Virus record (IMG/VR): IMGVR_UViG_3300027833_000073 | Coordinates: 1 to 50,168 of that record | DNA: 50,168 nt | Strand: one strand, 5' to 3' | Origin: a virus | Shown here: positions 1 through 50,168 of the stretch, one piece after another | Position numbering within the stretch: position 1 is the first letter of the stretch | Layout: every line of letters begins with the position of its first letter | The notes under the pieces: model-generated | Seen by the model: only the letters and a program-made list of their open reading frames with translations | Told to the model about the DNA's origin: nothing | The model's database searches: none | Translations under genes and position numbers: made by a program

Positions 1-2
1 AC

Positions 3-1490
3 GATGCTAATAAATTACCAATTACTGCCGATGCAAAAGAAGCAAGAACAGTTAACACGCAAGGTGTACCGACAGAACAACAAGCACGTTCAGATGAAAG
101 ATATTCTGTAGACATATCTAAAAGACCTGAAACAAGAAAAAATGCTTTATTAAAATTTAGAGAAGAAGCTATAGCAATGCTAAATAGAAAGCCTGGCTCT
201 ACTAAATTAGGTGGCGACGGTACAGGTGGCTTAAAAGAAGTTGCAGCTTGGATGAAAGAATTTGAGCAGCTTATCAAAGACAATCCAGTGTCAGCAGTTT
301 TGTCTGATAACTGGGACGGCACAAAAGAAGCGTTAATGGCTTCCGAAGATTTTTTTAATAATAAAGCAACAAGTATATCTGATGAAGTAGCAGAAACTTT
401 TTTTGAAAGTAAATCTGGTATGGGTTACGTGGAACTATCTAAGTTAAGTGATAAGTTATATAATGATGAATATTTTTTTGATGATAATCCTGCTAATAAT
501 AGATTAAACGAGATTAGTGATGTAGAAGTTAATCAACCAGAATTAAACATCACTCGAACAAATAGTGATGGTAGCTATAATGTTAAGTTGTCTGACGGTA
601 GAAGTATTAAGTTAAAAGATAATCCTAGAAACCAAATTCTCCCTTTTAATAATAACTATCAAAATCCTGAACAACCAGTAAAATCAAAAGGACTAGAAGC
701 TATTCCTAATGAAAGTGATGTTGAATTAATAGACACAAGAGAGCAACTTAAAAAAGATTATGAAGACTCTTCAAAACGAAAAAAATATAAACGAACTACA
801 TTAGATTCTGATAAAGAAAACAGAAGAAACAGAATGATGAAAGGAGCTGAAATGGCTCTGACAGGTCTTAAAGCTGCTGCAGGTATAACGTCTTTGTCTA
901 AAGCAATGCAAGACCCTGACATAGATATACCTGAAATATCACCATTATTAATGGAAGCTGTCGCTAAACAAAGACAAATATCGGAGTCTGGCTTAACATC
1001 TTCTGAAAAGAATGCGGCTATGCAGGGTATGAATGATGCATATGCAGGTGCAATGAAGAACGTTTTAGGAGCTTCTGGTGGACAAAGAGGATTATTCTTG
1101 GCTAACCAAGGAACAGTAGATGCACAGCGAATACAGGGGCTTAATCAACTTGCTGCACAAGACGCTGCTCTACATAGACAGAACTTACAACAATACAATC
1201 AATTAGCGCAATCGGTGGGTTCAATGAAGCTACAAAGAGATATGACTGCTGAACAAATGAAACAATCAGCTATAGCTCAGAACAAACAAGTAATGAGTGG
1301 TATAGGGGCAAATTTATTATCTGATTCCCTTAGCGATGTTTCTTGGTATTTAAATCCTAACAGAGATTTAATTGAAAAAGGACAACGTGCATCTTATGAA
1401 AAATTCTTAGATTTACAAAATCAAGGAGCTAAATTTGATGATTATGAATACGATGTTACAGGCAATAATCTAAGAAAAAAAGAAAAATAA
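3..1490 (+). CDS. Helical virion-type protein, 5' end outside window
   Basis: The reading frame is open from base 3 with no stop, so the gene begins left of the window; the first in-frame ATG at 177 is internal. The visible product has about 495 residues. The first half is charged and Asp/Asn-rich. The last third is Gln/Ala/Met-rich and predicted helical (LNQLAAQDAALHRQNLQQYN and similar), as in phage internal or ejection proteins. It ends 3 nt before the next gene and sits two genes before the giant polyvalent gene, so a role in an internal virion or ejection complex is likely. No family is recognised. Confidence 0.75.
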   Translation, partial: DANKLPITADAKEARTVNTQGVPTEQQARSDERYSVDISKRPETRKNALLKFREEAIAMLNRKPGSTKLGGDGTGGLKEVAAWMKEFEQLIKDNPVSAVLSDNWDGTKEALMASEDFFNNKATSISDEVAETFFESKSGMGYVELSKLSDKLYNDEYFFDDNPANNRLNEISDVEVNQPELNITRTNSDGSYNVKLSDGRSIKLKDNPRNQILPFNNNYQNPEQPVKSKGLEAIPNESDVELIDTREQLKKDYEDSSKRKKYKRTTLDSDKENRRNRMMKGAEMALTGLKAAAGITSLSKAMQDPDIDIPEISPLLMEAVAKQRQISESGLTSSEKNAAMQGMNDAYAGAMKNVLGASGGQRGLFLANQGTVDAQRIQGLNQLAAQDAALHRQNLQQYNQLAQSVGSMKLQRDMTAEQMKQSAIAQNKQVMSGIGANLLSDSLSDVSWYLNPNRDLIEKGQRASYEKFLDLQNQGAKFDDYEYDVTGNNLRKKEK

Positions 1491-1493
1491 TAA

Positions 1494-3260
1494 ATGGATT
1501 ACTCAAAAGTAAATAACGCTCTTGCAGGCTGGGTTGGTTCTGGCTCAAGAAGAGATAGAGAAAAAGCAGAGCTTGGTCAAACAATGCAGATGATGCAAAT
1601 GAATCAAGCAATGCAAGAAGAGCAAAATGCTAATCAGCAAGCTATGGATGAGTTTATGCAAACTATTCAGGCTAAAGCAAGTGAGATAGCAGTACGTAAT
1701 GAAGATAGAGATATTGTTCAAGGTTTATACAATCAAGAAAAATCAGTGTTTTTATCTGAACTAGAGAAAGCTGGTAATGACCCAGTAAAATTTATGAATT
1801 CTGGTGGTCGTAAGGTTATGCAGAATTTTTACAATAACATAAATAACTCTGATGAAGTATCTAGAATAAGAACTAATACAGTAGAGGTTCAAAAATACTT
1901 TGAAAACTTAGAAGGTGATAATGGTGCTAATGGACACATGATTGCACATCAGTCTAGAAGAAACTTTAATGCTTTTATGAGAGGAGATATTGACTCTTAC
2001 AAACACGTACAGCTATCGCCATGGGAAGACCCATCAGAAGAAGAAATGGAAGTTGCGCCAAGTAAGGTAGACGCATACCTAAATGAAGGTCAGAATTATG
2101 CAATATTTGCAAGTAACTATGCTAGAGAGTATGGTTTATCAGACATAGCAGTAACTGACGGCTCTATTAGTAGAGATATGATAAAAGATTATGCAGCTGG
2201 ATATATAGGCGCTAATAAGCAAGAAGCTATGAGACCTAACATACAGTCTGGTGGTGGTGTTAACAAATCTTATGGTATAAGAGTACAAAAACAATTTAAA
2301 CGTTTCTCTAGAAATAAAATATCTACAGATGTACTTAAAAGTGGTGGTGATAATTTAAATTTAGCTTTAAAAGACTTTGATTCAGGTAGGTTCAATATAG
2401 GGACTGGTACAGATACAGATGTATTAGGAGTTAAAGGGTTTGCAGGTTATGAATTAGAATTCGCACGTTTGAGATGGGGAAAAAATAATTTAGCTGATTT
2501 AGATGGAGACACATACATACCTTCGGAAATAGCAATTTCTGATGGTACTATGTACGATGAAGATGGACAAAACTTACCTGTTGGTTATCAAATTGATGAC
2601 GACATACAGCCAGCTGGTATTTACTTAGGGTATAAGATAGAAACAGCAGAAGGATTTAAACTAGTAAGAAGTGAAGATTTAGAAGGTTCTCCAAGAGATG
2701 TACAACCAGTTCTTATGCAAGAGTATCAAGATGCTGATTGGTTTTCAGGTAAAGAAAAATACTACCAAGAAATTGACACTAATAACATGACTAACATGGC
2801 TATGCTAAGTCAAGAGTCTAAAATAGATTCATCGTTAGGTAGAGCATCAGCTGAGTCTGTATTTGACCCACAAGTTGCAGAGCAAGCACCTGCTGTTGAT
2901 ATTAACTTTGCTTCTACACAAGAAGTTGTTGCAAAACAATTACCTGTGTATAAAAACAAAATTAATCAATACGTTGGACAAATGGGTATACAAGATGATA
3001 ACGTTGTAGGTAAGAGTTTAATGCTAGCTTTAGCAGCAGGAAGCGATAACATAGACGCAAGTTTAAATCAACTACCAGGCATGTTTGGACCTGAAGCAGA
3101 TTTAGAACTAAACGAAGCATTAGTAGCTGGCGACAGTAGAAGATTTTTTGACCTATATTTGCAGAAGCTTGTCAACGATAATGGAATTGACTTAGAAAGA
3201 GCAAAAAATTATTTAATACAAGTTGACGAGTTAAGAGATAAAATCCAAAAAGCATATTAG
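1494..3260 (+). CDS. Putative internal virion/ejection protein, 588 aa
   Basis: Full-length frame starting at ATG 3 nt after the previous stop, with an A-rich leader and no Shine-Dalgarno. The N-terminal 70 residues are extremely Gln/Met rich (QTMQMMQMNQAMQEEQNANQ) and should form a long amphipathic helix. The remainder is mixed alpha/beta with an Asp-rich centre. It has no signal peptide or transmembrane helix. Its place directly before the 4627-residue protein, 4 nt away, suggests the two are co-translated and co-packaged. Function is inferred from position only. Confidence 0.75.
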   Translation: MDYSKVNNALAGWVGSGSRRDREKAELGQTMQMMQMNQAMQEEQNANQQAMDEFMQTIQAKASEIAVRNEDRDIVQGLYNQEKSVFLSELEKAGNDPVKFMNSGGRKVMQNFYNNINNSDEVSRIRTNTVEVQKYFENLEGDNGANGHMIAHQSRRNFNAFMRGDIDSYKHVQLSPWEDPSEEEMEVAPSKVDAYLNEGQNYAIFASNYAREYGLSDIAVTDGSISRDMIKDYAAGYIGANKQEAMRPNIQSGGGVNKSYGIRVQKQFKRFSRNKISTDVLKSGGDNLNLALKDFDSGRFNIGTGTDTDVLGVKGFAGYELEFARLRWGKNNLADLDGDTYIPSEIAISDGTMYDEDGQNLPVGYQIDDDIQPAGIYLGYKIETAEGFKLVRSEDLEGSPRDVQPVLMQEYQDADWFSGKEKYYQEIDTNNMTNMAMLSQESKIDSSLGRASAESVFDPQVAEQAPAVDINFASTQEVVAKQLPVYKNKINQYVGQMGIQDDNVVGKSLMLALAAGSDNIDASLNQLPGMFGPEADLELNEALVAGDSRRFFDLYLQKLVNDNGIDLERAKNYLIQVDELRDKIQKAY

Positions 3261-3264
3261 TATT

Positions 3265-6200
3265 ATGGCTGAAGACAGTTTATGGAATCCTAATGTAGGA
3301 ACACCGCAAGAAGGAATAAATGAATACGACCAATCTTTAAATAGCAACTTTGATAAGCCTGATGTAAATGATGGCTTGAATCCCCCTAATCAAAATGTAG
3401 CCCAATCTGCACAACCAGAGCCTTCACAAGAAGATTCTGGTATGTGGGGTTATACAGAGCAGGCTAGATTAGAGCAAAATCAAATGTCGCCTAATCCAAT
3501 ACCAGATATTCCTGAAGCAGGAAGGCCTGGTATAGACTACGACATGGGTGTTGTAGAGAAGGTTGGTAAATCACTTATGGTAGGTTTTGGAGATATGTTC
3601 CAAAGCGTTGGTGATATGGTTGACTTCTTTGATGGTAGTCCTTCTAATGCTATAGAATTACAAGTCTTTGGTACACAGTCAGATAAACCTATTTCCGATT
3701 CTTTACATAATTTTGCAGAGTACTTACAATCATATGGTGATGACGTACCAGGATTAACTGATTTACAAGACGTAACCTTTGAGTCTTTATTAGAACCTGA
3801 TTTTTGGATGACTAGCGTTGCTAGAAGTTTACCGTTTGCTTTGTCATTAATGATACCTGCAGGTGCAGCAGCAAGAGGCGTAGGTCTTTTAACAAAAGGC
3901 GCAAAGTTTGAAGCAGCAGCAGCAGCAATAGCAGCAGGTGGACGTTCTATCGGATTGTCTGCTAACGTTTCTACTGCATTAGCAGCAACTAACTTAATTA
4001 AAACAGGAGCAGCTACAGTGGCAGCAGGTGCAACAAGTAACTTTTTAGAAGGAGCTGCGTTAGCAGGTCAAGCTATGAACGAAGCAATTGCGCAAGGTGT
4101 ACCTGTAGAAGATGCACGATTAGTAGGTGAGCAAGTTATGAAAGATAACTTATTATCTATGGGTGCAGATATAGCACAGTATGCATTATTTATGGGTGCA
4201 GGTGGTGTTGGATGGGCAGCAAAAAAAGGTCTACAAGGTCTTAGTGGTACAGTTGTAGGTAAAACAGCAACTGCAGCATCTAAAAAGGCAGCTATAGCAG
4301 CTTTAAAAAACCCAGGCATGACATCTGTTATTAAACGTGCATCTAAAATTTTAGGTGCAGGTGCTGCTAACGGTTTGACTGATGGTATGATAGAACAATT
4401 TCAAGAAGTTTATCAAGACTGGTCAGTGCAACGTAGAATTGCAGATGCTAAAGGTGAAGACTTTCCTGATTATTTAGAGTTTTTCCAAGACAAGGAACAA
4501 TTACCGACAAGAGTTGTTTCGTTTGCTACAAGTTTATTAATGTCTGGAGCTTCTAACATGATTAGAACCGCATCAGAAAATAGAGTATTTTTAGATAAAT
4601 CTTTAGATGATAGATTAGAATCACACGAGTTATTAGATATTTTTAATAATGAAGTGGAAGCAGGGGAATATGTAACTAACAAACCTACATATACAGTAGA
4701 CCCTACTACAGGAGAGCCAGTAGAGAAAGATAATATAACTGTATTAAAAGCAGAACAAATGCAAGAGCTAGGTAGAGATACTGCAGCTCGTACAATGATT
4801 ATGAATGCTGTTAGAGGTGGAGTTGCTGAAACGGCTAGAGTTATGGAATTTCTTGGCGCTCAACTACAAGCTGGTACTATTAGCGAATCACAAATGGAGA
4901 TGTATCAATCTACACTTACAGAAGTGCAAGATGCTGTTGCAAAATATCCAACACAAAATTTAAACAATAAACAGAAGACTAAATTAGTTGCTCATGCTTG
5001 GCTTAACAATACAGTAACACAAGCAATAGCAAAACAAATAGAAGATTTTGATGCGCAAATTAACGAGATACAATCTTTAGTTGATGATGGCACTCAAAAA
5101 CAGCCTTGGGCAGATGGTGAAATAGCTGGTATAAATGTAGCTAAAGAGCAGGCTCTTAAGGAGTTAAAGTCTATAAAATCATCTAGCTCTGAAACAATTA
5201 GACAAATATATAAAGAGGCAGAGCAACAAACAGCTAAAGATGTTTTTCAAAAAAACGTAGCTCCGTTATTAGATTCAGCTGCACAAAAAGCTTCTAAAGG
5301 TGAGTCGCTTACCTCTGAAGAGCAAGAAGCTGTAGATAATAACAAAGCAGCTTACAAGTCTTATACAGAATCATACACCAAAGTTGATGCTATAAATAAA
5401 GCTTCTGAAAAGCTAGGTAAAAATATATCTGATTATGAATCGACTGTAAATGAAGACGGTAGTGTAGAGTTTAAGAAAAGTGAAAATGGTAATACTAATG
5501 TTGTCACTGTAGATAAAGACGGTAATGTAACAGAAAAAAATTCACGAACAAGTGACATCGTTGATGAAGCTGTTGAGAACTTAGAACAAGAAGCAGAGCA
5601 AAATCAAGATTCTGAAACAACGGAAGACGACGGTGGTATTGATGAAGCTATCAACAAAGAAGAATCCGTTGAAGCAGAAACTATAAATACAGAAATAAAC
5701 AGTAAGAACTCAACAGCTGGCGCTATAAAACTTGCACTAGAAAACAATTTAGATATATCAAGTTTAATAGGCAAAGGTAGCGGTAAAAATAAAAGAATAT
5801 TAAAAGCAGACGTACAACGTTTATTAGATGTAGTAAACAATACACCAGAAGGTCAAGATGACGGACAAGGTAGGTTGTTTAATTCTTTGTTAGAAGGAGC
5901 TAAACTTATTAATAAACAAGTAGCAAAATCAGCTAAAAAAGTATTTAGTAAAGAAACTTATGGCTCGGTAGTATCATATGTAAAGAAACATATGGCTAAG
6001 AGACGAATTAAGAACGCTTTTATCATAGGACAAGGTTCAGAGCGTGTGTTACAATCTTTATTTGCAGATAAGGCAGCAGACGGCCTTATATCAAGCGCAA
6101 TTATGACAGACATAGCTAAAAAGGGAACAAACTTTTTAGGTTACATGGCTGGTCTTAGTGTGTTTATAGATGCAGATTCAGAATATGCAGACGAAACTTT

Positions 6201-9200
6201 CTTCCACGAAAACTTTCATGGATTTAGAAAACTGTATGGACACTTACCTGAAGTACAAGCTATGATGAAAGCTATTGTAGACCAGGAAATATACAACAGC
6301 ATTAAAATGACTTATGCTAGAAACATTGTTTATAGCCATAAAAGAATAGCTGGCTCTGGTACAATACTACAAAAACAAGCATTAAAAGTTATTAATAGAA
6401 ACAGAGGTGCTAACAATAAAATAGCTACTACTATAAATGAATACTCACAAATGAAAGGTGAGTCTATTACATTTGAATTACATAAAGAATTTTATGAAAG
6501 TAGTTTAGAAATACTAAAGAAAGAAGGTTATGTAGAACTAGAATCTACTAATCAAACTAATATACAAGACGAAGCGTTAACTAAGCTTGCTGGTATATAT
6601 GGTGCTGAAAATCAAGACATGTTTATAGCAGACCCTGCAAAACGTAAGGCCTATAATGAAAGCATGAAGTCTTGGAAAAGTAAAATAGCTAGTGCATTTA
6701 CTAAAGAAGAAGCAGAGTTTTCATTAGAAAAAGCATCTAAAGGTCAATACAAAAAAGGAGACGGTCTTGATTTAGAAGAATCGTTTGCACAAATAAAAGA
6801 TTTAATTGCTACTAAAGAAAAACGTTATTCAAATCTTAAAGAATCACCATCAACTCTTGACATACAAGCTCTAGAGCGTGATGCTGTAAGAAAAGAAATA
6901 CGAACTGTATTAGTAGGAGAGAGAGATAATATTATTAAGGCAGCTCAAGATTTTAAGAGTAAAGATTTGCCTAAAATTTTGGAAGAATCATCCACTGGTG
7001 AAACTGATGTAGATGCACAACTTGAAGACATCAAAAGTAAAATAGCTACAAGTTCAGCATTTAGAAAATTAAGAGTTGGATTAGTACAAAAAATCTTATC
7101 TCCATACAAGCCTGGAACTGAGGACTTTAACACTGTAAGGGAGATGTTGTTGACAGATGAAAAATATCTATCTAACATTATGAACTCTTTCTTTCAGTCT
7201 AAATTACAAGAAGACGCAATTAACGAACTTAATCAACAAATGATTATGTTTGATAATAACACAATGGAAGCGTTAAGAGACGATATTGATGATGAGTCTG
7301 GTGCTATGTTAGCACAAATATTAGACGAGCATGAGCATATGTCTGACAAGTTTTATAAAATTGTTAGAATGTTTATAGAAAAAGAAAAGTATATAGGAAG
7401 TAATTCTATAAGCGGACGTGAACTTAAAATGGTTACGAACAAAGAAAACATAATGAGAGGGTTAAAAAAGTTAAGTCTTGAATACCCTTCAGCAGAAATG
7501 TTTGTAACAGAAGCGCAAGAGTTGATTGAAAAAAGAAACTTTAATCCAGATGTACTAGAAAAAGTAACAGGTAATTTTTTACACTTTTTAAGTACAGAGA
7601 TAGACTCAGTTGGTCAAGACATATTTAGTGCTGTTTTGTTGCAGTTCCGTTCTATGACAACAGAAAAAGGTCTGATGATAAAAGATGGTACATGGGCGTT
7701 AGCTATGACCACGCAAATGCGAAGAGATATTAACAAAGCTCATAATACAGTAAGAGAAAATTGGGAGCAAAGTCTTACATATAGAAATGAAGAAACAAGA
7801 GGTGAGTGGCTAAAGTCATTGGCAGAAACAAGAATAAGTTCTTATAATGCTATCAAATTTAATTCAGCGCAAACTCGTCAAGACAAGGATAAATATTATA
7901 AACGTATTAATCTAAAAAACACGCAACAGCACTACGACATATACAGAAATTATGAAGCAAGACTTGATATATCAAGAGGGCTAGCTAAATTACTGTACGA
8001 AACTAATGGCTTTAATGACAAGAATGTTTTAGACTTTATAAACAGAAACATGCTTCCGTCAGACATGCAGCTTACTTTTAAGCAATTTAAAGAACAAAGC
8101 ATAAAAGATGAAAACGGTAATATATACAGTATACAAAACTACTTTACGAAAGAACGTATAGAAGAAATGTTTTGGAAAACTATAGCAGTTGATTCTACAC
8201 TACAAGAGCAATATAATGAAGAAATAGGCTTAAAAAGATTCCAACAAATTGCTGAAAGAGATGTACTTAATCAGATTTTAGGTAATAGTTTTTACGATGT
8301 TGAAATGTCGCGTCATCTTAAATCTTTAAAAGTTAATATATCAGACGAGAAAAAACAAGAAATACGTAATATTTACCAACAAAAAATAGCTGATAGATTC
8401 CAAGAGTCTAAATGGACTAATGCCTTACAAGAACAAAACGAAGCATATATAGTGCAGGCTGACTCTTTATATATGTACGATTTTTCCGTTAAGGAAGGTA
8501 AAGACATAGACGGTTTAACTTTTGAATCAGGTAAGGTAGATGAAGACAATCCTAACTCTACGTCTAGAACTTTCTTTATAAAAAGTGGTACTGATGTAAA
8601 TGAGGTACAAATTAAAAAAGACGGTACATACAAAGTAGTAAAGTCGTATCACAAAAAAGAATATGGTTCTGTAAGTCTGTTTGTAGTGTCAGTTCAAGAC
8701 AATCCAGATGTTCGTGCTGTATTCCAAGACCTTAAGGGTTTGTCTTACTCATCTAAACAAATTATAGGCGCGATATTAGACGACACTAATGAAGGTTATA
8801 TGTCTAATCAAATATCTCCTGAAAGCAATCAGATTAATAAGGTGTTAAGAAAATACTTTTTAGAGTACCACAAGGATTCGTTGTCTGATTATATAAAAGA
8901 AAACAAATCAGCTTTCTTATCTATGTTTACGTATGGCAAAAAAGCTATACATGTAAATCCGTATGCTATGGGTATGGCACAGGAAGACGTTCTCAGTCCA
9001 AGTTATTATGAATTGAACTACAGAACTAACGACGGTGATTTAGATAATGTGGTAGATAGAAATAGAATGACAAACACCGCTGTTACTACAGCAGACTTTA
9101 ATCAAATTTTATTAGCAATAGAAAACGGTAACGATACGTATCATCAAGTAATAAAAGATTACTCAGATAAATCAAGACGTTACTACGCGAAAGCTTATAC

Positions 9201-12200
9201 AATCAAAACAAGAGAAGAAGCTTTTAGAAAACTAAAAGATTTAGTTGATTATCATAAAGCTAAAACACAATCTATCGTTGATAAACACAATGATACTAAC
9301 AACGATTTTGATATACACTTAGTCGTTGGTGCAGATATTATTGCTAAGCTAGAAGAATCGGGTTATTTAATTGACCAATTAGAAGTCGATAATAGAGGCG
9401 CACTAAAAGGTACTAGAGGTCAACTTAACTTATTAGATGATGAGATTTTTAAGTTAACTATTGACGGAGAAAGTTATGACCTATCTAACATAAAAGAGCA
9501 CAGCAGAATGATGAGTGTGTTATCAGGTAGAGTAGACTTAGGTGGTGATGTTTCTACACAATTATTAGCTAGTGTTAATTATTTTGTAAATAAGTATTGG
9601 CTACAAGACTTAAACGCTTCTACGATGGAAGAGCAAAGTTTTGTAATGAAAAACAAAAGAGCTACTGGTTGGATTGCAAATCATGACTCAACCTTCGCAG
9701 GAGAAAGAGTTGAGCTTATTGTTTTTAAAGACGTAGAAGTTACTAATGAAGACCTTGTACACAAAGTACAAGTACTAGGCCCTAATGGATTAGAGTCTGT
9801 TGACATTGCAGCAGAAACTATGGATTCAGCATCTTACGTAACAGAAGAAACTGCTAACAGAATTATTAACAAACACGGTAATATTGTTGACGTTAAAGGT
9901 TCTTTTAAATTCGTTGGTTACGGTAGAAATATAGATAACAAGAAAATAGCTTCGTTTTTTGGACAAGAGTCAAATCAATTTTATGCTAAAGGTCACACTA
10001 TAGTATTAAATGAAAAAACACAAGGACCTCTTAAGTCTATATATAAAGCGTTGAAAGCTAGAGAAAAATACAATAAAGATAACGGACTTCATCTAAATAA
10101 CGTTATGGCTTATGCTAATGACGCAATAAAGAAGGGGTTGGTTTATGGTAAAGGAGACAAACAAAAAAATCACTTAGGTTTAAATGAATGGGCTAGCTTA
10201 CTTAAAGAAGGTGATGAAGCTGTTAATAATTTTATTAATAGTTATTCTTACGATGAAATGTCAGATAACTATGGATATGATGGTAGATTCTTTGGTATAC
10301 AAGGAGAGTTAGATAAAGACTCTAAAACTGCAACCGCATCTAAACAAATGTTTTCTAACATACAGTTGTTTTTAGACCACCCTAACAGCGAAGTACGTAA
10401 GGCTGCACAAGCTATAGCAATATCTCATATTTCTGCTTTAGAAGAGCAAACTAATTCTTCTGAAGTGATGACAAAATCTAGAGAAGATTTATTGCTAGGT
10501 AAAATAGAAGATGAATCTTTTGCTACAACATTGAAGACTTTGCTAGAAGATGGCTACACTGACATGCCTGCAATGAGAGATGCATTACTTAAGTTATTGC
10601 AAGCAAAAATAGTAAAAGGTGCAACAAAACTTAGAACAGGTGGTACGTTATCACTACAAGAATCAGATGTGTTATACGGTTGGAAAGCAGGTGAAGTAAA
10701 AGACGTAGTGCAAACAGACCTATCCCTTAAACCAATGAGTGTTATTGCTAACACTAATTCACCTAAATATAAAGGAAAGAAAAAGGCTGAAGGATACAAA
10801 GTACAAGTGGCAGAAGCTGCTATATCATCACACATGGCTGAACAATTAGGTTTAACTTCTGATGATTATGACAGCAAAACAGGTAAAATTAAAGACGAGA
10901 AGCAAGTTGAGTTTTTAGCTACGCGTATACCTGCAGGTTCAAGTGGCTCAACAGTGGTTTTAAAGTCAGCATATGTTGCATTAAAGCCTGGAAATACTAT
11001 AGCAATACACCCGACTGTATCTGCTATATTAGGTTCAGATTTAGATGGTGATATGTTACACATTAACACTATAAATACAAGCGAAAACCTAAGCCCTTTA
11101 CAGGAAAAAACAAACACACTTACGCAGTCTATAATGGATATGTATAAGATGCCTGAGATACAAAACTCATTAACTAAAGAAGTTGAGTTTAAATCTGTAA
11201 TGAAAGCTACAGACAGTGTTTTAGAATCAGGAGCTTCAGATATAGCTAACGACTTTTCTTTATTAGGTGCACATCAAATGTATGGGCAAACTAAAGGTAA
11301 CGCTCCTATGATTGCTTTAATTGCATCACAGAACTTAGTGTATAATTACATCTCTAAGGGTAATCCTTCTATTATGTTTGAAGGTAAAGAGTTGTCGTTT
11401 ACAGACTCACAAGGTGATATTATACCATTAAGCAAAGAATTGAAAACTTTAGATAATAACTTCACAGAAGATGGTGGGGGAACTTGGTATGAAATAACTA
11501 AGTATCTTAACTTAATATTAGATGATGGTAAAAACAATAAAAGAGCTAAGTATGGGTTTATGAAAAACACAGGCTCAGCTTTTGTTATGTTGCTTAAAAT
11601 GGGTGTAAGGCCAGAAAAGATAGCATCATTTATGAAGAGTACGCAATGGAACAGTAATCCATTGTACATGTTTTACGATGAACAAGAAAATAGATTAGAA
11701 TTAGAGTCTAAACTTAAGGAGGCTTTACTAAAAAGATTACCTAAAAAAGAAGCAACACAATTAAAGAACGCAAGTCACGAAAAACTAATAGACGCTGTAT
11801 ACAGCAAAGACGGTAAATTATCATTTGATTTAAGTAATACAAATGAAATTGACCAGCTTGCTTTGTTTTTAACTTTTCAAAAAGTTAATGACGATATATT
11901 TAGTATCAGTCACTTTTTAAGTTTAGATAAAGCTTTCAGTGCTGAACCTATTATTGCTATGTCAAGACATCATAAAGGATTGTCAGCATTAGCCAATCAA
12001 ACAAGCAAAGACTTGTTAGTGGATACTATAGGTAGTAAAATGGGTAATGAGGGTTCTTTCTTTAGAAGGTCAGTCAAACTGCATAGTAAATTACTAAACA
12101 AACTATTTACAGAAGACCCTGAATACTCTAATGGTTATACATATGGTTTGTTAGGAGCTATGCAAATAGATGGTCTAAAAGACAAATCAGGCGTGCATTC

Positions 12201-15200
12201 AAGTTCTGGTGTTTTAAATAGTGAAATTAACACGTATAGTAAAACAGCTAAAGACAATAAAGGTGCTGAAAAACACATTGGTATTTTAACAGATGGTAAA
12301 AAATACGAACTGTCAGAATACGAAGAGGCTAATATTAGACTAGCAAAAGCTTTGACTCTTACAAGGGCAGCTATACATAGTAATATTGATTTAAAAGCTA
12401 GCATAATAGACAATGTTGTAAACCCAAAAAATACAAGAATTATAGAGCAACATCCTTATTTTAATTATTTAACTAAAGCTGAACAGTATGCAATAGTAAC
12501 ACAAAAAATATCTGAAATTTTAGATGACCCAATGTTTGCAGACAATAGGTTCGGTGAGTACGTAGATGACAATGTTAGTTATAGATTTACATACGGTCAT
12601 GAAATACAAAAAATTAGACAAGAAAATAAGGTTGATAAACCAGCAGAGCCTTCTTCTGTAACACCACAATTTAAAACAGAAAAAATACACCCAGGAGTAG
12701 AAGTTAAAAGAAACTCTATAACAGAAGAAGAACAAAAAGAATTATTTGAAATGCTTAGCCCTTATATAATAGAGCAAGGAGCTAAAACAAATAAATCAAA
12801 GTCTGCACCAGTTATGATTGGTTTAGGTTTAAGATGGGATTATAAAAGTAACAACCCTAATTTAAATCCAATAAATGTAGGAGACATATTAGGAGGTCTA
12901 GGGCAGAAAGAAAAATATGGTTATTACGATAAAGCTATTGATGGTTCTGATTTACCACCTATAAATAATAGGCTAAAAGAATTAATGACCAAAGCAACAG
13001 GTATTGATGCTAGCAACTATGATGGCGCTATAGTTAATGTGTACAGAGATGATTCATTTATAAGTACACATCAAGATGTAGATGAATCTGCAGGTGCTAA
13101 AAAATACCCTGTTTTAGTAACTAACCTAGGTGGTTCAGGAAATCTATCACTAGAAAGAGTAGGCGTTCAACAAGTGAACTTAGACTCTGGTGATTCATAT
13201 GTGTTTGGTATTGACGGTGTTAATAGAGATGTGTTCCATAGAACGTTTCCTAATAATGCAGATGGATTCTTACCAGCTATTAGTACTAGGTTAGATGGTC
13301 AAAACTTTAAAGCAGGAGAGTATAGAATATCAATAACTCTTAGACGAGTGAAACCCCTTGAGTCAGGAATGCCTGCACAGCCTGCGCAGTTAAGTGACGC
13401 AGAAGTTGCAGAAACATACATGACTGGTAATGAGGTTATTAAAAAAAATAAGGTAGTTAGCTTTAAGCCAAACATGAATAAGCTAATGAACACTATTGAC
13501 TTTACAGAACAAATTAGATTAATACAAAAAGATTTTGCTGCTCTTCCAGGTTTTGTTAAAGACTTTTTTATAGCAAACGATTTTCTTGCAACAGGTTGGG
13601 GTAGTAACGGAAACTCTTTAACTCCGTTCTTTAATAAATCTTCATTAGACAAAATAAACACCACTTATAAATCTATAAAAGACGAAAGTGTAAGTACGTT
13701 TGAAAAAGATATTGAAAAATACGCTAAGAAGAATCCTAACTACATTAAAGTAAAGCGTAAGGACAAAGCACAAGAGACTACTATAAATGCTCGTAGAATG
13801 GCTGCAATGGCATATATGGCTATACATGGTAATGATTATGCATTTGATAATAACGGGTTGTTTAAAACATCTACAGAGCAAATAGGTTCTAACGAAAAAA
13901 ACACTGTTGTTACTATTGAAGACAATCATTTTAAATCTGATAGGTTAGTAGATAAAAAACAATATTTAGATAAAAATCTAACTAAGCGCCCTATTTTATA
14001 TTACGAAGGGTTTAGAGAAATTAACATGCTATCTGCTTTTAGCGACTTAATGACTAAAAACAAAACTGTTCAGTCTAACAACATTGTGTACAGTAATGGA
14101 ACAGACGATACTGTACAGTACAATCAAGTGCCAGTATGGGAGTTTGAAAAAGGTCAGTCTTATAAAGGGATTGGCGAGAAAATGTCACCTGAAGAATACG
14201 CACAGCGTAAAGGTTACGACATGGCTACTATTAGCCCAGACGAAAAAGAAAGGCTAGAGAAGGACTACATGATTTATGAAGAGTCTACTAAGTTAGTATC
14301 AAGATTGCATGATAAACTAATGCAAGAAGGTATAGACAACGTAGAAGGCTATAGATACAACAATCTTAAAGGCACAGAAAAAAATAATCAAAAGAATTCT
14401 ATAGATGCTAAGTTTAAACAAGCTCAAGGTTTGTTTAGAGAATACAATGACGCTTTAACACACGATAAGTTTATATTGTCTGATTCTTTACAGCAGAACT
14501 TGTTTAAGAAAACGCAAGGGCCAATAGAGGCTAATATAGATGAATATGCAGCAGACCCATTAAGAAGGTTTTTAGAATTTCATTTTGGAAATCATATATC
14601 TGAATATCAAATATCTGAATGGGAGTTTGTTAATGGAAAAGACTTTGTAGAATCTATTACACAAGCTGAAAAAGATAAAGATATATCTGATTTAAATATG
14701 TGGCTGTCTCCAGGAGATTTTGGTAAAAGTAAACCTGCAGTTGCATATATTAATAAAAACATGAAAATGACCCACATGAAGTACACAAGGAATCTTAACC
14801 TTGTTACTAAAGAGATGAACGATAAACTCGAAGGGTTGTTTAAGTTAAAGTTTGGTAATAGTATAGAAGGTAAGGCTAAAAAGTTCTGGATGAAATATTC
14901 ACCTGTAGGAAACAAATCTATAGTTGACACGTTATTTGAAAACTTAGTAGTACATACAACTGGATTAAAAAAAGTTATACAAAAAGACGGTTCTGTTATA
15001 TACAGAGACATGTCAAATACTAAATTAAACCCTGAGTTATTTAAGTCTGATGGTAGCATAAAAGATGGGGCAAACACTGTATATAGTAGGTTAGCTAAAG
15101 AAGAACAAGACTACCTAAAGATGTATACAAAGTTTACTAAATTTTATTCAGGTCTAATAGAAAACAAAGAGCTTTACTCACAATCAAAAGGTGCTACATA

Positions 15201-17148
15201 CATACCTGGTATATCGTCATCTAAATGGGAGACATTACAGCGAAGAGGTTTGTTTGGTGTTTATTTTCAAGCCTTTAGAGGTGACAATGATTTGCACGAC
15301 TTACAAATTACTGCTGTAAATCCACTTACAGGAAACACTGAAACGTTAGATTATTTTAGTTGGAAATCTATTTTCTTATATAGAAGTGAAGATGATAATT
15401 CATTTGTAGTAAAAGAAGTACAAGGTAGTGACGGCTCAACAAGAAGTACGTACTCGAATGTATCTAACAAACAGTCAGGTGTTGAACGTATTGTTAGTTT
15501 TGAACAAATCAAAGAAAGGGCTAGACAAATAATGAAGTCTGGTACTGATGATGCAAACAGACCAGTGATGAAAAGCTCGCCCATCAATGATGTAATGGCA
15601 CTAGAGTCAGAAGCTGCAATGAATAGATTTAACGCAAAGCAGTCTATGTCTTCATCGTATTTAGCTACAATGAACCTACATAAAGCTTTGTTAAACTATG
15701 TTCAGATATTTATGTTTCAACATGGTACTGCATATAGAGATGGAGAAACATTTAAGTTTTTAAAGTTTGATATTGATGACCGTGAGTTTAATGAGGCTTC
15801 TTTTAATTTAGATGATGCTAATAAAAAAGAAAACAAACTTGCGTTCACTGGATTTGAAGACAAGAAGCAAGAAATAGATGCTGCTATAGCAAATCTTGGT
15901 AGTGGTAAGTATTACGATAGTAATATTAAAATAGGAACAGGAAAAAACAAAAACGCTATTAACTACTTACAAAAAGTTGTTAAAAGACATCTTATAAATA
16001 AAGAAAGAGGTTTTACTTTTAGTGGTGTAGAAGCAGAGTCAGGAATAACAAACTTTTTTGTTAACTGGACTATGTATATAGCGTTAGGTTTAAATGTACC
16101 TGCAGCTATTGGTAACGTAATGATTGGTAAATACAACGCTTGGAGACAAATGGGTATTGGCGACATGGCTAAAGGAGAAGAAAGATTTTGGGGTGTAAGT
16201 AGTGAAAAAGGCTACGACTCAAACAAAATGAAGAAGTCACGAGCTATGATAGAAGAGTTTGGTATACTTACATATAGAGCAGAAGAAATTGCAGAAGGTG
16301 TAGGTGGAAGCTCTTTAAGTTCTTTGATATTTGCACCAATGATTGCTGCAGAACAATGGATACAACATGCTGCCTTTTTAGGCGCTCTAACCGATGAACA
16401 GTGGAATGCCTATGAGTTAAACAAGAACGGAGATTTAGTTCTCAAAAAAGGTGCTAACCCTATAACACAAGAAGAGTTAGCTATATTAGAAAGAGATGTA
16501 GTAAACGTACAAGGTCGTGGGTATTCTGAAACAGATAGTAGAATGATACAACTTTATTCTTTATCTAACATGACTATGCAATTTAAAAGATGGTTTCCAA
16601 CATTCTTAAGAGATAGATTTGGTAAAGAAGATATAGACGACTTAGGTACTTTACGTATGGGTTCTATACCTGCAGTTGCAGACTTTATGGCCAAAATGAA
16701 AGAAGAAGGAAAACAATACGATATACGTAAATGGAACGAAGAGCTTAAAAAGCTACCTAAACACAAAAGAGATGCAGTGCTAAGATGGTGGAGAGGAACA
16801 CAAGGTGTTGTTATAGTAGCTATGTTAATGGGTATGGCAGGAATGGCAATGGATGACGACGAAAAGAAAGATAACCCAGCATATGAAATGATGGAAAAAC
16901 TTCTTGGAGATATGTTATTAATTGTTAACGCGCCTAAACTTGTGTATATGGGTAACATACCAGCTTTAAATACGTTTAAAAACTTAAATTTAGCTGTATA
17001 CCACGCTGCAGTTGGTAGTGAATACTCGCGTAAGTCTAAGTACGGTGAAAAAGGAGATAAAAAGTTTGTATCAAATCTTGCACAGCTTTTACCATCACCT
17101 GCTCGTATTCCGTTGACACTTTCTGAAAAGAAGAAAAGAACTTTGTAA
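3265..17148 (+). CDS. Giant 4627-aa polyvalent virion protein: zincin, RNAP-like DxDGD and AlkB domains
   Basis: One uninterrupted 13,884-nt frame. In order: Pro/Asn-rich head (1-100); Gly/Ala-rich hydrophobic helices (about 181-345), as in proteins that open a DNA-ejection channel; helical region; acidic linker (about 780-815); HExxH at H981/E982/H985 (FFHENFHGF), a zincin protease signature; long helical region; RNA-polymerase-type region with IAIHP followed by SDLDGD (D2592, D2594, D2596), the double-psi barrel Mg-binding motif, with candidate partner lysines K2242 and K2289/K2290; AlkB-type dioxygenase with H3269-x-D3271, H3325 and R3354/R3360 (RISITLRR); C-terminal part with a membrane-like segment near 4262-4286, MQFKRWFPTFLRDRFG at 4438 and a TM helix near 4514-4532. 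Phage polyvalent proteins are known to string such effector domains together and enter the host with the DNA. The motifs are seen; catalysis and packaging are inferred. Confidence 0.93.
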   Translation: MAEDSLWNPNVGTPQEGINEYDQSLNSNFDKPDVNDGLNPPNQNVAQSAQPEPSQEDSGMWGYTEQARLEQNQMSPNPIPDIPEAGRPGIDYDMGVVEKVGKSLMVGFGDMFQSVGDMVDFFDGSPSNAIELQVFGTQSDKPISDSLHNFAEYLQSYGDDVPGLTDLQDVTFESLLEPDFWMTSVARSLPFALSLMIPAGAAARGVGLLTKGAKFEAAAAAIAAGGRSIGLSANVSTALAATNLIKTGAATVAAGATSNFLEGAALAGQAMNEAIAQGVPVEDARLVGEQVMKDNLLSMGADIAQYALFMGAGGVGWAAKKGLQGLSGTVVGKTATAASKKAAIAALKNPGMTSVIKRASKILGAGAANGLTDGMIEQFQEVYQDWSVQRRIADAKGEDFPDYLEFFQDKEQLPTRVVSFATSLLMSGASNMIRTASENRVFLDKSLDDRLESHELLDIFNNEVEAGEYVTNKPTYTVDPTTGEPVEKDNITVLKAEQMQELGRDTAARTMIMNAVRGGVAETARVMEFLGAQLQAGTISESQMEMYQSTLTEVQDAVAKYPTQNLNNKQKTKLVAHAWLNNTVTQAIAKQIEDFDAQINEIQSLVDDGTQKQPWADGEIAGINVAKEQALKELKSIKSSSSETIRQIYKEAEQQTAKDVFQKNVAPLLDSAAQKASKGESLTSEEQEAVDNNKAAYKSYTESYTKVDAINKASEKLGKNISDYESTVNEDGSVEFKKSENGNTNVVTVDKDGNVTEKNSRTSDIVDEAVENLEQEAEQNQDSETTEDDGGIDEAINKEESVEAETINTEINSKNSTAGAIKLALENNLDISSLIGKGSGKNKRILKADVQRLLDVVNNTPEGQDDGQGRLFNSLLEGAKLINKQVAKSAKKVFSKETYGSVVSYVKKHMAKRRIKNAFIIGQGSERVLQSLFADKAADGLISSAIMTDIAKKGTNFLGYMAGLSVFIDADSEYADETFFHENFHGFRKLYGHLPEVQAMMKAIVDQEIYNSIKMTYARNIVYSHKRIAGSGTILQKQALKVINRNRGANNKIATTINEYSQMKGESITFELHKEFYESSLEILKKEGYVELESTNQTNIQDEALTKLAGIYGAENQDMFIADPAKRKAYNESMKSWKSKIASAFTKEEAEFSLEKASKGQYKKGDGLDLEESFAQIKDLIATKEKRYSNLKESPSTLDIQALERDAVRKEIRTVLVGERDNIIKAAQDFKSKDLPKILEESSTGETDVDAQLEDIKSKIATSSAFRKLRVGLVQKILSPYKPGTEDFNTVREMLLTDEKYLSNIMNSFFQSKLQEDAINELNQQMIMFDNNTMEALRDDIDDESGAMLAQILDEHEHMSDKFYKIVRMFIEKEKYIGSNSISGRELKMVTNKENIMRGLKKLSLEYPSAEMFVTEAQELIEKRNFNPDVLEKVTGNFLHFLSTEIDSVGQDIFSAVLLQFRSMTTEKGLMIKDGTWALAMTTQMRRDINKAHNTVRENWEQSLTYRNEETRGEWLKSLAETRISSYNAIKFNSAQTRQDKDKYYKRINLKNTQQHYDIYRNYEARLDISRGLAKLLYETNGFNDKNVLDFINRNMLPSDMQLTFKQFKEQSIKDENGNIYSIQNYFTKERIEEMFWKTIAVDSTLQEQYNEEIGLKRFQQIAERDVLNQILGNSFYDVEMSRHLKSLKVNISDEKKQEIRNIYQQKIADRFQESKWTNALQEQNEAYIVQADSLYMYDFSVKEGKDIDGLTFESGKVDEDNPNSTSRTFFIKSGTDVNEVQIKKDGTYKVVKSYHKKEYGSVSLFVVSVQDNPDVRAVFQDLKGLSYSSKQIIGAILDDTNEGYMSNQISPESNQINKVLRKYFLEYHKDSLSDYIKENKSAFLSMFTYGKKAIHVNPYAMGMAQEDVLSPSYYELNYRTNDGDLDNVVDRNRMTNTAVTTADFNQILLAIENGNDTYHQVIKDYSDKSRRYYAKAYTIKTREEAFRKLKDLVDYHKAKTQSIVDKHNDTNNDFDIHLVVGADIIAKLEESGYLIDQLEVDNRGALKGTRGQLNLLDDEIFKLTIDGESYDLSNIKEHSRMMSVLSGRVDLGGDVSTQLLASVNYFVNKYWLQDLNASTMEEQSFVMKNKRATGWIANHDSTFAGERVELIVFKDVEVTNEDLVHKVQVLGPNGLESVDIAAETMDSASYVTEETANRIINKHGNIVDVKGSFKFVGYGRNIDNKKIASFFGQESNQFYAKGHTIVLNEKTQGPLKSIYKALKAREKYNKDNGLHLNNVMAYANDAIKKGLVYGKGDKQKNHLGLNEWASLLKEGDEAVNNFINSYSYDEMSDNYGYDGRFFGIQGELDKDSKTATASKQMFSNIQLFLDHPNSEVRKAAQAIAISHISALEEQTNSSEVMTKSREDLLLGKIEDESFATTLKTLLEDGYTDMPAMRDALLKLLQAKIVKGATKLRTGGTLSLQESDVLYGWKAGEVKDVVQTDLSLKPMSVIANTNSPKYKGKKKAEGYKVQVAEAAISSHMAEQLGLTSDDYDSKTGKIKDEKQVEFLATRIPAGSSGSTVVLKSAYVALKPGNTIAIHPTVSAILGSDLDGDMLHINTINTSENLSPLQEKTNTLTQSIMDMYKMPEIQNSLTKEVEFKSVMKATDSVLESGASDIANDFSLLGAHQMYGQTKGNAPMIALIASQNLVYNYISKGNPSIMFEGKELSFTDSQGDIIPLSKELKTLDNNFTEDGGGTWYEITKYLNLILDDGKNNKRAKYGFMKNTGSAFVMLLKMGVRPEKIASFMKSTQWNSNPLYMFYDEQENRLELESKLKEALLKRLPKKEATQLKNASHEKLIDAVYSKDGKLSFDLSNTNEIDQLALFLTFQKVNDDIFSISHFLSLDKAFSAEPIIAMSRHHKGLSALANQTSKDLLVDTIGSKMGNEGSFFRRSVKLHSKLLNKLFTEDPEYSNGYTYGLLGAMQIDGLKDKSGVHSSSGVLNSEINTYSKTAKDNKGAEKHIGILTDGKKYELSEYEEANIRLAKALTLTRAAIHSNIDLKASIIDNVVNPKNTRIIEQHPYFNYLTKAEQYAIVTQKISEILDDPMFADNRFGEYVDDNVSYRFTYGHEIQKIRQENKVDKPAEPSSVTPQFKTEKIHPGVEVKRNSITEEEQKELFEMLSPYIIEQGAKTNKSKSAPVMIGLGLRWDYKSNNPNLNPINVGDILGGLGQKEKYGYYDKAIDGSDLPPINNRLKELMTKATGIDASNYDGAIVNVYRDDSFISTHQDVDESAGAKKYPVLVTNLGGSGNLSLERVGVQQVNLDSGDSYVFGIDGVNRDVFHRTFPNNADGFLPAISTRLDGQNFKAGEYRISITLRRVKPLESGMPAQPAQLSDAEVAETYMTGNEVIKKNKVVSFKPNMNKLMNTIDFTEQIRLIQKDFAALPGFVKDFFIANDFLATGWGSNGNSLTPFFNKSSLDKINTTYKSIKDESVSTFEKDIEKYAKKNPNYIKVKRKDKAQETTINARRMAAMAYMAIHGNDYAFDNNGLFKTSTEQIGSNEKNTVVTIEDNHFKSDRLVDKKQYLDKNLTKRPILYYEGFREINMLSAFSDLMTKNKTVQSNNIVYSNGTDDTVQYNQVPVWEFEKGQSYKGIGEKMSPEEYAQRKGYDMATISPDEKERLEKDYMIYEESTKLVSRLHDKLMQEGIDNVEGYRYNNLKGTEKNNQKNSIDAKFKQAQGLFREYNDALTHDKFILSDSLQQNLFKKTQGPIEANIDEYAADPLRRFLEFHFGNHISEYQISEWEFVNGKDFVESITQAEKDKDISDLNMWLSPGDFGKSKPAVAYINKNMKMTHMKYTRNLNLVTKEMNDKLEGLFKLKFGNSIEGKAKKFWMKYSPVGNKSIVDTLFENLVVHTTGLKKVIQKDGSVIYRDMSNTKLNPELFKSDGSIKDGANTVYSRLAKEEQDYLKMYTKFTKFYSGLIENKELYSQSKGATYIPGISSSKWETLQRRGLFGVYFQAFRGDNDLHDLQITAVNPLTGNTETLDYFSWKSIFLYRSEDDNSFVVKEVQGSDGSTRSTYSNVSNKQSGVERIVSFEQIKERARQIMKSGTDDANRPVMKSSPINDVMALESEAAMNRFNAKQSMSSSYLATMNLHKALLNYVQIFMFQHGTAYRDGETFKFLKFDIDDREFNEASFNLDDANKKENKLAFTGFEDKKQEIDAAIANLGSGKYYDSNIKIGTGKNKNAINYLQKVVKRHLINKERGFTFSGVEAESGITNFFVNWTMYIALGLNVPAAIGNVMIGKYNAWRQMGIGDMAKGEERFWGVSSEKGYDSNKMKKSRAMIEEFGILTYRAEEIAEGVGGSSLSSLIFAPMIAAEQWIQHAAFLGALTDEQWNAYELNKNGDLVLKKGANPITQEELAILERDVVNVQGRGYSETDSRMIQLYSLSNMTMQFKRWFPTFLRDRFGKEDIDDLGTLRMGSIPAVADFMAKMKEEGKQYDIRKWNEELKKLPKHKRDAVLRWWRGTQGVVIVAMLMGMAGMAMDDDEKKDNPAYEMMEKLLGDMLLIVNAPKLVYMGNIPALNTFKNLNLAVYHAAVGSEYSRKSKYGEKGDKKFVSNLAQLLPSPARIPLTLSEKKKRTL

Positions 17149-17171
17149 GAAAAGCTAAGTAAAATAATTAC

Positions 17172-17179
17172 TATATTTG
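17172..17179 (+). promoter_or_regulatory. Possible Bacteroidota -7 promoter element
   Basis: TATATTTG fits the Bacteroidota -7 consensus TAnnTTTG and lies 17 nt before the ATG of the first tail-cassette gene, in the 48-nt gap after the giant gene. The nearest upstream TTTG (17142-17145) is 26 nt away, longer than the usual 19-21, so the site is only plausible. It would let the tail cassette be transcribed separately from the giant gene. Confidence 0.35.
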
Positions 17180-17196
17180 TTAGATAAAATTATACA

Positions 17197-17769
17197 ATGG
17201 CATTAGAACTAAATAGCGACATAGCTGTAGAGCTTAACATAACTGCAAGAAAAGGTGATTCTTTTTTAGCTAAGTTAAGTGTTGAAGATGAAAATGGTTT
17301 GCCGTATGATTTACGTGGTTCACAAAGTTCGGGGGTTGATAGTACAAATGGTCAAATAACTGCCTATCAAGGTAAAATGACTATAAAAAAAGCAGGAACA
17401 GAATTTGAGGCTTTAAACGTGTATTCATATTGGTGGAAAGATAAGTTAATAAATAACGTTGTTCCAACCTTGGCAAGAACAGGTCATTGGTCAGGAGATA
17501 AATCGACTGCTAATGGAAGTCAAACTCTAGGTAGTACAACTGCAAGTTATGCTGGTATATGGTTTAAGTCAAGTGGAGGAAATGCAGGAGACACTATTCA
17601 AATTAATATACCTTCTGAGTACATGAATTTACCTGCTGGTGTGTACGAATATGATTTTCAGACAAGAAACAAAACATTATACACAGCAGCTGACTCTGAT
17701 TCAGGCGCTTCATATACAACTTGGATGTATGGAACTTTTACAATAACTAACGACATAACTAAGCAATGA
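17197..17769 (+). CDS. Beta-rich tail/baseplate protein, paralogue 1 of 3
   Basis: 190 residues, no signal peptide. It shares a scaffold with the products at 26516-27094 and 27097-27996: an N-terminal strand ending ITARKGDSF followed by a short beta repeat, and near the C-terminus LPAGVYEYDF then TTWMYGTFTI. The N-terminal pattern recalls BppU/DUF2479 upper-baseplate domains, a weak resemblance. First gene after the giant gene, with a possible promoter in front, and overlapping the next gene by 4 nt (ATGA). Probably a baseplate or fibre-attachment protein; the exact role is not shown. Confidence 0.75.
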   Translation: MALELNSDIAVELNITARKGDSFLAKLSVEDENGLPYDLRGSQSSGVDSTNGQITAYQGKMTIKKAGTEFEALNVYSYWWKDKLINNVVPTLARTGHWSGDKSTANGSQTLGSTTASYAGIWFKSSGGNAGDTIQINIPSEYMNLPAGVYEYDFQTRNKTLYTAADSDSGASYTTWMYGTFTITNDITKQ

Positions 17770-18290
17770 CGGTAATAATTAATCCAATAGAGCAAATGCA
17801 GACTATTGCTATTAACTCAGCTGGTGTAGGATTAGGTTCGTTACCTAATGGAGCAACAGAAAGTCTAATAGAATTAAAGTACGATTTTGATAATATACCA
17901 AATTTTGATAACGGATTGCAAAAGGGTGATTTGTGCATACTGCAAACTACAGCTTCAGGACAAGAAGGTAGTTATGAATCACTTTCTTTATTGAAAGCCG
18001 ATACTAACACTTCAAATCAAAGCACAAAAAATGTGTTTATATTTATTAGTAGAATAAATGGTATTTTTACTTTAATGCATAAAGGTTATGTAGAGTATGA
18101 AAATTTAGAAGGTGGACTACAATCATGGCGAGCAGGTGAAACTCTTTATGTAAATGAAGGTAAGTTATCTTTATCACCACCACAAACTTCAAATAATTGG
18201 GTGAAATCTATAGGGTTTTGCTTTCCTAATATTAATAACAAATTACTTATTTGGTTTGAACCAGATAGTACAGTATTTACAATAGCATAA
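17766..18290 (+). CDS. Beta-rich virion surface protein, unknown
   Basis: 174 residues, overlapping the upstream gene by 4 nt, so coupled translation is likely. The C-terminal half (RAGETLYVNEGKLSLSPP, then KSIGF and a LIWFEPD ending) has the pattern of small beta domains seen on phage fibres and head-decoration proteins, where material properties switch between 'LYV..G.L' and 'VGF' strands. No cysteine pairs, no membrane segment. It sits between two structural genes, so a tail or fibre role is the best guess. Confidence 0.65.
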   Translation: MTVIINPIEQMQTIAINSAGVGLGSLPNGATESLIELKYDFDNIPNFDNGLQKGDLCILQTTASGQEGSYESLSLLKADTNTSNQSTKNVFIFISRINGIFTLMHKGYVEYENLEGGLQSWRAGETLYVNEGKLSLSPPQTSNNWVKSIGFCFPNINNKLLIWFEPDSTVFTIA

Positions 18291-18307
18291 TTAAAAAAAA
18301 ATAAAAC

Positions 18308-21300
18308 ATGGCAAATTATCCATTAATAACTGGTAACACTAATACGGCTTTAAATGCTATCACAACTGAGGCAGTAGGCATCCAAAAAATATCATTGACT
18401 AACTCAGTTAATGGTAAATTAGACCAATATGTTATACTTACTATTAAAAGTTTGGGAGATGTTGGTACAGCTGTAGATATAACAAAAATTTCTACAGTAG
18501 ACGAAAACGATGTTGATTCGGACACTTTATTAAGTGAAACAGGAAATGGTTATGAGAAACAAAAAAATTCTGCATATCAGTCTAGACTTTTTACTATTTC
18601 TCCTTTACAAAAAACTGCAACTACTTGGGTACAAGAAGAACCATTTATAGGTGTAGTTGATGCTAATCATAATGTACAACAAAGACATACTGCAAGCTGG
18701 GCAACTGGTTCAGGAGACCATGCTGTTCCTGCTGCCACCGTATTAGAAGCAAATACAGCATCGTCGTATTGTATAATAAATTCAGCTGGTGAAGCATTAG
18801 AGCTTAACTCAACTAACACATATGCAGCAGCTATTGCTGCAGGACACTCTATTGTACCTTTACATAATCATCAATACATTGTTGATAATAATATACCAAA
18901 AGGACAATATGTAAACTTTTTAATAAGAGCTTCTGCAACAACTGGTTTTGATACAAATATTACACATAAACTATTAATTAATCATGATGCTAATGTTCTA
19001 TATTCTGGTACAAATCAAAATTTTGAAATTAGTTTAAACGCTTCTTCTTTAAATATATTTCAGCTTGTTGCTGAATTTAATTCAAATTCTATAACACAAG
19101 GCGCTGATTTAGGTGCACGTTATTCAACTATGAATTTTATACCAACTAATGAGATAACTGGAAATTCGTGGAGATATGACAAGTTTGCATTTTCAGGAAT
19201 GGATTTTGCTGCAGATGAATTTACTTTACCATTAGCTCTTGATGGTAATACCGATATTGCATCTGCTCAATTGGCAAATGCTGATTCCTATCAAGGAAGT
19301 TGGCTTCTGAGTACAGAAAAACAAAATACTTTAGCAGGCTTAAGTCAAATGTTTACTACTAATATAAGGGTTTATGATAATTCTTTTGTAAAACAACTAT
19401 TTGAAGTTAGACAAACAAAAAGCTTGTTAGAAAATATAAACTTTAATGACAATAGACAAGAAGCAGGTAATGAATTTGTTCGAACTATTAAACATTTAAA
19501 TTCAGCATACACTACTGATGGTGAAATATCACAAGCTGGTGTTGTGTATGAGTCGTCTCCATCGTCTAATGGTGTATATACTAACTTTAGTTTATCTGAT
19601 ATAAAATTAGACCAAACAGAATCTATAGAAGTTAAAATAGATGATGACAAAATAGAAGATATAGATTATACTTTTTCAACTGGTGTATATTCTTTATATA
19701 CATATCATGCTGATTATGCTGAAAAAAATGGAACTATCGATAATTACAGTGTAACTCCTAGTTCTAGTACATCCGCAAGTTTAATTCCACACGTGTCAGA
19801 TGTAAATATTAAATTTAAAGGAACAAATGATAAATTAACAGGTGTTGCACAACACCCAATGTATACTTGGGCGTATAGTAATTATTCTAAAGGTTTAACT
19901 GAGCACAACGTAACTATAAATACGCTAGAAACTCAAGATTTAATAAACTTTAATGGTTTATCAACTTCTAACTTGATTACAAACGAACAGCTTTACTGTA
20001 AAGACTCTAATGTTGATGTATCTGTTAAAGTAGCAGCAGGCGAATCAAATTTAGCTCCTAGAACAGATTCAGAAGTTGCATCAACGGTTGTGCCTGATGT
20101 TGCAAATCCAAATAAGTATTACACTGTATATGCAGATAAGGAAGTGCCTGAACAATCAACTATAACTTCTTTAGCCAGAAACGGCAACGGAGTCTATTCA
20201 GGTAGAAATACAGAAGGTCATCTAGAAGTAGATGTTGAATTTAGAGCAGCAAAAACAAGTTGGCAACCTGGTAGTGCTTATTATGGAACTAATAGAATTC
20301 CTTGGTTTCATTTATTTAACGAGTACAAACTTAAAACAGCTCATACTACTGTTAGACCATTAATTAATTTTACGTATGACGAAGACAAATGCGGCGTACA
20401 TGAAGTTACGCGATTAGAGTTTTATGGTATTCCTAGTCTAAAAACAGCTACAAATTCTAGTATATTAGATGGTCCTTTTGATTGGTCATCAGATAGTAGT
20501 CGTGAGTTTAGACAAACATCTAGAGTTGTATTAATAACTGCAGATTCAGATTCATTAACACATAGAGTTGCTGCTGATGTTGATTTAGCTTCGTATGTTG
20601 TAGGAATGGAAGTGTTTGGTTTAACAGGCTATTTCGAAGGTAGAAACTTTATTGGGGAAGTAGTTCCACATGGTTCTAACGCAACTATTATAAAATTAGT
20701 TCAAGAAGGTGCTGACGGTCAAGCTGGAAGTACACCATCTGTAAGTATTGCAGCTACAGATAATCAAGGAATTACTGTTGAAATAGGTAAGCCAACACAA
20801 AAAGTTAATTTTACAAGAGACAACTATCCTTACACCACTTTAGGAAACTTTGAAGAAAGAGCAAGAGTTCAAAAAACTTATGGTTCAGATTTAAGTTATT
20901 ACAATCCTGAAATTCAACCAATAGACTTAAAAGTTCAAGATAGAATAGTAAACCGACAAGTACCTTTATCAGCCTACGTTGCTCTTTGGAATGGAATGTT
21001 TGTAGAAAATAATTTAGCTGTAAACCAAGAAGCAGTAGTAACTTCAAATGCAATAGCTGAGTTTCCACAAAAAACTACAGTTGTTAATTATAGTCCAAAA
21101 GAAAAAAGCATCACTTATAATGCCGCTGAAATACCTAGTGAAAGATATTACAGTCAAGAATACAATACTGACGTTTATTTAGGTGATGCAATGGCTATGT
21201 ATTATGAAACAATTTTATTGCCTTTAGAAGGTATTTATTCTCATACAATGGATTTTTTCTTAACTAATTTAGGTGTAGAAGATGTAATCTTTAATTCTGC

Positions 21301-21856
21301 AAAATTAGTAGACCCTGTTTATTTACCTGAAGGTGTTTATCAATTAAAACCACATAATGCTACTACTCCAACTTGGTCATTAGAACATAATGTTACAACT
21401 GAAACATCGGTATTGTCAAACACAAATACTCCAATTAATACAGAAACTAAAGATGTGTTTAATACTAGCTCAACGCCAGAAACAATTGTACGCTCTGAAA
21501 GCGTTCATAGAAGAATGAAAAAATACGCTGGTGAGATTAAAGAAAGAATAAAACTTGACGAATTTAAAATATCAGGTAATTCTGACAACAAATTATCAGT
21601 TAATTTTAGTGTTGCTAGTAATACAAATGTAGCTGGAGATTACTACAAGTGTCTTGAAGTTCATTACGTAAGAGATATTGGTCCAAATCAATTATACTCT
21701 GGTGCTCTTAGAACATATGGTCAACAAGGTATATGGGTAATGAGAAAGCTCATTAAAATCTCAATAACCACAGAAAACAAAATATCTGTTACAGATGTTG
21801 ATAATTCAGATATAGGTGGTTTTAATGGCGATATAGACTTCACTGTTGTAGTATAA
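18308..21856 (+). CDS. Large tail structural protein, 1182 aa
   Basis: Begins with ATG after an A-rich leader (aaaaaaaataaaac). The protein is Asn/Thr/Ser-rich and predicted almost entirely beta, without signal peptide or membrane helices. The last 250 residues contain a segment (FFLTNLGVEDVIFNSAKLV) with the look of an Ig-like strand pair comparable to the next gene product. Size, composition and position point to a baseplate hub, tail-tip or long fibre component. I recognise no catalytic motif. It is followed by the next gene after 2 nt. Confidence 0.75.
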   Translation: MANYPLITGNTNTALNAITTEAVGIQKISLTNSVNGKLDQYVILTIKSLGDVGTAVDITKISTVDENDVDSDTLLSETGNGYEKQKNSAYQSRLFTISPLQKTATTWVQEEPFIGVVDANHNVQQRHTASWATGSGDHAVPAATVLEANTASSYCIINSAGEALELNSTNTYAAAIAAGHSIVPLHNHQYIVDNNIPKGQYVNFLIRASATTGFDTNITHKLLINHDANVLYSGTNQNFEISLNASSLNIFQLVAEFNSNSITQGADLGARYSTMNFIPTNEITGNSWRYDKFAFSGMDFAADEFTLPLALDGNTDIASAQLANADSYQGSWLLSTEKQNTLAGLSQMFTTNIRVYDNSFVKQLFEVRQTKSLLENINFNDNRQEAGNEFVRTIKHLNSAYTTDGEISQAGVVYESSPSSNGVYTNFSLSDIKLDQTESIEVKIDDDKIEDIDYTFSTGVYSLYTYHADYAEKNGTIDNYSVTPSSSTSASLIPHVSDVNIKFKGTNDKLTGVAQHPMYTWAYSNYSKGLTEHNVTINTLETQDLINFNGLSTSNLITNEQLYCKDSNVDVSVKVAAGESNLAPRTDSEVASTVVPDVANPNKYYTVYADKEVPEQSTITSLARNGNGVYSGRNTEGHLEVDVEFRAAKTSWQPGSAYYGTNRIPWFHLFNEYKLKTAHTTVRPLINFTYDEDKCGVHEVTRLEFYGIPSLKTATNSSILDGPFDWSSDSSREFRQTSRVVLITADSDSLTHRVAADVDLASYVVGMEVFGLTGYFEGRNFIGEVVPHGSNATIIKLVQEGADGQAGSTPSVSIAATDNQGITVEIGKPTQKVNFTRDNYPYTTLGNFEERARVQKTYGSDLSYYNPEIQPIDLKVQDRIVNRQVPLSAYVALWNGMFVENNLAVNQEAVVTSNAIAEFPQKTTVVNYSPKEKSITYNAAEIPSERYYSQEYNTDVYLGDAMAMYYETILLPLEGIYSHTMDFFLTNLGVEDVIFNSAKLVDPVYLPEGVYQLKPHNATTPTWSLEHNVTTETSVLSNTNTPINTETKDVFNTSSTPETIVRSESVHRRMKKYAGEIKERIKLDEFKISGNSDNKLSVNFSVASNTNVAGDYYKCLEVHYVRDIGPNQLYSGALRTYGQQGIWVMRKLIKISITTENKISVTDVDNSDIGGFNGDIDFTVVV

Positions 21857-21858
21857 AA

Positions 21859-22401
21859 ATGCCTAGAATTCAAAAATTATTTAATGAGTTCGGAAAAACA
21901 TATTACACTCTACCTTTAACGATAACTAACGTTTTAGGTGGAGTGTTAATATTGAAAAAATTATATGTACAAAACAATCTAGAAGATAAAGAGTCTATTG
22001 AAGACAATATTGTTTTTACAATTGATGATTTTCAAACAGATTTTAGTAATTCACAACAATTAAATGCTGTAAATTATACTGTAAATCATTTTGGTCTTAC
22101 ATCAGAAAATATTTCAAAAAACGATAAAGTAAATTTTGAGTATTTGTTAAATCATAATAAAACGTTAGATTTAACTATTGTATTTGACCCAAGTGTATCT
22201 CAGTTTAAAACTGTACAAGGAACGTTTACAGCAAAATTTGTTATTAACTATGTTGTAAATAATACATCTCAAGCCGAATTGCATTTAAATTTAAAAGGAA
22301 ATGTAGATAGTAAAGAAGTTGTAACTGTACATGGAATTGATTATAGCAACATGAAAACTGTATCAGGAGTGCCTATATCAAACGTTATTAAATTATTTTA
22401 A
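21859..22401 (+). CDS. Ig-like (HYDIN/choice-of-anchor type) beta-sandwich protein
   Basis: 180 residues. The pattern LPLTITNVLGGVLILKKLYV, a central VNFEYLL, TIVFDPS followed by GTFTAKF, and a closing LHLNLKGNV is the strand pattern of HYDIN/ASPM-type Ig folds (N-terminal 'T.TN.G...L.I', 'F.P...G.F.A', 'L.G'). Such domains act as spacers or carbohydrate contacts in phage tails. No signal peptide, so it is assembled in the cytoplasm. It lies between two tail genes with 1-2 nt gaps and should belong to the same structure. Confidence 0.7.
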   Translation: MPRIQKLFNEFGKTYYTLPLTITNVLGGVLILKKLYVQNNLEDKESIEDNIVFTIDDFQTDFSNSQQLNAVNYTVNHFGLTSENISKNDKVNFEYLLNHNKTLDLTIVFDPSVSQFKTVQGTFTAKFVINYVVNNTSQAELHLNLKGNVDSKEVVTVHGIDYSNMKTVSGVPISNVIKLF

Positions 22402-22402
22402 T

Positions 22403-23482
22403 ATGCCTTTTATACCTACTGTCGGAATGTTATACGCTGGAGGACAAGTGTTTTATGTCAACTCCACAGAAGAATATGCTTTAATATTAGGAGCTGATTT
22501 AGGAGAAACATCTTTAGATGCAGATAGTAGTATTACAAGTAATTCTACTTCAACAAATTTAGGCACAGGTTTAAGTAACACAATAAGTATATCAGCTTTT
22601 AATTCAACTCAAGACTCTGCCTATAAAGCATTAAACTATGACAATCAATCTTATGATGATTGGTACATACCATCAAAAGATGAGTTAGGATTAATTTATA
22701 ATTCAAGGGGGTCATTGTATATTTATAAATCAGGAGTTTTTTATGCGTCTAGTAGTTTGGTTGACACAAAAAACTATTTTATATTACAGAGTGCTTCTGG
22801 TTCTTTTTTCGATACAGTGGTTACAAACCCATCTATTAATGTTTTAGTAATAAGAAAGGTATTTTTTTCAGCACCAATAATAAATATAGATTTTTTTAGA
22901 AATAGACCGTTAGCACCTAGAAGAGATTTTATTGATTTTGGAAGTATGATTGCTACAGATTTTTCAATAGTGCAAACTATAAATATTACAACAAGAAAAA
23001 GAGACCCTATTTTGATAGGATTACATATAGATGTTACAAAGTTATCAGAACCTTTACTAGCAACACCAGAGTCGTTGTTTGGAGGTTTAACGCACATAAT
23101 GTCTGTGTCAAATTTTGCAGGTCAAACTTGGTATAAAAATACTAATTTTGGTACATCAAACCTTACATCTATAGTAAATGGAACTTCTTATGCGCTTACT
23201 TTTAATCAGAACGTTAATTTTTCATTTAATGTACAAGGAGATTTATTAGAAGAGTTTAATTTAACTGTACCACAAGGAGAAAGTTATTTTCCTGTATTAT
23301 CAAACAAGCCTGAATTAAATATTGAACGTTTTTTTGGTAGAGATATTGACAAAGTTGAATTTTTAGTTGATATTTCAAATGGTAGGTTTTTTCCAAACGG
23401 TGGATTAGACATAATAACTCAAGGTAAAGGCTATTTAATTAACGCTAATGCAACTTTTACTATGAAAATTAAAAACTCATGA
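22403..23482 (+). CDS. Tail protein with DUF1566/C-type-lectin-like domain
   Basis: 359 residues. The N-terminal 150 residues carry GGQVFYV, then YDDWYIPSKDELGLIYNSR, the core signature of the DUF1566/Lcl family whose fold is C-type-lectin-like. Such domains serve as receptor-binding tips and, in some phages, as targets of diversity-generating retroelements. The rest is beta-rich and resembles the Ig-like neighbour. It overlaps the next gene by 4 nt. A role in host-surface recognition is inferred. No reverse transcriptase or template repeat is present in the window. Confidence 0.7.
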   Translation: MPFIPTVGMLYAGGQVFYVNSTEEYALILGADLGETSLDADSSITSNSTSTNLGTGLSNTISISAFNSTQDSAYKALNYDNQSYDDWYIPSKDELGLIYNSRGSLYIYKSGVFYASSSLVDTKNYFILQSASGSFFDTVVTNPSINVLVIRKVFFSAPIINIDFFRNRPLAPRRDFIDFGSMIATDFSIVQTINITTRKRDPILIGLHIDVTKLSEPLLATPESLFGGLTHIMSVSNFAGQTWYKNTNFGTSNLTSIVNGTSYALTFNQNVNFSFNVQGDLLEEFNLTVPQGESYFPVLSNKPELNIERFFGRDIDKVEFLVDISNGRFFPNGGLDIITQGKGYLINANATFTMKIKNS

Positions 23483-24210
23483 TAAAAGATTCTCTTAACT
23501 TTCCACTTATACCTATAGAAATTACATTTAATGTATTAGGTCGTATTGCTATTACTAGAATAGCTTTAGAAAAAGCTATAAGTCAAATGGCAGAACATGC
23601 CTCTATAGGCGTTATGCGTAATGATTTACTAGGTTTTTATAGGTTAACTGATTCAGTGGTGAACAATTTATACAATAGTTTTAGTGGAACAGATGCGTCT
23701 AAAGCTCAAGAAACTATAGCTATTTTAAATGCAGATAACCCAGAAAGAAGTGATATACCAGGTTTTGACCATAAAGCTTATCAAGCAGATTATGCGTTAA
23801 AACTATCAATAATCAAATCAAAGCTTACATACACGCTAGAGTTTAAAGATAGTTTTGCAAATACGATAGGTGGTTTTTTGCCTTTTTCTCAGAATTTGTC
23901 TTTTGATAAAAACATATATACATGTTTGATAGGTAATAATGCTAGGATAAATACTAATTTAGTTTTATCAATAAAACAAACAAGTACATCGGTTGTTGGA
24001 AAATATTACATATCAAATAAAAACAATTTTTTTAGAACATCTGGTACTCTTTTTAATTGGTTGACAAACCTAAAACAAACAAGAGGTTATGACCCTGTAA
24101 ATGAAGATTATTTATTTGATATTAACGTTATCTTTACAAACAAAGTTTCTTTGTTTAAAACAAAATTTATAATTACAGATGTAGACAATACAAATCTTGT
24201 AGACATATAA
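23479..24210 (+). CDS. Tail-cassette protein, unknown, 243 aa
   Basis: ATGA overlap with the upstream gene. The N-terminal half is helical (ITRIALEKAISQMAEHASIG); the C-terminal half is beta (YTLEFKDSFANTIGGF, VFIVIIFTNKVSL-like strands). No family recognised. Inclusion in the tightly packed fibre cassette, directly before the fibre gene, suggests a baseplate or fibre-linking protein. Confidence 0.65.
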   Translation: MIKDSLNFPLIPIEITFNVLGRIAITRIALEKAISQMAEHASIGVMRNDLLGFYRLTDSVVNNLYNSFSGTDASKAQETIAILNADNPERSDIPGFDHKAYQADYALKLSIIKSKLTYTLEFKDSFANTIGGFLPFSQNLSFDKNIYTCLIGNNARINTNLVLSIKQTSTSVVGKYYISNKNNFFRTSGTLFNWLTNLKQTRGYDPVNEDYLFDINVIFTNKVSLFKTKFIITDVDNTNLVDI

Positions 24211-24214
24211 AGAC

Positions 24215-26509
24215 ATGGCAGAAGATATAAAATTAGTAATAGGTACAGACAATCCTACTATTGTAGTTACTACGGTAGACAAAGTAAACATAAGAGACGC
24301 TGCTAAAAGTTCTGAAATTAACTTTGTAGCTACAGGTTCTAGTGGTATTAAGGGCGATACAGGCCCACAAGGGCCAGCAGGAACAGGTATAACAACTGAA
24401 CAAGCTGCAGCTATAGACGCAAACACAGCTAAAAATTCTTTTGACGGTGCGTCTATAAACAAGCTAAACAATATAGAAGCTAATGCACAAGTCAATAGAG
24501 CGCTTCTAGACGAAGATAACATGGCAAGTGATAGTGATACATTAGCGCCTACCCAACAGTCTGTTAAAGCTTATGTAGATGGACAGACACACCTACAAAT
24601 AGGTACGAATAGTACTAACGCATTAGCAGGTAATACAACTACAATATCTACAGAGCAGGCATCTGCTATAACTGCTAATACAAGTAAGACAGGTATAACT
24701 ACTAGCCAAGCATCAGCGATTGTTACAAACACTGCAAAGACAGGAATTACTACATCACAAGCATCAGCTATTACAGCCAATACAGCTAAGACAGGTATTA
24801 CAACGAGTCAAGCTGACGCAATTACTGCGAACACTGCTAAGCCAGACTTAACAGTTGATGGTGCTGGTACAGTACATTCTAACAACTATACAGACACCGT
24901 ATACACTCATCCAGACAATCATGCTATATCTGTCATTACAGGTCTGCAGACGGCTTTAGATTCAAAGCAAGATTCTATTGGAAATGGAGACTTGACTATT
25001 GCTATGGTTAATAGTTTACAAACATCATTGAATGGCAAAGTTAGTGGTAATCGAGTATTAACCGATGTACCAATAAATGCAGTCTTTACTGACACTGTGT
25101 ATACACATCCTACGAATCATGCTATATCAGTTATTACAGGTTTACAAACAGCCTTAAACTCTAAGCAAGATGCAATAGGCAGTGAGGACTTGACAATACA
25201 GCAAACAGACGGTTTGCAAGATGCGTTAGACGCAAAAGTAGATGACAGTCAGGTACTCACAAACGTGCCAGCAAATGCAGTCTTTACTGACACTGTTTAC
25301 ACACACCCTGCAAACCATGCTATATCAGTTATTACTGGCTTACAAACAGCATTAAATTCTAAACAGGATGGAATTGGTAGCGAAGATTTAACTATTGCAA
25401 TGACTGATGGTTTACAAGACGCACTTAATGCTAAAGTAGACGATAGCCAAGTTCTTACTAATGTGCCTGCTAATGCTGTATTTACAGATACTAACACTAC
25501 GTATAGCATACAAGACGGTGAGTTGTCACAAAACAACTTTACTGACGCAGACCATACTAAGTTAAATGGTATAGAAGCATCTGCAGACGTTACAGATACT
25601 GCTAATGTTACATCATCAGGGGCATTAATGGATTCTGAGCTAACTGACCTTGCTGGCGTAAAAGGCGTTACAATATCAACCTTGCAGGTTAAGCCAAGCG
25701 AAGGTGGTTTTGCTAACGGAGATAAAACCAAACTTGACGCAATAGAAGCATCAGCAGATGTAACTGATGCAGCAAATGTAACTTCTGCTGGTGCGTTAAT
25801 GGATTCAGAGCTTACAGATTTAGCAGGTGTTAAAGGTGTAACAATTTCTACACTTCAAGTTAAACCTTCTGAGGGCGCGTTTGCAAATGGCGATAAGACT
25901 AAGCTAGATTCTATTGCAGCTAACGCCACTGCTGACCAAACAAATGTTACAGGTTCTTCAGGTACAGTTACATCTATTGGAAACTTAACAGGTGAGGTGG
26001 TTTCTACAAACAGAGCTACAACTATAGCAAAACAAAAAGAAATTTATTTTAATAACTTTGATGATAAAATAGGTACTACACAATTGTATATACCTTTTAA
26101 GAGTGCAAACGAACAAACGCTTCCTTTTGCAGAAGAGGCAGCATTTTTGACTCCTACAGACGGAAGAGTTGTGTCTGTTACTGTAAGAGGTCATATAATT
26201 ACTGGTTCAGGTGAGGTTACAGTTAGTGTTAGAACATTTGGTTTAAACGCGTCTGTTTCTACTTCTTTTACAATAGAAGAGTCTAAGGCTCACGACATTA
26301 ATACTGCAGACGACCACCACGCTTTTCATTTTGTATTTGATAATGCAAAACATTTTGAATCTGGAGAGCTTGTAGCAATAGGTATAAAATCTGATACTAA
26401 CATAGACGGATTTCCTGCTACTTCATTTTGGTATGCTACAACAGTAGTAGAATACGATTGGGCAAATCAAGGATTTACAGCACATCAAGAATATGACTCA
26501 GTACAATAA
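24215..26509 (+). CDS. Repeat-built tail fibre, 764 aa
   Basis: Begins 4 nt after the preceding gene. Domain order: short N-terminal anchor; one collagen-like stretch GDTGPQGPAGTG (about 50-61); an alpha-helical repeat around ITTSQASAITANTAK (three to four copies, about 150-210); three copies of a unit built on VYTHPxNHAISVITGLQTAL; two copies of a 56-residue unit SADVTDxANVTS...TKLD; and a C-terminal beta domain of about 160 residues starting near KEIYFNNF, of a kind common at phage fibre tips. The repeats should form a trimeric shaft and the last domain the receptor-binding tip. The tandem units are nearly identical as protein yet differ in most codons (see findings). Confidence 0.88.
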   Translation: MAEDIKLVIGTDNPTIVVTTVDKVNIRDAAKSSEINFVATGSSGIKGDTGPQGPAGTGITTEQAAAIDANTAKNSFDGASINKLNNIEANAQVNRALLDEDNMASDSDTLAPTQQSVKAYVDGQTHLQIGTNSTNALAGNTTTISTEQASAITANTSKTGITTSQASAIVTNTAKTGITTSQASAITANTAKTGITTSQADAITANTAKPDLTVDGAGTVHSNNYTDTVYTHPDNHAISVITGLQTALDSKQDSIGNGDLTIAMVNSLQTSLNGKVSGNRVLTDVPINAVFTDTVYTHPTNHAISVITGLQTALNSKQDAIGSEDLTIQQTDGLQDALDAKVDDSQVLTNVPANAVFTDTVYTHPANHAISVITGLQTALNSKQDGIGSEDLTIAMTDGLQDALNAKVDDSQVLTNVPANAVFTDTNTTYSIQDGELSQNNFTDADHTKLNGIEASADVTDTANVTSSGALMDSELTDLAGVKGVTISTLQVKPSEGGFANGDKTKLDAIEASADVTDAANVTSAGALMDSELTDLAGVKGVTISTLQVKPSEGAFANGDKTKLDSIAANATADQTNVTGSSGTVTSIGNLTGEVVSTNRATTIAKQKEIYFNNFDDKIGTTQLYIPFKSANEQTLPFAEEAAFLTPTDGRVVSVTVRGHIITGSGEVTVSVRTFGLNASVSTSFTIEESKAHDINTADDHHAFHFVFDNAKHFESGELVAIGIKSDTNIDGFPATSFWYATTVVEYDWANQGFTAHQEYDSVQ
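25571..25909 (+). repeat. Two tandem 56-codon fibre repeats with recoded DNA
   Basis: Unit A spans 25571-25738 and unit B 25742-25909. By hand alignment 53 of 56 residues are identical; of those 53 codons, 38 differ synonymously and only 15 are the same. The DNA copies therefore have little uninterrupted identity although the protein repeat is kept. Confidence 0.9.
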
Positions 26510-26515
26510 AATATT

Positions 26516-27094
26516 ATGGCAAAGATAAACGTAGATATAACAACTAAAGTGGACATCTCTTGTAGAGAGGGTGATAGCTTTGAATTAAATATAGATGTAA
26601 CTAATGTAGGTGGTAGTGCATTTGACTTTACAGATAAAACTGTTTTGTTTGCTATATATGATGCAAATAAACAGCCTATAAAAATATGTCTTAATATTGG
26701 TGACGATTTTCCTATGTTAACGAGCAATACTGGTTCTAATCAACCAACGACAACTGGTAAAAAAATTGCTCGTGCATTAACAAAGTTATACAACATAGAT
26801 AGTAGCTTTTTTAACTACGTATATAACGATGAATTAGATTATATAATTCCTTTTAGAGTAAATCAAATTACATTTTTAACTATATCAGAGTCTAATATTG
26901 AAATATTAAATAACAATATAAATATTGTAATAGATAGTATCAAGTTTAACATACCTTTTGGTGTGTATAGTTATGATGTAAAGTTGGTGTCTGATTTAGA
27001 AGATGTTTTACATGCAACTAATGATGTTTCAGAATCTAAGTACAAAAACTCTACAACTTGGATGGAAGGTAAATTTACAGTTAATAAAAATTAA
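26516..27094 (+). CDS. Beta-rich tail/baseplate protein, paralogue 2 of 3
   Basis: 192 residues, starting 6 nt after the fibre gene. It shares with the 17197 product an N-terminal ISCREGDSF strand and C-terminal IPFGVYSYDV plus TTWMEGKFTV. The middle is divergent and holds an Asn-rich insertion (EILNNNINIVIDSIKF). No signal peptide or TM. The triplicated fold placed on both sides of the fibre genes suggests fibre-attachment or baseplate adaptors. Confidence 0.75.
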   Translation: MAKINVDITTKVDISCREGDSFELNIDVTNVGGSAFDFTDKTVLFAIYDANKQPIKICLNIGDDFPMLTSNTGSNQPTTTGKKIARALTKLYNIDSSFFNYVYNDELDYIIPFRVNQITFLTISESNIEILNNNINIVIDSIKFNIPFGVYSYDVKLVSDLEDVLHATNDVSESKYKNSTTWMEGKFTVNKN

Positions 27095-27096
27095 TT

Positions 27097-27996
27097 ATGG
27101 CTATAAAAATAACAACAGATAAGTCTAAAAAAATAGACATTACGGCTAAACGTTTAGACGACTTTATAGTTAATTTAGAAATTAAAAACGAAAGCGGTAA
27201 TCTTGTAGAGTTTACAAGAGATGCTTATACGTATTTAAATAAAGACACAATATCTAGAAACGACAAATTAAATTCACTAGGTAATGAAGATGTTATGCTG
27301 TTTACTATAACAACAGAAGACGATACACCTGTTTTGTCTGCTTGTAGTTCTGATTTAGATTTAGCAATGTCTAATAGTATAGACCCAACACAACATCTAG
27401 ATGATAACGACGACAATGGAGGTAACTATACAAATCCACAAAATCAAAGAGATTTTGATAAACTTTACGATGAATTTCATATTATAAAAATTCAAGCTAT
27501 AGCAAACGCAATTTCTAAATCTTCTCACAAAAACACAGAAGAAGAGCAGAGTAATTACGGCATTAAAAACCTAAACTTTTATACAGACAGGTTGAGAACA
27601 GGTTTACCTACTAATTTTAATAATTCTACTAATGGTATATATAGCTTTTCAGATTACAGAGATTGGTTATATAATATATTTACTAATTTAGATGTAGTTA
27701 AAAATTCTTTTATAAATAGTGAGCTATTTTCTAACCCAGATTTTACTGGCTACACAGGTAATAGATATATATTTTTTGGAAGAGTGGAAGGCAATAATAG
27801 TTTTCAAATAAAATTTGACCACGATAAATTTAACTTACCTGCAGGTAATTACAAGTACACTTTTAAGTCTTTAAGCAACATGGCAAATATTTTAAAACCT
27901 GGTTTTTCTGAAAGAATACAAACAGCTGGACCTTACAAAGAATCTTATACAAACCAAACAACGTGGATACACGGTAAACTAAAAATAAATGAATAA
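27097..27996 (+). CDS. Beta-rich tail/baseplate protein, paralogue 3 of 3
   Basis: 299 residues, starting 2 nt after paralogue 2, longer by an inserted mainly helical and Asn/Asp-rich middle (about 85-215). The shared ends are ITAKRLDDF at the N-terminus and LPAGNYKYTF plus TTWIHGKLKI at the C-terminus. Overlaps the next short gene by 8 nt (ATGAATAA). Role inferred as for the other two copies. Confidence 0.72.
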   Translation: MAIKITTDKSKKIDITAKRLDDFIVNLEIKNESGNLVEFTRDAYTYLNKDTISRNDKLNSLGNEDVMLFTITTEDDTPVLSACSSDLDLAMSNSIDPTQHLDDNDDNGGNYTNPQNQRDFDKLYDEFHIIKIQAIANAISKSSHKNTEEEQSNYGIKNLNFYTDRLRTGLPTNFNNSTNGIYSFSDYRDWLYNIFTNLDVVKNSFINSELFSNPDFTGYTGNRYIFFGRVEGNNSFQIKFDHDKFNLPAGNYKYTFKSLSNMANILKPGFSERIQTAGPYKESYTNQTTWIHGKLKINE

Positions 27997-28144
27997 CTCA
28001 ATGGACAACATTAAAGACTTTGAAGAAAAAAACAAAGAGACAGCTAGAACCACTTGGGATAGTTGGATAAAAGACTTAGAAGAAACAGACCAACCAGAAA
28101 CTTGCAACATAGACGACACTGATTGTGAGGCTTGTGGGTCATAA
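27989..28144 (+). CDS. Small Cys-containing protein, 51 aa
   Basis: ATG at 27989 overlaps the preceding stop by 8 nt, a junction used throughout this genome. The product is acidic and helical (NIKDFEEKNKETARTTWDSW) and ends in a cysteine cluster TCNIDDTDCEACGS, which could bind a metal ion. No recognised family. The overlap and lack of any other gene in this gap support it being real. Confidence 0.6.
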   Translation: MNNSMDNIKDFEEKNKETARTTWDSWIKDLEETDQPETCNIDDTDCEACGS

Positions 28145-28155
28145 AACAATATATA

Positions 28156-28314
28156 ATGAGTTTAGTAGAAAACATTAACAAAAGAAAGAAAGCAGGTACG
28201 TCACGTTCAAAAAAGAATAGCACAATATCTGCAAAAGCATATTCTGGAATGAAGAACTATAAAAGTGGAGGAATGATAGGCTGCCCTTGTAGGCTTAAAA
28301 ATCAAAACGACTAA
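28156..28314 (+). CDS. Small basic protein, 52 aa
   Basis: The longer frame reaches 28132, but the ATG at 28156 follows an AT-rich leader after the previous stop and gives a clean Lys-rich start (MSLVENINKRKKAGTSRSKK). The C-terminus is GGMIGCPCRL with a CPC motif. It heads a series of small, Lys/Arg-rich proteins, which in phages often coat or condense DNA; that role is inference. Stop and next start share one base (TAATG). Confidence 0.6.
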   Translation: MSLVENINKRKKAGTSRSKKNSTISAKAYSGMKNYKSGGMIGCPCRLKNQND

Positions 28315-28436
28315 TGGCTGTATTTAAGAAACATAACATGTATAGTAAGTCAGGCACTAAAAAAGTAGCAAAGACTAAAAAAGAACACCTAGCATTAAAA
28401 GCTAAAGGCTATACACACACTAAGCCAAAAAAATGA
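28314..28436 (+). CDS. Small basic protein, 40 aa
   Basis: Start ATG overlaps the previous stop as TAATG. The product is 35-40% Lys/Arg/His (MAVFKKHNMYSKSG at the start, KGYTHTKPKK at the end) and resembles tiny basic proteins common in marine phage genomes. Followed by a 4-nt gap and another basic protein. Probably a DNA-binding virion or nucleoid-acting protein; no direct evidence. Confidence 0.6.
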   Translation: MAVFKKHNMYSKSGTKKVAKTKKEHLALKAKGYTHTKPKK

Positions 28437-28440
28437 TATT

Positions 28441-28740
28441 ATGGCAGAACGAAAAGAAAAACCTATAAGAAAAACTACTAAAGGGAAAGGTGCTAATTAC
28501 AGGTCTACTAAATCTGGTGCTGGTATGACCAAAAAAGGTGTTGCAGCATATAGAAAGAAGAACCCTGGAAGTAAACTTAAAACTGCTGTAACAGGCAAAG
28601 TTAAGAAAGGTAGTAAAGCGGCAGGAAGACGTAAATCATACTGTGCAAGGTCAGCAGGACAACTTAAAAAAAGTAGTGCTAAAACAAAGAACGACCCTAA
28701 CAGTAGAATAAGACAAGCCCGTAGAAGATGGAAATGTTAA
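28441..28740 (+). CDS. Arg/Lys-rich small phage protein (DUF6321-like)
   Basis: 99 residues with very high basic content. The core MTKKGVAAYRKKNPGSKLK, then GSKAAGRRKSYCARSAGQ, is a pattern I recognise from a widespread small phage family (I believe DUF6321). Function is not established; the charge suggests DNA or RNA contact. It overlaps the next gene by 13 nt, so the two are probably translated together. Confidence 0.75.
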   Translation: MAERKEKPIRKTTKGKGANYRSTKSGAGMTKKGVAAYRKKNPGSKLKTAVTGKVKKGSKAAGRRKSYCARSAGQLKKSSAKTKNDPNSRIRQARRRWKC

Positions 28741-29792
28741 AGAAGTTTTTATATATAGTATTGTTTATGACTGTACATAATGTTTATGCACAGTTAGACA
28801 TATTACGTTTTAGTACTTTTTATGCAAGTTATTCTACAGGTACTCCACAGATTATGCCACCTAGCTTTAAAGTGGAAGGAGTAGCTCCTGACAATGTATG
28901 GGAGCATGTAAGTAATTTCGTAGATGGTAATCTTGTTGAAACAACACAGATTAATGACCCAAATTTAATTATAACATTTGGACTTCGAAAGATAGCAAGG
29001 TTTGACTATCAAAGAAAACAGAATAATTTTTATACAGGTAACGAGCATCAGGCAAGTGATTACGCCACAATATCTAACGCCCCAGGACTTGAATATTTAT
29101 TTCAATATTCTTTTGTAAGAAACAACGGAGCTGAGGTGTCTCAACAAGAATACAATGTTAGGTATATATCTAATATGTTTACAGCTAAAGCTAATTATGT
29201 AAATAATGAGTTAATAAATTTAAGGTATTCATTGGGCGAGGTTAGGTTACGCAAAAGTTTTGGTAGTTTGGACTTTACTTTTGGCGTAGCCCATCGTTCA
29301 CATCCTGTATATGGATGTAATCCTATGGATGATTATCAAGGTACTTGGGAAGAGTTTGCTATTAGTGAGATGTATTTACCTACTGCTAACGGTATATGGA
29401 TGCAAATAACTGATAACGGCCCTGAGTGGATAGCAGGCAGCGATAACGAGTTCTATAAGTATCACTTTGGTAGAGCAGTAAATAACTATAACAAACGTAT
29501 ACTCGACGACTTAGGCTTACAACAAGAGGTGTCAGCAGTTTTAGGATTAGACTATTATCTATACAAAGACAATTACTGGTTGCATGCTTGGGGTTCTGTA
29601 TACCCTATACACAAAGGCTTAACTGATTTTTCGTATCAAAGAGATGCATCACAAGAAGAATGGGATACAGGTGTAATATTTGGAGTTAATTTTAACAGAC
29701 ATTTTAGTATATTCGTAGAGGGTAAGCATCTGAAGTTTTGGGGCTTACCATCTTATGAGTTAAAAACAGGAATAAATTATTTAATATTCTAA
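28728..29792 (+). CDS. Phage-encoded outer-membrane beta-barrel-like protein
   Basis: 354 residues. N-terminal signal peptide: Lys, hydrophobic core LYIVLFMTV, then VYAQ with cleavage likely before Gln. The mature part alternates aromatic/hydrophobic and polar residues in many short strands (LEYLFQYSFVRN, LDFTFGVAHRS, GVNFNRHFSIFVEGKHL) and ends in Phe (INYLIF), the C-terminal sorting signal of outer-membrane barrels. It therefore should be exported and inserted in the host outer membrane. It lies next to the lysis genes. Possible roles are outer-membrane weakening at lysis, superinfection exclusion or transport. Alternative: a periplasmic beta protein. Confidence 0.72.
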   Translation: MEMLKKFLYIVLFMTVHNVYAQLDILRFSTFYASYSTGTPQIMPPSFKVEGVAPDNVWEHVSNFVDGNLVETTQINDPNLIITFGLRKIARFDYQRKQNNFYTGNEHQASDYATISNAPGLEYLFQYSFVRNNGAEVSQQEYNVRYISNMFTAKANYVNNELINLRYSLGEVRLRKSFGSLDFTFGVAHRSHPVYGCNPMDDYQGTWEEFAISEMYLPTANGIWMQITDNGPEWIAGSDNEFYKYHFGRAVNNYNKRILDDLGLQQEVSAVLGLDYYLYKDNYWLHAWGSVYPIHKGLTDFSYQRDASQEEWDTGVIFGVNFNRHFSIFVEGKHLKFWGLPSYELKTGINYLIF

Positions 29793-29793
29793 C

Positions 29794-30072
29794 ATGGCTA
29801 CTAAAATTAATGAAGATACAGAAGTACAAGTAAGCTTAAAAACGTTAGCTGGTATAGCTGCATTAATAGGAACTTTGTGTGCAATGTGGTTTACATTACA
29901 AAATGACATAGCAGAAGCTAGAGCTTTACCTGAACCACTTGACCCTGAAATAAGTAGAGTTGAATTCGACATGAAAGACCAGCTAATTAGGCAAACCATA
30001 ATGTCTACACAGGAAGATGTAACTGAAATCAAAGATGATTTAAAGCTCATCAAGCAAAAACTTTATGAATAA
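29794..30072 (+). CDS. Membrane-anchored coiled-coil protein A (holin/spanin-like)
   Basis: 92 residues: polar N-terminus (1-15), one TM helix (AGIAALIGTLCAMWFTLQ, about 19-36), then a polar helical tail with heptads (VTEIKDDLKLIKQKL). The N-terminal 35 residues match the product at 30553-30879 (KTLAGIAALIG versus KSLIGIVAGII, both followed by WFTL), so the two are paralogues. Overlaps the next gene by 8 nt. Location among lysis genes suggests a holin accessory or inner-membrane spanin-like protein. Confidence 0.68.
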   Translation: MATKINEDTEVQVSLKTLAGIAALIGTLCAMWFTLQNDIAEARALPEPLDPEISRVEFDMKDQLIRQTIMSTQEDVTEIKDDLKLIKQKLYE

Positions 30073-30433
30073 GTTTGTATACATAATATTACTCCCCCTG
30101 ATTACCCATGCACAAGACTTTATTTCTTCTAACACTTTTGAGTCTAAGACTTCTAAAGGAACAGTGGTAATAGAGTTTTGGGCTGAATGGAACAAAGGTA
30201 ATCAAGTGGATTTTTTACCTTCGCTAAAAGATTGCGATGTATACAGAGTAGATATAGTAAAGCACTCATCAATACAAAAAAAATTTAGCATTACTTCTGT
30301 ACCTACAATTGTTATACTTAATAACGGTACTGAAGAACAGAGATTTATCTCTAACATTATGTTACAGTTAAATGCTAATAAAAAGAAAGTACAAAACTCA
30401 ATAGACGATATAACATTCAGCAAGTTTCATTAA
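30065..30433 (+). CDS. Exported thioredoxin-fold protein lacking the CxxC
   Basis: 122 residues. Signal peptide MNKFVYIILLPLITHA, cleavage before Gln, so periplasmic. The thioredoxin strand and helix are clear: TVVIEFWAEWNKGNQVDF aligns with VDFWAEWCGPCK, but both active-site cysteines are replaced by Asn (W-N-K-G-N). The cis-proline loop SVPTIVIL is kept. Only one Cys remains (in DCDVYRVD). It cannot catalyse dithiol exchange; it may bind a periplasmic partner or act as a decoy of host disulfide or cytochrome-maturation proteins. Overlaps genes on both sides (8 nt and 1 nt). Confidence 0.75.
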   Translation: MNKFVYIILLPLITHAQDFISSNTFESKTSKGTVVIEFWAEWNKGNQVDFLPSLKDCDVYRVDIVKHSSIQKKFSITSVPTIVILNNGTEEQRFISNIMLQLNANKKKVQNSIDDITFSKFH

Positions 30434-30552
30434 TGAAAAAACTAAAAACAACTTTCAATAAACTACACACATCAACTATAGCTATAGCTTTTTTCTGGAC
30501 TACTATGGTATTGTGTTACGTAATAGGATTTATAATTTTAACGCATTCTTAG
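30433..30552 (+). CDS. Single-pass membrane microprotein, 39 aa
   Basis: ATG overlaps the preceding stop (TAATG), and the next gene begins directly after its TAG. Basic N-terminus (MKKLKTTFNKLH) then one long hydrophobic helix (AIAFFWTTMVLCYVIGFIIL), giving an N-in topology. Its position between two lysis-associated genes makes it a candidate pinholin or holin regulator; this is inferred from topology and place. Confidence 0.62.
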   Translation: MKKLKTTFNKLHTSTIAIAFFWTTMVLCYVIGFIILTHS

Positions 30553-30879
30553 TTGGAAGATACAATAGACATAAACGAAAGTTCTAAAGTACAATTAGAC
30601 GTTAAAAGTTTAATAGGTATTGTAGCTGGTATTATTTCTCTTGCAGGTATATGGTTTACATTAACTGCAGAAATTTCTCAGCTACAATTAGATGTTGTAC
30701 GTATGCAAGATGATGTAGGACTTAATCATGAGTTCAGAGTTAAGTGGCCTAGAGGCGAAATGGGTGCTTTACCTGATGATGCTAAACAAGATTTAAAAAT
30801 AGAGTACCTGCAAAAAGAGGTGGAGTACCTACGTAAAGTAGTTAAAAATTTAGAAATTAAACAAGCAAAAACTGAGTAA
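30553..30879 (+). CDS. Membrane-anchored coiled-coil protein B (holin/spanin-like)
   Basis: 108 residues if the TTG at 30553, directly after the previous stop, is the start; no ATG lies close in frame. One TM helix (SLIGIVAGIISLAGIWFTL, about 18-36) and a strong C-terminal coiled coil (IEYLQKEVEYLRKVVKNLEI). Paralogue of the 29794 product, but with a longer coil. Stop and the next start share one base. Such a pair could assemble as a heteromer spanning part of the periplasm for lysis. Confidence 0.68.
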   Translation: MEDTIDINESSKVQLDVKSLIGIVAGIISLAGIWFTLTAEISQLQLDVVRMQDDVGLNHEFRVKWPRGEMGALPDDAKQDLKIEYLQKEVEYLRKVVKNLEIKQAKTE

Positions 30880-31334
30880 TGAAGTTAAGTAAGAACTTTG
30901 CGTTATCAGAAATAACGCACAGCAACACAGCTAAACGATTAGGTATAGACAACACTCCTAATGAAAAGCATTTAGCAAACATGAGTTTATTGTTAAACAA
31001 TCTTATACAACCTATGCGAGACTCTATAGGGCCTATACGTATAAGTAGTGGATACAGAGGTAAAGATTTAAATCGAGCTATTGGTGGTAGTAAAAAAAGC
31101 CAGCACTGTAAAGGTCAAGCTTTAGATATACAATTTTGGCAAAACGGAAAAATGATGAACGAACTTATTTTTGAATGGGTTTTAGATTCAGGTTTAGAGT
31201 TTGACCAGATGATTAATGAGTTTGACTTTTCGTGGATACACATTTCTTTAGTTGGAGTTAATAATAGAAAACAAGTACTCGAAGCCTACAAAGATGAGGA
31301 TGGAGATACAAAATACAAATATGCAGATGTTTAA
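30879..31334 (+). CDS. Endolysin, M15-family peptidoglycan peptidase
   Basis: 151 residues, M15/VanY-type fold (Peptidase_M15_3). Conserved pieces: RISSGYRGKDLNRAIGG (54-70), SQH with Zn ligand H76, GQALDI with ligand D83, and the WIHIS motif with ligand H121; an acidic residue near E114 is the likely base. The enzyme should cut peptide stems of peptidoglycan. No signal peptide, so it needs a holin for release, and a holin-like gene overlaps its end. All key ligands are present, unlike the amidase-like gene downstream. Confidence 0.9.
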   Translation: MKLSKNFALSEITHSNTAKRLGIDNTPNEKHLANMSLLLNNLIQPMRDSIGPIRISSGYRGKDLNRAIGGSKKSQHCKGQALDIQFWQNGKMMNELIFEWVLDSGLEFDQMINEFDFSWIHISLVGVNNRKQVLEAYKDEDGDTKYKYADV

Positions 31335-31716
31335 AAATATAATAGGTAAATTAGTAGGTCAAGCTTCTACTATAATAGATGAGGTAGTAACTACTGACGA
31401 AGAAAGATTAGTTCTTAAAAATAAGTTAGAACAATTAGGCCAACAGCATGAGCAAGAGGTGTTTAAGTTAGAGGTAGAAGACCGTAAAAGTGCACGTAAT
31501 TTATTTGCTGATGATAGCATTATACAAAAAGTTCTAGCTATTATTTTTACGGGAGCATATTTTTTTCTATCTTACACCATGTTTAAGTACTTTGTAATGA
31601 ATACGTTAGAATTATCTGACTATGAAATAGGATTTATAAGTACAGTATTTGGAGCTATGTCAAGTAAAGTAAATACAATAATTGACTTTTTCTTTGGCGG
31701 CTCTTCTAAAAAATAG
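31327..31716 (+). CDS. Holin-like membrane protein
   Basis: Start chosen at ATG 31327 (ATG 31321 also possible), overlapping the endolysin stop; the longer frame to 31252 would overlap the endolysin by 80 nt. 129 residues: an amphipathic N-terminus, a charged helix (LEQLGQQHEQEVFKLEVEDR), then two hydrophobic segments (VLAIIFTGAYFFLSYTMF and IGFISTVFGAMSS) and a basic GGSSKK tail. This order, with the conserved 'FGGSSxK' end, is typical of 2-3 TM holins in phages of Gram-negative bacteria. It would permeabilise the inner membrane for the M15 endolysin. Confidence 0.72.
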   Translation: MFKNIIGKLVGQASTIIDEVVTTDEERLVLKNKLEQLGQQHEQEVFKLEVEDRKSARNLFADDSIIQKVLAIIFTGAYFFLSYTMFKYFVMNTLELSDYEIGFISTVFGAMSSKVNTIIDFFFGGSSKK

Positions 31717-31722
31717 TTAGTA

Positions 31723-31908
31723 ATGGCAATAGAAGAAAGCGTTTGTTATAAGATTTTAAAGCGTTCAGAGGTAGGTAGAAAGAAATATGGTGTAACCATG
31801 GAGCGAGACGACTTAACTGAATTACAATGGCTTATACACGCACAGGAAGAGGCAATGGATTTAGCTGTATACTTAGAAAAACTTATTACAGAAAAAACTA
31901 AATCATGA
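31723..31908 (+). CDS. MazG-like helical protein, 61 aa
   Basis: Pattern VGRKKYGVTMERDDLTELQW followed by HAQEEAMDLAVYLEKL. The EExxD-type helix and the 'KYG...R.DLT...WL.HA.EE..D...YL' pattern are typical of small phage MazG-like or helical NTP-pyrophosphohydrolase relatives. At 61 residues it holds only the core helices and may need to oligomerise. Overlaps the next gene by 4 nt. Nucleotide-pool clean-up is a guess from the family. Confidence 0.6.
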   Translation: MAIEESVCYKILKRSEVGRKKYGVTMERDDLTELQWLIHAQEEAMDLAVYLEKLITEKTKS

Positions 31909-32285
31909 TACAATATCTTATTATACATTCAACTGGTACAGAAAAGGATTACGTACCTGAGAAAAAAGAATATAATTTATCTGTATCTTGTGACATAGTT
32001 CATTTTAATGGACAGCTTTCAAGCTACAAAGCAATCACAGAGCACCCATCCTCAAATGAAACCTATCAGCATATAGCATATATAGGGGGTAAAATAGATG
32101 GCAAAGCTTCTGACACTGCAACTTGGAAACAGTACGATAGCATGGAGCACATAGTGATGTATCACTTACTTTATAATCAAAATTTAAAGGTAGGTTGTTC
32201 ATCACTTTTTTTTGATAACAAAGCAGGCTTAGATGTTAGGCGTTGGTTAGAAGATATAGGAGTAAATAAAAAAAATATAATGTAA
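31905..32285 (+). CDS. Amidase_2-like protein lacking zinc ligands
   Basis: 126 residues. The start YLIIHSTGT matches the first strand of N-acetylmuramoyl-L-alanine amidases (H8 in the first ligand place), and HIAYIGGKIDG, then DTATWKQ, fit the 'IGGI...DTRT..Q' core. The last block, VGCSSLFFDNKAGLDVRRWL, aligns with 'VGH.....K.CP.FDV..WL', but the second His is Cys and the Cys-Pro pair is deleted. Zinc binding and amidase activity are therefore doubtful. It could be a cell-wall-binding or regulatory relic, as T7 lysozyme-type proteins also bind RNA polymerase. Confidence 0.65.
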   Translation: MIQYLIIHSTGTEKDYVPEKKEYNLSVSCDIVHFNGQLSSYKAITEHPSSNETYQHIAYIGGKIDGKASDTATWKQYDSMEHIVMYHLLYNQNLKVGCSSLFFDNKAGLDVRRWLEDIGVNKKNIM

Positions 32286-32425
32286 TGAGAATAGAGATAG
32301 GTTTATATAGTGGTGTTTTGATAGGTGTGAGAAGTTTTTCTCAAGACGAGAGTTATCCGTATACAGAAACTCATATATATTTACCTTTTATATATGTAGC
32401 TTTTATAAATTCAGAATCTAAATAA
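32285..32425 (+). CDS. Small protein, 46 aa, unknown
   Basis: TAATG junction with the amidase-like gene and the next ATG following directly after its TAA. Sequence is beta-like and hydrophobic (GLYSGVLIGVRSFS, then THIYLPFIYVAFI), similar in style to small proteins found beside lysis genes in flavobacterial phages. No function can be given. The perfect junctions on both sides are the main support. Confidence 0.6.
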   Translation: MRIEIGLYSGVLIGVRSFSQDESYPYTETHIYLPFIYVAFINSESK

Positions 32426-32704
32426 ATGGCTCGTAATACATTAGCTGGTAAGGGTAAAGGTAAAAGTAAAAGTGCTGCGTACTACGCTGCAAACCCTGAA
32501 GCTCGTAAAAAAAAGCAAGCGTACGATAAAAAGTACCATTCTACAGATAAACGTAAGAAATACAGGTCTGAACTTAATGCCAAAAACCGTAAAGCAGGTA
32601 CGTATGGTAATAAAGACGGTAAAGACATGTCCCATAAGAAAAATGGAAAGATGGTGAAGGAAGGTCAATCCAAGAATAGAGCAAGAAACCGTGGAAAGAA
32701 ATAA
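32426..32704 (+). CDS. Lys/Arg-rich small phage protein, 92 aa
   Basis: Strongly basic and Asn-rich: SAAYYAANPEARKKKQAYDK, KYRSELNAKNRKAGTYGN, then a SKNRARNRGKK end. This pattern occurs in small proteins of many marine phages and in the neighbourhood of HNH nucleases, but the His/Asn metal site of HNH is not present. Nucleic-acid binding is likely from charge. Overlaps the metallophosphoesterase gene by 14 nt. Confidence 0.7.
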   Translation: MARNTLAGKGKGKSKSAAYYAANPEARKKKQAYDKKYHSTDKRKKYRSELNAKNRKAGTYGNKDGKDMSHKKNGKMVKEGQSKNRARNRGKK

Positions 32705-34016
32705 CAAAAATGATAAGTTACGTAGTTACTTATTAAAGAATCCAGAAAAGCTTAGAGGTGATTATGCATACACAGCTAAGATGTTTGACAGTACATACGA
32801 AGCTGTTAGAATGCAAGCTAGAAAACTCAGAGCTGCATTTGATGACAATATCAAAGCAGCATCATACTCATCTGACGAAGTACCAGAAGAGAAAGTTATA
32901 ACTAATGAAAAGAAAGATTCATTACTTGTATCTGTAGAGAACAGCAGTAGAGTTAAATCACTAGACGACCTTATAAATAATTGTAATGTAGACTTGTCTA
33001 CATGGGAAGTTGATTGGTTTGATATTGGTACATACGAAGTTACGGGGTTTGATAATGACAGAAAACCTGTCACTGTAACTATGTACAGAACTAAGGCTAA
33101 GTTTAAAAAGATAGACATCTGGAAAAACTTAGCACAATTAAAAGACGATTTAAAACAAGACCTGTTCGAGGCATTTCAATCCTATGCACTTAAACCTACT
33201 TATAACACTGATAAGGAAGAAAGCGAAGGCTATCTGCTCGAAGTTGGGGCATACGACTTGCATCTTGGCAAGTTGGGCATTACTGGCGATAGTTATAGTC
33301 TTGATGTGGCTAGGGATAGGCTTTTCTCTGCTATTCATTCCCTTTTTCATAGAGCGAGAGGATTCCGAATCGAAGAAATAGTCTTTGTTGTAGGTAATGA
33401 CTTCTTAAATATAGATAGAGCTAACCCGTTTAATTCAACAACTGCAGGTACACCACAAAGTAATACAGTATCTGCATACGAAGCTTACAGGTATGGAAGA
33501 AAATTGCTTGTTGAAGCAATAAATTTGTTGTCTGAAAAAGCTCCTGTCCGTGTTGTTGTTATTCCTGGTAATCATGACGAAGAATCTATGTTACATATGG
33601 GAGACGCACTTGAAGCGTTATACGAAAAAACTCCACATGTAACAGTAGACAATAGCCGACCACTAATGAAAGCATATAAGTACGGTGAATGTTTACTGAT
33701 ATTTGACCATGGTAACAGAGTTAAGAACTACAAAAACCTTGCGTCTGTCATCTCCCAACGCTTCAGAGATGTATGGAGTAGCGTAAGACACATTGAGGTC
33801 CATAGAGGGCATCTACATAGCCTTAAAACAAGTTACATGGGTCAAGTTGAAGAGTTGAACGGTATTGCAGTGAGACACTTAGGAAGTATGAGTCCTACTG
33901 ACCAATGGCATGATGATAGTGGATACTTATCTACAGTGAAGCGTGCACATGCATTTGTTTGGCACAAAGAACATGGAATGCAGTGCGAGTATTATTACAA
34001 TGTGCCTGTTAAGTAA
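32691..34016 (+). CDS. Calcineurin-like metallophosphoesterase
   Basis: 441 residues from a GTG start overlapping the previous gene by 14 nt. Residues 1-60 look like a helix-turn-helix (YAYTAKMFDSTYEAVRMQAR). The catalytic domain (about 180-420) has every metallophosphoesterase motif: D189-x-H191 (YDLHLGK), GND 235-237, GNHD 293-296, FDHGN around H340 and GHLH 373-376. It should be a two-metal phosphodiesterase or phosphatase acting on nucleic acid or nucleotides; substrate unknown. Last plus-strand gene; it faces the early operon tail-to-tail with an 18-nt gap. Confidence 0.87.
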   Translation: MERNNKNDKLRSYLLKNPEKLRGDYAYTAKMFDSTYEAVRMQARKLRAAFDDNIKAASYSSDEVPEEKVITNEKKDSLLVSVENSSRVKSLDDLINNCNVDLSTWEVDWFDIGTYEVTGFDNDRKPVTVTMYRTKAKFKKIDIWKNLAQLKDDLKQDLFEAFQSYALKPTYNTDKEESEGYLLEVGAYDLHLGKLGITGDSYSLDVARDRLFSAIHSLFHRARGFRIEEIVFVVGNDFLNIDRANPFNSTTAGTPQSNTVSAYEAYRYGRKLLVEAINLLSEKAPVRVVVIPGNHDEESMLHMGDALEALYEKTPHVTVDNSRPLMKAYKYGECLLIFDHGNRVKNYKNLASVISQRFRDVWSSVRHIEVHRGHLHSLKTSYMGQVEELNGIAVRHLGSMSPTDQWHDDSGYLSTVKRAHAFVWHKEHGMQCEYYYNVPVK

Positions 34017-34034
34017 TAACTACTGTGCATACCT

Positions 34035-34298
34035 TTAGGAATATTTTAAAAAATTTAATACTTTAGACAAGTGTATTAATCTAACGGATTTATTAAATGA
34101 AGAACTTGACTCTGCCTTATCGTGACATGACCTACATAGTGCTGCAAGATTTTCTATATAGTCTTTCTCTGAACCCCCCATTCCTCGAGGCTGAATATGA
34201 TGAATATCTACAGCTACTTGTCCACACATGGTACACAGAATGTGGTCACTTATGTCTAAATTAAAGAAGGTAGTATATACTTTTTTATGTTTAACCAT
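34035..34298 (-). CDS. HNH endonuclease, 87 aa
   Basis: Compact HNH: zinc cysteines C22xxC25 and C55xxC58, catalytic VDIHHI (H33/H34), GMGGS, and IENLAALCRSCH with N50 and H59. Length is normal for a free-standing phage HNH nicking or cutting enzyme, often used in DNA packaging or as a homing factor. Last gene of the minus-strand operon. Its ATG overlaps the preceding small gene's stop (TAATG). Confidence 0.87.
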   Translation of the reverse strand: MVKHKKVYTTFFNLDISDHILCTMCGQVAVDIHHIQPRGMGGSEKDYIENLAALCRSCHDKAESSSSFNKSVRLIHLSKVLNFLKYS

Positions 34299-34471
34299 TA
34301 TTTTTTCTTTTTACAAGTACAGCTTCGCTTGCATGTATTCTGTACTTCATTCTTAGGTATCTTTGCAAAACTTTCAATGTTGTACCTTTTTTGATTGATG
34401 CTCGGAGCACCTTTGATATTATTCCACGCATTTTTAATAGTTTTAATTAGTATTGCTATCCCTGGTATCAT
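34298..34471 (-). CDS. Small Cys-tailed protein, 57 aa
   Basis: ATG at 34469-34471 lies inside the end of the upstream gene and the stop overlaps the HNH start as TAATG. Product MIPGIAILIKTIKNAWNNIK has a short hydrophobic helix at the N-terminus and ends in TCKRSCTCKKKK, with three cysteines that might bind metal. No family recognised. The two coupled junctions and sensible codons support translation. Confidence 0.6.
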   Translation of the reverse strand: MIPGIAILIKTIKNAWNNIKGAPSINQKRYNIESFAKIPKNEVQNTCKRSCTCKKKK

Positions 34472-34664
34472 CTTCAATTTTGTTTAATTCATCAAATCGT
34501 TTTATTTTTAAATTTTTTAAACGACGTTCTAATTCATTTTCGCTGATAACTATACCAAACTTTTTTCTTAGAAATCTTTTGGCCTTATTAAACCCTTTAC
34601 CAGCATTGTAGTATATATCTACTACATAGTTGATTATTTCTCTGTTGTCTTGTTTTGCTTTCAT
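34443..34664 (-). CDS. Small helical basic protein, 73 aa
   Basis: Lys/Arg-rich and helical with a possible helix-turn-helix (KRFLRKKFGIVISENELERR). Overlaps the 23-aa microprotein upstream by 4 nt (ATGA) and the 57-aa gene downstream by 29 nt. DNA-binding is plausible from charge and pattern but no family is recognised. Confidence 0.6.
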   Translation of the reverse strand: MKAKQDNREIINYVVDIYYNAGKGFNKAKRFLRKKFGIVISENELERRLKNLKIKRFDELNKIEDDTRDSNTN

Positions 34665-34732
34665 GTAAATTTTTCTAATATAGCTACAATAGCTATTATG
34701 AATATTACAAATATAATAATGTTTTCTAACAT
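34661..34732 (-). CDS. 23-aa transmembrane microprotein
   Basis: Frame MLENIIIFVIFIIAIVAILE plus three residues: essentially one TM helix. ATGA overlap with the next gene, as elsewhere in this operon. Too short for homology. The start follows a 110-nt gap with two hairpins. It may be a small membrane effector, or only a translational lead-in for the gene behind it. Confidence 0.45.
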   Translation of the reverse strand: MLENIIIFVIFIIAIVAILEKFT

Positions 34733-34766
34733 GTATATAAGTTTAAGTTATAAACCATAGCCAAAA

Positions 34767-34821
34767 GTAGAGTGACTTAAGCTCTACCTTTGACGCTGAC
34801 TTGCCTAGCACCCCTGCTAGG
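34767..34821 (-). other. Two tandem intercistronic hairpins
   Basis: GTAGAG/CTCTAC (34767-34772 with 34782-34787) and CCTAGC/GCTAGG (34804-34809 with 34816-34821), both perfect 6-bp stems, lie in the gap between the genes ending at 34843 and starting at 34732. On the minus strand the first is followed by TTTT. They may slow or partly end transcription, or mark an RNA-processing site. Confidence 0.45.
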
Positions 34822-34842
34822 TCTTGGCATTGTGTGTTCCAC

Positions 34843-35139
34843 TCACGCAGGAAACTCTCGTTCAAACCTTTTAATAGTCATACCAGTATAAGCTAACTCT
34901 TCATGTATTGTAGTTATCTTAATCTCAACACCACGCTTGTTAATGTTTTCTTGTTCAAGCCTGGATAACAAGTTTGGATTCCAATACCTATCATTTAATA
35001 TTTCTAACGTATTACCTATACATACTACATCAGCAGACCTATACTTTTTTTTATTATCTAGGACTAATGAATCATTTTTCTTTACAAATTTTGTAGCTGT
35101 ATATGTAATGCGTAGATAATATATTGGTGCGCTATTCAT
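34843..35139 (-). CDS. Unknown early protein, 98 aa
   Basis: Mixed alpha/beta, overlapping the DnaA-like gene by 8 nt. Segments YYLRITYTATKFVKK and EIKITTIHEELAYTGMTI look like paired beta strands. No known motif. The gene sits after the DnaA-like protein in the replication operon, so a role in replication or host takeover is possible. Confidence 0.65.
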   Translation of the reverse strand: MNSAPIYYLRITYTATKFVKKNDSLVLDNKKKYRSADVVCIGNTLEILNDRYWNPNLLSRLEQENINKRGVEIKITTIHEELAYTGMTIKRFEREFPA

Positions 35140-35644
35140 TTAACAAATCAACTACAGTTATTATTTTACTTTCAAGATTCTTAATCTCTGCCGTAAGCTG
35201 TAGATTTATTTCTTTAAGTTTCTTGTTTGTTAATTCACCTATGTTATAATCTTTTTCACCTCCTGGGCCGTATAGTACATCTTTAACGTGTGTAGTTAAA
35301 GAATAGTAAAGCTCTCTACTTTTTTTATTCATGCATAAAGTTTCTTCATACATGTTTATGTAATGTAGTATAGTTGCGTGATGTTTGTTAAACATCTTAC
35401 CCACCTGTGATACTGTTACATTAAAGTATTCACTGACAACTGAAGCTATAATAGCGTTTGTTTCTACATACACTCTTTTTCTACTACCCAGCATATCATA
35501 TTTTATATCTTCATGTAAGTATGCTTTTATAAATATGTTAGATATTAATTCTTTTTCTTTATCCGTAATGCTCAGGGAACATACTCTTTGCAAGTTGTTC
35601 ATCCAAGGCTTCGATTTCAATACAGATTTTTGTACTTTCTCCAT
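35132..35644 (-). CDS. DnaA domain IV-like DNA-binding protein
   Basis: 170 residues, no ATPase motifs. Residues about 55-102 (RKRVYVETNAIIASVVSEYF, then VSQVGKMFNKHHATILHYI) match the DnaA C-terminal helix-turn-helix: the 'IG..F..RDHTTVLHA' block is present with H89-A-T-I-L-H. The C-terminus is a coiled coil. Either Met1 or Met15 (35602) could be the start, since the gene overlaps its upstream neighbour by 86 or 44 nt. It could bind DnaA boxes or phage origins, either to recruit helicase or to compete with host DnaA. No classic DnaA box was noticed in the noncoding region. Confidence 0.7.
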   Translation of the reverse strand: MEKVQKSVLKSKPWMNNLQRVCSLSITDKEKELISNIFIKAYLHEDIKYDMLGSRKRVYVETNAIIASVVSEYFNVTVSQVGKMFNKHHATILHYINMYEETLCMNKKSRELYYSLTTHVKDVLYGPGGEKDYNIGELTNKKLKEINLQLTAEIKNLESKIITVVDLLNE

Positions 35645-35789
35645 GTGCTTTTTCTTTTTCTTGTTTAGTACTATCTATTCCTAAATTAGATTGTATCACT
35701 GCGTTTTTATGTAACAACGTGTCTACTAATTTTCTTACCCTCTTATCATAATAATAAGGAGTTAAGTCTGCTTGCTTTGTTTTGTCCAT
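35559..35789 (-). CDS. Unknown helical protein, 76 aa
   Basis: Charged helical protein (EALDEQLAKSMFPEHYG end) overlapping GGCT upstream by 44 nt and the DnaA-like gene downstream. Both overlaps are long for this operon, which lowers certainty about exact starts, but the coding look is good. No motif recognised. Confidence 0.55.
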   Translation of the reverse strand: MDKTKQADLTPYYYDKRVRKLVDTLLHKNAVIQSNLGIDSTKQEKEKAHGESTKICIEIEALDEQLAKSMFPEHYG

Positions 35790-36147
35790 AAATTCCAGAA
35801 TCTATTAGTGTTGCGTTTTGTGGTATGTGTTCGTTAAAATACAACCATGCATCAACTGTTATTAATTTACCTTTTCTATCTATAACTTCTACAGATGTTT
35901 TACTTCTTACATACCATTCAGGGTGACATTCTAAAATATCAAGGTTGTACATAGTGTCATTGCTAACACTATATACTTCACCTGATATGTAAGAAGACTT
36001 AAACCTTTTAGATACGTATGGTATACCACTAGAATACATTACAAACTTTTCTTTAGTTTGTGCTACACCTATTAGTTTAGATTGTTTTAACAACCCGTGG
36101 TTACTAAAGCCTTGCTTTAGAGTACCGTATACAAATACTAACTCCAT
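35746..36147 (-). CDS. Gamma-glutamylcyclotransferase (GGCT/AIG2-like) protein
   Basis: 133 residues, the usual single-domain length. VFVYGTLKQG (4-13) is the nucleotide-loop-like signature of the BtrG/GGCT fold; the general-base glutamate is E73 in LDILECHPEWYVR. The fold opens gamma-glutamyl amines to 5-oxoproline. In the same operon lie an amidoligase and a class II glutamine amidotransferase, a trio predicted elsewhere to build and remove glutamyl-type conjugates. Start shares one base with the stop of the exonuclease gene. Confidence 0.85.
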   Translation of the reverse strand: MELVFVYGTLKQGFSNHGLLKQSKLIGVAQTKEKFVMYSSGIPYVSKRFKSSYISGEVYSVSNDTMYNLDILECHPEWYVRSKTSVEVIDRKGKLITVDAWLYFNEHIPQNATLIDSGIYGQNKASRLNSLLL

Positions 36148-36929
36148 TATACAATAACTACATTACCACCGTTAAGGTCAGTTACCATATCTTCTTGTAT
36201 TACTTTATAATAGAAATTTAAACAACCTGCAACTTCTTTGTTACCATGTTCTATTGCCTTGTCACTCATCTGATATATACCTATACCAAATGGTGCTTTT
36301 AGCTCACACATTATAAAGAAGAACTTTTTCTTTTGTGTACCATTTAAATAGAAAGCTGCTTGCTGTGTGATGTTATAGTCTGTAGCAAACTTTTGAAAGG
36401 CTTTTAAGTTAGCTCCTTTACTTGTAGTCTTAAGGTCTACTAAATACTCATCACCTTCTGCGTCTACTTTACCTTTACACTTGATACCTGTTTCTACATC
36501 TTCCCAAAAGTGTATCACTTCTCGTTGTTTAGCACCTTCAAGTAATTTTCTTGAGTTAGGGTTAGCCATAAGAGCTGTATCCATACGTTCAAATATTAAT
36601 TCGTAATGTGCTGGTACTGGCTTCCTATCTCCGATAGTTTCTAAGAACTCTGCATATAACTCTTTACCTGCTTTAGTACGCTTGTCAACCTTTGGTGCAT
36701 ATACGTAACGTTTATCAAACTCTTTTGGTTCAAGTACGTAGCAATGAAATGCACTACCAACTAATAAAGATTCTGATTCTTTATGTTCAGTGTTCAGGTA
36801 ATGTTCTAGCTCTATTGTACTACCGTTATTAAGCTGTTTAAGCATACTGTTGGTAACATACATGTTATCTGCAAAGTATGATTCATCATCTTTAATGTAA
36901 TCGTCTGTAAGTTTTTTAATTTCTCTCAT
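36147..36929 (-). CDS. RecE/Exo VIII-like PD-(D/E)XK exonuclease
   Basis: 260 residues. GSAFHCYVLEPKEF (58-71) is the typical helix of the RecE/Exo VIII group; the catalytic core is K154-V-D156 and V-D165-L-K167 (GKVDAEGDEYLVDLKTT), followed by a Gln-containing helix (NITQQAAFYL). It should degrade 5' strands from DNA ends to feed single-strand annealing. The annealing partner is probably the Sak4-like ATPase and SSB a few genes upstream. Overlaps the HTH gene by 4 nt. Confidence 0.88.
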   Translation of the reverse strand: MREIKKLTDDYIKDDESYFADNMYVTNSMLKQLNNGSTIELEHYLNTEHKESESLLVGSAFHCYVLEPKEFDKRYVYAPKVDKRTKAGKELYAEFLETIGDRKPVPAHYELIFERMDTALMANPNSRKLLEGAKQREVIHFWEDVETGIKCKGKVDAEGDEYLVDLKTTSKGANLKAFQKFATDYNITQQAAFYLNGTQKKKFFFIMCELKAPFGIGIYQMSDKAIEHGNKEVAGCLNFYYKVIQEDMVTDLNGGNVVIV

Positions 36930-37150
36930 TGCTTTAGTGTGTATTTAGTTACGTATGCGTTTGTGTTGTATCTAGTAGGTGCTGCAATAGTTTCTTTTTC
37001 TATTGTTTTCCCATCATCTATTAGTGTAAATATTGTAGCTGCTAACCTTGTATTACCAAGCTCTCTAAATGCTTCTAAAGATGTAATACTATTGTGTGTT
37101 TTAAACCACTCTAATAGTCTAGTCTTGTGTGTGTGTTTTTCCTTAGTCAT
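36926..37150 (-). CDS. Winged-helix DNA-binding protein, 74 aa
   Basis: Typical small phage winged helix: KTRLLEWFKTHNSITSLEAF followed by ELGNTRLAATIFTLIDDGKT, ending with a wing ITKYT-like strand. It is of the type often seen beside phage recombination genes. ATGA overlap with the exonuclease gene and an 8-nt overlap with the small gene upstream. Probably a local transcription regulator or an accessory to recombination. Confidence 0.72.
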   Translation of the reverse strand: MTKEKHTHKTRLLEWFKTHNSITSLEAFRELGNTRLAATIFTLIDDGKTIEKETIAAPTRYNTNAYVTKYTLKQ

Positions 37151-37268
37151 TTTTTAACAGTTTTATAATGTTTTCGATTTCATAAATTTCGTCACTACCT
37201 ATTCTATCGCTCCAATTAAGTAGAGATTTTAATCTACTTATTGCCGCTATTGAAATTGTTTTGTTCAT
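37143..37268 (-). CDS. Small helical protein, 41 aa
   Basis: MNKTISIAAISRLKSLLNWS followed by an amphipathic helix and a KND end. The stop overlaps the HTH gene's ATG (ATGACTAA), a junction repeated at 42266. It overlaps the end of the RusA-like gene by 35 nt. No motif. Coding status rests on junction and composition. Confidence 0.5.
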   Translation of the reverse strand: MNKTISIAAISRLKSLLNWSDRIGSDEIYEIENIIKLLKND

Positions 37269-37641
37269 CTTTTAGTATTTTTATAATTACTCCTGGGTTT
37301 TCTTTATCAACGTGGTATCCGTGAAAGTATGGTACTAAGTTGTGTATATCGTCATCTTCAATCCATCCGTATTTAACCATCAGGTCTTGTACAGTTTGTG
37401 CTGGATTGATATAGTCAAACCTACGTTTGCTATTGCGTATGAAATAGAAAGATATATGCAAAGGTTTAGGTAAGTCTTTAGTAAGCTCTATAAAACGTTC
37501 TGTTTGTTCGACGTAATATTTTTTGCTTTTCTTTATATACTCTCTTGTTGCCTTGCTGTTTATCAGGTATTTACCTGTCCATTGCTTGCTGTTCTTACTT
37601 GAACTAACATTAAATGGTATAAATATTTCATTCTTTTTCAT
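37234..37641 (-). CDS. RusA-like Holliday-junction resolvase
   Basis: 135 residues. The RusA acidic set is visible: RRFDYINPAQTVQDLM with D76, N79 and D86, and the EDDDI turn (D96-D98) that ends the motif, then a PGVIIKI strand. RusA-family enzymes cut four-way junctions left by recombination or replication. Context with exonuclease, Sak4 and SSB fits. Overlaps the NinB-like gene by 14 nt. Confidence 0.78.
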   Translation of the reverse strand: MKKNEIFIPFNVSSSKNSKQWTGKYLINSKATREYIKKSKKYYVEQTERFIELTKDLPKPLHISFYFIRNSKRRFDYINPAQTVQDLMVKYGWIEDDDIHNLVPYFHGYHVDKENPGVIIKILKDEQNNFNSGNK

Positions 37642-38026
37642 GTGGGTCGGGTATATAAACGCTTAGTGTTTGTGATGCCCATATCTTAACTTCATCAATG
37701 AACTCTAACATTTCTTTATTGTTCATCTTAGTAGTACTTTCCGTAGTGTCATACCATTCATCATCTATAAGGATTTTCTTTTTTAGAAAAGTTTGCTTTA
37801 ACAGCTCGTGTGTCTCTTCTTTAGTATACCCTGTATAGTCGGATATAATCTTGACAACAACTCCCCAATAGTATTGATTCAATTGGTTACTTCTTTTAGG
37901 TTTGTACTCTTTTATAGTTATTTCGACTGTCTTATCTTCGTATCTACAAATGTCTTCGTTAAGTCTGGATATATCACCAAAGTGTAGTTTACACTTTATT
38001 ACTTTAGCTACATGTTTTAACTTCAT
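37628..38026 (-). CDS. NinB-like recombination protein
   Basis: 132 residues. KRSNQLNQYYWGVVVKIISD followed by a helical middle, STTKMNNKEM and a closing YIPDP fit the phage NinB/recombination-mediator pattern (basic start of helix, 'QN.YYW', late 'F...W'). The similarity is moderate. Placement between SSB and a RusA-like resolvase supports a recombination role. A strong hairpin lies just before its start codon. Confidence 0.62.
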   Translation of the reverse strand: MKLKHVAKVIKCKLHFGDISRLNEDICRYEDKTVEITIKEYKPKRSNQLNQYYWGVVVKIISDYTGYTKEETHELLKQTFLKKKILIDDEWYDTTESTTKMNNKEMLEFIDEVKIWASQTLSVYIPDPHEKE

Positions 38027-38034
38027 AATATATA

Positions 38035-38056
38035 AGGGGTAGTTTTACCTACCCCT
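38035..38056 (-). promoter_or_regulatory. Strong intercistronic hairpin after SSB gene
   Basis: AGGGGTAG (38035-38042), 6-nt loop, CTACCCCT (38049-38056): a perfect 8-bp stem, extendable by four A-T pairs past a bulge. It lies between the SSB stop and the NinB-like start, which begins 9 nt later. No U-tract. It likely protects the 3' end of SSB mRNA or lowers downstream expression, giving more SSB than recombinase. Confidence 0.6.
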
Positions 38057-38066
38057 ATATAATTAT

Positions 38067-38612
38067 TTAGAAAGGCATGTCGCTTCCTGCTACATTTTGG
38101 TTAGCACCTATGTATGCATCATGTGCAGCTTTGTAAGATGCTTGGTCAGACGGTGACAATACTTTATTGTATTTGTCTGTCCATTGCAATGGTTGGTCAC
38201 CAGCTGTAGAATATTTATAATCGACTACACTTTTAACAACAGGCATACCTGTGTCTTTGTCGTTTGTCCAGTACTCTCTTGAACATAACAAAACATTGAT
38301 GTCTTTACCTAATGCTTCTTTACATGCTAGTGGTACGTTGTTAAGATTAGTTACACCTGCTGAGCGTAAAAATCCTGCAAATATCTTCTTGCGTATAGCT
38401 ACTGCAGCTTCAGACGTTGTATCATCAGCTCCAGACATTTTAAGATATGCAATACCTTGTTGGTTCTGAACTTTGAACTCTGTGTAAGGCATACCTGTGT
38501 AACCTTCTCTCTGTTCAGATGATTTGAATTCCATGATTCGTACTTTGTGTACACCTGCTTGTAGGTAGTTAGTAGTTGTGCTAACTTCTACTTCGTTTAA
38601 ATTGTCAAACAT
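38067..38612 (-). CDS. Single-strand DNA-binding-like protein with SSB-type tail
   Basis: 181 residues. N-terminal 130 residues are beta-rich (GVHKVRIMEFKSSEQ, then TEFKVQNQQGIAYLKM), compatible with an OB-type phage SSB; the last 45 are flexible, and the protein ends in GSDMPF, close to the SSB C-terminal DDDIPF tip that recruits repair proteins. It directly precedes genes for NinB-, RusA- and RecE-like proteins and follows the Sak4-like ATPase, the usual partner. OB fold is inferred, not read from a signature. Confidence 0.75.
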   Translation of the reverse strand: MFDNLNEVEVSTTTNYLQAGVHKVRIMEFKSSEQREGYTGMPYTEFKVQNQQGIAYLKMSGADDTTSEAAVAIRKKIFAGFLRSAGVTNLNNVPLACKEALGKDINVLLCSREYWTNDKDTGMPVVKSVVDYKYSTAGDQPLQWTDKYNKVLSPSDQASYKAAHDAYIGANQNVAGSDMPF

Positions 38613-38636
38613 TTTTTTTCTTTGTTTGGTTTATAA

Positions 38637-39272
38637 TTAACTGTAATACTCTTCGCACTTTTCTATAACCTGTGCAAGGTCGTTGTCTATGTATAGATTA
38701 TCAAACATTTCCATTGGACTCTTGGCTGAGTCTTTACCAGTGGATTGAGTTCTAAATCTGTATTCAGAAACATCGTTTGTGTATCTATTGTCTGTATATA
38801 GACATACAACAAACTCTTTCTCTACACGTTTCTTCCATCTGTTACCATCTACAGCTACAAAACGTTCTTGTACGCCGTCATCGCCATCGTAAGCACCGTC
38901 TATAGCTAAGAATACTATGTATTTGTTGCTATTCTTACTCATGTTTAAGATTCTATCGATTTCTTTGTTGTAAAATGACCATACATCAAAGCCTTTAAAT
39001 CTTACATCTGCTTCTCTGTATATCATTTCTACAAGAGAGGTGAATGATTCTATAACAATAGTTTTAATTTCATCAGATTCTACTGCTTTCTTGAACGCTG
39101 CATTAAACGTATTCAAGTCAGGTATACCTACGTTTTTAAATTTCATAGCACCTTTGAACGGTAATTGTTTACGCTCAATGTTTAGTACAGCTGTAGTTTC
39201 TGGGTTTAAATTTCTTAGAGACGAGGATTTACCTGAGCCACTCTTTCCTACTACAATAATGTTTGCTTTCAT
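38637..39272 (-). CDS. Sak4-like RecA-type recombination ATPase
   Basis: 211 residues. Walker A GKSGSGKSS (9-17), Walker B-like strand KTIVIESF (about 68-75), and a YIVFLAIDGAYDGDDG segment, all at spacings typical of phage Sak4 single-strand annealing ATPases. Sak4 proteins work with SSB, which is the next gene. ATGA-type overlap with the HU-like gene upstream. Expected to anneal or pair strands for phage recombination. Confidence 0.78.
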   Translation of the reverse strand: MKANIIVVGKSGSGKSSSLRNLNPETTAVLNIERKQLPFKGAMKFKNVGIPDLNTFNAAFKKAVESDEIKTIVIESFTSLVEMIYREADVRFKGFDVWSFYNKEIDRILNMSKNSNKYIVFLAIDGAYDGDDGVQERFVAVDGNRWKKRVEKEFVVCLYTDNRYTNDVSEYRFRTQSTGKDSAKSPMEMFDNLYIDNDLAQVIEKCEEYYS

Positions 39273-39496
39273 TTGTTTTTTGTTTTTAGTTGTTTAATTG
39301 TTTTGATGTTATAGGTTTTGGTCTTTTTGCTTGATGCACTAACAAATTTTGCAAAACCTCTAAGCATCACTTTATCACCTTTACTTATTCTTTCTTTAAC
39401 TTCTGCAAACGTCTTGTTAATAACAGCACGTATGGTTTCTTTATTGAAAGGTAGAGTATCATTGATTTTATTGACTATATCTTCTGAGTTTTTCAT
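39269..39496 (-). CDS. HU/IHF-like DNA-bending protein, 75 aa
   Basis: Helical N-terminus (INDTLPFNKETIRAVINKTF) and the HU signature KGDKVMLRGFAKF (39-51). It is shorter than host HU (about 90), the beta arm being cut to a few residues followed by a Lys-rich tail, so DNA wrapping may be altered. Led by its own promoter inside the 41-nt gap after the DnaB gene. Overlaps the Sak4-like gene by 4 nt. Confidence 0.8.
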   Translation of the reverse strand: MKNSEDIVNKINDTLPFNKETIRAVINKTFAEVKERISKGDKVMLRGFAKFVSASSKKTKTYNIKTIKQLKTKNK

Positions 39497-39501
39497 ATAC
39501 G

Positions 39502-39532
39502 TAAAGATACAAAATATATATTTATTAACAAA
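39502..39532 (-). promoter_or_regulatory. Bacteroidota-type promoter before HU-like gene
   Basis: On the minus strand TTTG (39529-39532), 19 nt, TATCTTTA (39502-39509). This equals the Bacteroidota consensus TTTG-N19-TAnnTTTG with one mismatch in the last base. It lies in the 41-nt gap behind the DnaB gene and 6 nt before the HU start, so the leader would be very short. It would let host sigma-ABfr-type polymerase read the recombination half of the operon independently. Confidence 0.68.
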
Positions 39533-39537
39533 GTGTA

Positions 39538-40827
39538 TTAGTAAATATTTTCTATTTCGTCAAATTTAGTTAAGTAGTTTGTCCACTTAAGCCATTTGCT
39601 TCCTATACCTATATTTCTACCCTTAGCAAATATTATTTCTGCTCTAGCTTCTGTGCTTTTGCCTTCGCTGTCTGCATCAATACCGTAATATTCTGGCCTG
39701 TATACAAACACTACTGCATCTGCTGCTTGTTCTATTTCACCTGATTCTCTAAGATTAGATAGCATTGGCCTGCATCCTTCATTACGTTCTACACCCCTAG
39801 ATAATTGCGATAAAGCAATTACTGTAATGTCTAGCTCTTTAGCTATGTTTTTAAGGGAGCGTGCAATGACAGATACCTCTTGCTCCCTGCTTCTTCCTTT
39901 AAGCATGTTGCTCACAAGCTGGAGATAATCTATCATTACAAGCTTAACACCCTTAGTAATAACATATTGCCTAATTTTATTAAGCAAATAGCGAAGGCTG
40001 GTGCTTTTACAATCGTCTATATACAAAGGCAACTTCTCAATGCTACCCGTAGCACTATGAATAGTACTCCATTCATCAGCCGTTAGAGTACCTTTTATCA
40101 GGTATCTATTGTCTATATTAGTTTCGCAACTTAATATTCTAGACATTAACTGTGTTGTAGACATCTCGTAAGAGAATATAACGCTATTATGGCCTGCTCT
40201 AGCAGCATTTGATGATAAAGCTAGTGCAAAGGACGTCTTACCCATAGATGACGCACCACCGACGATAATAAGGTCTTGAGGTTGCCAACCACCTGTAAAC
40301 CTATCGATAGATGAAAAGCCTGAAGTTATACCACTTATACCAGATGATAGTGAATTTTTCTCTATGACTGCTATGGTATCACGCAAATGCTGAGTAATTT
40401 CTACAATAGAACCAACATCAGACTTACTTACATCAATTAATGATTTTTCTATAATAGAAATATTATCATCTACGTCTTTGTTGTCAATGTTGTGTAATAC
40501 GTTTTGACATAAAGACTTAACAACAGACTTTTTATGGTCGTTTTTAAGATGCATTATACAGGTTAGAGTCTCGTGCATGTAACTTATACCACTGTCTGAA
40601 CATACTGCTAGATGATAAGAAATATTATCGATACCCTGTATATCTGTACTAGCTTTTAGTATATCAAACTTTCTACCTTGTTGATACTCTGCATCTAACC
40701 ATACAAATATTTCACGATGTATAGGGTCAGTGAATAGTTCAGGCACAAGAATTTCATTATACTCGTAGTAATCAGATACTTTGTGTATAAGCTTACTAAT
40801 TAGTATTTGCTCTATATTACCGTTCAT
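39538..40827 (-). CDS. dnaB: Replicative DNA helicase, DnaB family
   Basis: 429 residues, normal for phage DnaB. N-terminal helical domain 1-135 (IEQILISKLIHKVSDYYEYN), linker, then RecA-like domain: Walker A GGASSMGKTS (190-199), SYEMS (219-223), Walker B LVMIDYLQLV (296-305), SQLSRGVE and the SNLRESGEIEQAAD motif with the arginine-finger region. It unwinds DNA at the phage fork. The loader is probably the overlapping upstream gene. No primase, polymerase or clamp lies in the window, so the phage uses host enzymes or genes outside. Confidence 0.95.
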   Translation of the reverse strand: MNGNIEQILISKLIHKVSDYYEYNEILVPELFTDPIHREIFVWLDAEYQQGRKFDILKASTDIQGIDNISYHLAVCSDSGISYMHETLTCIMHLKNDHKKSVVKSLCQNVLHNIDNKDVDDNISIIEKSLIDVSKSDVGSIVEITQHLRDTIAVIEKNSLSSGISGITSGFSSIDRFTGGWQPQDLIIVGGASSMGKTSFALALSSNAARAGHNSVIFSYEMSTTQLMSRILSCETNIDNRYLIKGTLTADEWSTIHSATGSIEKLPLYIDDCKSTSLRYLLNKIRQYVITKGVKLVMIDYLQLVSNMLKGRSREQEVSVIARSLKNIAKELDITVIALSQLSRGVERNEGCRPMLSNLRESGEIEQAADAVVFVYRPEYYGIDADSEGKSTEARAEIIFAKGRNIGIGSKWLKWTNYLTKFDEIENIY

Positions 40828-41410
40828 CTCTCTGAGTTTTATTGTTTATACTTATGTAGTTTTTACCTGCTACAAATTCATCGTTATAGCGTTCGTGTTT
40901 AATCCATCTCTCTGCGTCTGGTAGTCTAGGTACAAAAGAACCTTTACGTTCTTCTTTTACTTTGTATTCTAACTGTGCATTGATAGATGACATTATTTTA
41001 GCTATTAACTTATCGTCAGGACGTAATCTTTTCCACTCGAACAGCGCTTTTTTCTTACCTACTTTAATTGGATAAGAATTCCAAAATGTTTCAAATGTAC
41101 TTTCAAGATGCAAACGTTCCTGTGTTGTCATTCGTTTACCTACAACATTAAGTGTTTCTTTTGCTTTTTTAGTAAATGCTATGAACTCATTTTTAATTTG
41201 TATGTATCCATAGTATTCTAGCTCAAGGTAACATAAATCCAACTGCTCATCACTTATACCATACACCTTTCCTAGTGCTGGATGCCGTATATCATGCATA
41301 CTTGTAGATACATGGTAGTCCAACACTAAGAAAGATAGTAATGATATTTTTATATTTGAATCTTCATACAAACATAGTAAAGTATTTATTGCAGATGTTA
41401 ATTTAAGCAT
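40817..41410 (-). CDS. Replisome organiser / helicase-loader-like protein
   Basis: 197 residues, overlapping dnaB by 11 nt. The N-terminal 90 residues look like a winged helix (LLSFLVLDYHVS, VYGISDEQLDLCYLELEYYG). The C-terminal part FETFWNSYPIKVGKKKALFE, then FVPRLPDAERWIKHERYNDE, is the common tail of phage replication initiators and DnaT/DnaD-like loaders. It should recognise the origin and bring DnaB. Confidence 0.75.
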   Translation of the reverse strand: MLKLTSAINTLLCLYEDSNIKISLLSFLVLDYHVSTSMHDIRHPALGKVYGISDEQLDLCYLELEYYGYIQIKNEFIAFTKKAKETLNVVGKRMTTQERLHLESTFETFWNSYPIKVGKKKALFEWKRLRPDDKLIAKIMSSINAQLEYKVKEERKGSFVPRLPDAERWIKHERYNDEFVAGKNYISINNKTQRDER

Positions 41411-42273
41411 CCAGTATCTTTCATATGCTTTACAATCTTTTGTACAACTTTTTTAGATACTTCGCTACCTTTACCAACTATACTATTCATTACATAGTCT
41501 TCAGACTCCATACTGTGAGTAATGTAGTGAGTCATACCATTGAATAATCCATAGTAAGTATTACCTTTAGATTGCATCTCAGATAAAACTGACTCTTCTA
41601 CTAGCTTACGTCTGGTGTAGTAAGGTGTACGTAATACTTTACCTTTTGAGTTAGCAACAATATCCATCACTTCAGATACTATTGGACTTTCCATCGATAA
41701 CCTATGACCCTGCATCTTTTTCATAAGGTTAGATATACCACGTATGTTGCTATTAATCATATCTTCAAGTGTGTTACTACCTTCGATACTTGATATAGCC
41801 TTAGTATGTTTAACAATATGAGCTTTATCTTTGTCATTCATCAGAACACCAAACATATTACTACAACTGTGTATCTTGTTACATACACCGAACACTAGTT
41901 TTTGACTACCATCATGTGATGATAAACCATACACAAATGTATCTGCTAGTTCTTGACCCCAGTCAGCTTTATAAGTTGTCTTTATATAGAAGTATACCTT
42001 ACGGCCATGGTTAAAATGTCCACACTTAGATTCAGCTAAGTCGTAATTACCATCACCAATCTTTTCTAGTATATAATCTAACAACTCGTTGTTTTGTTTT
42101 ACAGTGTATTTACTTTTCACTGTACCTAATGCTGTGCCTGAATTTACATTTACTGTAGCATAGAATGGTGTTTTATTATAGTCGTCTGCATGTAGCACAT
42201 CATATGTATGTACAGGCACTTTCTCAACGGTAAAGTCTAACCCTCCGTTCTGTAAAAATTGTTGTCTAGTCAT
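41398..42273 (-). CDS. DUF932 phage/plasmid-like protein
   Basis: 291 residues. YATVNVNSGTALGTVKSKYT, a GRKVYFYIKT strand, a SHDGSQKLVFGV block and CSNMF form the DUF932 pattern (TIGR03299-type). The family is frequent on phages and plasmids beside replication or nuclease genes, and its biochemical role is unknown. It overlaps the replisome organiser by 13 nt and the 46-aa gene upstream by 8 nt (ATGACTAG). Confidence 0.82.
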   Translation of the reverse strand: MTRQQFLQNGGLDFTVEKVPVHTYDVLHADDYNKTPFYATVNVNSGTALGTVKSKYTVKQNNELLDYILEKIGDGNYDLAESKCGHFNHGRKVYFYIKTTYKADWGQELADTFVYGLSSHDGSQKLVFGVCNKIHSCSNMFGVLMNDKDKAHIVKHTKAISSIEGSNTLEDMINSNIRGISNLMKKMQGHRLSMESPIVSEVMDIVANSKGKVLRTPYYTRRKLVEESVLSEMQSKGNTYYGLFNGMTHYITHSMESEDYVMNSIVGKGSEVSKKVVQKIVKHMKDTGCLN

Positions 42274-42406
42274 TGTTTAATAATTTATCTGCAGCATCTA
42301 GTGCTTGTTCGTATTTTTTCCACTTTTTGTAACCCATACTAGAAATGTCTATTTGGACAGCGTCTAGCATAGTTACAAGTTCTTTAATGATTTCTTTTTC
42401 AGTCAT
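42266..42406 (-). CDS. Small helical protein, 46 aa
   Basis: MTEKEIIKELVTMLDAVQID followed by a Lys-rich helix and an ADKLLNND end. Start overlaps the stop of the 56-aa gene (TAATG); stop overlaps the DUF932 start (ATGACTAG). Coupled junctions on both sides and a clear amphipathic helix support it. Function unknown. Confidence 0.62.
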   Translation of the reverse strand: MTEKEIIKELVTMLDAVQIDISSMGYKKWKKYEQALDAADKLLNND

Positions 42407-42576
42407 TACTTAATTTTTCTACCATTTAATGTATGTGAATAGCTTGAAGATGATTTAATTGGTTTATTGTTACTACTACTGTAGTAACCTCCTGTCAAAC
42501 CAACTGAACCAAATTGTAAAACATCAGTGGTTTCTGTAACCATCTTTGGTTTATCTGTTGTTTTTTTTGTCGTCAT
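42406..42576 (-). CDS. Small Ser/Thr-rich protein, 56 aa
   Basis: MTTKKTTDKPKMVTETTDVL, a GSVGLTGGYYSSS centre and a SSYSHTLNGRKIK end; low-complexity and probably disordered. TAATG overlap with the next gene; overlaps the 60-aa gene upstream by 26 nt. No family recognised. Confidence 0.55.
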   Translation of the reverse strand: MTTKKTTDKPKMVTETTDVLQFGSVGLTGGYYSSSNNKPIKSSSSYSHTLNGRKIK

Positions 42577-42733
42577 CTATCTGTTTTTCTAATAGTTGTT
42601 CTTCGTGCATAACACGTTGTTGTTGTTCTGTATCCATAGCTTTTATGAATAACATTTCTGCGTCTGCATCTCTGTACAGGCTTGATATATTTGCTTCTGC
42701 TATTTGTATAGCTAGCTTTTTCATTACTCCCAT
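42551..42733 (-). CDS. Small helical protein, 60 aa
   Basis: Entirely helical and charged (AEANISSLYRDADAEMLFIK, then EEQLLEKQIDDDKK). The start is preceded by the AACAACTAAAACT leader, also found before the next gene upstream, which in this SD-free genome marks a ribosome loading site. Function unknown. Confidence 0.6.
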   Translation of the reverse strand: MGVMKKLAIQIAEANISSLYRDADAEMLFIKAMDTEQQQRVMHEEQLLEKQIDDDKKNNR

Positions 42734-42737
42734 AGTT

Positions 42738-43070
42738 TTAGTTGTTTTGGTTTTTAATAAACTCTATTACTGCTTGGTAAACAGATTTAATTTCAATTTG
42801 AACTAGTGTGTGCGTTATATTATCCCATTCTTCTGAATTATAAAGTTCATCAGAATCATCTTCCATTACTAATATCTTTATCTTCTTAACTACTGGCATA
42901 AGCCAATCCCAAGATAAATGATACCTCATTTCGTGAAGTTCAACATCTACCACAAAAGTAATGGCGCTGGCTTCTTCAATACCCTTGTATGTATAAAGTG
43001 TAGCATCAGAAATTTCATTAAATGGGGTTTCTAAACCCATAAATTCTGCTATAAGTTTATTGTTTTTCAT
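42738..43070 (-). CDS. Unknown early protein, 110 aa
   Basis: Start set at ATG 43070 (MKNNKLIAEFMGLETPFNE) because a conserved AAAACAACTAAAATT leader sits just before it; the longer frame to 43130 would begin in the leader. KLIAEFMG is a start seen in many flavobacterial and phage small proteins. The middle holds LHEMRYHLSWDWLMPVVKKI. Function unknown. First gene after the structured gap at 43.1-43.3 kb. Confidence 0.68.
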   Translation of the reverse strand: MKNNKLIAEFMGLETPFNEISDATLYTYKGIEEASAITFVVDVELHEMRYHLSWDWLMPVVKKIKILVMEDDSDELYNSEEWDNITHTLVQIEIKSVYQAVIEFIKNQNN

Positions 43071-43140
43071 AATTTTAGTTGTTTTAGTTATGAGCCAATT
43101 AATCTTCCTATTTGGCTCATATTCTGACACGCAATATTAC

Positions 43141-43194
43141 ACCCGTTAGGGTATAATTAATCACTTATCAATACATTTTATACCCGTTAGGGTA
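43141..43194. repeat. Pair of ACCCGTTAGGGTA repeats
   Basis: Direct copies at 43141-43153 and 43182-43194, 41 bp apart, each an inverted repeat ACCC-GTTA-GGGT. They lie 70-125 nt upstream of the 110-aa gene's start. Spacing near four helical turns and internal symmetry suit a dimeric operator bound on one face of DNA; a role in RNA is also possible. Confidence 0.6.
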
Positions 43195-43209
43195 CGATTT
43201 AAAATAATA

Positions 43210-43295
43210 TATAGTAGGCGCACATGTGGTTTGCCAGGCTCGCACTAGTATCACGGTCTTAAAAGAGTGTACACTACTTACTCTTACCTACTATA
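43210..43295 (-). ncRNA. Candidate structured RNA, 86 nt
   Basis: TATAGTAGG (43210-43218) pairs perfectly with CCTACTATA (43287-43295), enclosing an AAGAGT/ACTCTT hairpin (43263-43268 with 43280-43285) and a GC-rich arm with the palindrome CACATGTG. GC is clearly above neighbouring DNA. It falls between the amidoligase stop (43298) and the next gene, so it is in the operon transcript. It may be a processed RNA or attenuator. A tRNA was considered and excluded. Confidence 0.45.
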
Positions 43296-43297
43296 AA

Positions 43298-44728
43298 TTA
43301 ATCTATTGTATTTCCATTTCTTCTGTATCCCGATGGTAACTTATCATAGTAAGCACCACCTTCTGTATAATTATGAGCGAATAAAGCTACACGTTTTTCG
43401 TAATATTTCATAATTTGTTCACCTATATTATCACCTAAAGATGTTTTAATAACTTCTTCAAGAGTAATTTCTGACAAATTATACCATATTTTTTTCTGGT
43501 TGTTTTCTGCATAGCGTACAATAGCCATGCATATCAACGTCCAATTGCGTATTTTAATATAACTCATAGATGCACCATGATTTCTGAACTCTACTGTCGG
43601 TTTACCACTGTTACTACTAAAGTTAACGCAGTTAATCCACCTGTAACGTGTTGAAGGATAACTTCCAAGATGTGATTTCTTGTTACAGTTTTTACTTAAC
43701 TCACTACCAGAACCGTGTATGTACTTACCTAAATGCTCACGCCAATTAGTTAGATTGATGTCCATTACATAATCAGGTATGTATTTACAGAAAGTATTAC
43801 CAAGCCTAGAAGGTGGCATCATACGATAGATTTCATTTTGAATTTGATAACCGAGACGTAGTAGCATGATAGTGAACAGTCTATTGAATATACCACCGAC
43901 GTGTACATGAATACCACAACGTTTATTTATCTCATGGTCTTCTGCTACTGCTTCGCATATATCCTTGAGATGATTAAAGCCGTAGTCACCCTTAAGAACA
44001 CCTGTAACATACTCAGGACCACTAGTTGAACCATCGTATACAGAAGATAAATTAAGTTCACTCCAATCATCTAATCTACCTCGACTTGTTTCTATCTCTA
44101 CACCGAATGTATAACGCATACCGTTAGTAATAGAATATGTAGGGCTATTTGTACCAAAACGTTTTTGTGTATCTAATGAATCTGATTTATGAGAGCTTCT
44201 TTTGTTATCAAAGTAACAGTCATCATCATCATTGTCATTACAATAACATGGGTCATCTACGTGTCTGTATTCATCACAACATTCATTATGGTGTATATCA
44301 TGTTCTGAAGCTACATCGTCATCAATGTATATAACATCGTTAACTCTTATATAACATTCATTATAATGGAAGTGACCTTCATGTCTTCTGCCTATCCAAC
44401 CATATACTGAGTCACCTTCTTCAATGAAATTTTCATTCCAACAATCCCATACAATATGCTGGGCGCAAGACTGCCATTGATTATCTATGAATGCATACTC
44501 ATGCTCTTCAGCAAACCAAATCATTTCTTCTTGAGTGAATCTGTCTTCATCAAGCTCATTACCTTCTTCTAAGTAAGTAAATCTACGCTCAACATCTATT
44601 TCAGTACCACCTACAGTAATAGTACACATAGCACTTTCCTGTGTTGCATCATCAAATGATGTCATGTCAACTGATTCATTGACTGACTCTTCACCTATGA
44701 TATTAGTTACATCTATTTCTTCTGGCAT
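43298..44728 (-). CDS. Amidoligase (COOH-NH2 ligase, Amidoligase_2-like)
   Basis: 476 residues. The C-terminal catalytic part shows the family motifs: GVEIET (209-214), YDGS (231-234), GPEYVTG (237-243), CGIHVHVGG (271-279) and a late VEFRNHG. These belong to the glutamine-synthetase-like amidoligases, which use ATP to join a carboxylate to an amine. Residues 1-200 form a separate acidic region rich in Cys/His (FHYNECY, HHNECC, CYCNDN), perhaps metal-binding. A class II amidotransferase lies two genes upstream and a GGCT gene downstream in the same operon. Substrate unknown: peptide tag, cell wall or metabolite. Confidence 0.85.
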   Translation of the reverse strand: MPEEIDVTNIIGEESVNESVDMTSFDDATQESAMCTITVGGTEIDVERRFTYLEEGNELDEDRFTQEEMIWFAEEHEYAFIDNQWQSCAQHIVWDCWNENFIEEGDSVYGWIGRRHEGHFHYNECYIRVNDVIYIDDDVASEHDIHHNECCDEYRHVDDPCYCNDNDDDDCYFDNKRSSHKSDSLDTQKRFGTNSPTYSITNGMRYTFGVEIETSRGRLDDWSELNLSSVYDGSTSGPEYVTGVLKGDYGFNHLKDICEAVAEDHEINKRCGIHVHVGGIFNRLFTIMLLRLGYQIQNEIYRMMPPSRLGNTFCKYIPDYVMDINLTNWREHLGKYIHGSGSELSKNCNKKSHLGSYPSTRYRWINCVNFSSNSGKPTVEFRNHGASMSYIKIRNWTLICMAIVRYAENNQKKIWYNLSEITLEEVIKTSLGDNIGEQIMKYYEKRVALFAHNYTEGGAYYDKLPSGYRRNGNTID

Positions 44729-44880
44729 AACTTCTTAATGTTTACAAGTTTGTTAATAACTACATCAACATCTAGCTTGTTGTTTGAACGCTCTCTTAAC
44801 CTACGTGTGAGGGTAAGGACCTCGTCAATGTACTGACTATCAGATACAAAGACAAGGTTCTTTTCAAGATTACTGTGCAT
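44713..44880 (-). CDS. Small protein linking amidotransferase and amidoligase, 55 aa
   Basis: TAATG junction with the amidotransferase stop, and a 16-nt overlap with the amidoligase start. Product is helical with charged ends (MHSNLEKNLVFVSDSQYIDE, TLTRRLRERSNN, INKLVNIKKLCQKK). Its position between two enzymes of a likely pathway suggests an adaptor or carrier protein, or a peptide substrate; there is no motif to prove it. Confidence 0.6.
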   Translation of the reverse strand: MHSNLEKNLVFVSDSQYIDEVLTLTRRLRERSNNKLDVDVVINKLVNIKKLCQKK

Positions 44881-45845
44881 TAAAACGGTGCTTTTAGTTG
44901 ATTAGATTTCATAATCTCGTTGTATTGAATTTGTTCTTGTTCTGCTTCTAGTTCTTCTTCTAGTTTAACACGTAACAATTCAATAGCTTCAAGCTCAAAT
45001 TTCTCAAAGAAGTGGTCGGCTTCCCAGTATATCATTTCACACACGTTAAGTTGTGTTCTTATTGTAGTGATATGTTCAGGCTCATCTTTAAAAGGTGCTT
45101 TAGCATAGCTGTCAGTCCAATACCCTGCATCGTATGTAGTTTCTTTCGTGTTATCTACTTGATAGTCAGTCCAGTTCATAACTTTCTTGCCAACAGGTTC
45201 AACATATGTTACAGGAATTTCAAGCTCAGCGTCAAGAATGCCTTGATTGTATACAAACAACTTATTCTTAGGGACTTCTACTACCTTATGACCATCTGCT
45301 ATGTCTAATAGACCTGCTTCAAGAGATGAAAAGTATACACCATCACCTGTGTCTAACATAAACAACGGGTTGTTTCTTCTGTATACATACAATCTACCAT
45401 CACGCTCAGTCCACACTGCATTGATAGTACCACCATGCATACCTAAACTTTGATAATCTTTTGTCTTAGATAGCATTTCATAGATAGCTTTACTGTCTAC
45501 ATCAGGTGGTGTGATACCATTGTCCTTGCACAACTTTTCATAGTTACTCAATACACCATTGTGGCAACCGATATAGTTGTCGATTACATATGGATGACTG
45601 TTGTTAGCAGTCTTTTTACCGTGAGTTGCATAACGTGTATGACCTATAAATAGTTCACACTTATTATGTTCAATCATTCTAAGTAAGTTGTGGCTTTCGT
45701 CTGTTGTTTTGTATAGCTTCTTAAAGCTACCGTTCTCTGCGTACAATCCTGTGCTGTGTCCGCCTCGGCTGTCGTTGTCGTTTAACAAGTGCATTGCCTT
45801 TAGTATATTTACACTCTTACCAGAGTATGCTGTGATTCCACACAT
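44880..45845 (-). CDS. Class II glutamine amidotransferase (Ntn hydrolase)
   Basis: 321 residues. Catalytic Cys2 after the start Met (MCGITAYSG), then GHTRYATHG (68-76) with the conserved Arg, NNSHP (81-85), the oxyanion CHNGVLSN (94-101) and DVDSKAIYEML. This is the GlmS/PurF-type glutaminase domain without a synthetase partner domain; residues 210-321 are a helical, Glu-rich extension (LEEELEAEQEQIQYNEI). It should release ammonia from glutamine, or process gamma-glutamyl amides, for the neighbouring amidoligase. Confidence 0.9.
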   Translation of the reverse strand: MCGITAYSGKSVNILKAMHLLNDNDSRGGHSTGLYAENGSFKKLYKTTDESHNLLRMIEHNKCELFIGHTRYATHGKKTANNSHPYVIDNYIGCHNGVLSNYEKLCKDNGITPPDVDSKAIYEMLSKTKDYQSLGMHGGTINAVWTERDGRLYVYRRNNPLFMLDTGDGVYFSSLEAGLLDIADGHKVVEVPKNKLFVYNQGILDAELEIPVTYVEPVGKKVMNWTDYQVDNTKETTYDAGYWTDSYAKAPFKDEPEHITTIRTQLNVCEMIYWEADHFFEKFELEAIELLRVKLEEELEAEQEQIQYNEIMKSNQLKAPF

Positions 45846-45864
45846 ATTTTCTAATCTTTAATAG

Positions 45865-46086
45865 TTAATTGATTTGTCTATGTTTAAACATAAACCTTTT
45901 AATTGCTTGTAATGTAACACTTGAATAAAAACCATCTACAGGTATACATTCAATGAAGTCTCCTTTGTTGTACAAGTGAAACTCTTCACGTTCATGATGC
46001 CTAAGTACAGTATATGTATTAGGCTTGTGTCCTAAGCTGTTGATGTAATCAACTAATAGCCTGAAAGTGCTGTTGTATTTCGTCAT
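45865..46086 (-). CDS. Unknown early protein, about 73 aa
   Basis: Two in-frame starts (46095 and 46086); the second, MTKYNSTFRLL, gives a shorter overlap (38 nt) with the gene upstream. Sequence YINSLGHKPNTYTVLRHHER, then LYNKGDFIECIPVDGF, looks globular alpha/beta. No family. Lies directly before the amidotransferase gene in the operon. Confidence 0.6.
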   Translation of the reverse strand: MTKYNSTFRLLVDYINSLGHKPNTYTVLRHHEREEFHLYNKGDFIECIPVDGFYSSVTLQAIKRFMFKHRQIN

Positions 46087-46510
46087 ACTGTGCATCTGAT
46101 AGATTATGTTTTGCTTTGAATAAGTCTAATCTGTCTTTGTTTATATCTATTTTGATTTCACTTGCGTGCATCTTAACAATAGATAATAACCTAAACATAT
46201 TAGTGTCTGAAAGTATCAGCATATTTTCGGGGTCTGTCATTCTACAGTCGAAAAATTCTGCTGTTATATATTTACATACTGTTTCTACTACGTTTTCATC
46301 TTGGTATGTAATGTCAATTTTGTATAACTCTGAAAAGTTAGTACATCTTTGAATCTCGTCTTCGGTGAATGAATAATCTTCACCTGATATGTGGTTAGAA
46401 AACAAAACTGTACGGCCACTTAAGATTTCATCATTTAAATGCTTTGTTGCCAGGACAGTTAAGTCTTCATCACATACCATTATACTACCTAATCCTATTT
46501 TAGTCTTCAT
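46049..46510 (-). CDS. Unknown early protein, 153 aa
   Basis: Globular alpha/beta protein, with IGLGSIMVCDEDLTVLATKH at the start and a helical C-terminus (LFKAKHNLSDAQYDEIQQHF). Overlaps both neighbours by 11-47 nt, consistent with a single transcript. No motif that I can assign. Confidence 0.65.
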   Translation of the reverse strand: MKTKIGLGSIMVCDEDLTVLATKHLNDEILSGRTVLFSNHISGEDYSFTEDEIQRCTNFSELYKIDITYQDENVVETVCKYITAEFFDCRMTDPENMLILSDTNMFRLLSIVKMHASEIKIDINKDRLDLFKAKHNLSDAQYDEIQQHFQAIS

Positions 46511-46667
46511 CGAATATACCTGGATAAAGTACTTTAACTTTTTCTAAAAGGATTCTAGTATTAGAGCTAACTAATTCTAATTGAGAATTCAATTCATCAT
46601 TAGCTTTTGTAAGTGCTTGAATTTGAGCATCTTTCATTGCTATTAATTGTATCATAGTCTCATCCAT
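46500..46667 (-). CDS. Short coiled-coil protein, 55 aa
   Basis: Start placed at ATG 46667 (MDETMIQLIAMKDAQIQALT), one base after the upstream stop; the longer frame would run into the upstream gene. It forms one long coiled coil (TKANDELNSQLELVSSNTRI) ending in an acidic tail (FDED). Possibly a dimerising adaptor; unknown. Confidence 0.6.
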   Translation of the reverse strand: MDETMIQLIAMKDAQIQALTKANDELNSQLELVSSNTRILLEKVKVLYPGIFDED

Positions 46668-46668
46668 C

Positions 46669-47073
46669 TTATGTGGTTTTAAAGTTAACAGTGATTGGAC
46701 CATTAGGACTGATGTTCACTACTGTACCATTACTGTATGTAATAATAACAGGTTGTGAAGTGTCTGGTTGTGCCATTCTTGTCGTTCTTGCTTTCTGTTT
46801 GTTAACAGGTGCAACAACATTCTTAGTTCCTACTACATAATCAGGTTGAGCTGATACAGCTTTACTGTTGTTCTTCCAATGAAGTTTGTATGCAGCCATA
46901 TAGATTTTATTCTTATATGTAATCATACTCTGTGGTATATCATTAGTTGTTCTAGGTAATCTTGTTTTACCAGATACACCATAAGGAACAAAAATGTTAT
47001 TCTTACGCATGGATTTAACCATGATATTTTTAATACCTTTTACTTCTTCTGTTGATAATTTTCTTCTAGCCAT
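46669..47073 (-). CDS. Unknown basic protein, 134 aa
   Basis: ATG at 47073 (MARRKLSTEEVKGIKNIMVK) preferred over the in-frame TTG nine bases upstream. Basic N-terminal half (FVPYGVSGKTRLPRT), and a C-terminal beta segment (VIITYSNGTVVNISPNGPIT) of the kind seen in small nucleic-acid-binding domains. Led by the conserved hairpin leader at 47.11 kb. Function unknown. Confidence 0.62.
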   Translation of the reverse strand: MARRKLSTEEVKGIKNIMVKSMRKNNIFVPYGVSGKTRLPRTTNDIPQSMITYKNKIYMAAYKLHWKNNSKAVSAQPDYVVGTKNVVAPVNKQKARTTRMAQPDTSQPVIITYSNGTVVNISPNGPITVNFKTT

Positions 47074-47108
47074 TTTTGACAAGTTTTAATGATTAATAGT
47101 TAATAAAT

Positions 47109-47132
47109 AAGCAGTTTAATGACATGCTTAGG
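47109..47132 (-). promoter_or_regulatory. Conserved leader hairpin, copy 1
   Basis: TAAGCA / TGCTTA pair around an 11-nt loop, 36 nt before the ATG at 47073; the same hairpin with the same loop length occurs at 47391-47413 before the next gene upstream. Just upstream on the minus strand lies CTTAG-AGGGTATACCCT-GAC-CTAAG, whose CTAAG arm can pair with either CTTAG or the TGCTTA arm, giving two exclusive folds. Confidence 0.6.
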
Positions 47133-47161
47133 TCAGGGTATACCCTCTAAGATAAAACCCA

Positions 47162-47359
47162 TTATTTTTTAGCGTGCATTTTCTTATGACGCTCTGTTAA
47201 GAACTTCATTTGTTTAATACCTATGTTCTTTGTGGTATTAACATAGTAATCAATACCATCTGGGGTACTAATCATTTCTCTGTATGCAGTGTTTCTTTCA
47301 ACTGCTTCTTCTTGACGTATTTGTTTGCGTACGTTTCGCGTTGGTACTAATCCAGCCAT
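47162..47359 (-). CDS. Unknown basic protein, 65 aa
   Basis: Highly charged and helical (RNVRKQIRQEEAVERNTAYR, QMKFLTERHKKMHAKK). The start is preceded by the conserved TAAGCA/TGCTTA hairpin leader. First gene of the long uninterrupted minus-strand operon. A nucleic-acid or polymerase-binding role is possible because of charge; no family recognised. Confidence 0.6.
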   Translation of the reverse strand: MAGLVPTRNVRKQIRQEEAVERNTAYREMISTPDGIDYYVNTTKNIGIKQMKFLTERHKKMHAKK

Positions 47360-47390
47360 TTCGCTTTCAATTTAGTTAGTTAATAAAAAA

Positions 47391-47413
47391 TAAGCAGTTT
47401 CAACACATGCTTA
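47391..47413 (-). promoter_or_regulatory. Conserved leader hairpin, copy 2
   Basis: TAAGCA, 11-nt loop (gtttcaacaca), TGCTTA, 32 nt before the 65-aa gene. Together with copy 1 the conserved block reads AATAAGCAGTTTnAnnACATG on the plus strand, followed in both cases by TTATTAACTA toward the gene. The conservation in two unrelated leaders indicates a regulatory RNA or DNA site. Confidence 0.6.
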
Positions 47414-47519
47414 GGTGTATCTCATGCAACTGTATATCCCATTAGACATAACTGTTACTTTAAACAAGAGATTGTGCCGTAATAGTCTTTCCTATAAGTC
47501 ATGATACAACACTTATTGT

Positions 47520-47644
47520 TCCTAGAGGTTGCTTTCTTGGGTACTTGGGGTTGCACGGCGTATCTACCGCTCGTCCTGGCCAGTGGACGGTACATTAACT
47601 GTGGCCACACGTCTTAGCCTTGGACGGTGTACCTTGTTTTTTTA
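47520..47644. other. GC-rich multi-hairpin island
   Basis: Inside the 553-nt gene-free stretch 47360-47912. Around half G+C in AT-rich surroundings. Contains CGTCC/GGACG (47572-47576 with 47585-47589), the 10-nt palindrome TGTGGCCACA (47600-47609) and GGTACA/TGTACC (47589-47594 with 47628-47633), the last followed on the plus strand by TTGTTTTTTT. This looks like a structured RNA with a plus-strand terminator, but the strand is not certain. Confidence 0.45.
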
Positions 47645-47666
47645 GCGAAACACAATTTATTGCACG

Positions 47667-47699
47667 CAATTAAAACAGGAAACAAAGGAAAAAACGACA
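47667..47699 (-). repeat. 33-nt box, copy 1
   Basis: CAATTAAAACAGGAAACAAA followed by GGAAAAAACGACA. Two further copies at 49190-49222 and 49583-49619 share about 75-85% of positions. Each lies downstream (minus-strand sense) of a TGATAGTGA motif and just before a hairpin. Confidence 0.65.
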
Positions 47700-47768
47700 T
47701 GGGCATCAAACACTAACGTTAACGGTTTGTAATACTGTGCATCGGATTGATAGATATTACCCTGCATA

Positions 47769-47777
47769 TGATAGTGA
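47769..47777 (-). repeat. TGATAGTGA motif 1
   Basis: Exact copy on the plus strand (TCACTATCA in the direction of early transcription). It stands 70 nt before 33-nt box copy 1. A near copy, TAATAGTGA, is at 47833-47841. Around it lie the AGCCC/GGGCT and CGAC/GTCG stems and a repeated AGCGTTGG (47780-47822). Confidence 0.6.
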
Positions 47778-47890
47778 GAGAGCCCGACGGCAGTCGAAAC
47801 TAAGCGTTGGCAAAGCGTTGGGCTACGCCTAGTAATAGTGACTACTACAATGGTACATACAGTAATAGTATATAGTACAATGGTTACATC

Positions 47891-47927
47891 AAAAAAAAAG
47901 GTACAAAAGAGTTTAATCTTTTGTGCC
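47891..47927 (-). terminator. Rho-independent terminator after 47-aa gene
   Basis: On the minus strand GGCACAAAAGA, 6-nt loop, TCTTTTGTACC (11 positions, one G-T pair) followed by nine T. It overlaps the stop codon of the 47-aa membrane protein. This is the strongest terminator in the window and separates the upstream short units from the main operon, so the main operon needs its own promoter below 47890. Confidence 0.85.
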
Positions 47928-48056
47928 TAATGTTTCTTTAATTGTTGAGTTTAATGGTGTTTTAGTTACACGTTTTTGATTATACAATGATTTTATACAA
48001 ACAAATAGTATACTTAAAGCACAAAATAAGATGATGCAGTCAAATATTACAAACAT
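47913..48056 (-). CDS. Single-pass membrane microprotein, 47 aa
   Basis: MFVIFDCIILFCALSILFVC followed by IKSLYNQKRVTK and a polar tail: one TM helix, N-out/C-in by the positive-inside rule. Starts 25 nt after the terminator hairpin of the gene before it and ends in its own terminator, so it forms a one-gene unit. Small early membrane proteins in phages often block superinfection or alter the membrane; not proven here. Confidence 0.62.
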   Translation of the reverse strand: MFVIFDCIILFCALSILFVCIKSLYNQKRVTKTPLNSTIKETLGTKD

Positions 48057-48073
48057 AATATGTTATTTAAGTT

Positions 48074-48098
48074 AAAAAAAAGGGGACGTAAGTCCCCT
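48074..48098 (-). terminator. Rho-independent terminator after 210-aa gene
   Basis: AGGGGAC, GTAA loop, GTCCCCT: perfect 7-bp GC-rich stem (48081-48098), followed on the minus strand by eight T. It lies 4 nt past a TGATAGTGA motif and 25 nt before the 47-aa gene's start, so the hairpin may also be part of the recurring motif-hairpin-gene arrangement. Confidence 0.82.
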
Positions 48099-48101
48099 AT
48101 G

Positions 48102-48110
48102 TGATAGTGA
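48102..48110 (-). repeat. TGATAGTGA motif 2
   Basis: Exact copy, 4 nt before the 7-bp GC hairpin in the minus-strand direction and about 45 nt before the 47-aa gene's ATG. A further TGTTAC/GTAACA hairpin (48118-48135) lies on its other side. Confidence 0.6.
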
Positions 48111-48174
48111 ATGGATTGTTACCGACTTGTAACAGTTTAACACGCAGGTCGTGAGTGTCCATAAAACTAAGCTA

Positions 48175-48807
48175 CTACCACAAACTACCGCCACGCTTTG
48201 AACGTGGTGTATTGTTTGTAGTTTTCTCAAGGTCGAATGAGCTTTTTGCAACGTAATCAGTTGTTGCAATAGTAAAGTCTTTCATTTTTGAGTGGTAGTA
48301 CGTCTGAACTGAAAGTTCTGAACCTGCCAAAGCTGATAAATCAGATAAGTCAAATTCAGTCTTGTTTTCACGCAAGATTGAATACAGTTTAGACGTACTA
48401 CGAGGTAGCTTATAATTGCTTGCAAAATCTTGCAAGGAATTATAAAGAATAACACCGTCAGCGTCACACATAGCTAAAATAGCTTTAGCTATTTTGGTTG
48501 TGCCCGCAGGTAAGTTATTCTTTAGCTCGAAGAGATAAATTTCTTGAGCTATAGTCTTTACGGTCTTGTTCGGAAAACGAAGGTTGAACGTAAAGATATT
48601 ATTACCAGTTTCCAAAGAAGGAAATGATAATTTTAATAACGCTTGGTCTATGGTAGACGTTTCGTTATTATAAGTTTTCGTTGCTTTACTGTCAACGAAA
48701 CTATCAACTAATGCTGTTATTTTAGCATTAGTTGAATTTAAACGCATTGGCGATTTAACGCTAGCGTTTCTTTTACCCGAAGGTAAGTCAAAAGCAAAAT
48801 TTTCCAT
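48175..48807 (-). CDS. Unknown early protein, 210 aa
   Basis: Globular, mixed helical protein; segments SFPSLETGNNIFTFNLRFPN and KTIAQEIYLFELKNNLPAGT precede a stretch with winged-helix character (GVILYNSLQDFASNYKLPRS, then KLYSIL). The C-terminus is basic (TTNNTPRSKRGG). It stands alone between two regulatory gaps with its own terminator, and may be an early regulator; this is inference. Confidence 0.65.
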   Translation of the reverse strand: MENFAFDLPSGKRNASVKSPMRLNSTNAKITALVDSFVDSKATKTYNNETSTIDQALLKLSFPSLETGNNIFTFNLRFPNKTVKTIAQEIYLFELKNNLPAGTTKIAKAILAMCDADGVILYNSLQDFASNYKLPRSTSKLYSILRENKTEFDLSDLSALAGSELSVQTYYHSKMKDFTIATTDYVAKSSFDLEKTTNNTPRSKRGGSLW

Positions 48808-48838
48808 TCTCTATAGAGTTTTAGGGAAAATTAATAAA

Positions 48839-48862
48839 CTGTTTAGCTGAGTTACTAAACAG
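48839..48862 (-). promoter_or_regulatory. Leader hairpin of 210-aa gene
   Basis: CTGTTTAG, 8-nt loop, CTAAACAG: perfect 8-bp stem located 4 nt after TGATAGTGA motif 3 and 32 nt before the start codon, in the minus direction. No U-tract follows, so it is not a standard terminator. Confidence 0.6.
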
Positions 48863-48866
48863 GCAA

Positions 48867-48875
48867 TGATAGTGA
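48867..48875 (-). repeat. TGATAGTGA motif 3
   Basis: Exact copy, followed toward the 210-aa gene by the 8-bp leader hairpin. Same motif-to-hairpin distance (4 nt) as at motif 2. Confidence 0.6.
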
Positions 48876-48920
48876 ATCAAACTGTTTTTTTACAGGAGGG
48901 CTATCAACTCCAAGAACTGT

Positions 48921-49181
48921 AAAAAATGCAATTTTTTGCACTATTAAAATTACGCTAGCTAGACACGTAAACCTTTATCCGTAGGATGGTTTTTTATATT
49001 TACAACGTGGGTTGCTAGCAACCTTGAGCGTATAGTCAAGGTTAGAAGGTATCAGTTTTACAGCATGATTAGGCTGAAGGCTAAGTTTATACACGTTAAC
49101 TTGTGAGTGTAAACAGTTTTTATGGTTAGACTTGTTCAGGTCTTGATTTACGACTTATATTAGAACAACGAAGTTGTCTAA
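48921..49181 (-). ncRNA. Candidate early noncoding RNA
   Basis: No ORF fills the gene-free stretch 48808-49296. Reading the minus strand from the hairpin near 49181 (after motif 4 and 33-nt box copy 2) there are a GTTTA-ACAC/GTGT-TAAAC stem, AACCTTGA/TCAAGGTT (49020-49043), the palindrome GGTTGCTAGCAACC (49010-49023) and finally TGCAA-AAAA-TTGCA followed by six T (48921-48940), a weak intrinsic terminator. Promoter-like start plus terminator suggest a transcript near 250 nt. Confidence 0.4.
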
Positions 49182-49189
49182 ATGCATAG

Positions 49190-49222
49190 CAATTAAAACA
49201 GATAATAAAAGAAAAAACACAC
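49190..49222 (-). repeat. 33-nt box, copy 2
   Basis: CAATTAAAACAGATAATAAA followed by AGAAAAAACACAC. It lies 48 nt past TGATAGTGA motif 4 and just before an AGACAAC-TTC-GTTGTTCT hairpin in the minus direction. Confidence 0.65.
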
Positions 49223-49269
49223 AGCACGGCACAGCATAACTTTTTTCAACTGTAAGTTTTGTACGTTTG

Positions 49270-49278
49270 TGATAGTGA
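49270..49278 (-). repeat. TGATAGTGA motif 4
   Basis: Exact copy 19 nt beyond the stop of the 81-aa gene, upstream of box copy 2. Confidence 0.6.
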
Positions 49279-49296
49279 GAAAAAAAAAGAACTTAC

Positions 49297-49542
49297 CTAA
49301 AAGGGAAGTTCATCTTCTTCTATAACAACGGAATTTGCAATAAAGACATCGTGTATTACTCTATCTAATAGTTTGATGTCTTTAGCATACTCGATTAGAG
49401 TATGTTCAATGCTTCCCGATATATCATCTTTATCATCGTTTTCGTAATGAAACGAGTTAGATTGATTGATAAGATTATCGTGAAGTTTTAACAAAACGTC
49501 AATTGGCAAATTGACGAGTATTCTTTCAGCTTGGTTCTCCAT
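49297..49542 (-). CDS. Small acidic early protein with SSB-like tail, 81 aa
   Basis: Acidic helical protein (LVNLPIDVLLKLHDNLINQS, YENDDKDDISGS) ending in VIEEDELPF. The last residues copy the form of the bacterial SSB C-terminal tip (acidic stretch, hydrophobic, Pro-Phe), the docking tail for RecQ, PriA, RecO and exonuclease I. As the first protein gene of the early region it might occupy those host pockets. Preceded by motif 5, box copy 3 and a 7-bp hairpin. Confidence 0.65.
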   Translation of the reverse strand: MENQAERILVNLPIDVLLKLHDNLINQSNSFHYENDDKDDISGSIEHTLIEYAKDIKLLDRVIHDVFIANSVVIEEDELPF

Positions 49543-49562
49543 AATTGGTTTTCAAGTTTATA

Positions 49563-49582
49563 ATAGAACTTAATTGTTCTAT
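49563..49582 (-). promoter_or_regulatory. Leader hairpin of 81-aa gene
   Basis: ATAGAAC, 6-nt loop, GTTCTAT: perfect 7-bp stem directly joined to box copy 3 and 20 nt before the ATG at 49542. Confidence 0.6.
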
Positions 49583-49619
49583 CAATTAAAAGAGATAATA
49601 TAGGAAAACAAGCACAACA
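49583..49619 (-). repeat. 33-nt box, copy 3
   Basis: CAATTAAAAGAGATAATATA followed by GGAAAACAAGCACAAC. It lies 9 nt past TGATAGTGA motif 5 and touches the ATAGAAC/GTTCTAT hairpin. Confidence 0.65.
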
Positions 49620-49628
49620 GCTACATTG

Positions 49629-49637
49629 TGATAGTGA
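49629..49637 (-). repeat. TGATAGTGA motif 5
   Basis: Exact copy; the most compact of the three motif-box-hairpin modules, all within 75 nt, followed by the 81-aa gene. Confidence 0.6.
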
Positions 49638-49652
49638 ATGTTAGTAAGTTAC

Positions 49653-49793
49653 TTAATAGTACCAAACACTTAAATAAATAACATTGAGCACAATTGTTTA
49701 CAATTGTAGACTTGACAATGTCGATTATTTATTGTACCTTTGGTGGGAGAGTGGTAATTACTACGTTAACAGTATCGAACACTTAAATGAATA
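49653..49793. repeat. Two direct copies of a 28-nt repeat
   Basis: Copies at 49653-49680 and 49766-49793 (TTAAnAGTAnCnAACACTTA then AATnAATA) match at 24 of 28 positions, 113 bp apart. Between them lie two ACAATTGT palindromes (49690-49697, 49700-49707) and a plus-strand promoter. Iteron-like, but only two copies. Confidence 0.6.
49711..49742 (+). promoter_or_regulatory. Bacteroidota-type promoter pointing rightward
   Basis: CTTG (49711-49714), 20 nt, TACCTTTG (49735-49742), a near-perfect match to TTTG-N19/20-TAnnTTTG on the plus strand. Transcription would run away from the minus-strand operon toward 50168, where no ORF is seen; the target is a noncoding RNA or a gene beyond the window. 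Confidence 0.6.
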
Positions 49794-49901
49794 TGGTGTA
49801 CATACTTATTGACTACTACTTGTAAGTTGTTTAGTTTATACTTACTGATTACAACTCTTAACGTGTGAGTATCAATACATTACGCAACATACTTACACAA
49901 A

Positions 49902-49910
49902 TGATAGTGG
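49902..49910 (-). repeat. TGATAGTGG motif 6 (one mismatch)
   Basis: Eight of nine bases match the motif. It is the outermost copy and has no 33-nt box after it; the 28-nt repeats follow instead. Confidence 0.45.
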
Positions 49911-50168
49911 ATTAGATAGCACATATGGGTGATATGGATGTGTTCCCTACACACACACAAACACAACGAATGCGATAGCATTGATACACTGAGTGACGAC
50001 GAAGTTCCTATTCTATACTACTAAATACAACATTAGTTGTCGCATAACAGCAATGAAAAGAGTTTAAACACGCGCAGCGACCTATTTAGAATGAGCGCGA
50101 CAAACTTCCCGTAAAAAAGAGGGGAGGGGTTGGAAAAGTTTCGACAACGGAGGGCTCTCTACCATAAG

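Follow-up and report, generated by a model that had tools for sequence, protein, structure and literature searches.

Copies of a ten-letter word, TCACTATCAC or TCACTATCAT, recur on one strand within the early half of a marine crAss-like phage and its relatives; the word is very probably a phage-specific functional cis-element. The word is strict and oriented, it is conserved at the DNA level and in its synteny, it shows turnover between lineages, and the host-type promoters of these genomes are asymmetrically distributed between strands. Sequence comparison suggests that early and middle (replication) genes may be transcribed from a phage-specific promoter whose core is this word, a reading to which we assign a probability of roughly 0.5.

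Occurrence of the word in the window

The window is the whole stretch of DNA analysed, 50,168 nucleotides of the IMG/VR record IMGVR_UViG_3300027833_000073. Its most over-represented 9-mer is TGATAGTGA, with 8 copies seen and 0.55 expected (order-4 Markov model, both strands). An exact-match scan placed all of them on the plus strand and none on the other. The right-hand genes lie on the minus strand, and the word is therefore TCACTATCA in early-gene direction, or TCACTATCAY with the next base. Exact copies are present at 47769, 48102, 48867, 49270 and 49629, and the variant TGATAGTGG at 49902, also on the plus strand. These six sites had been listed in an earlier inspection of the letters (the sequence-only reading), and all of them were recovered. 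About three extra copies, all inside genes, had also been noticed, in agreement with our scan, where the only further exact copies are at 24529, 40345 and 43867, each within a gene. The copies and their neighbouring features, with strands given in the direction of reading, are as follows:

49902..49910, minus strand: motif variant CCACTATCA(T), facing the host-type promoter P_A, 160 nt off
49712..49746 (stretch 49703-49788), plus strand: element A (P_A), conserved host-type promoter TTGAC..TACCTTTGGTGGG, late direction
49629..49637, minus strand: TCACTATCA(C), preceding the 81-aa gene 49297-49542 by 87 nt
49297..49542, minus strand: small early gene, 81 aa, with the C-terminal tail EEDELPF resembling SSB tails
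49270..49278, minus strand: TCACTATCA(C), 1 nt past a terminator T-tract (upstream hairpin z -4.3); the terminator overlaps the stop of gene 49297-49542
48867..48875, minus strand: TCACTATCA(T), then 4 nt and the hairpin CTGTTTAG..CTAAACAG (z -4.1); 60 nt upstream of gpE
48175..48807, minus strand: gpE, early gene, 210 aa, with an aromatic C-terminal tail
48102..48110, minus strand: TCACTATCA(C), at the conserved M2 position, 65 nt past the gpE stop, then the hairpin AGGGGAC..GTCCCCT and T8 (z -5.2)
47769..47777, minus strand: TCACTATCA(T), with ATGCAGGGTA and a second ATGCACAGTA immediately after it; ahead of element B
47380..47605, minus strand: element B, noncoding and conserved (95% to the relative G011), separating the motif from the next genes
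43867..43875, minus strand: in-gene copy in an amidoligase-like gene, encoding F-T-I-M, common to about half of the lineages compared
40345..40353, minus strand: copy within the DnaB-like helicase gene, at codons 159-161, TCA CTA TCA

With one mismatch allowed, 24 copies of TGATAGTGA were seen in the window and 17 expected; the excess disappears, and the word is therefore strict. Among 28 distinct noncoding copies with the core TCACTATCA, 27 have Y as the next base, and the flanks are not fixed at any other position. TCACTATCAY holds about 19 bits of information, which suffices for uniqueness in a 66-kb genome. Among the papers listed in a literature search for the 9-mer, the hits were only primers and unrelated text.

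Several early genes possess acidic or aromatic C-terminal tips (49297-49542 and 48175-48807 in the window, 14485-14814 in the relative G026). These tips, EEDELPF, GSLW and NDDLPF, resemble those of single-strand DNA binding proteins. Element B, of about 200 nt, is partly conserved in clade B (defined below) while its neighbours diverge, and has no stable reading frame. It was also considered as a structured RNA, which was rejected, as excess folding energy and an Rfam match were both absent.

Hairpins and the 33-nt box

Most copies have a hairpin immediately before or immediately after them, and the conserved unit is the 10-mer TCACTATCAY with a hairpin on one side. A hairpin before the copy is commonly a terminator, with its T-tract ending 1-12 nt ahead of the word. 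The stretches upstream of 18 out of 33 copies fold better than shuffled sequences, and these are mostly terminator-like. Two copies had been described as followed by a strong hairpin after exactly 4 nt; the hairpins were found for 48867 and 48102, with a spacing of 3-4 nt.

Three copies have the box CTGTTTTAATTG (early-gene direction) downstream of them, at about 47668, 49190 and 49581. The sequence-only reading had proposed a box and a hairpin after each of these three. The box is indeed present at all of them, but the hairpin is strong only in the 49629 module, and weak or irregular in the other two. No homologous copies of the 33-nt box were detected in the relatives at sequence level, and the box was rejected as part of a conserved module.

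Recurrence in related phages

Using the helicase 39538-40827 as query, 79 IMG/VR loci were recovered and assigned to clades by helicase identity (A about 60-96%, B about 48-53%, C about 45-48%). A motif search in these related genomes, as the sequence-only reading had suggested, showed that the word recurs in the sister clades A and B of marine phages with a strong sense-strand bias. It ranks first among k-mers in the window (G000), G026 and G011, second in G020 and fifth in G013. In the clade C loci examined the word is absent or at background; fully sequenced clade C contigs possess the giant RNAP and at most one background copy of the word. In clade C, a k-mer scan for a shared replacement word turned up nothing but A-rich words and TATATTTG-like elements of host type. 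Nucleotide searches revealed no relatives of the window in the phage collection, and none of its vRNAP region in phages.

A gene-blind scan of 2.9 million IMG/VR viral contigs with the extended form TCACTATCAYNATGCANNGTA retrieved 11 contigs, ten of which belong to the phage group: six were already-known members, and of the five others four have gpE homologs adjoining the word.

The word is usually placed right behind transcription terminators. In most lineages the M2 copy comes directly after the terminator of one and the same early gene, gpE, and lies within about 30-210 nt past its stop, ahead of the replication operon. In clade A, ATGCANNGTA comes after the M2 copies, often as iteron-like repeats. 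The M2 copy is missing from loci L010 and L031, and is the only copy in L040 and L042.

Clade B exceptions aside, the conserved word is located upstream of early genes and oriented with transcription. The exceptions are copies in opposite orientation, at 14028, 14448 and 14918 in G026, 2878 and 3230 in L037, and 83 in L031. Reversed clade B copies with TATAT ahead were observed at L035 2038, 1618 and 1148, L037 3230 and 2878, and L031 83 (all minus strand); each is accompanied by a hairpin where small early genes terminate (3' end), and some of these genes are DDLPF-tailed. In G013, the copy at 49817 is directed into a convergent late gene, at its 3' end. A whole-genome strand bias based on same-strand copies in late genes was considered and rejected, since their number fits chance and clade C is alike.

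Conservation of the word inside genes

Helicase codons 159-161 are TCA CTA TCA in all 23 of the closest complete loci (67-96% identity), while the neighbouring codons vary. Sixteen non-redundant helicases share 56 invariant Ser, Leu or Arg (six-codon) residues; five of these use a single codon, and three of the five are the adjacent codons 159-161. The partial locus L029, closer than some of the 23, has TCTTTAAAT at this site. Loci L023-25 lack the copy at 159-161, yet they possess one copy further along the same gene. Clade B has none in the helicase; four of its lineages carry TTCACTATCATG in an upstream DUF932-like gene (52-68% identity), where clade A has unrelated codons. In the amidoligase-like gene, the word is kept in about half of the lineages. 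In-gene copies are located 500-800 nt from the next gene start.

Together with glutamine amidotransferase-like and gamma-glutamyl cyclotransferase-like genes, the amidoligase-like gene occupies 43298-45845 and 35746-36147 of the window (minus strand), and similarly annotated genes are carried by phage phi14:2.

Host-type promoters

The word had been described as not matching the host promoter, and this holds: the Bacteroidetes -33/-7 consensus, TTG-N17-25-TAnnTTTG, is not present at the word. Upstream of the helicase, 14 clade A and B loci contain one such promoter in early direction versus 13 in late direction. In noncoding DNA of five genomes, TAnnTTTG was found 4 times in 10.2 kb in early sense and 21 times in 7.6 kb in late sense; these host-type promoter counts include related sequences and are not independent. 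Phage phi14:2 shows the same skew (early-sense 5 in 5.7 kb, late-sense 6 in 1.2 kb).

Two host-type sites are conserved. One lies directly ahead of the late genes and the other is element A, which as TTGAC..TACCTTTGGTGGGTAAGTGG lies opposite and facing the word, 141-360 nt away, in most lineages. Element A has a conserved start region, GGTGGGTAAGTGG, and is directed late-ward from a position within the early region in almost every lineage. Most clade C loci possess a TATATTTG-like element just ahead of the helicase, while clades A and B do not.

Candidate reader of the word

The window encodes a giant protein that is a candidate reader:

3265..17148, plus strand: giant protein, 4627 aa, RNAP signature GSDLDGDMLH, candidate reader of the motif

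The two-barrel RNAP signature GSDLDGD is present at one site in the giant protein of every relative examined. An AlphaFold model of 1120 residues of the protein is of low confidence (pLDDT 52). In a fold search with it, all 50 PDB matches listed are RNA polymerases and the first is the P23-45 gp96 vRNAP, with weak scores, none reaching E 0.001. A PDB sequence search returned only chance antibody matches and was discarded. For T7-type RNAP (PF00940) there was no match in 12 records, where the positive control was likewise silent. A 2OG-Fe(II) oxygenase domain is also part of the giant protein (residues 3149-3360).

The relative G013 carries a Crassvirus capsid (PF23898, E 1e-27) and muzzle (PF25731, E 2e-124), and the relatives also carry matching portal and large terminase. 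The window is therefore placed in a marine crassvirus group with genomes of about 66 kb; its own contig lacks the capsid/muzzle segment, and the Crassvirales placement rests on G013. In crassviruses, early and middle genes are transcribed by the virion RNAP (PMC10136315), and early transcription of phi14:2 by this enzyme was reported to be rifampicin-resistant (PMC10136315).

The giant RNA polymerase, presumably packaged, is thus a plausible reader of the word, as the sequence-only reading had proposed. The RNAP signature, the P23-45-like model and the crassvirus vRNAP programme speak for this proposal; against it stands clade C, which has the protein without the motif. It follows that either the specificity of the enzyme has diverged or a group-specific factor is the reader. 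As the word is not enriched in phi14:2 either, vRNAP specificity would need to diverge between groups.

Interpretation of the word

A promoter core of a phage enzyme is favoured because of the position behind terminators, the orientation, the codon conservation in genes, the turnover and the few host-type promoters on the same strand. The giant RNA polymerase would be injected together with the phage DNA, recognise the 10-nt word and transcribe in the direction in which it reads TCACTATCA. Since copies lie just behind terminators of small early cassettes, each cassette would be started afresh, and in-gene copies would let transcription begin again along the replication operon, as is the case for T7 promoters. 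Late genes, which lack the word, would be served by host RNA polymerase from host-type TTG..TAnnTTTG promoters. The restarting enzyme might also pull the DNA in. In its most specific form, this proposal describes a strict, short promoter core of a Crassvirales virion RNAP, kept at codon level inside genes and re-gained nearby when lost, with operon restarts and with host polymerase confined to the late genes; as a whole it is tentative, and we lean somewhat towards doubting it. From the earlier suggestion of early promoters or regulator sites, a phage-specific and oriented signal of early genes is well supported, and promoter is our best inference for its identity.

The main difficulties of the promoter reading are the reversed clade B copies and the distance of in-gene copies from gene starts. 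The reversed copies do not fit the promoter model and are not explained by it: located behind small early genes, they would yield antisense RNA.

Alternatively, the word could be the site of a phage-encoded regulator (activator, repressor or roadblock) acting on another polymerase, comparable to the L5 stoperators, which is possible but unlikely. Such a site would suit a strict asymmetric 9-10-mer found in a single orientation, by terminators and inside genes; a group-specific reader would account for the absence from clade C, and many early proteins are group-specific. The window protein 35132-35644 (minus strand) has a weak match to the DnaA domain IV helix-turn-helix, a fold that reads 9-mers; however, this DnaA-like protein was not found in several motif-carrying lineages. 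An activator would also need a second promoter element downstream at a fixed distance, which is absent, and there are almost no early-direction host-type promoters to regulate. Tyrosine integrase was not detected in any of nine genomes and there is therefore no sign of lysogeny, which also argues against a regulator.

A replication or DNA-processing signal near the origin (for strand-specific priming, nicking or fork polarity), oriented away from the origin, is improbable. Copies in G026, G020 and G018 do point away from one place, most copies adjoin hairpins, ATGCANNGTA repeats come after the clade A M2 copy, and one copy is tied to the helicase region. Nevertheless, the copies are few and limited to the early half, and their synteny is with terminators and gene boundaries. 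Late-gene copies number about one per genome, as chance predicts, and are antisense to the late genes, in clade C too.

An RNA-level element for processing, stability or termination, read in the transcript, is very improbable, despite the nearby hairpins and terminators and the 26-nt motif at vRNAP terminators of P23-45 (PMC10770324). Many copies lie outside the upstream transcript, because they start 1-12 nt past the terminator T-tract, and the best-conserved copy lies midway through the helicase gene, so that termination there would truncate the mRNA. Chance or codon usage would agree with the loss of the excess at one mismatch, but it is refuted by conservation and opposed by the 9-mer excess, the helicase codon usage, the motif-only scan and the synteny, and we give it practically no weight.

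Comparison with known systems

Crassviruses, which rank among the most abundant of all known phages, package a distinctive RNA polymerase. With a defined 10-nt candidate, and with lost or moved copies as natural controls, promoter recognition by a crassvirus RNA polymerase becomes directly testable. Such a candidate would also allow early genes to be read from metagenomic crassvirus genomes.

Similar to the Crassvirales phi14:2 and crAss001, the window belongs to a phage of the same order, judged by the capsid and muzzle of its relatives, with a giant virion RNAP-like protein and divergent early and late blocks, and in phi14:2 host-type promoters are mostly on the late side too. In phi14:2, where the vRNAP is proven, TCACTATCA is not enriched, unlike in the window, and a scan of this genome for an oriented word revealed no clear equivalent. 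The literature searched contained no published crAss vRNAP promoter motif.

Phage P23-45, which has AT-rich promoters and a tape-measure-fused vRNAP (gp96), possesses a short motif upstream of pre-early genes, conserved only in relatives with the vRNAP (PMC10770324). The motif is short as here and differs in sequence; its assignment is backed by start sites and ChIP-seq, while the window word is a candidate from sequence comparison.

Coliphage N4 uses its virion RNAP early and host RNAP late, as proposed for the window, and also has hairpins near its sites. The N4 vRNAP promoter has its hairpin at a fixed place ahead of the start; in the window and its relatives the hairpin lies upstream or downstream of the word at varying distance and is mostly terminator-like. 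Mycobacteriophage L5 stoperators are short asymmetric sites oriented with transcription, located between and within genes. The word is likewise asymmetric and oriented, while an integrase was not detected here. TCACTAT is identical to positions -8 to -2 of the T7 promoter, although the word has neither the upstream recognition half nor the GGG start. In T7, promoter copies also lie within genes along the operon, including one in the helicase gene.
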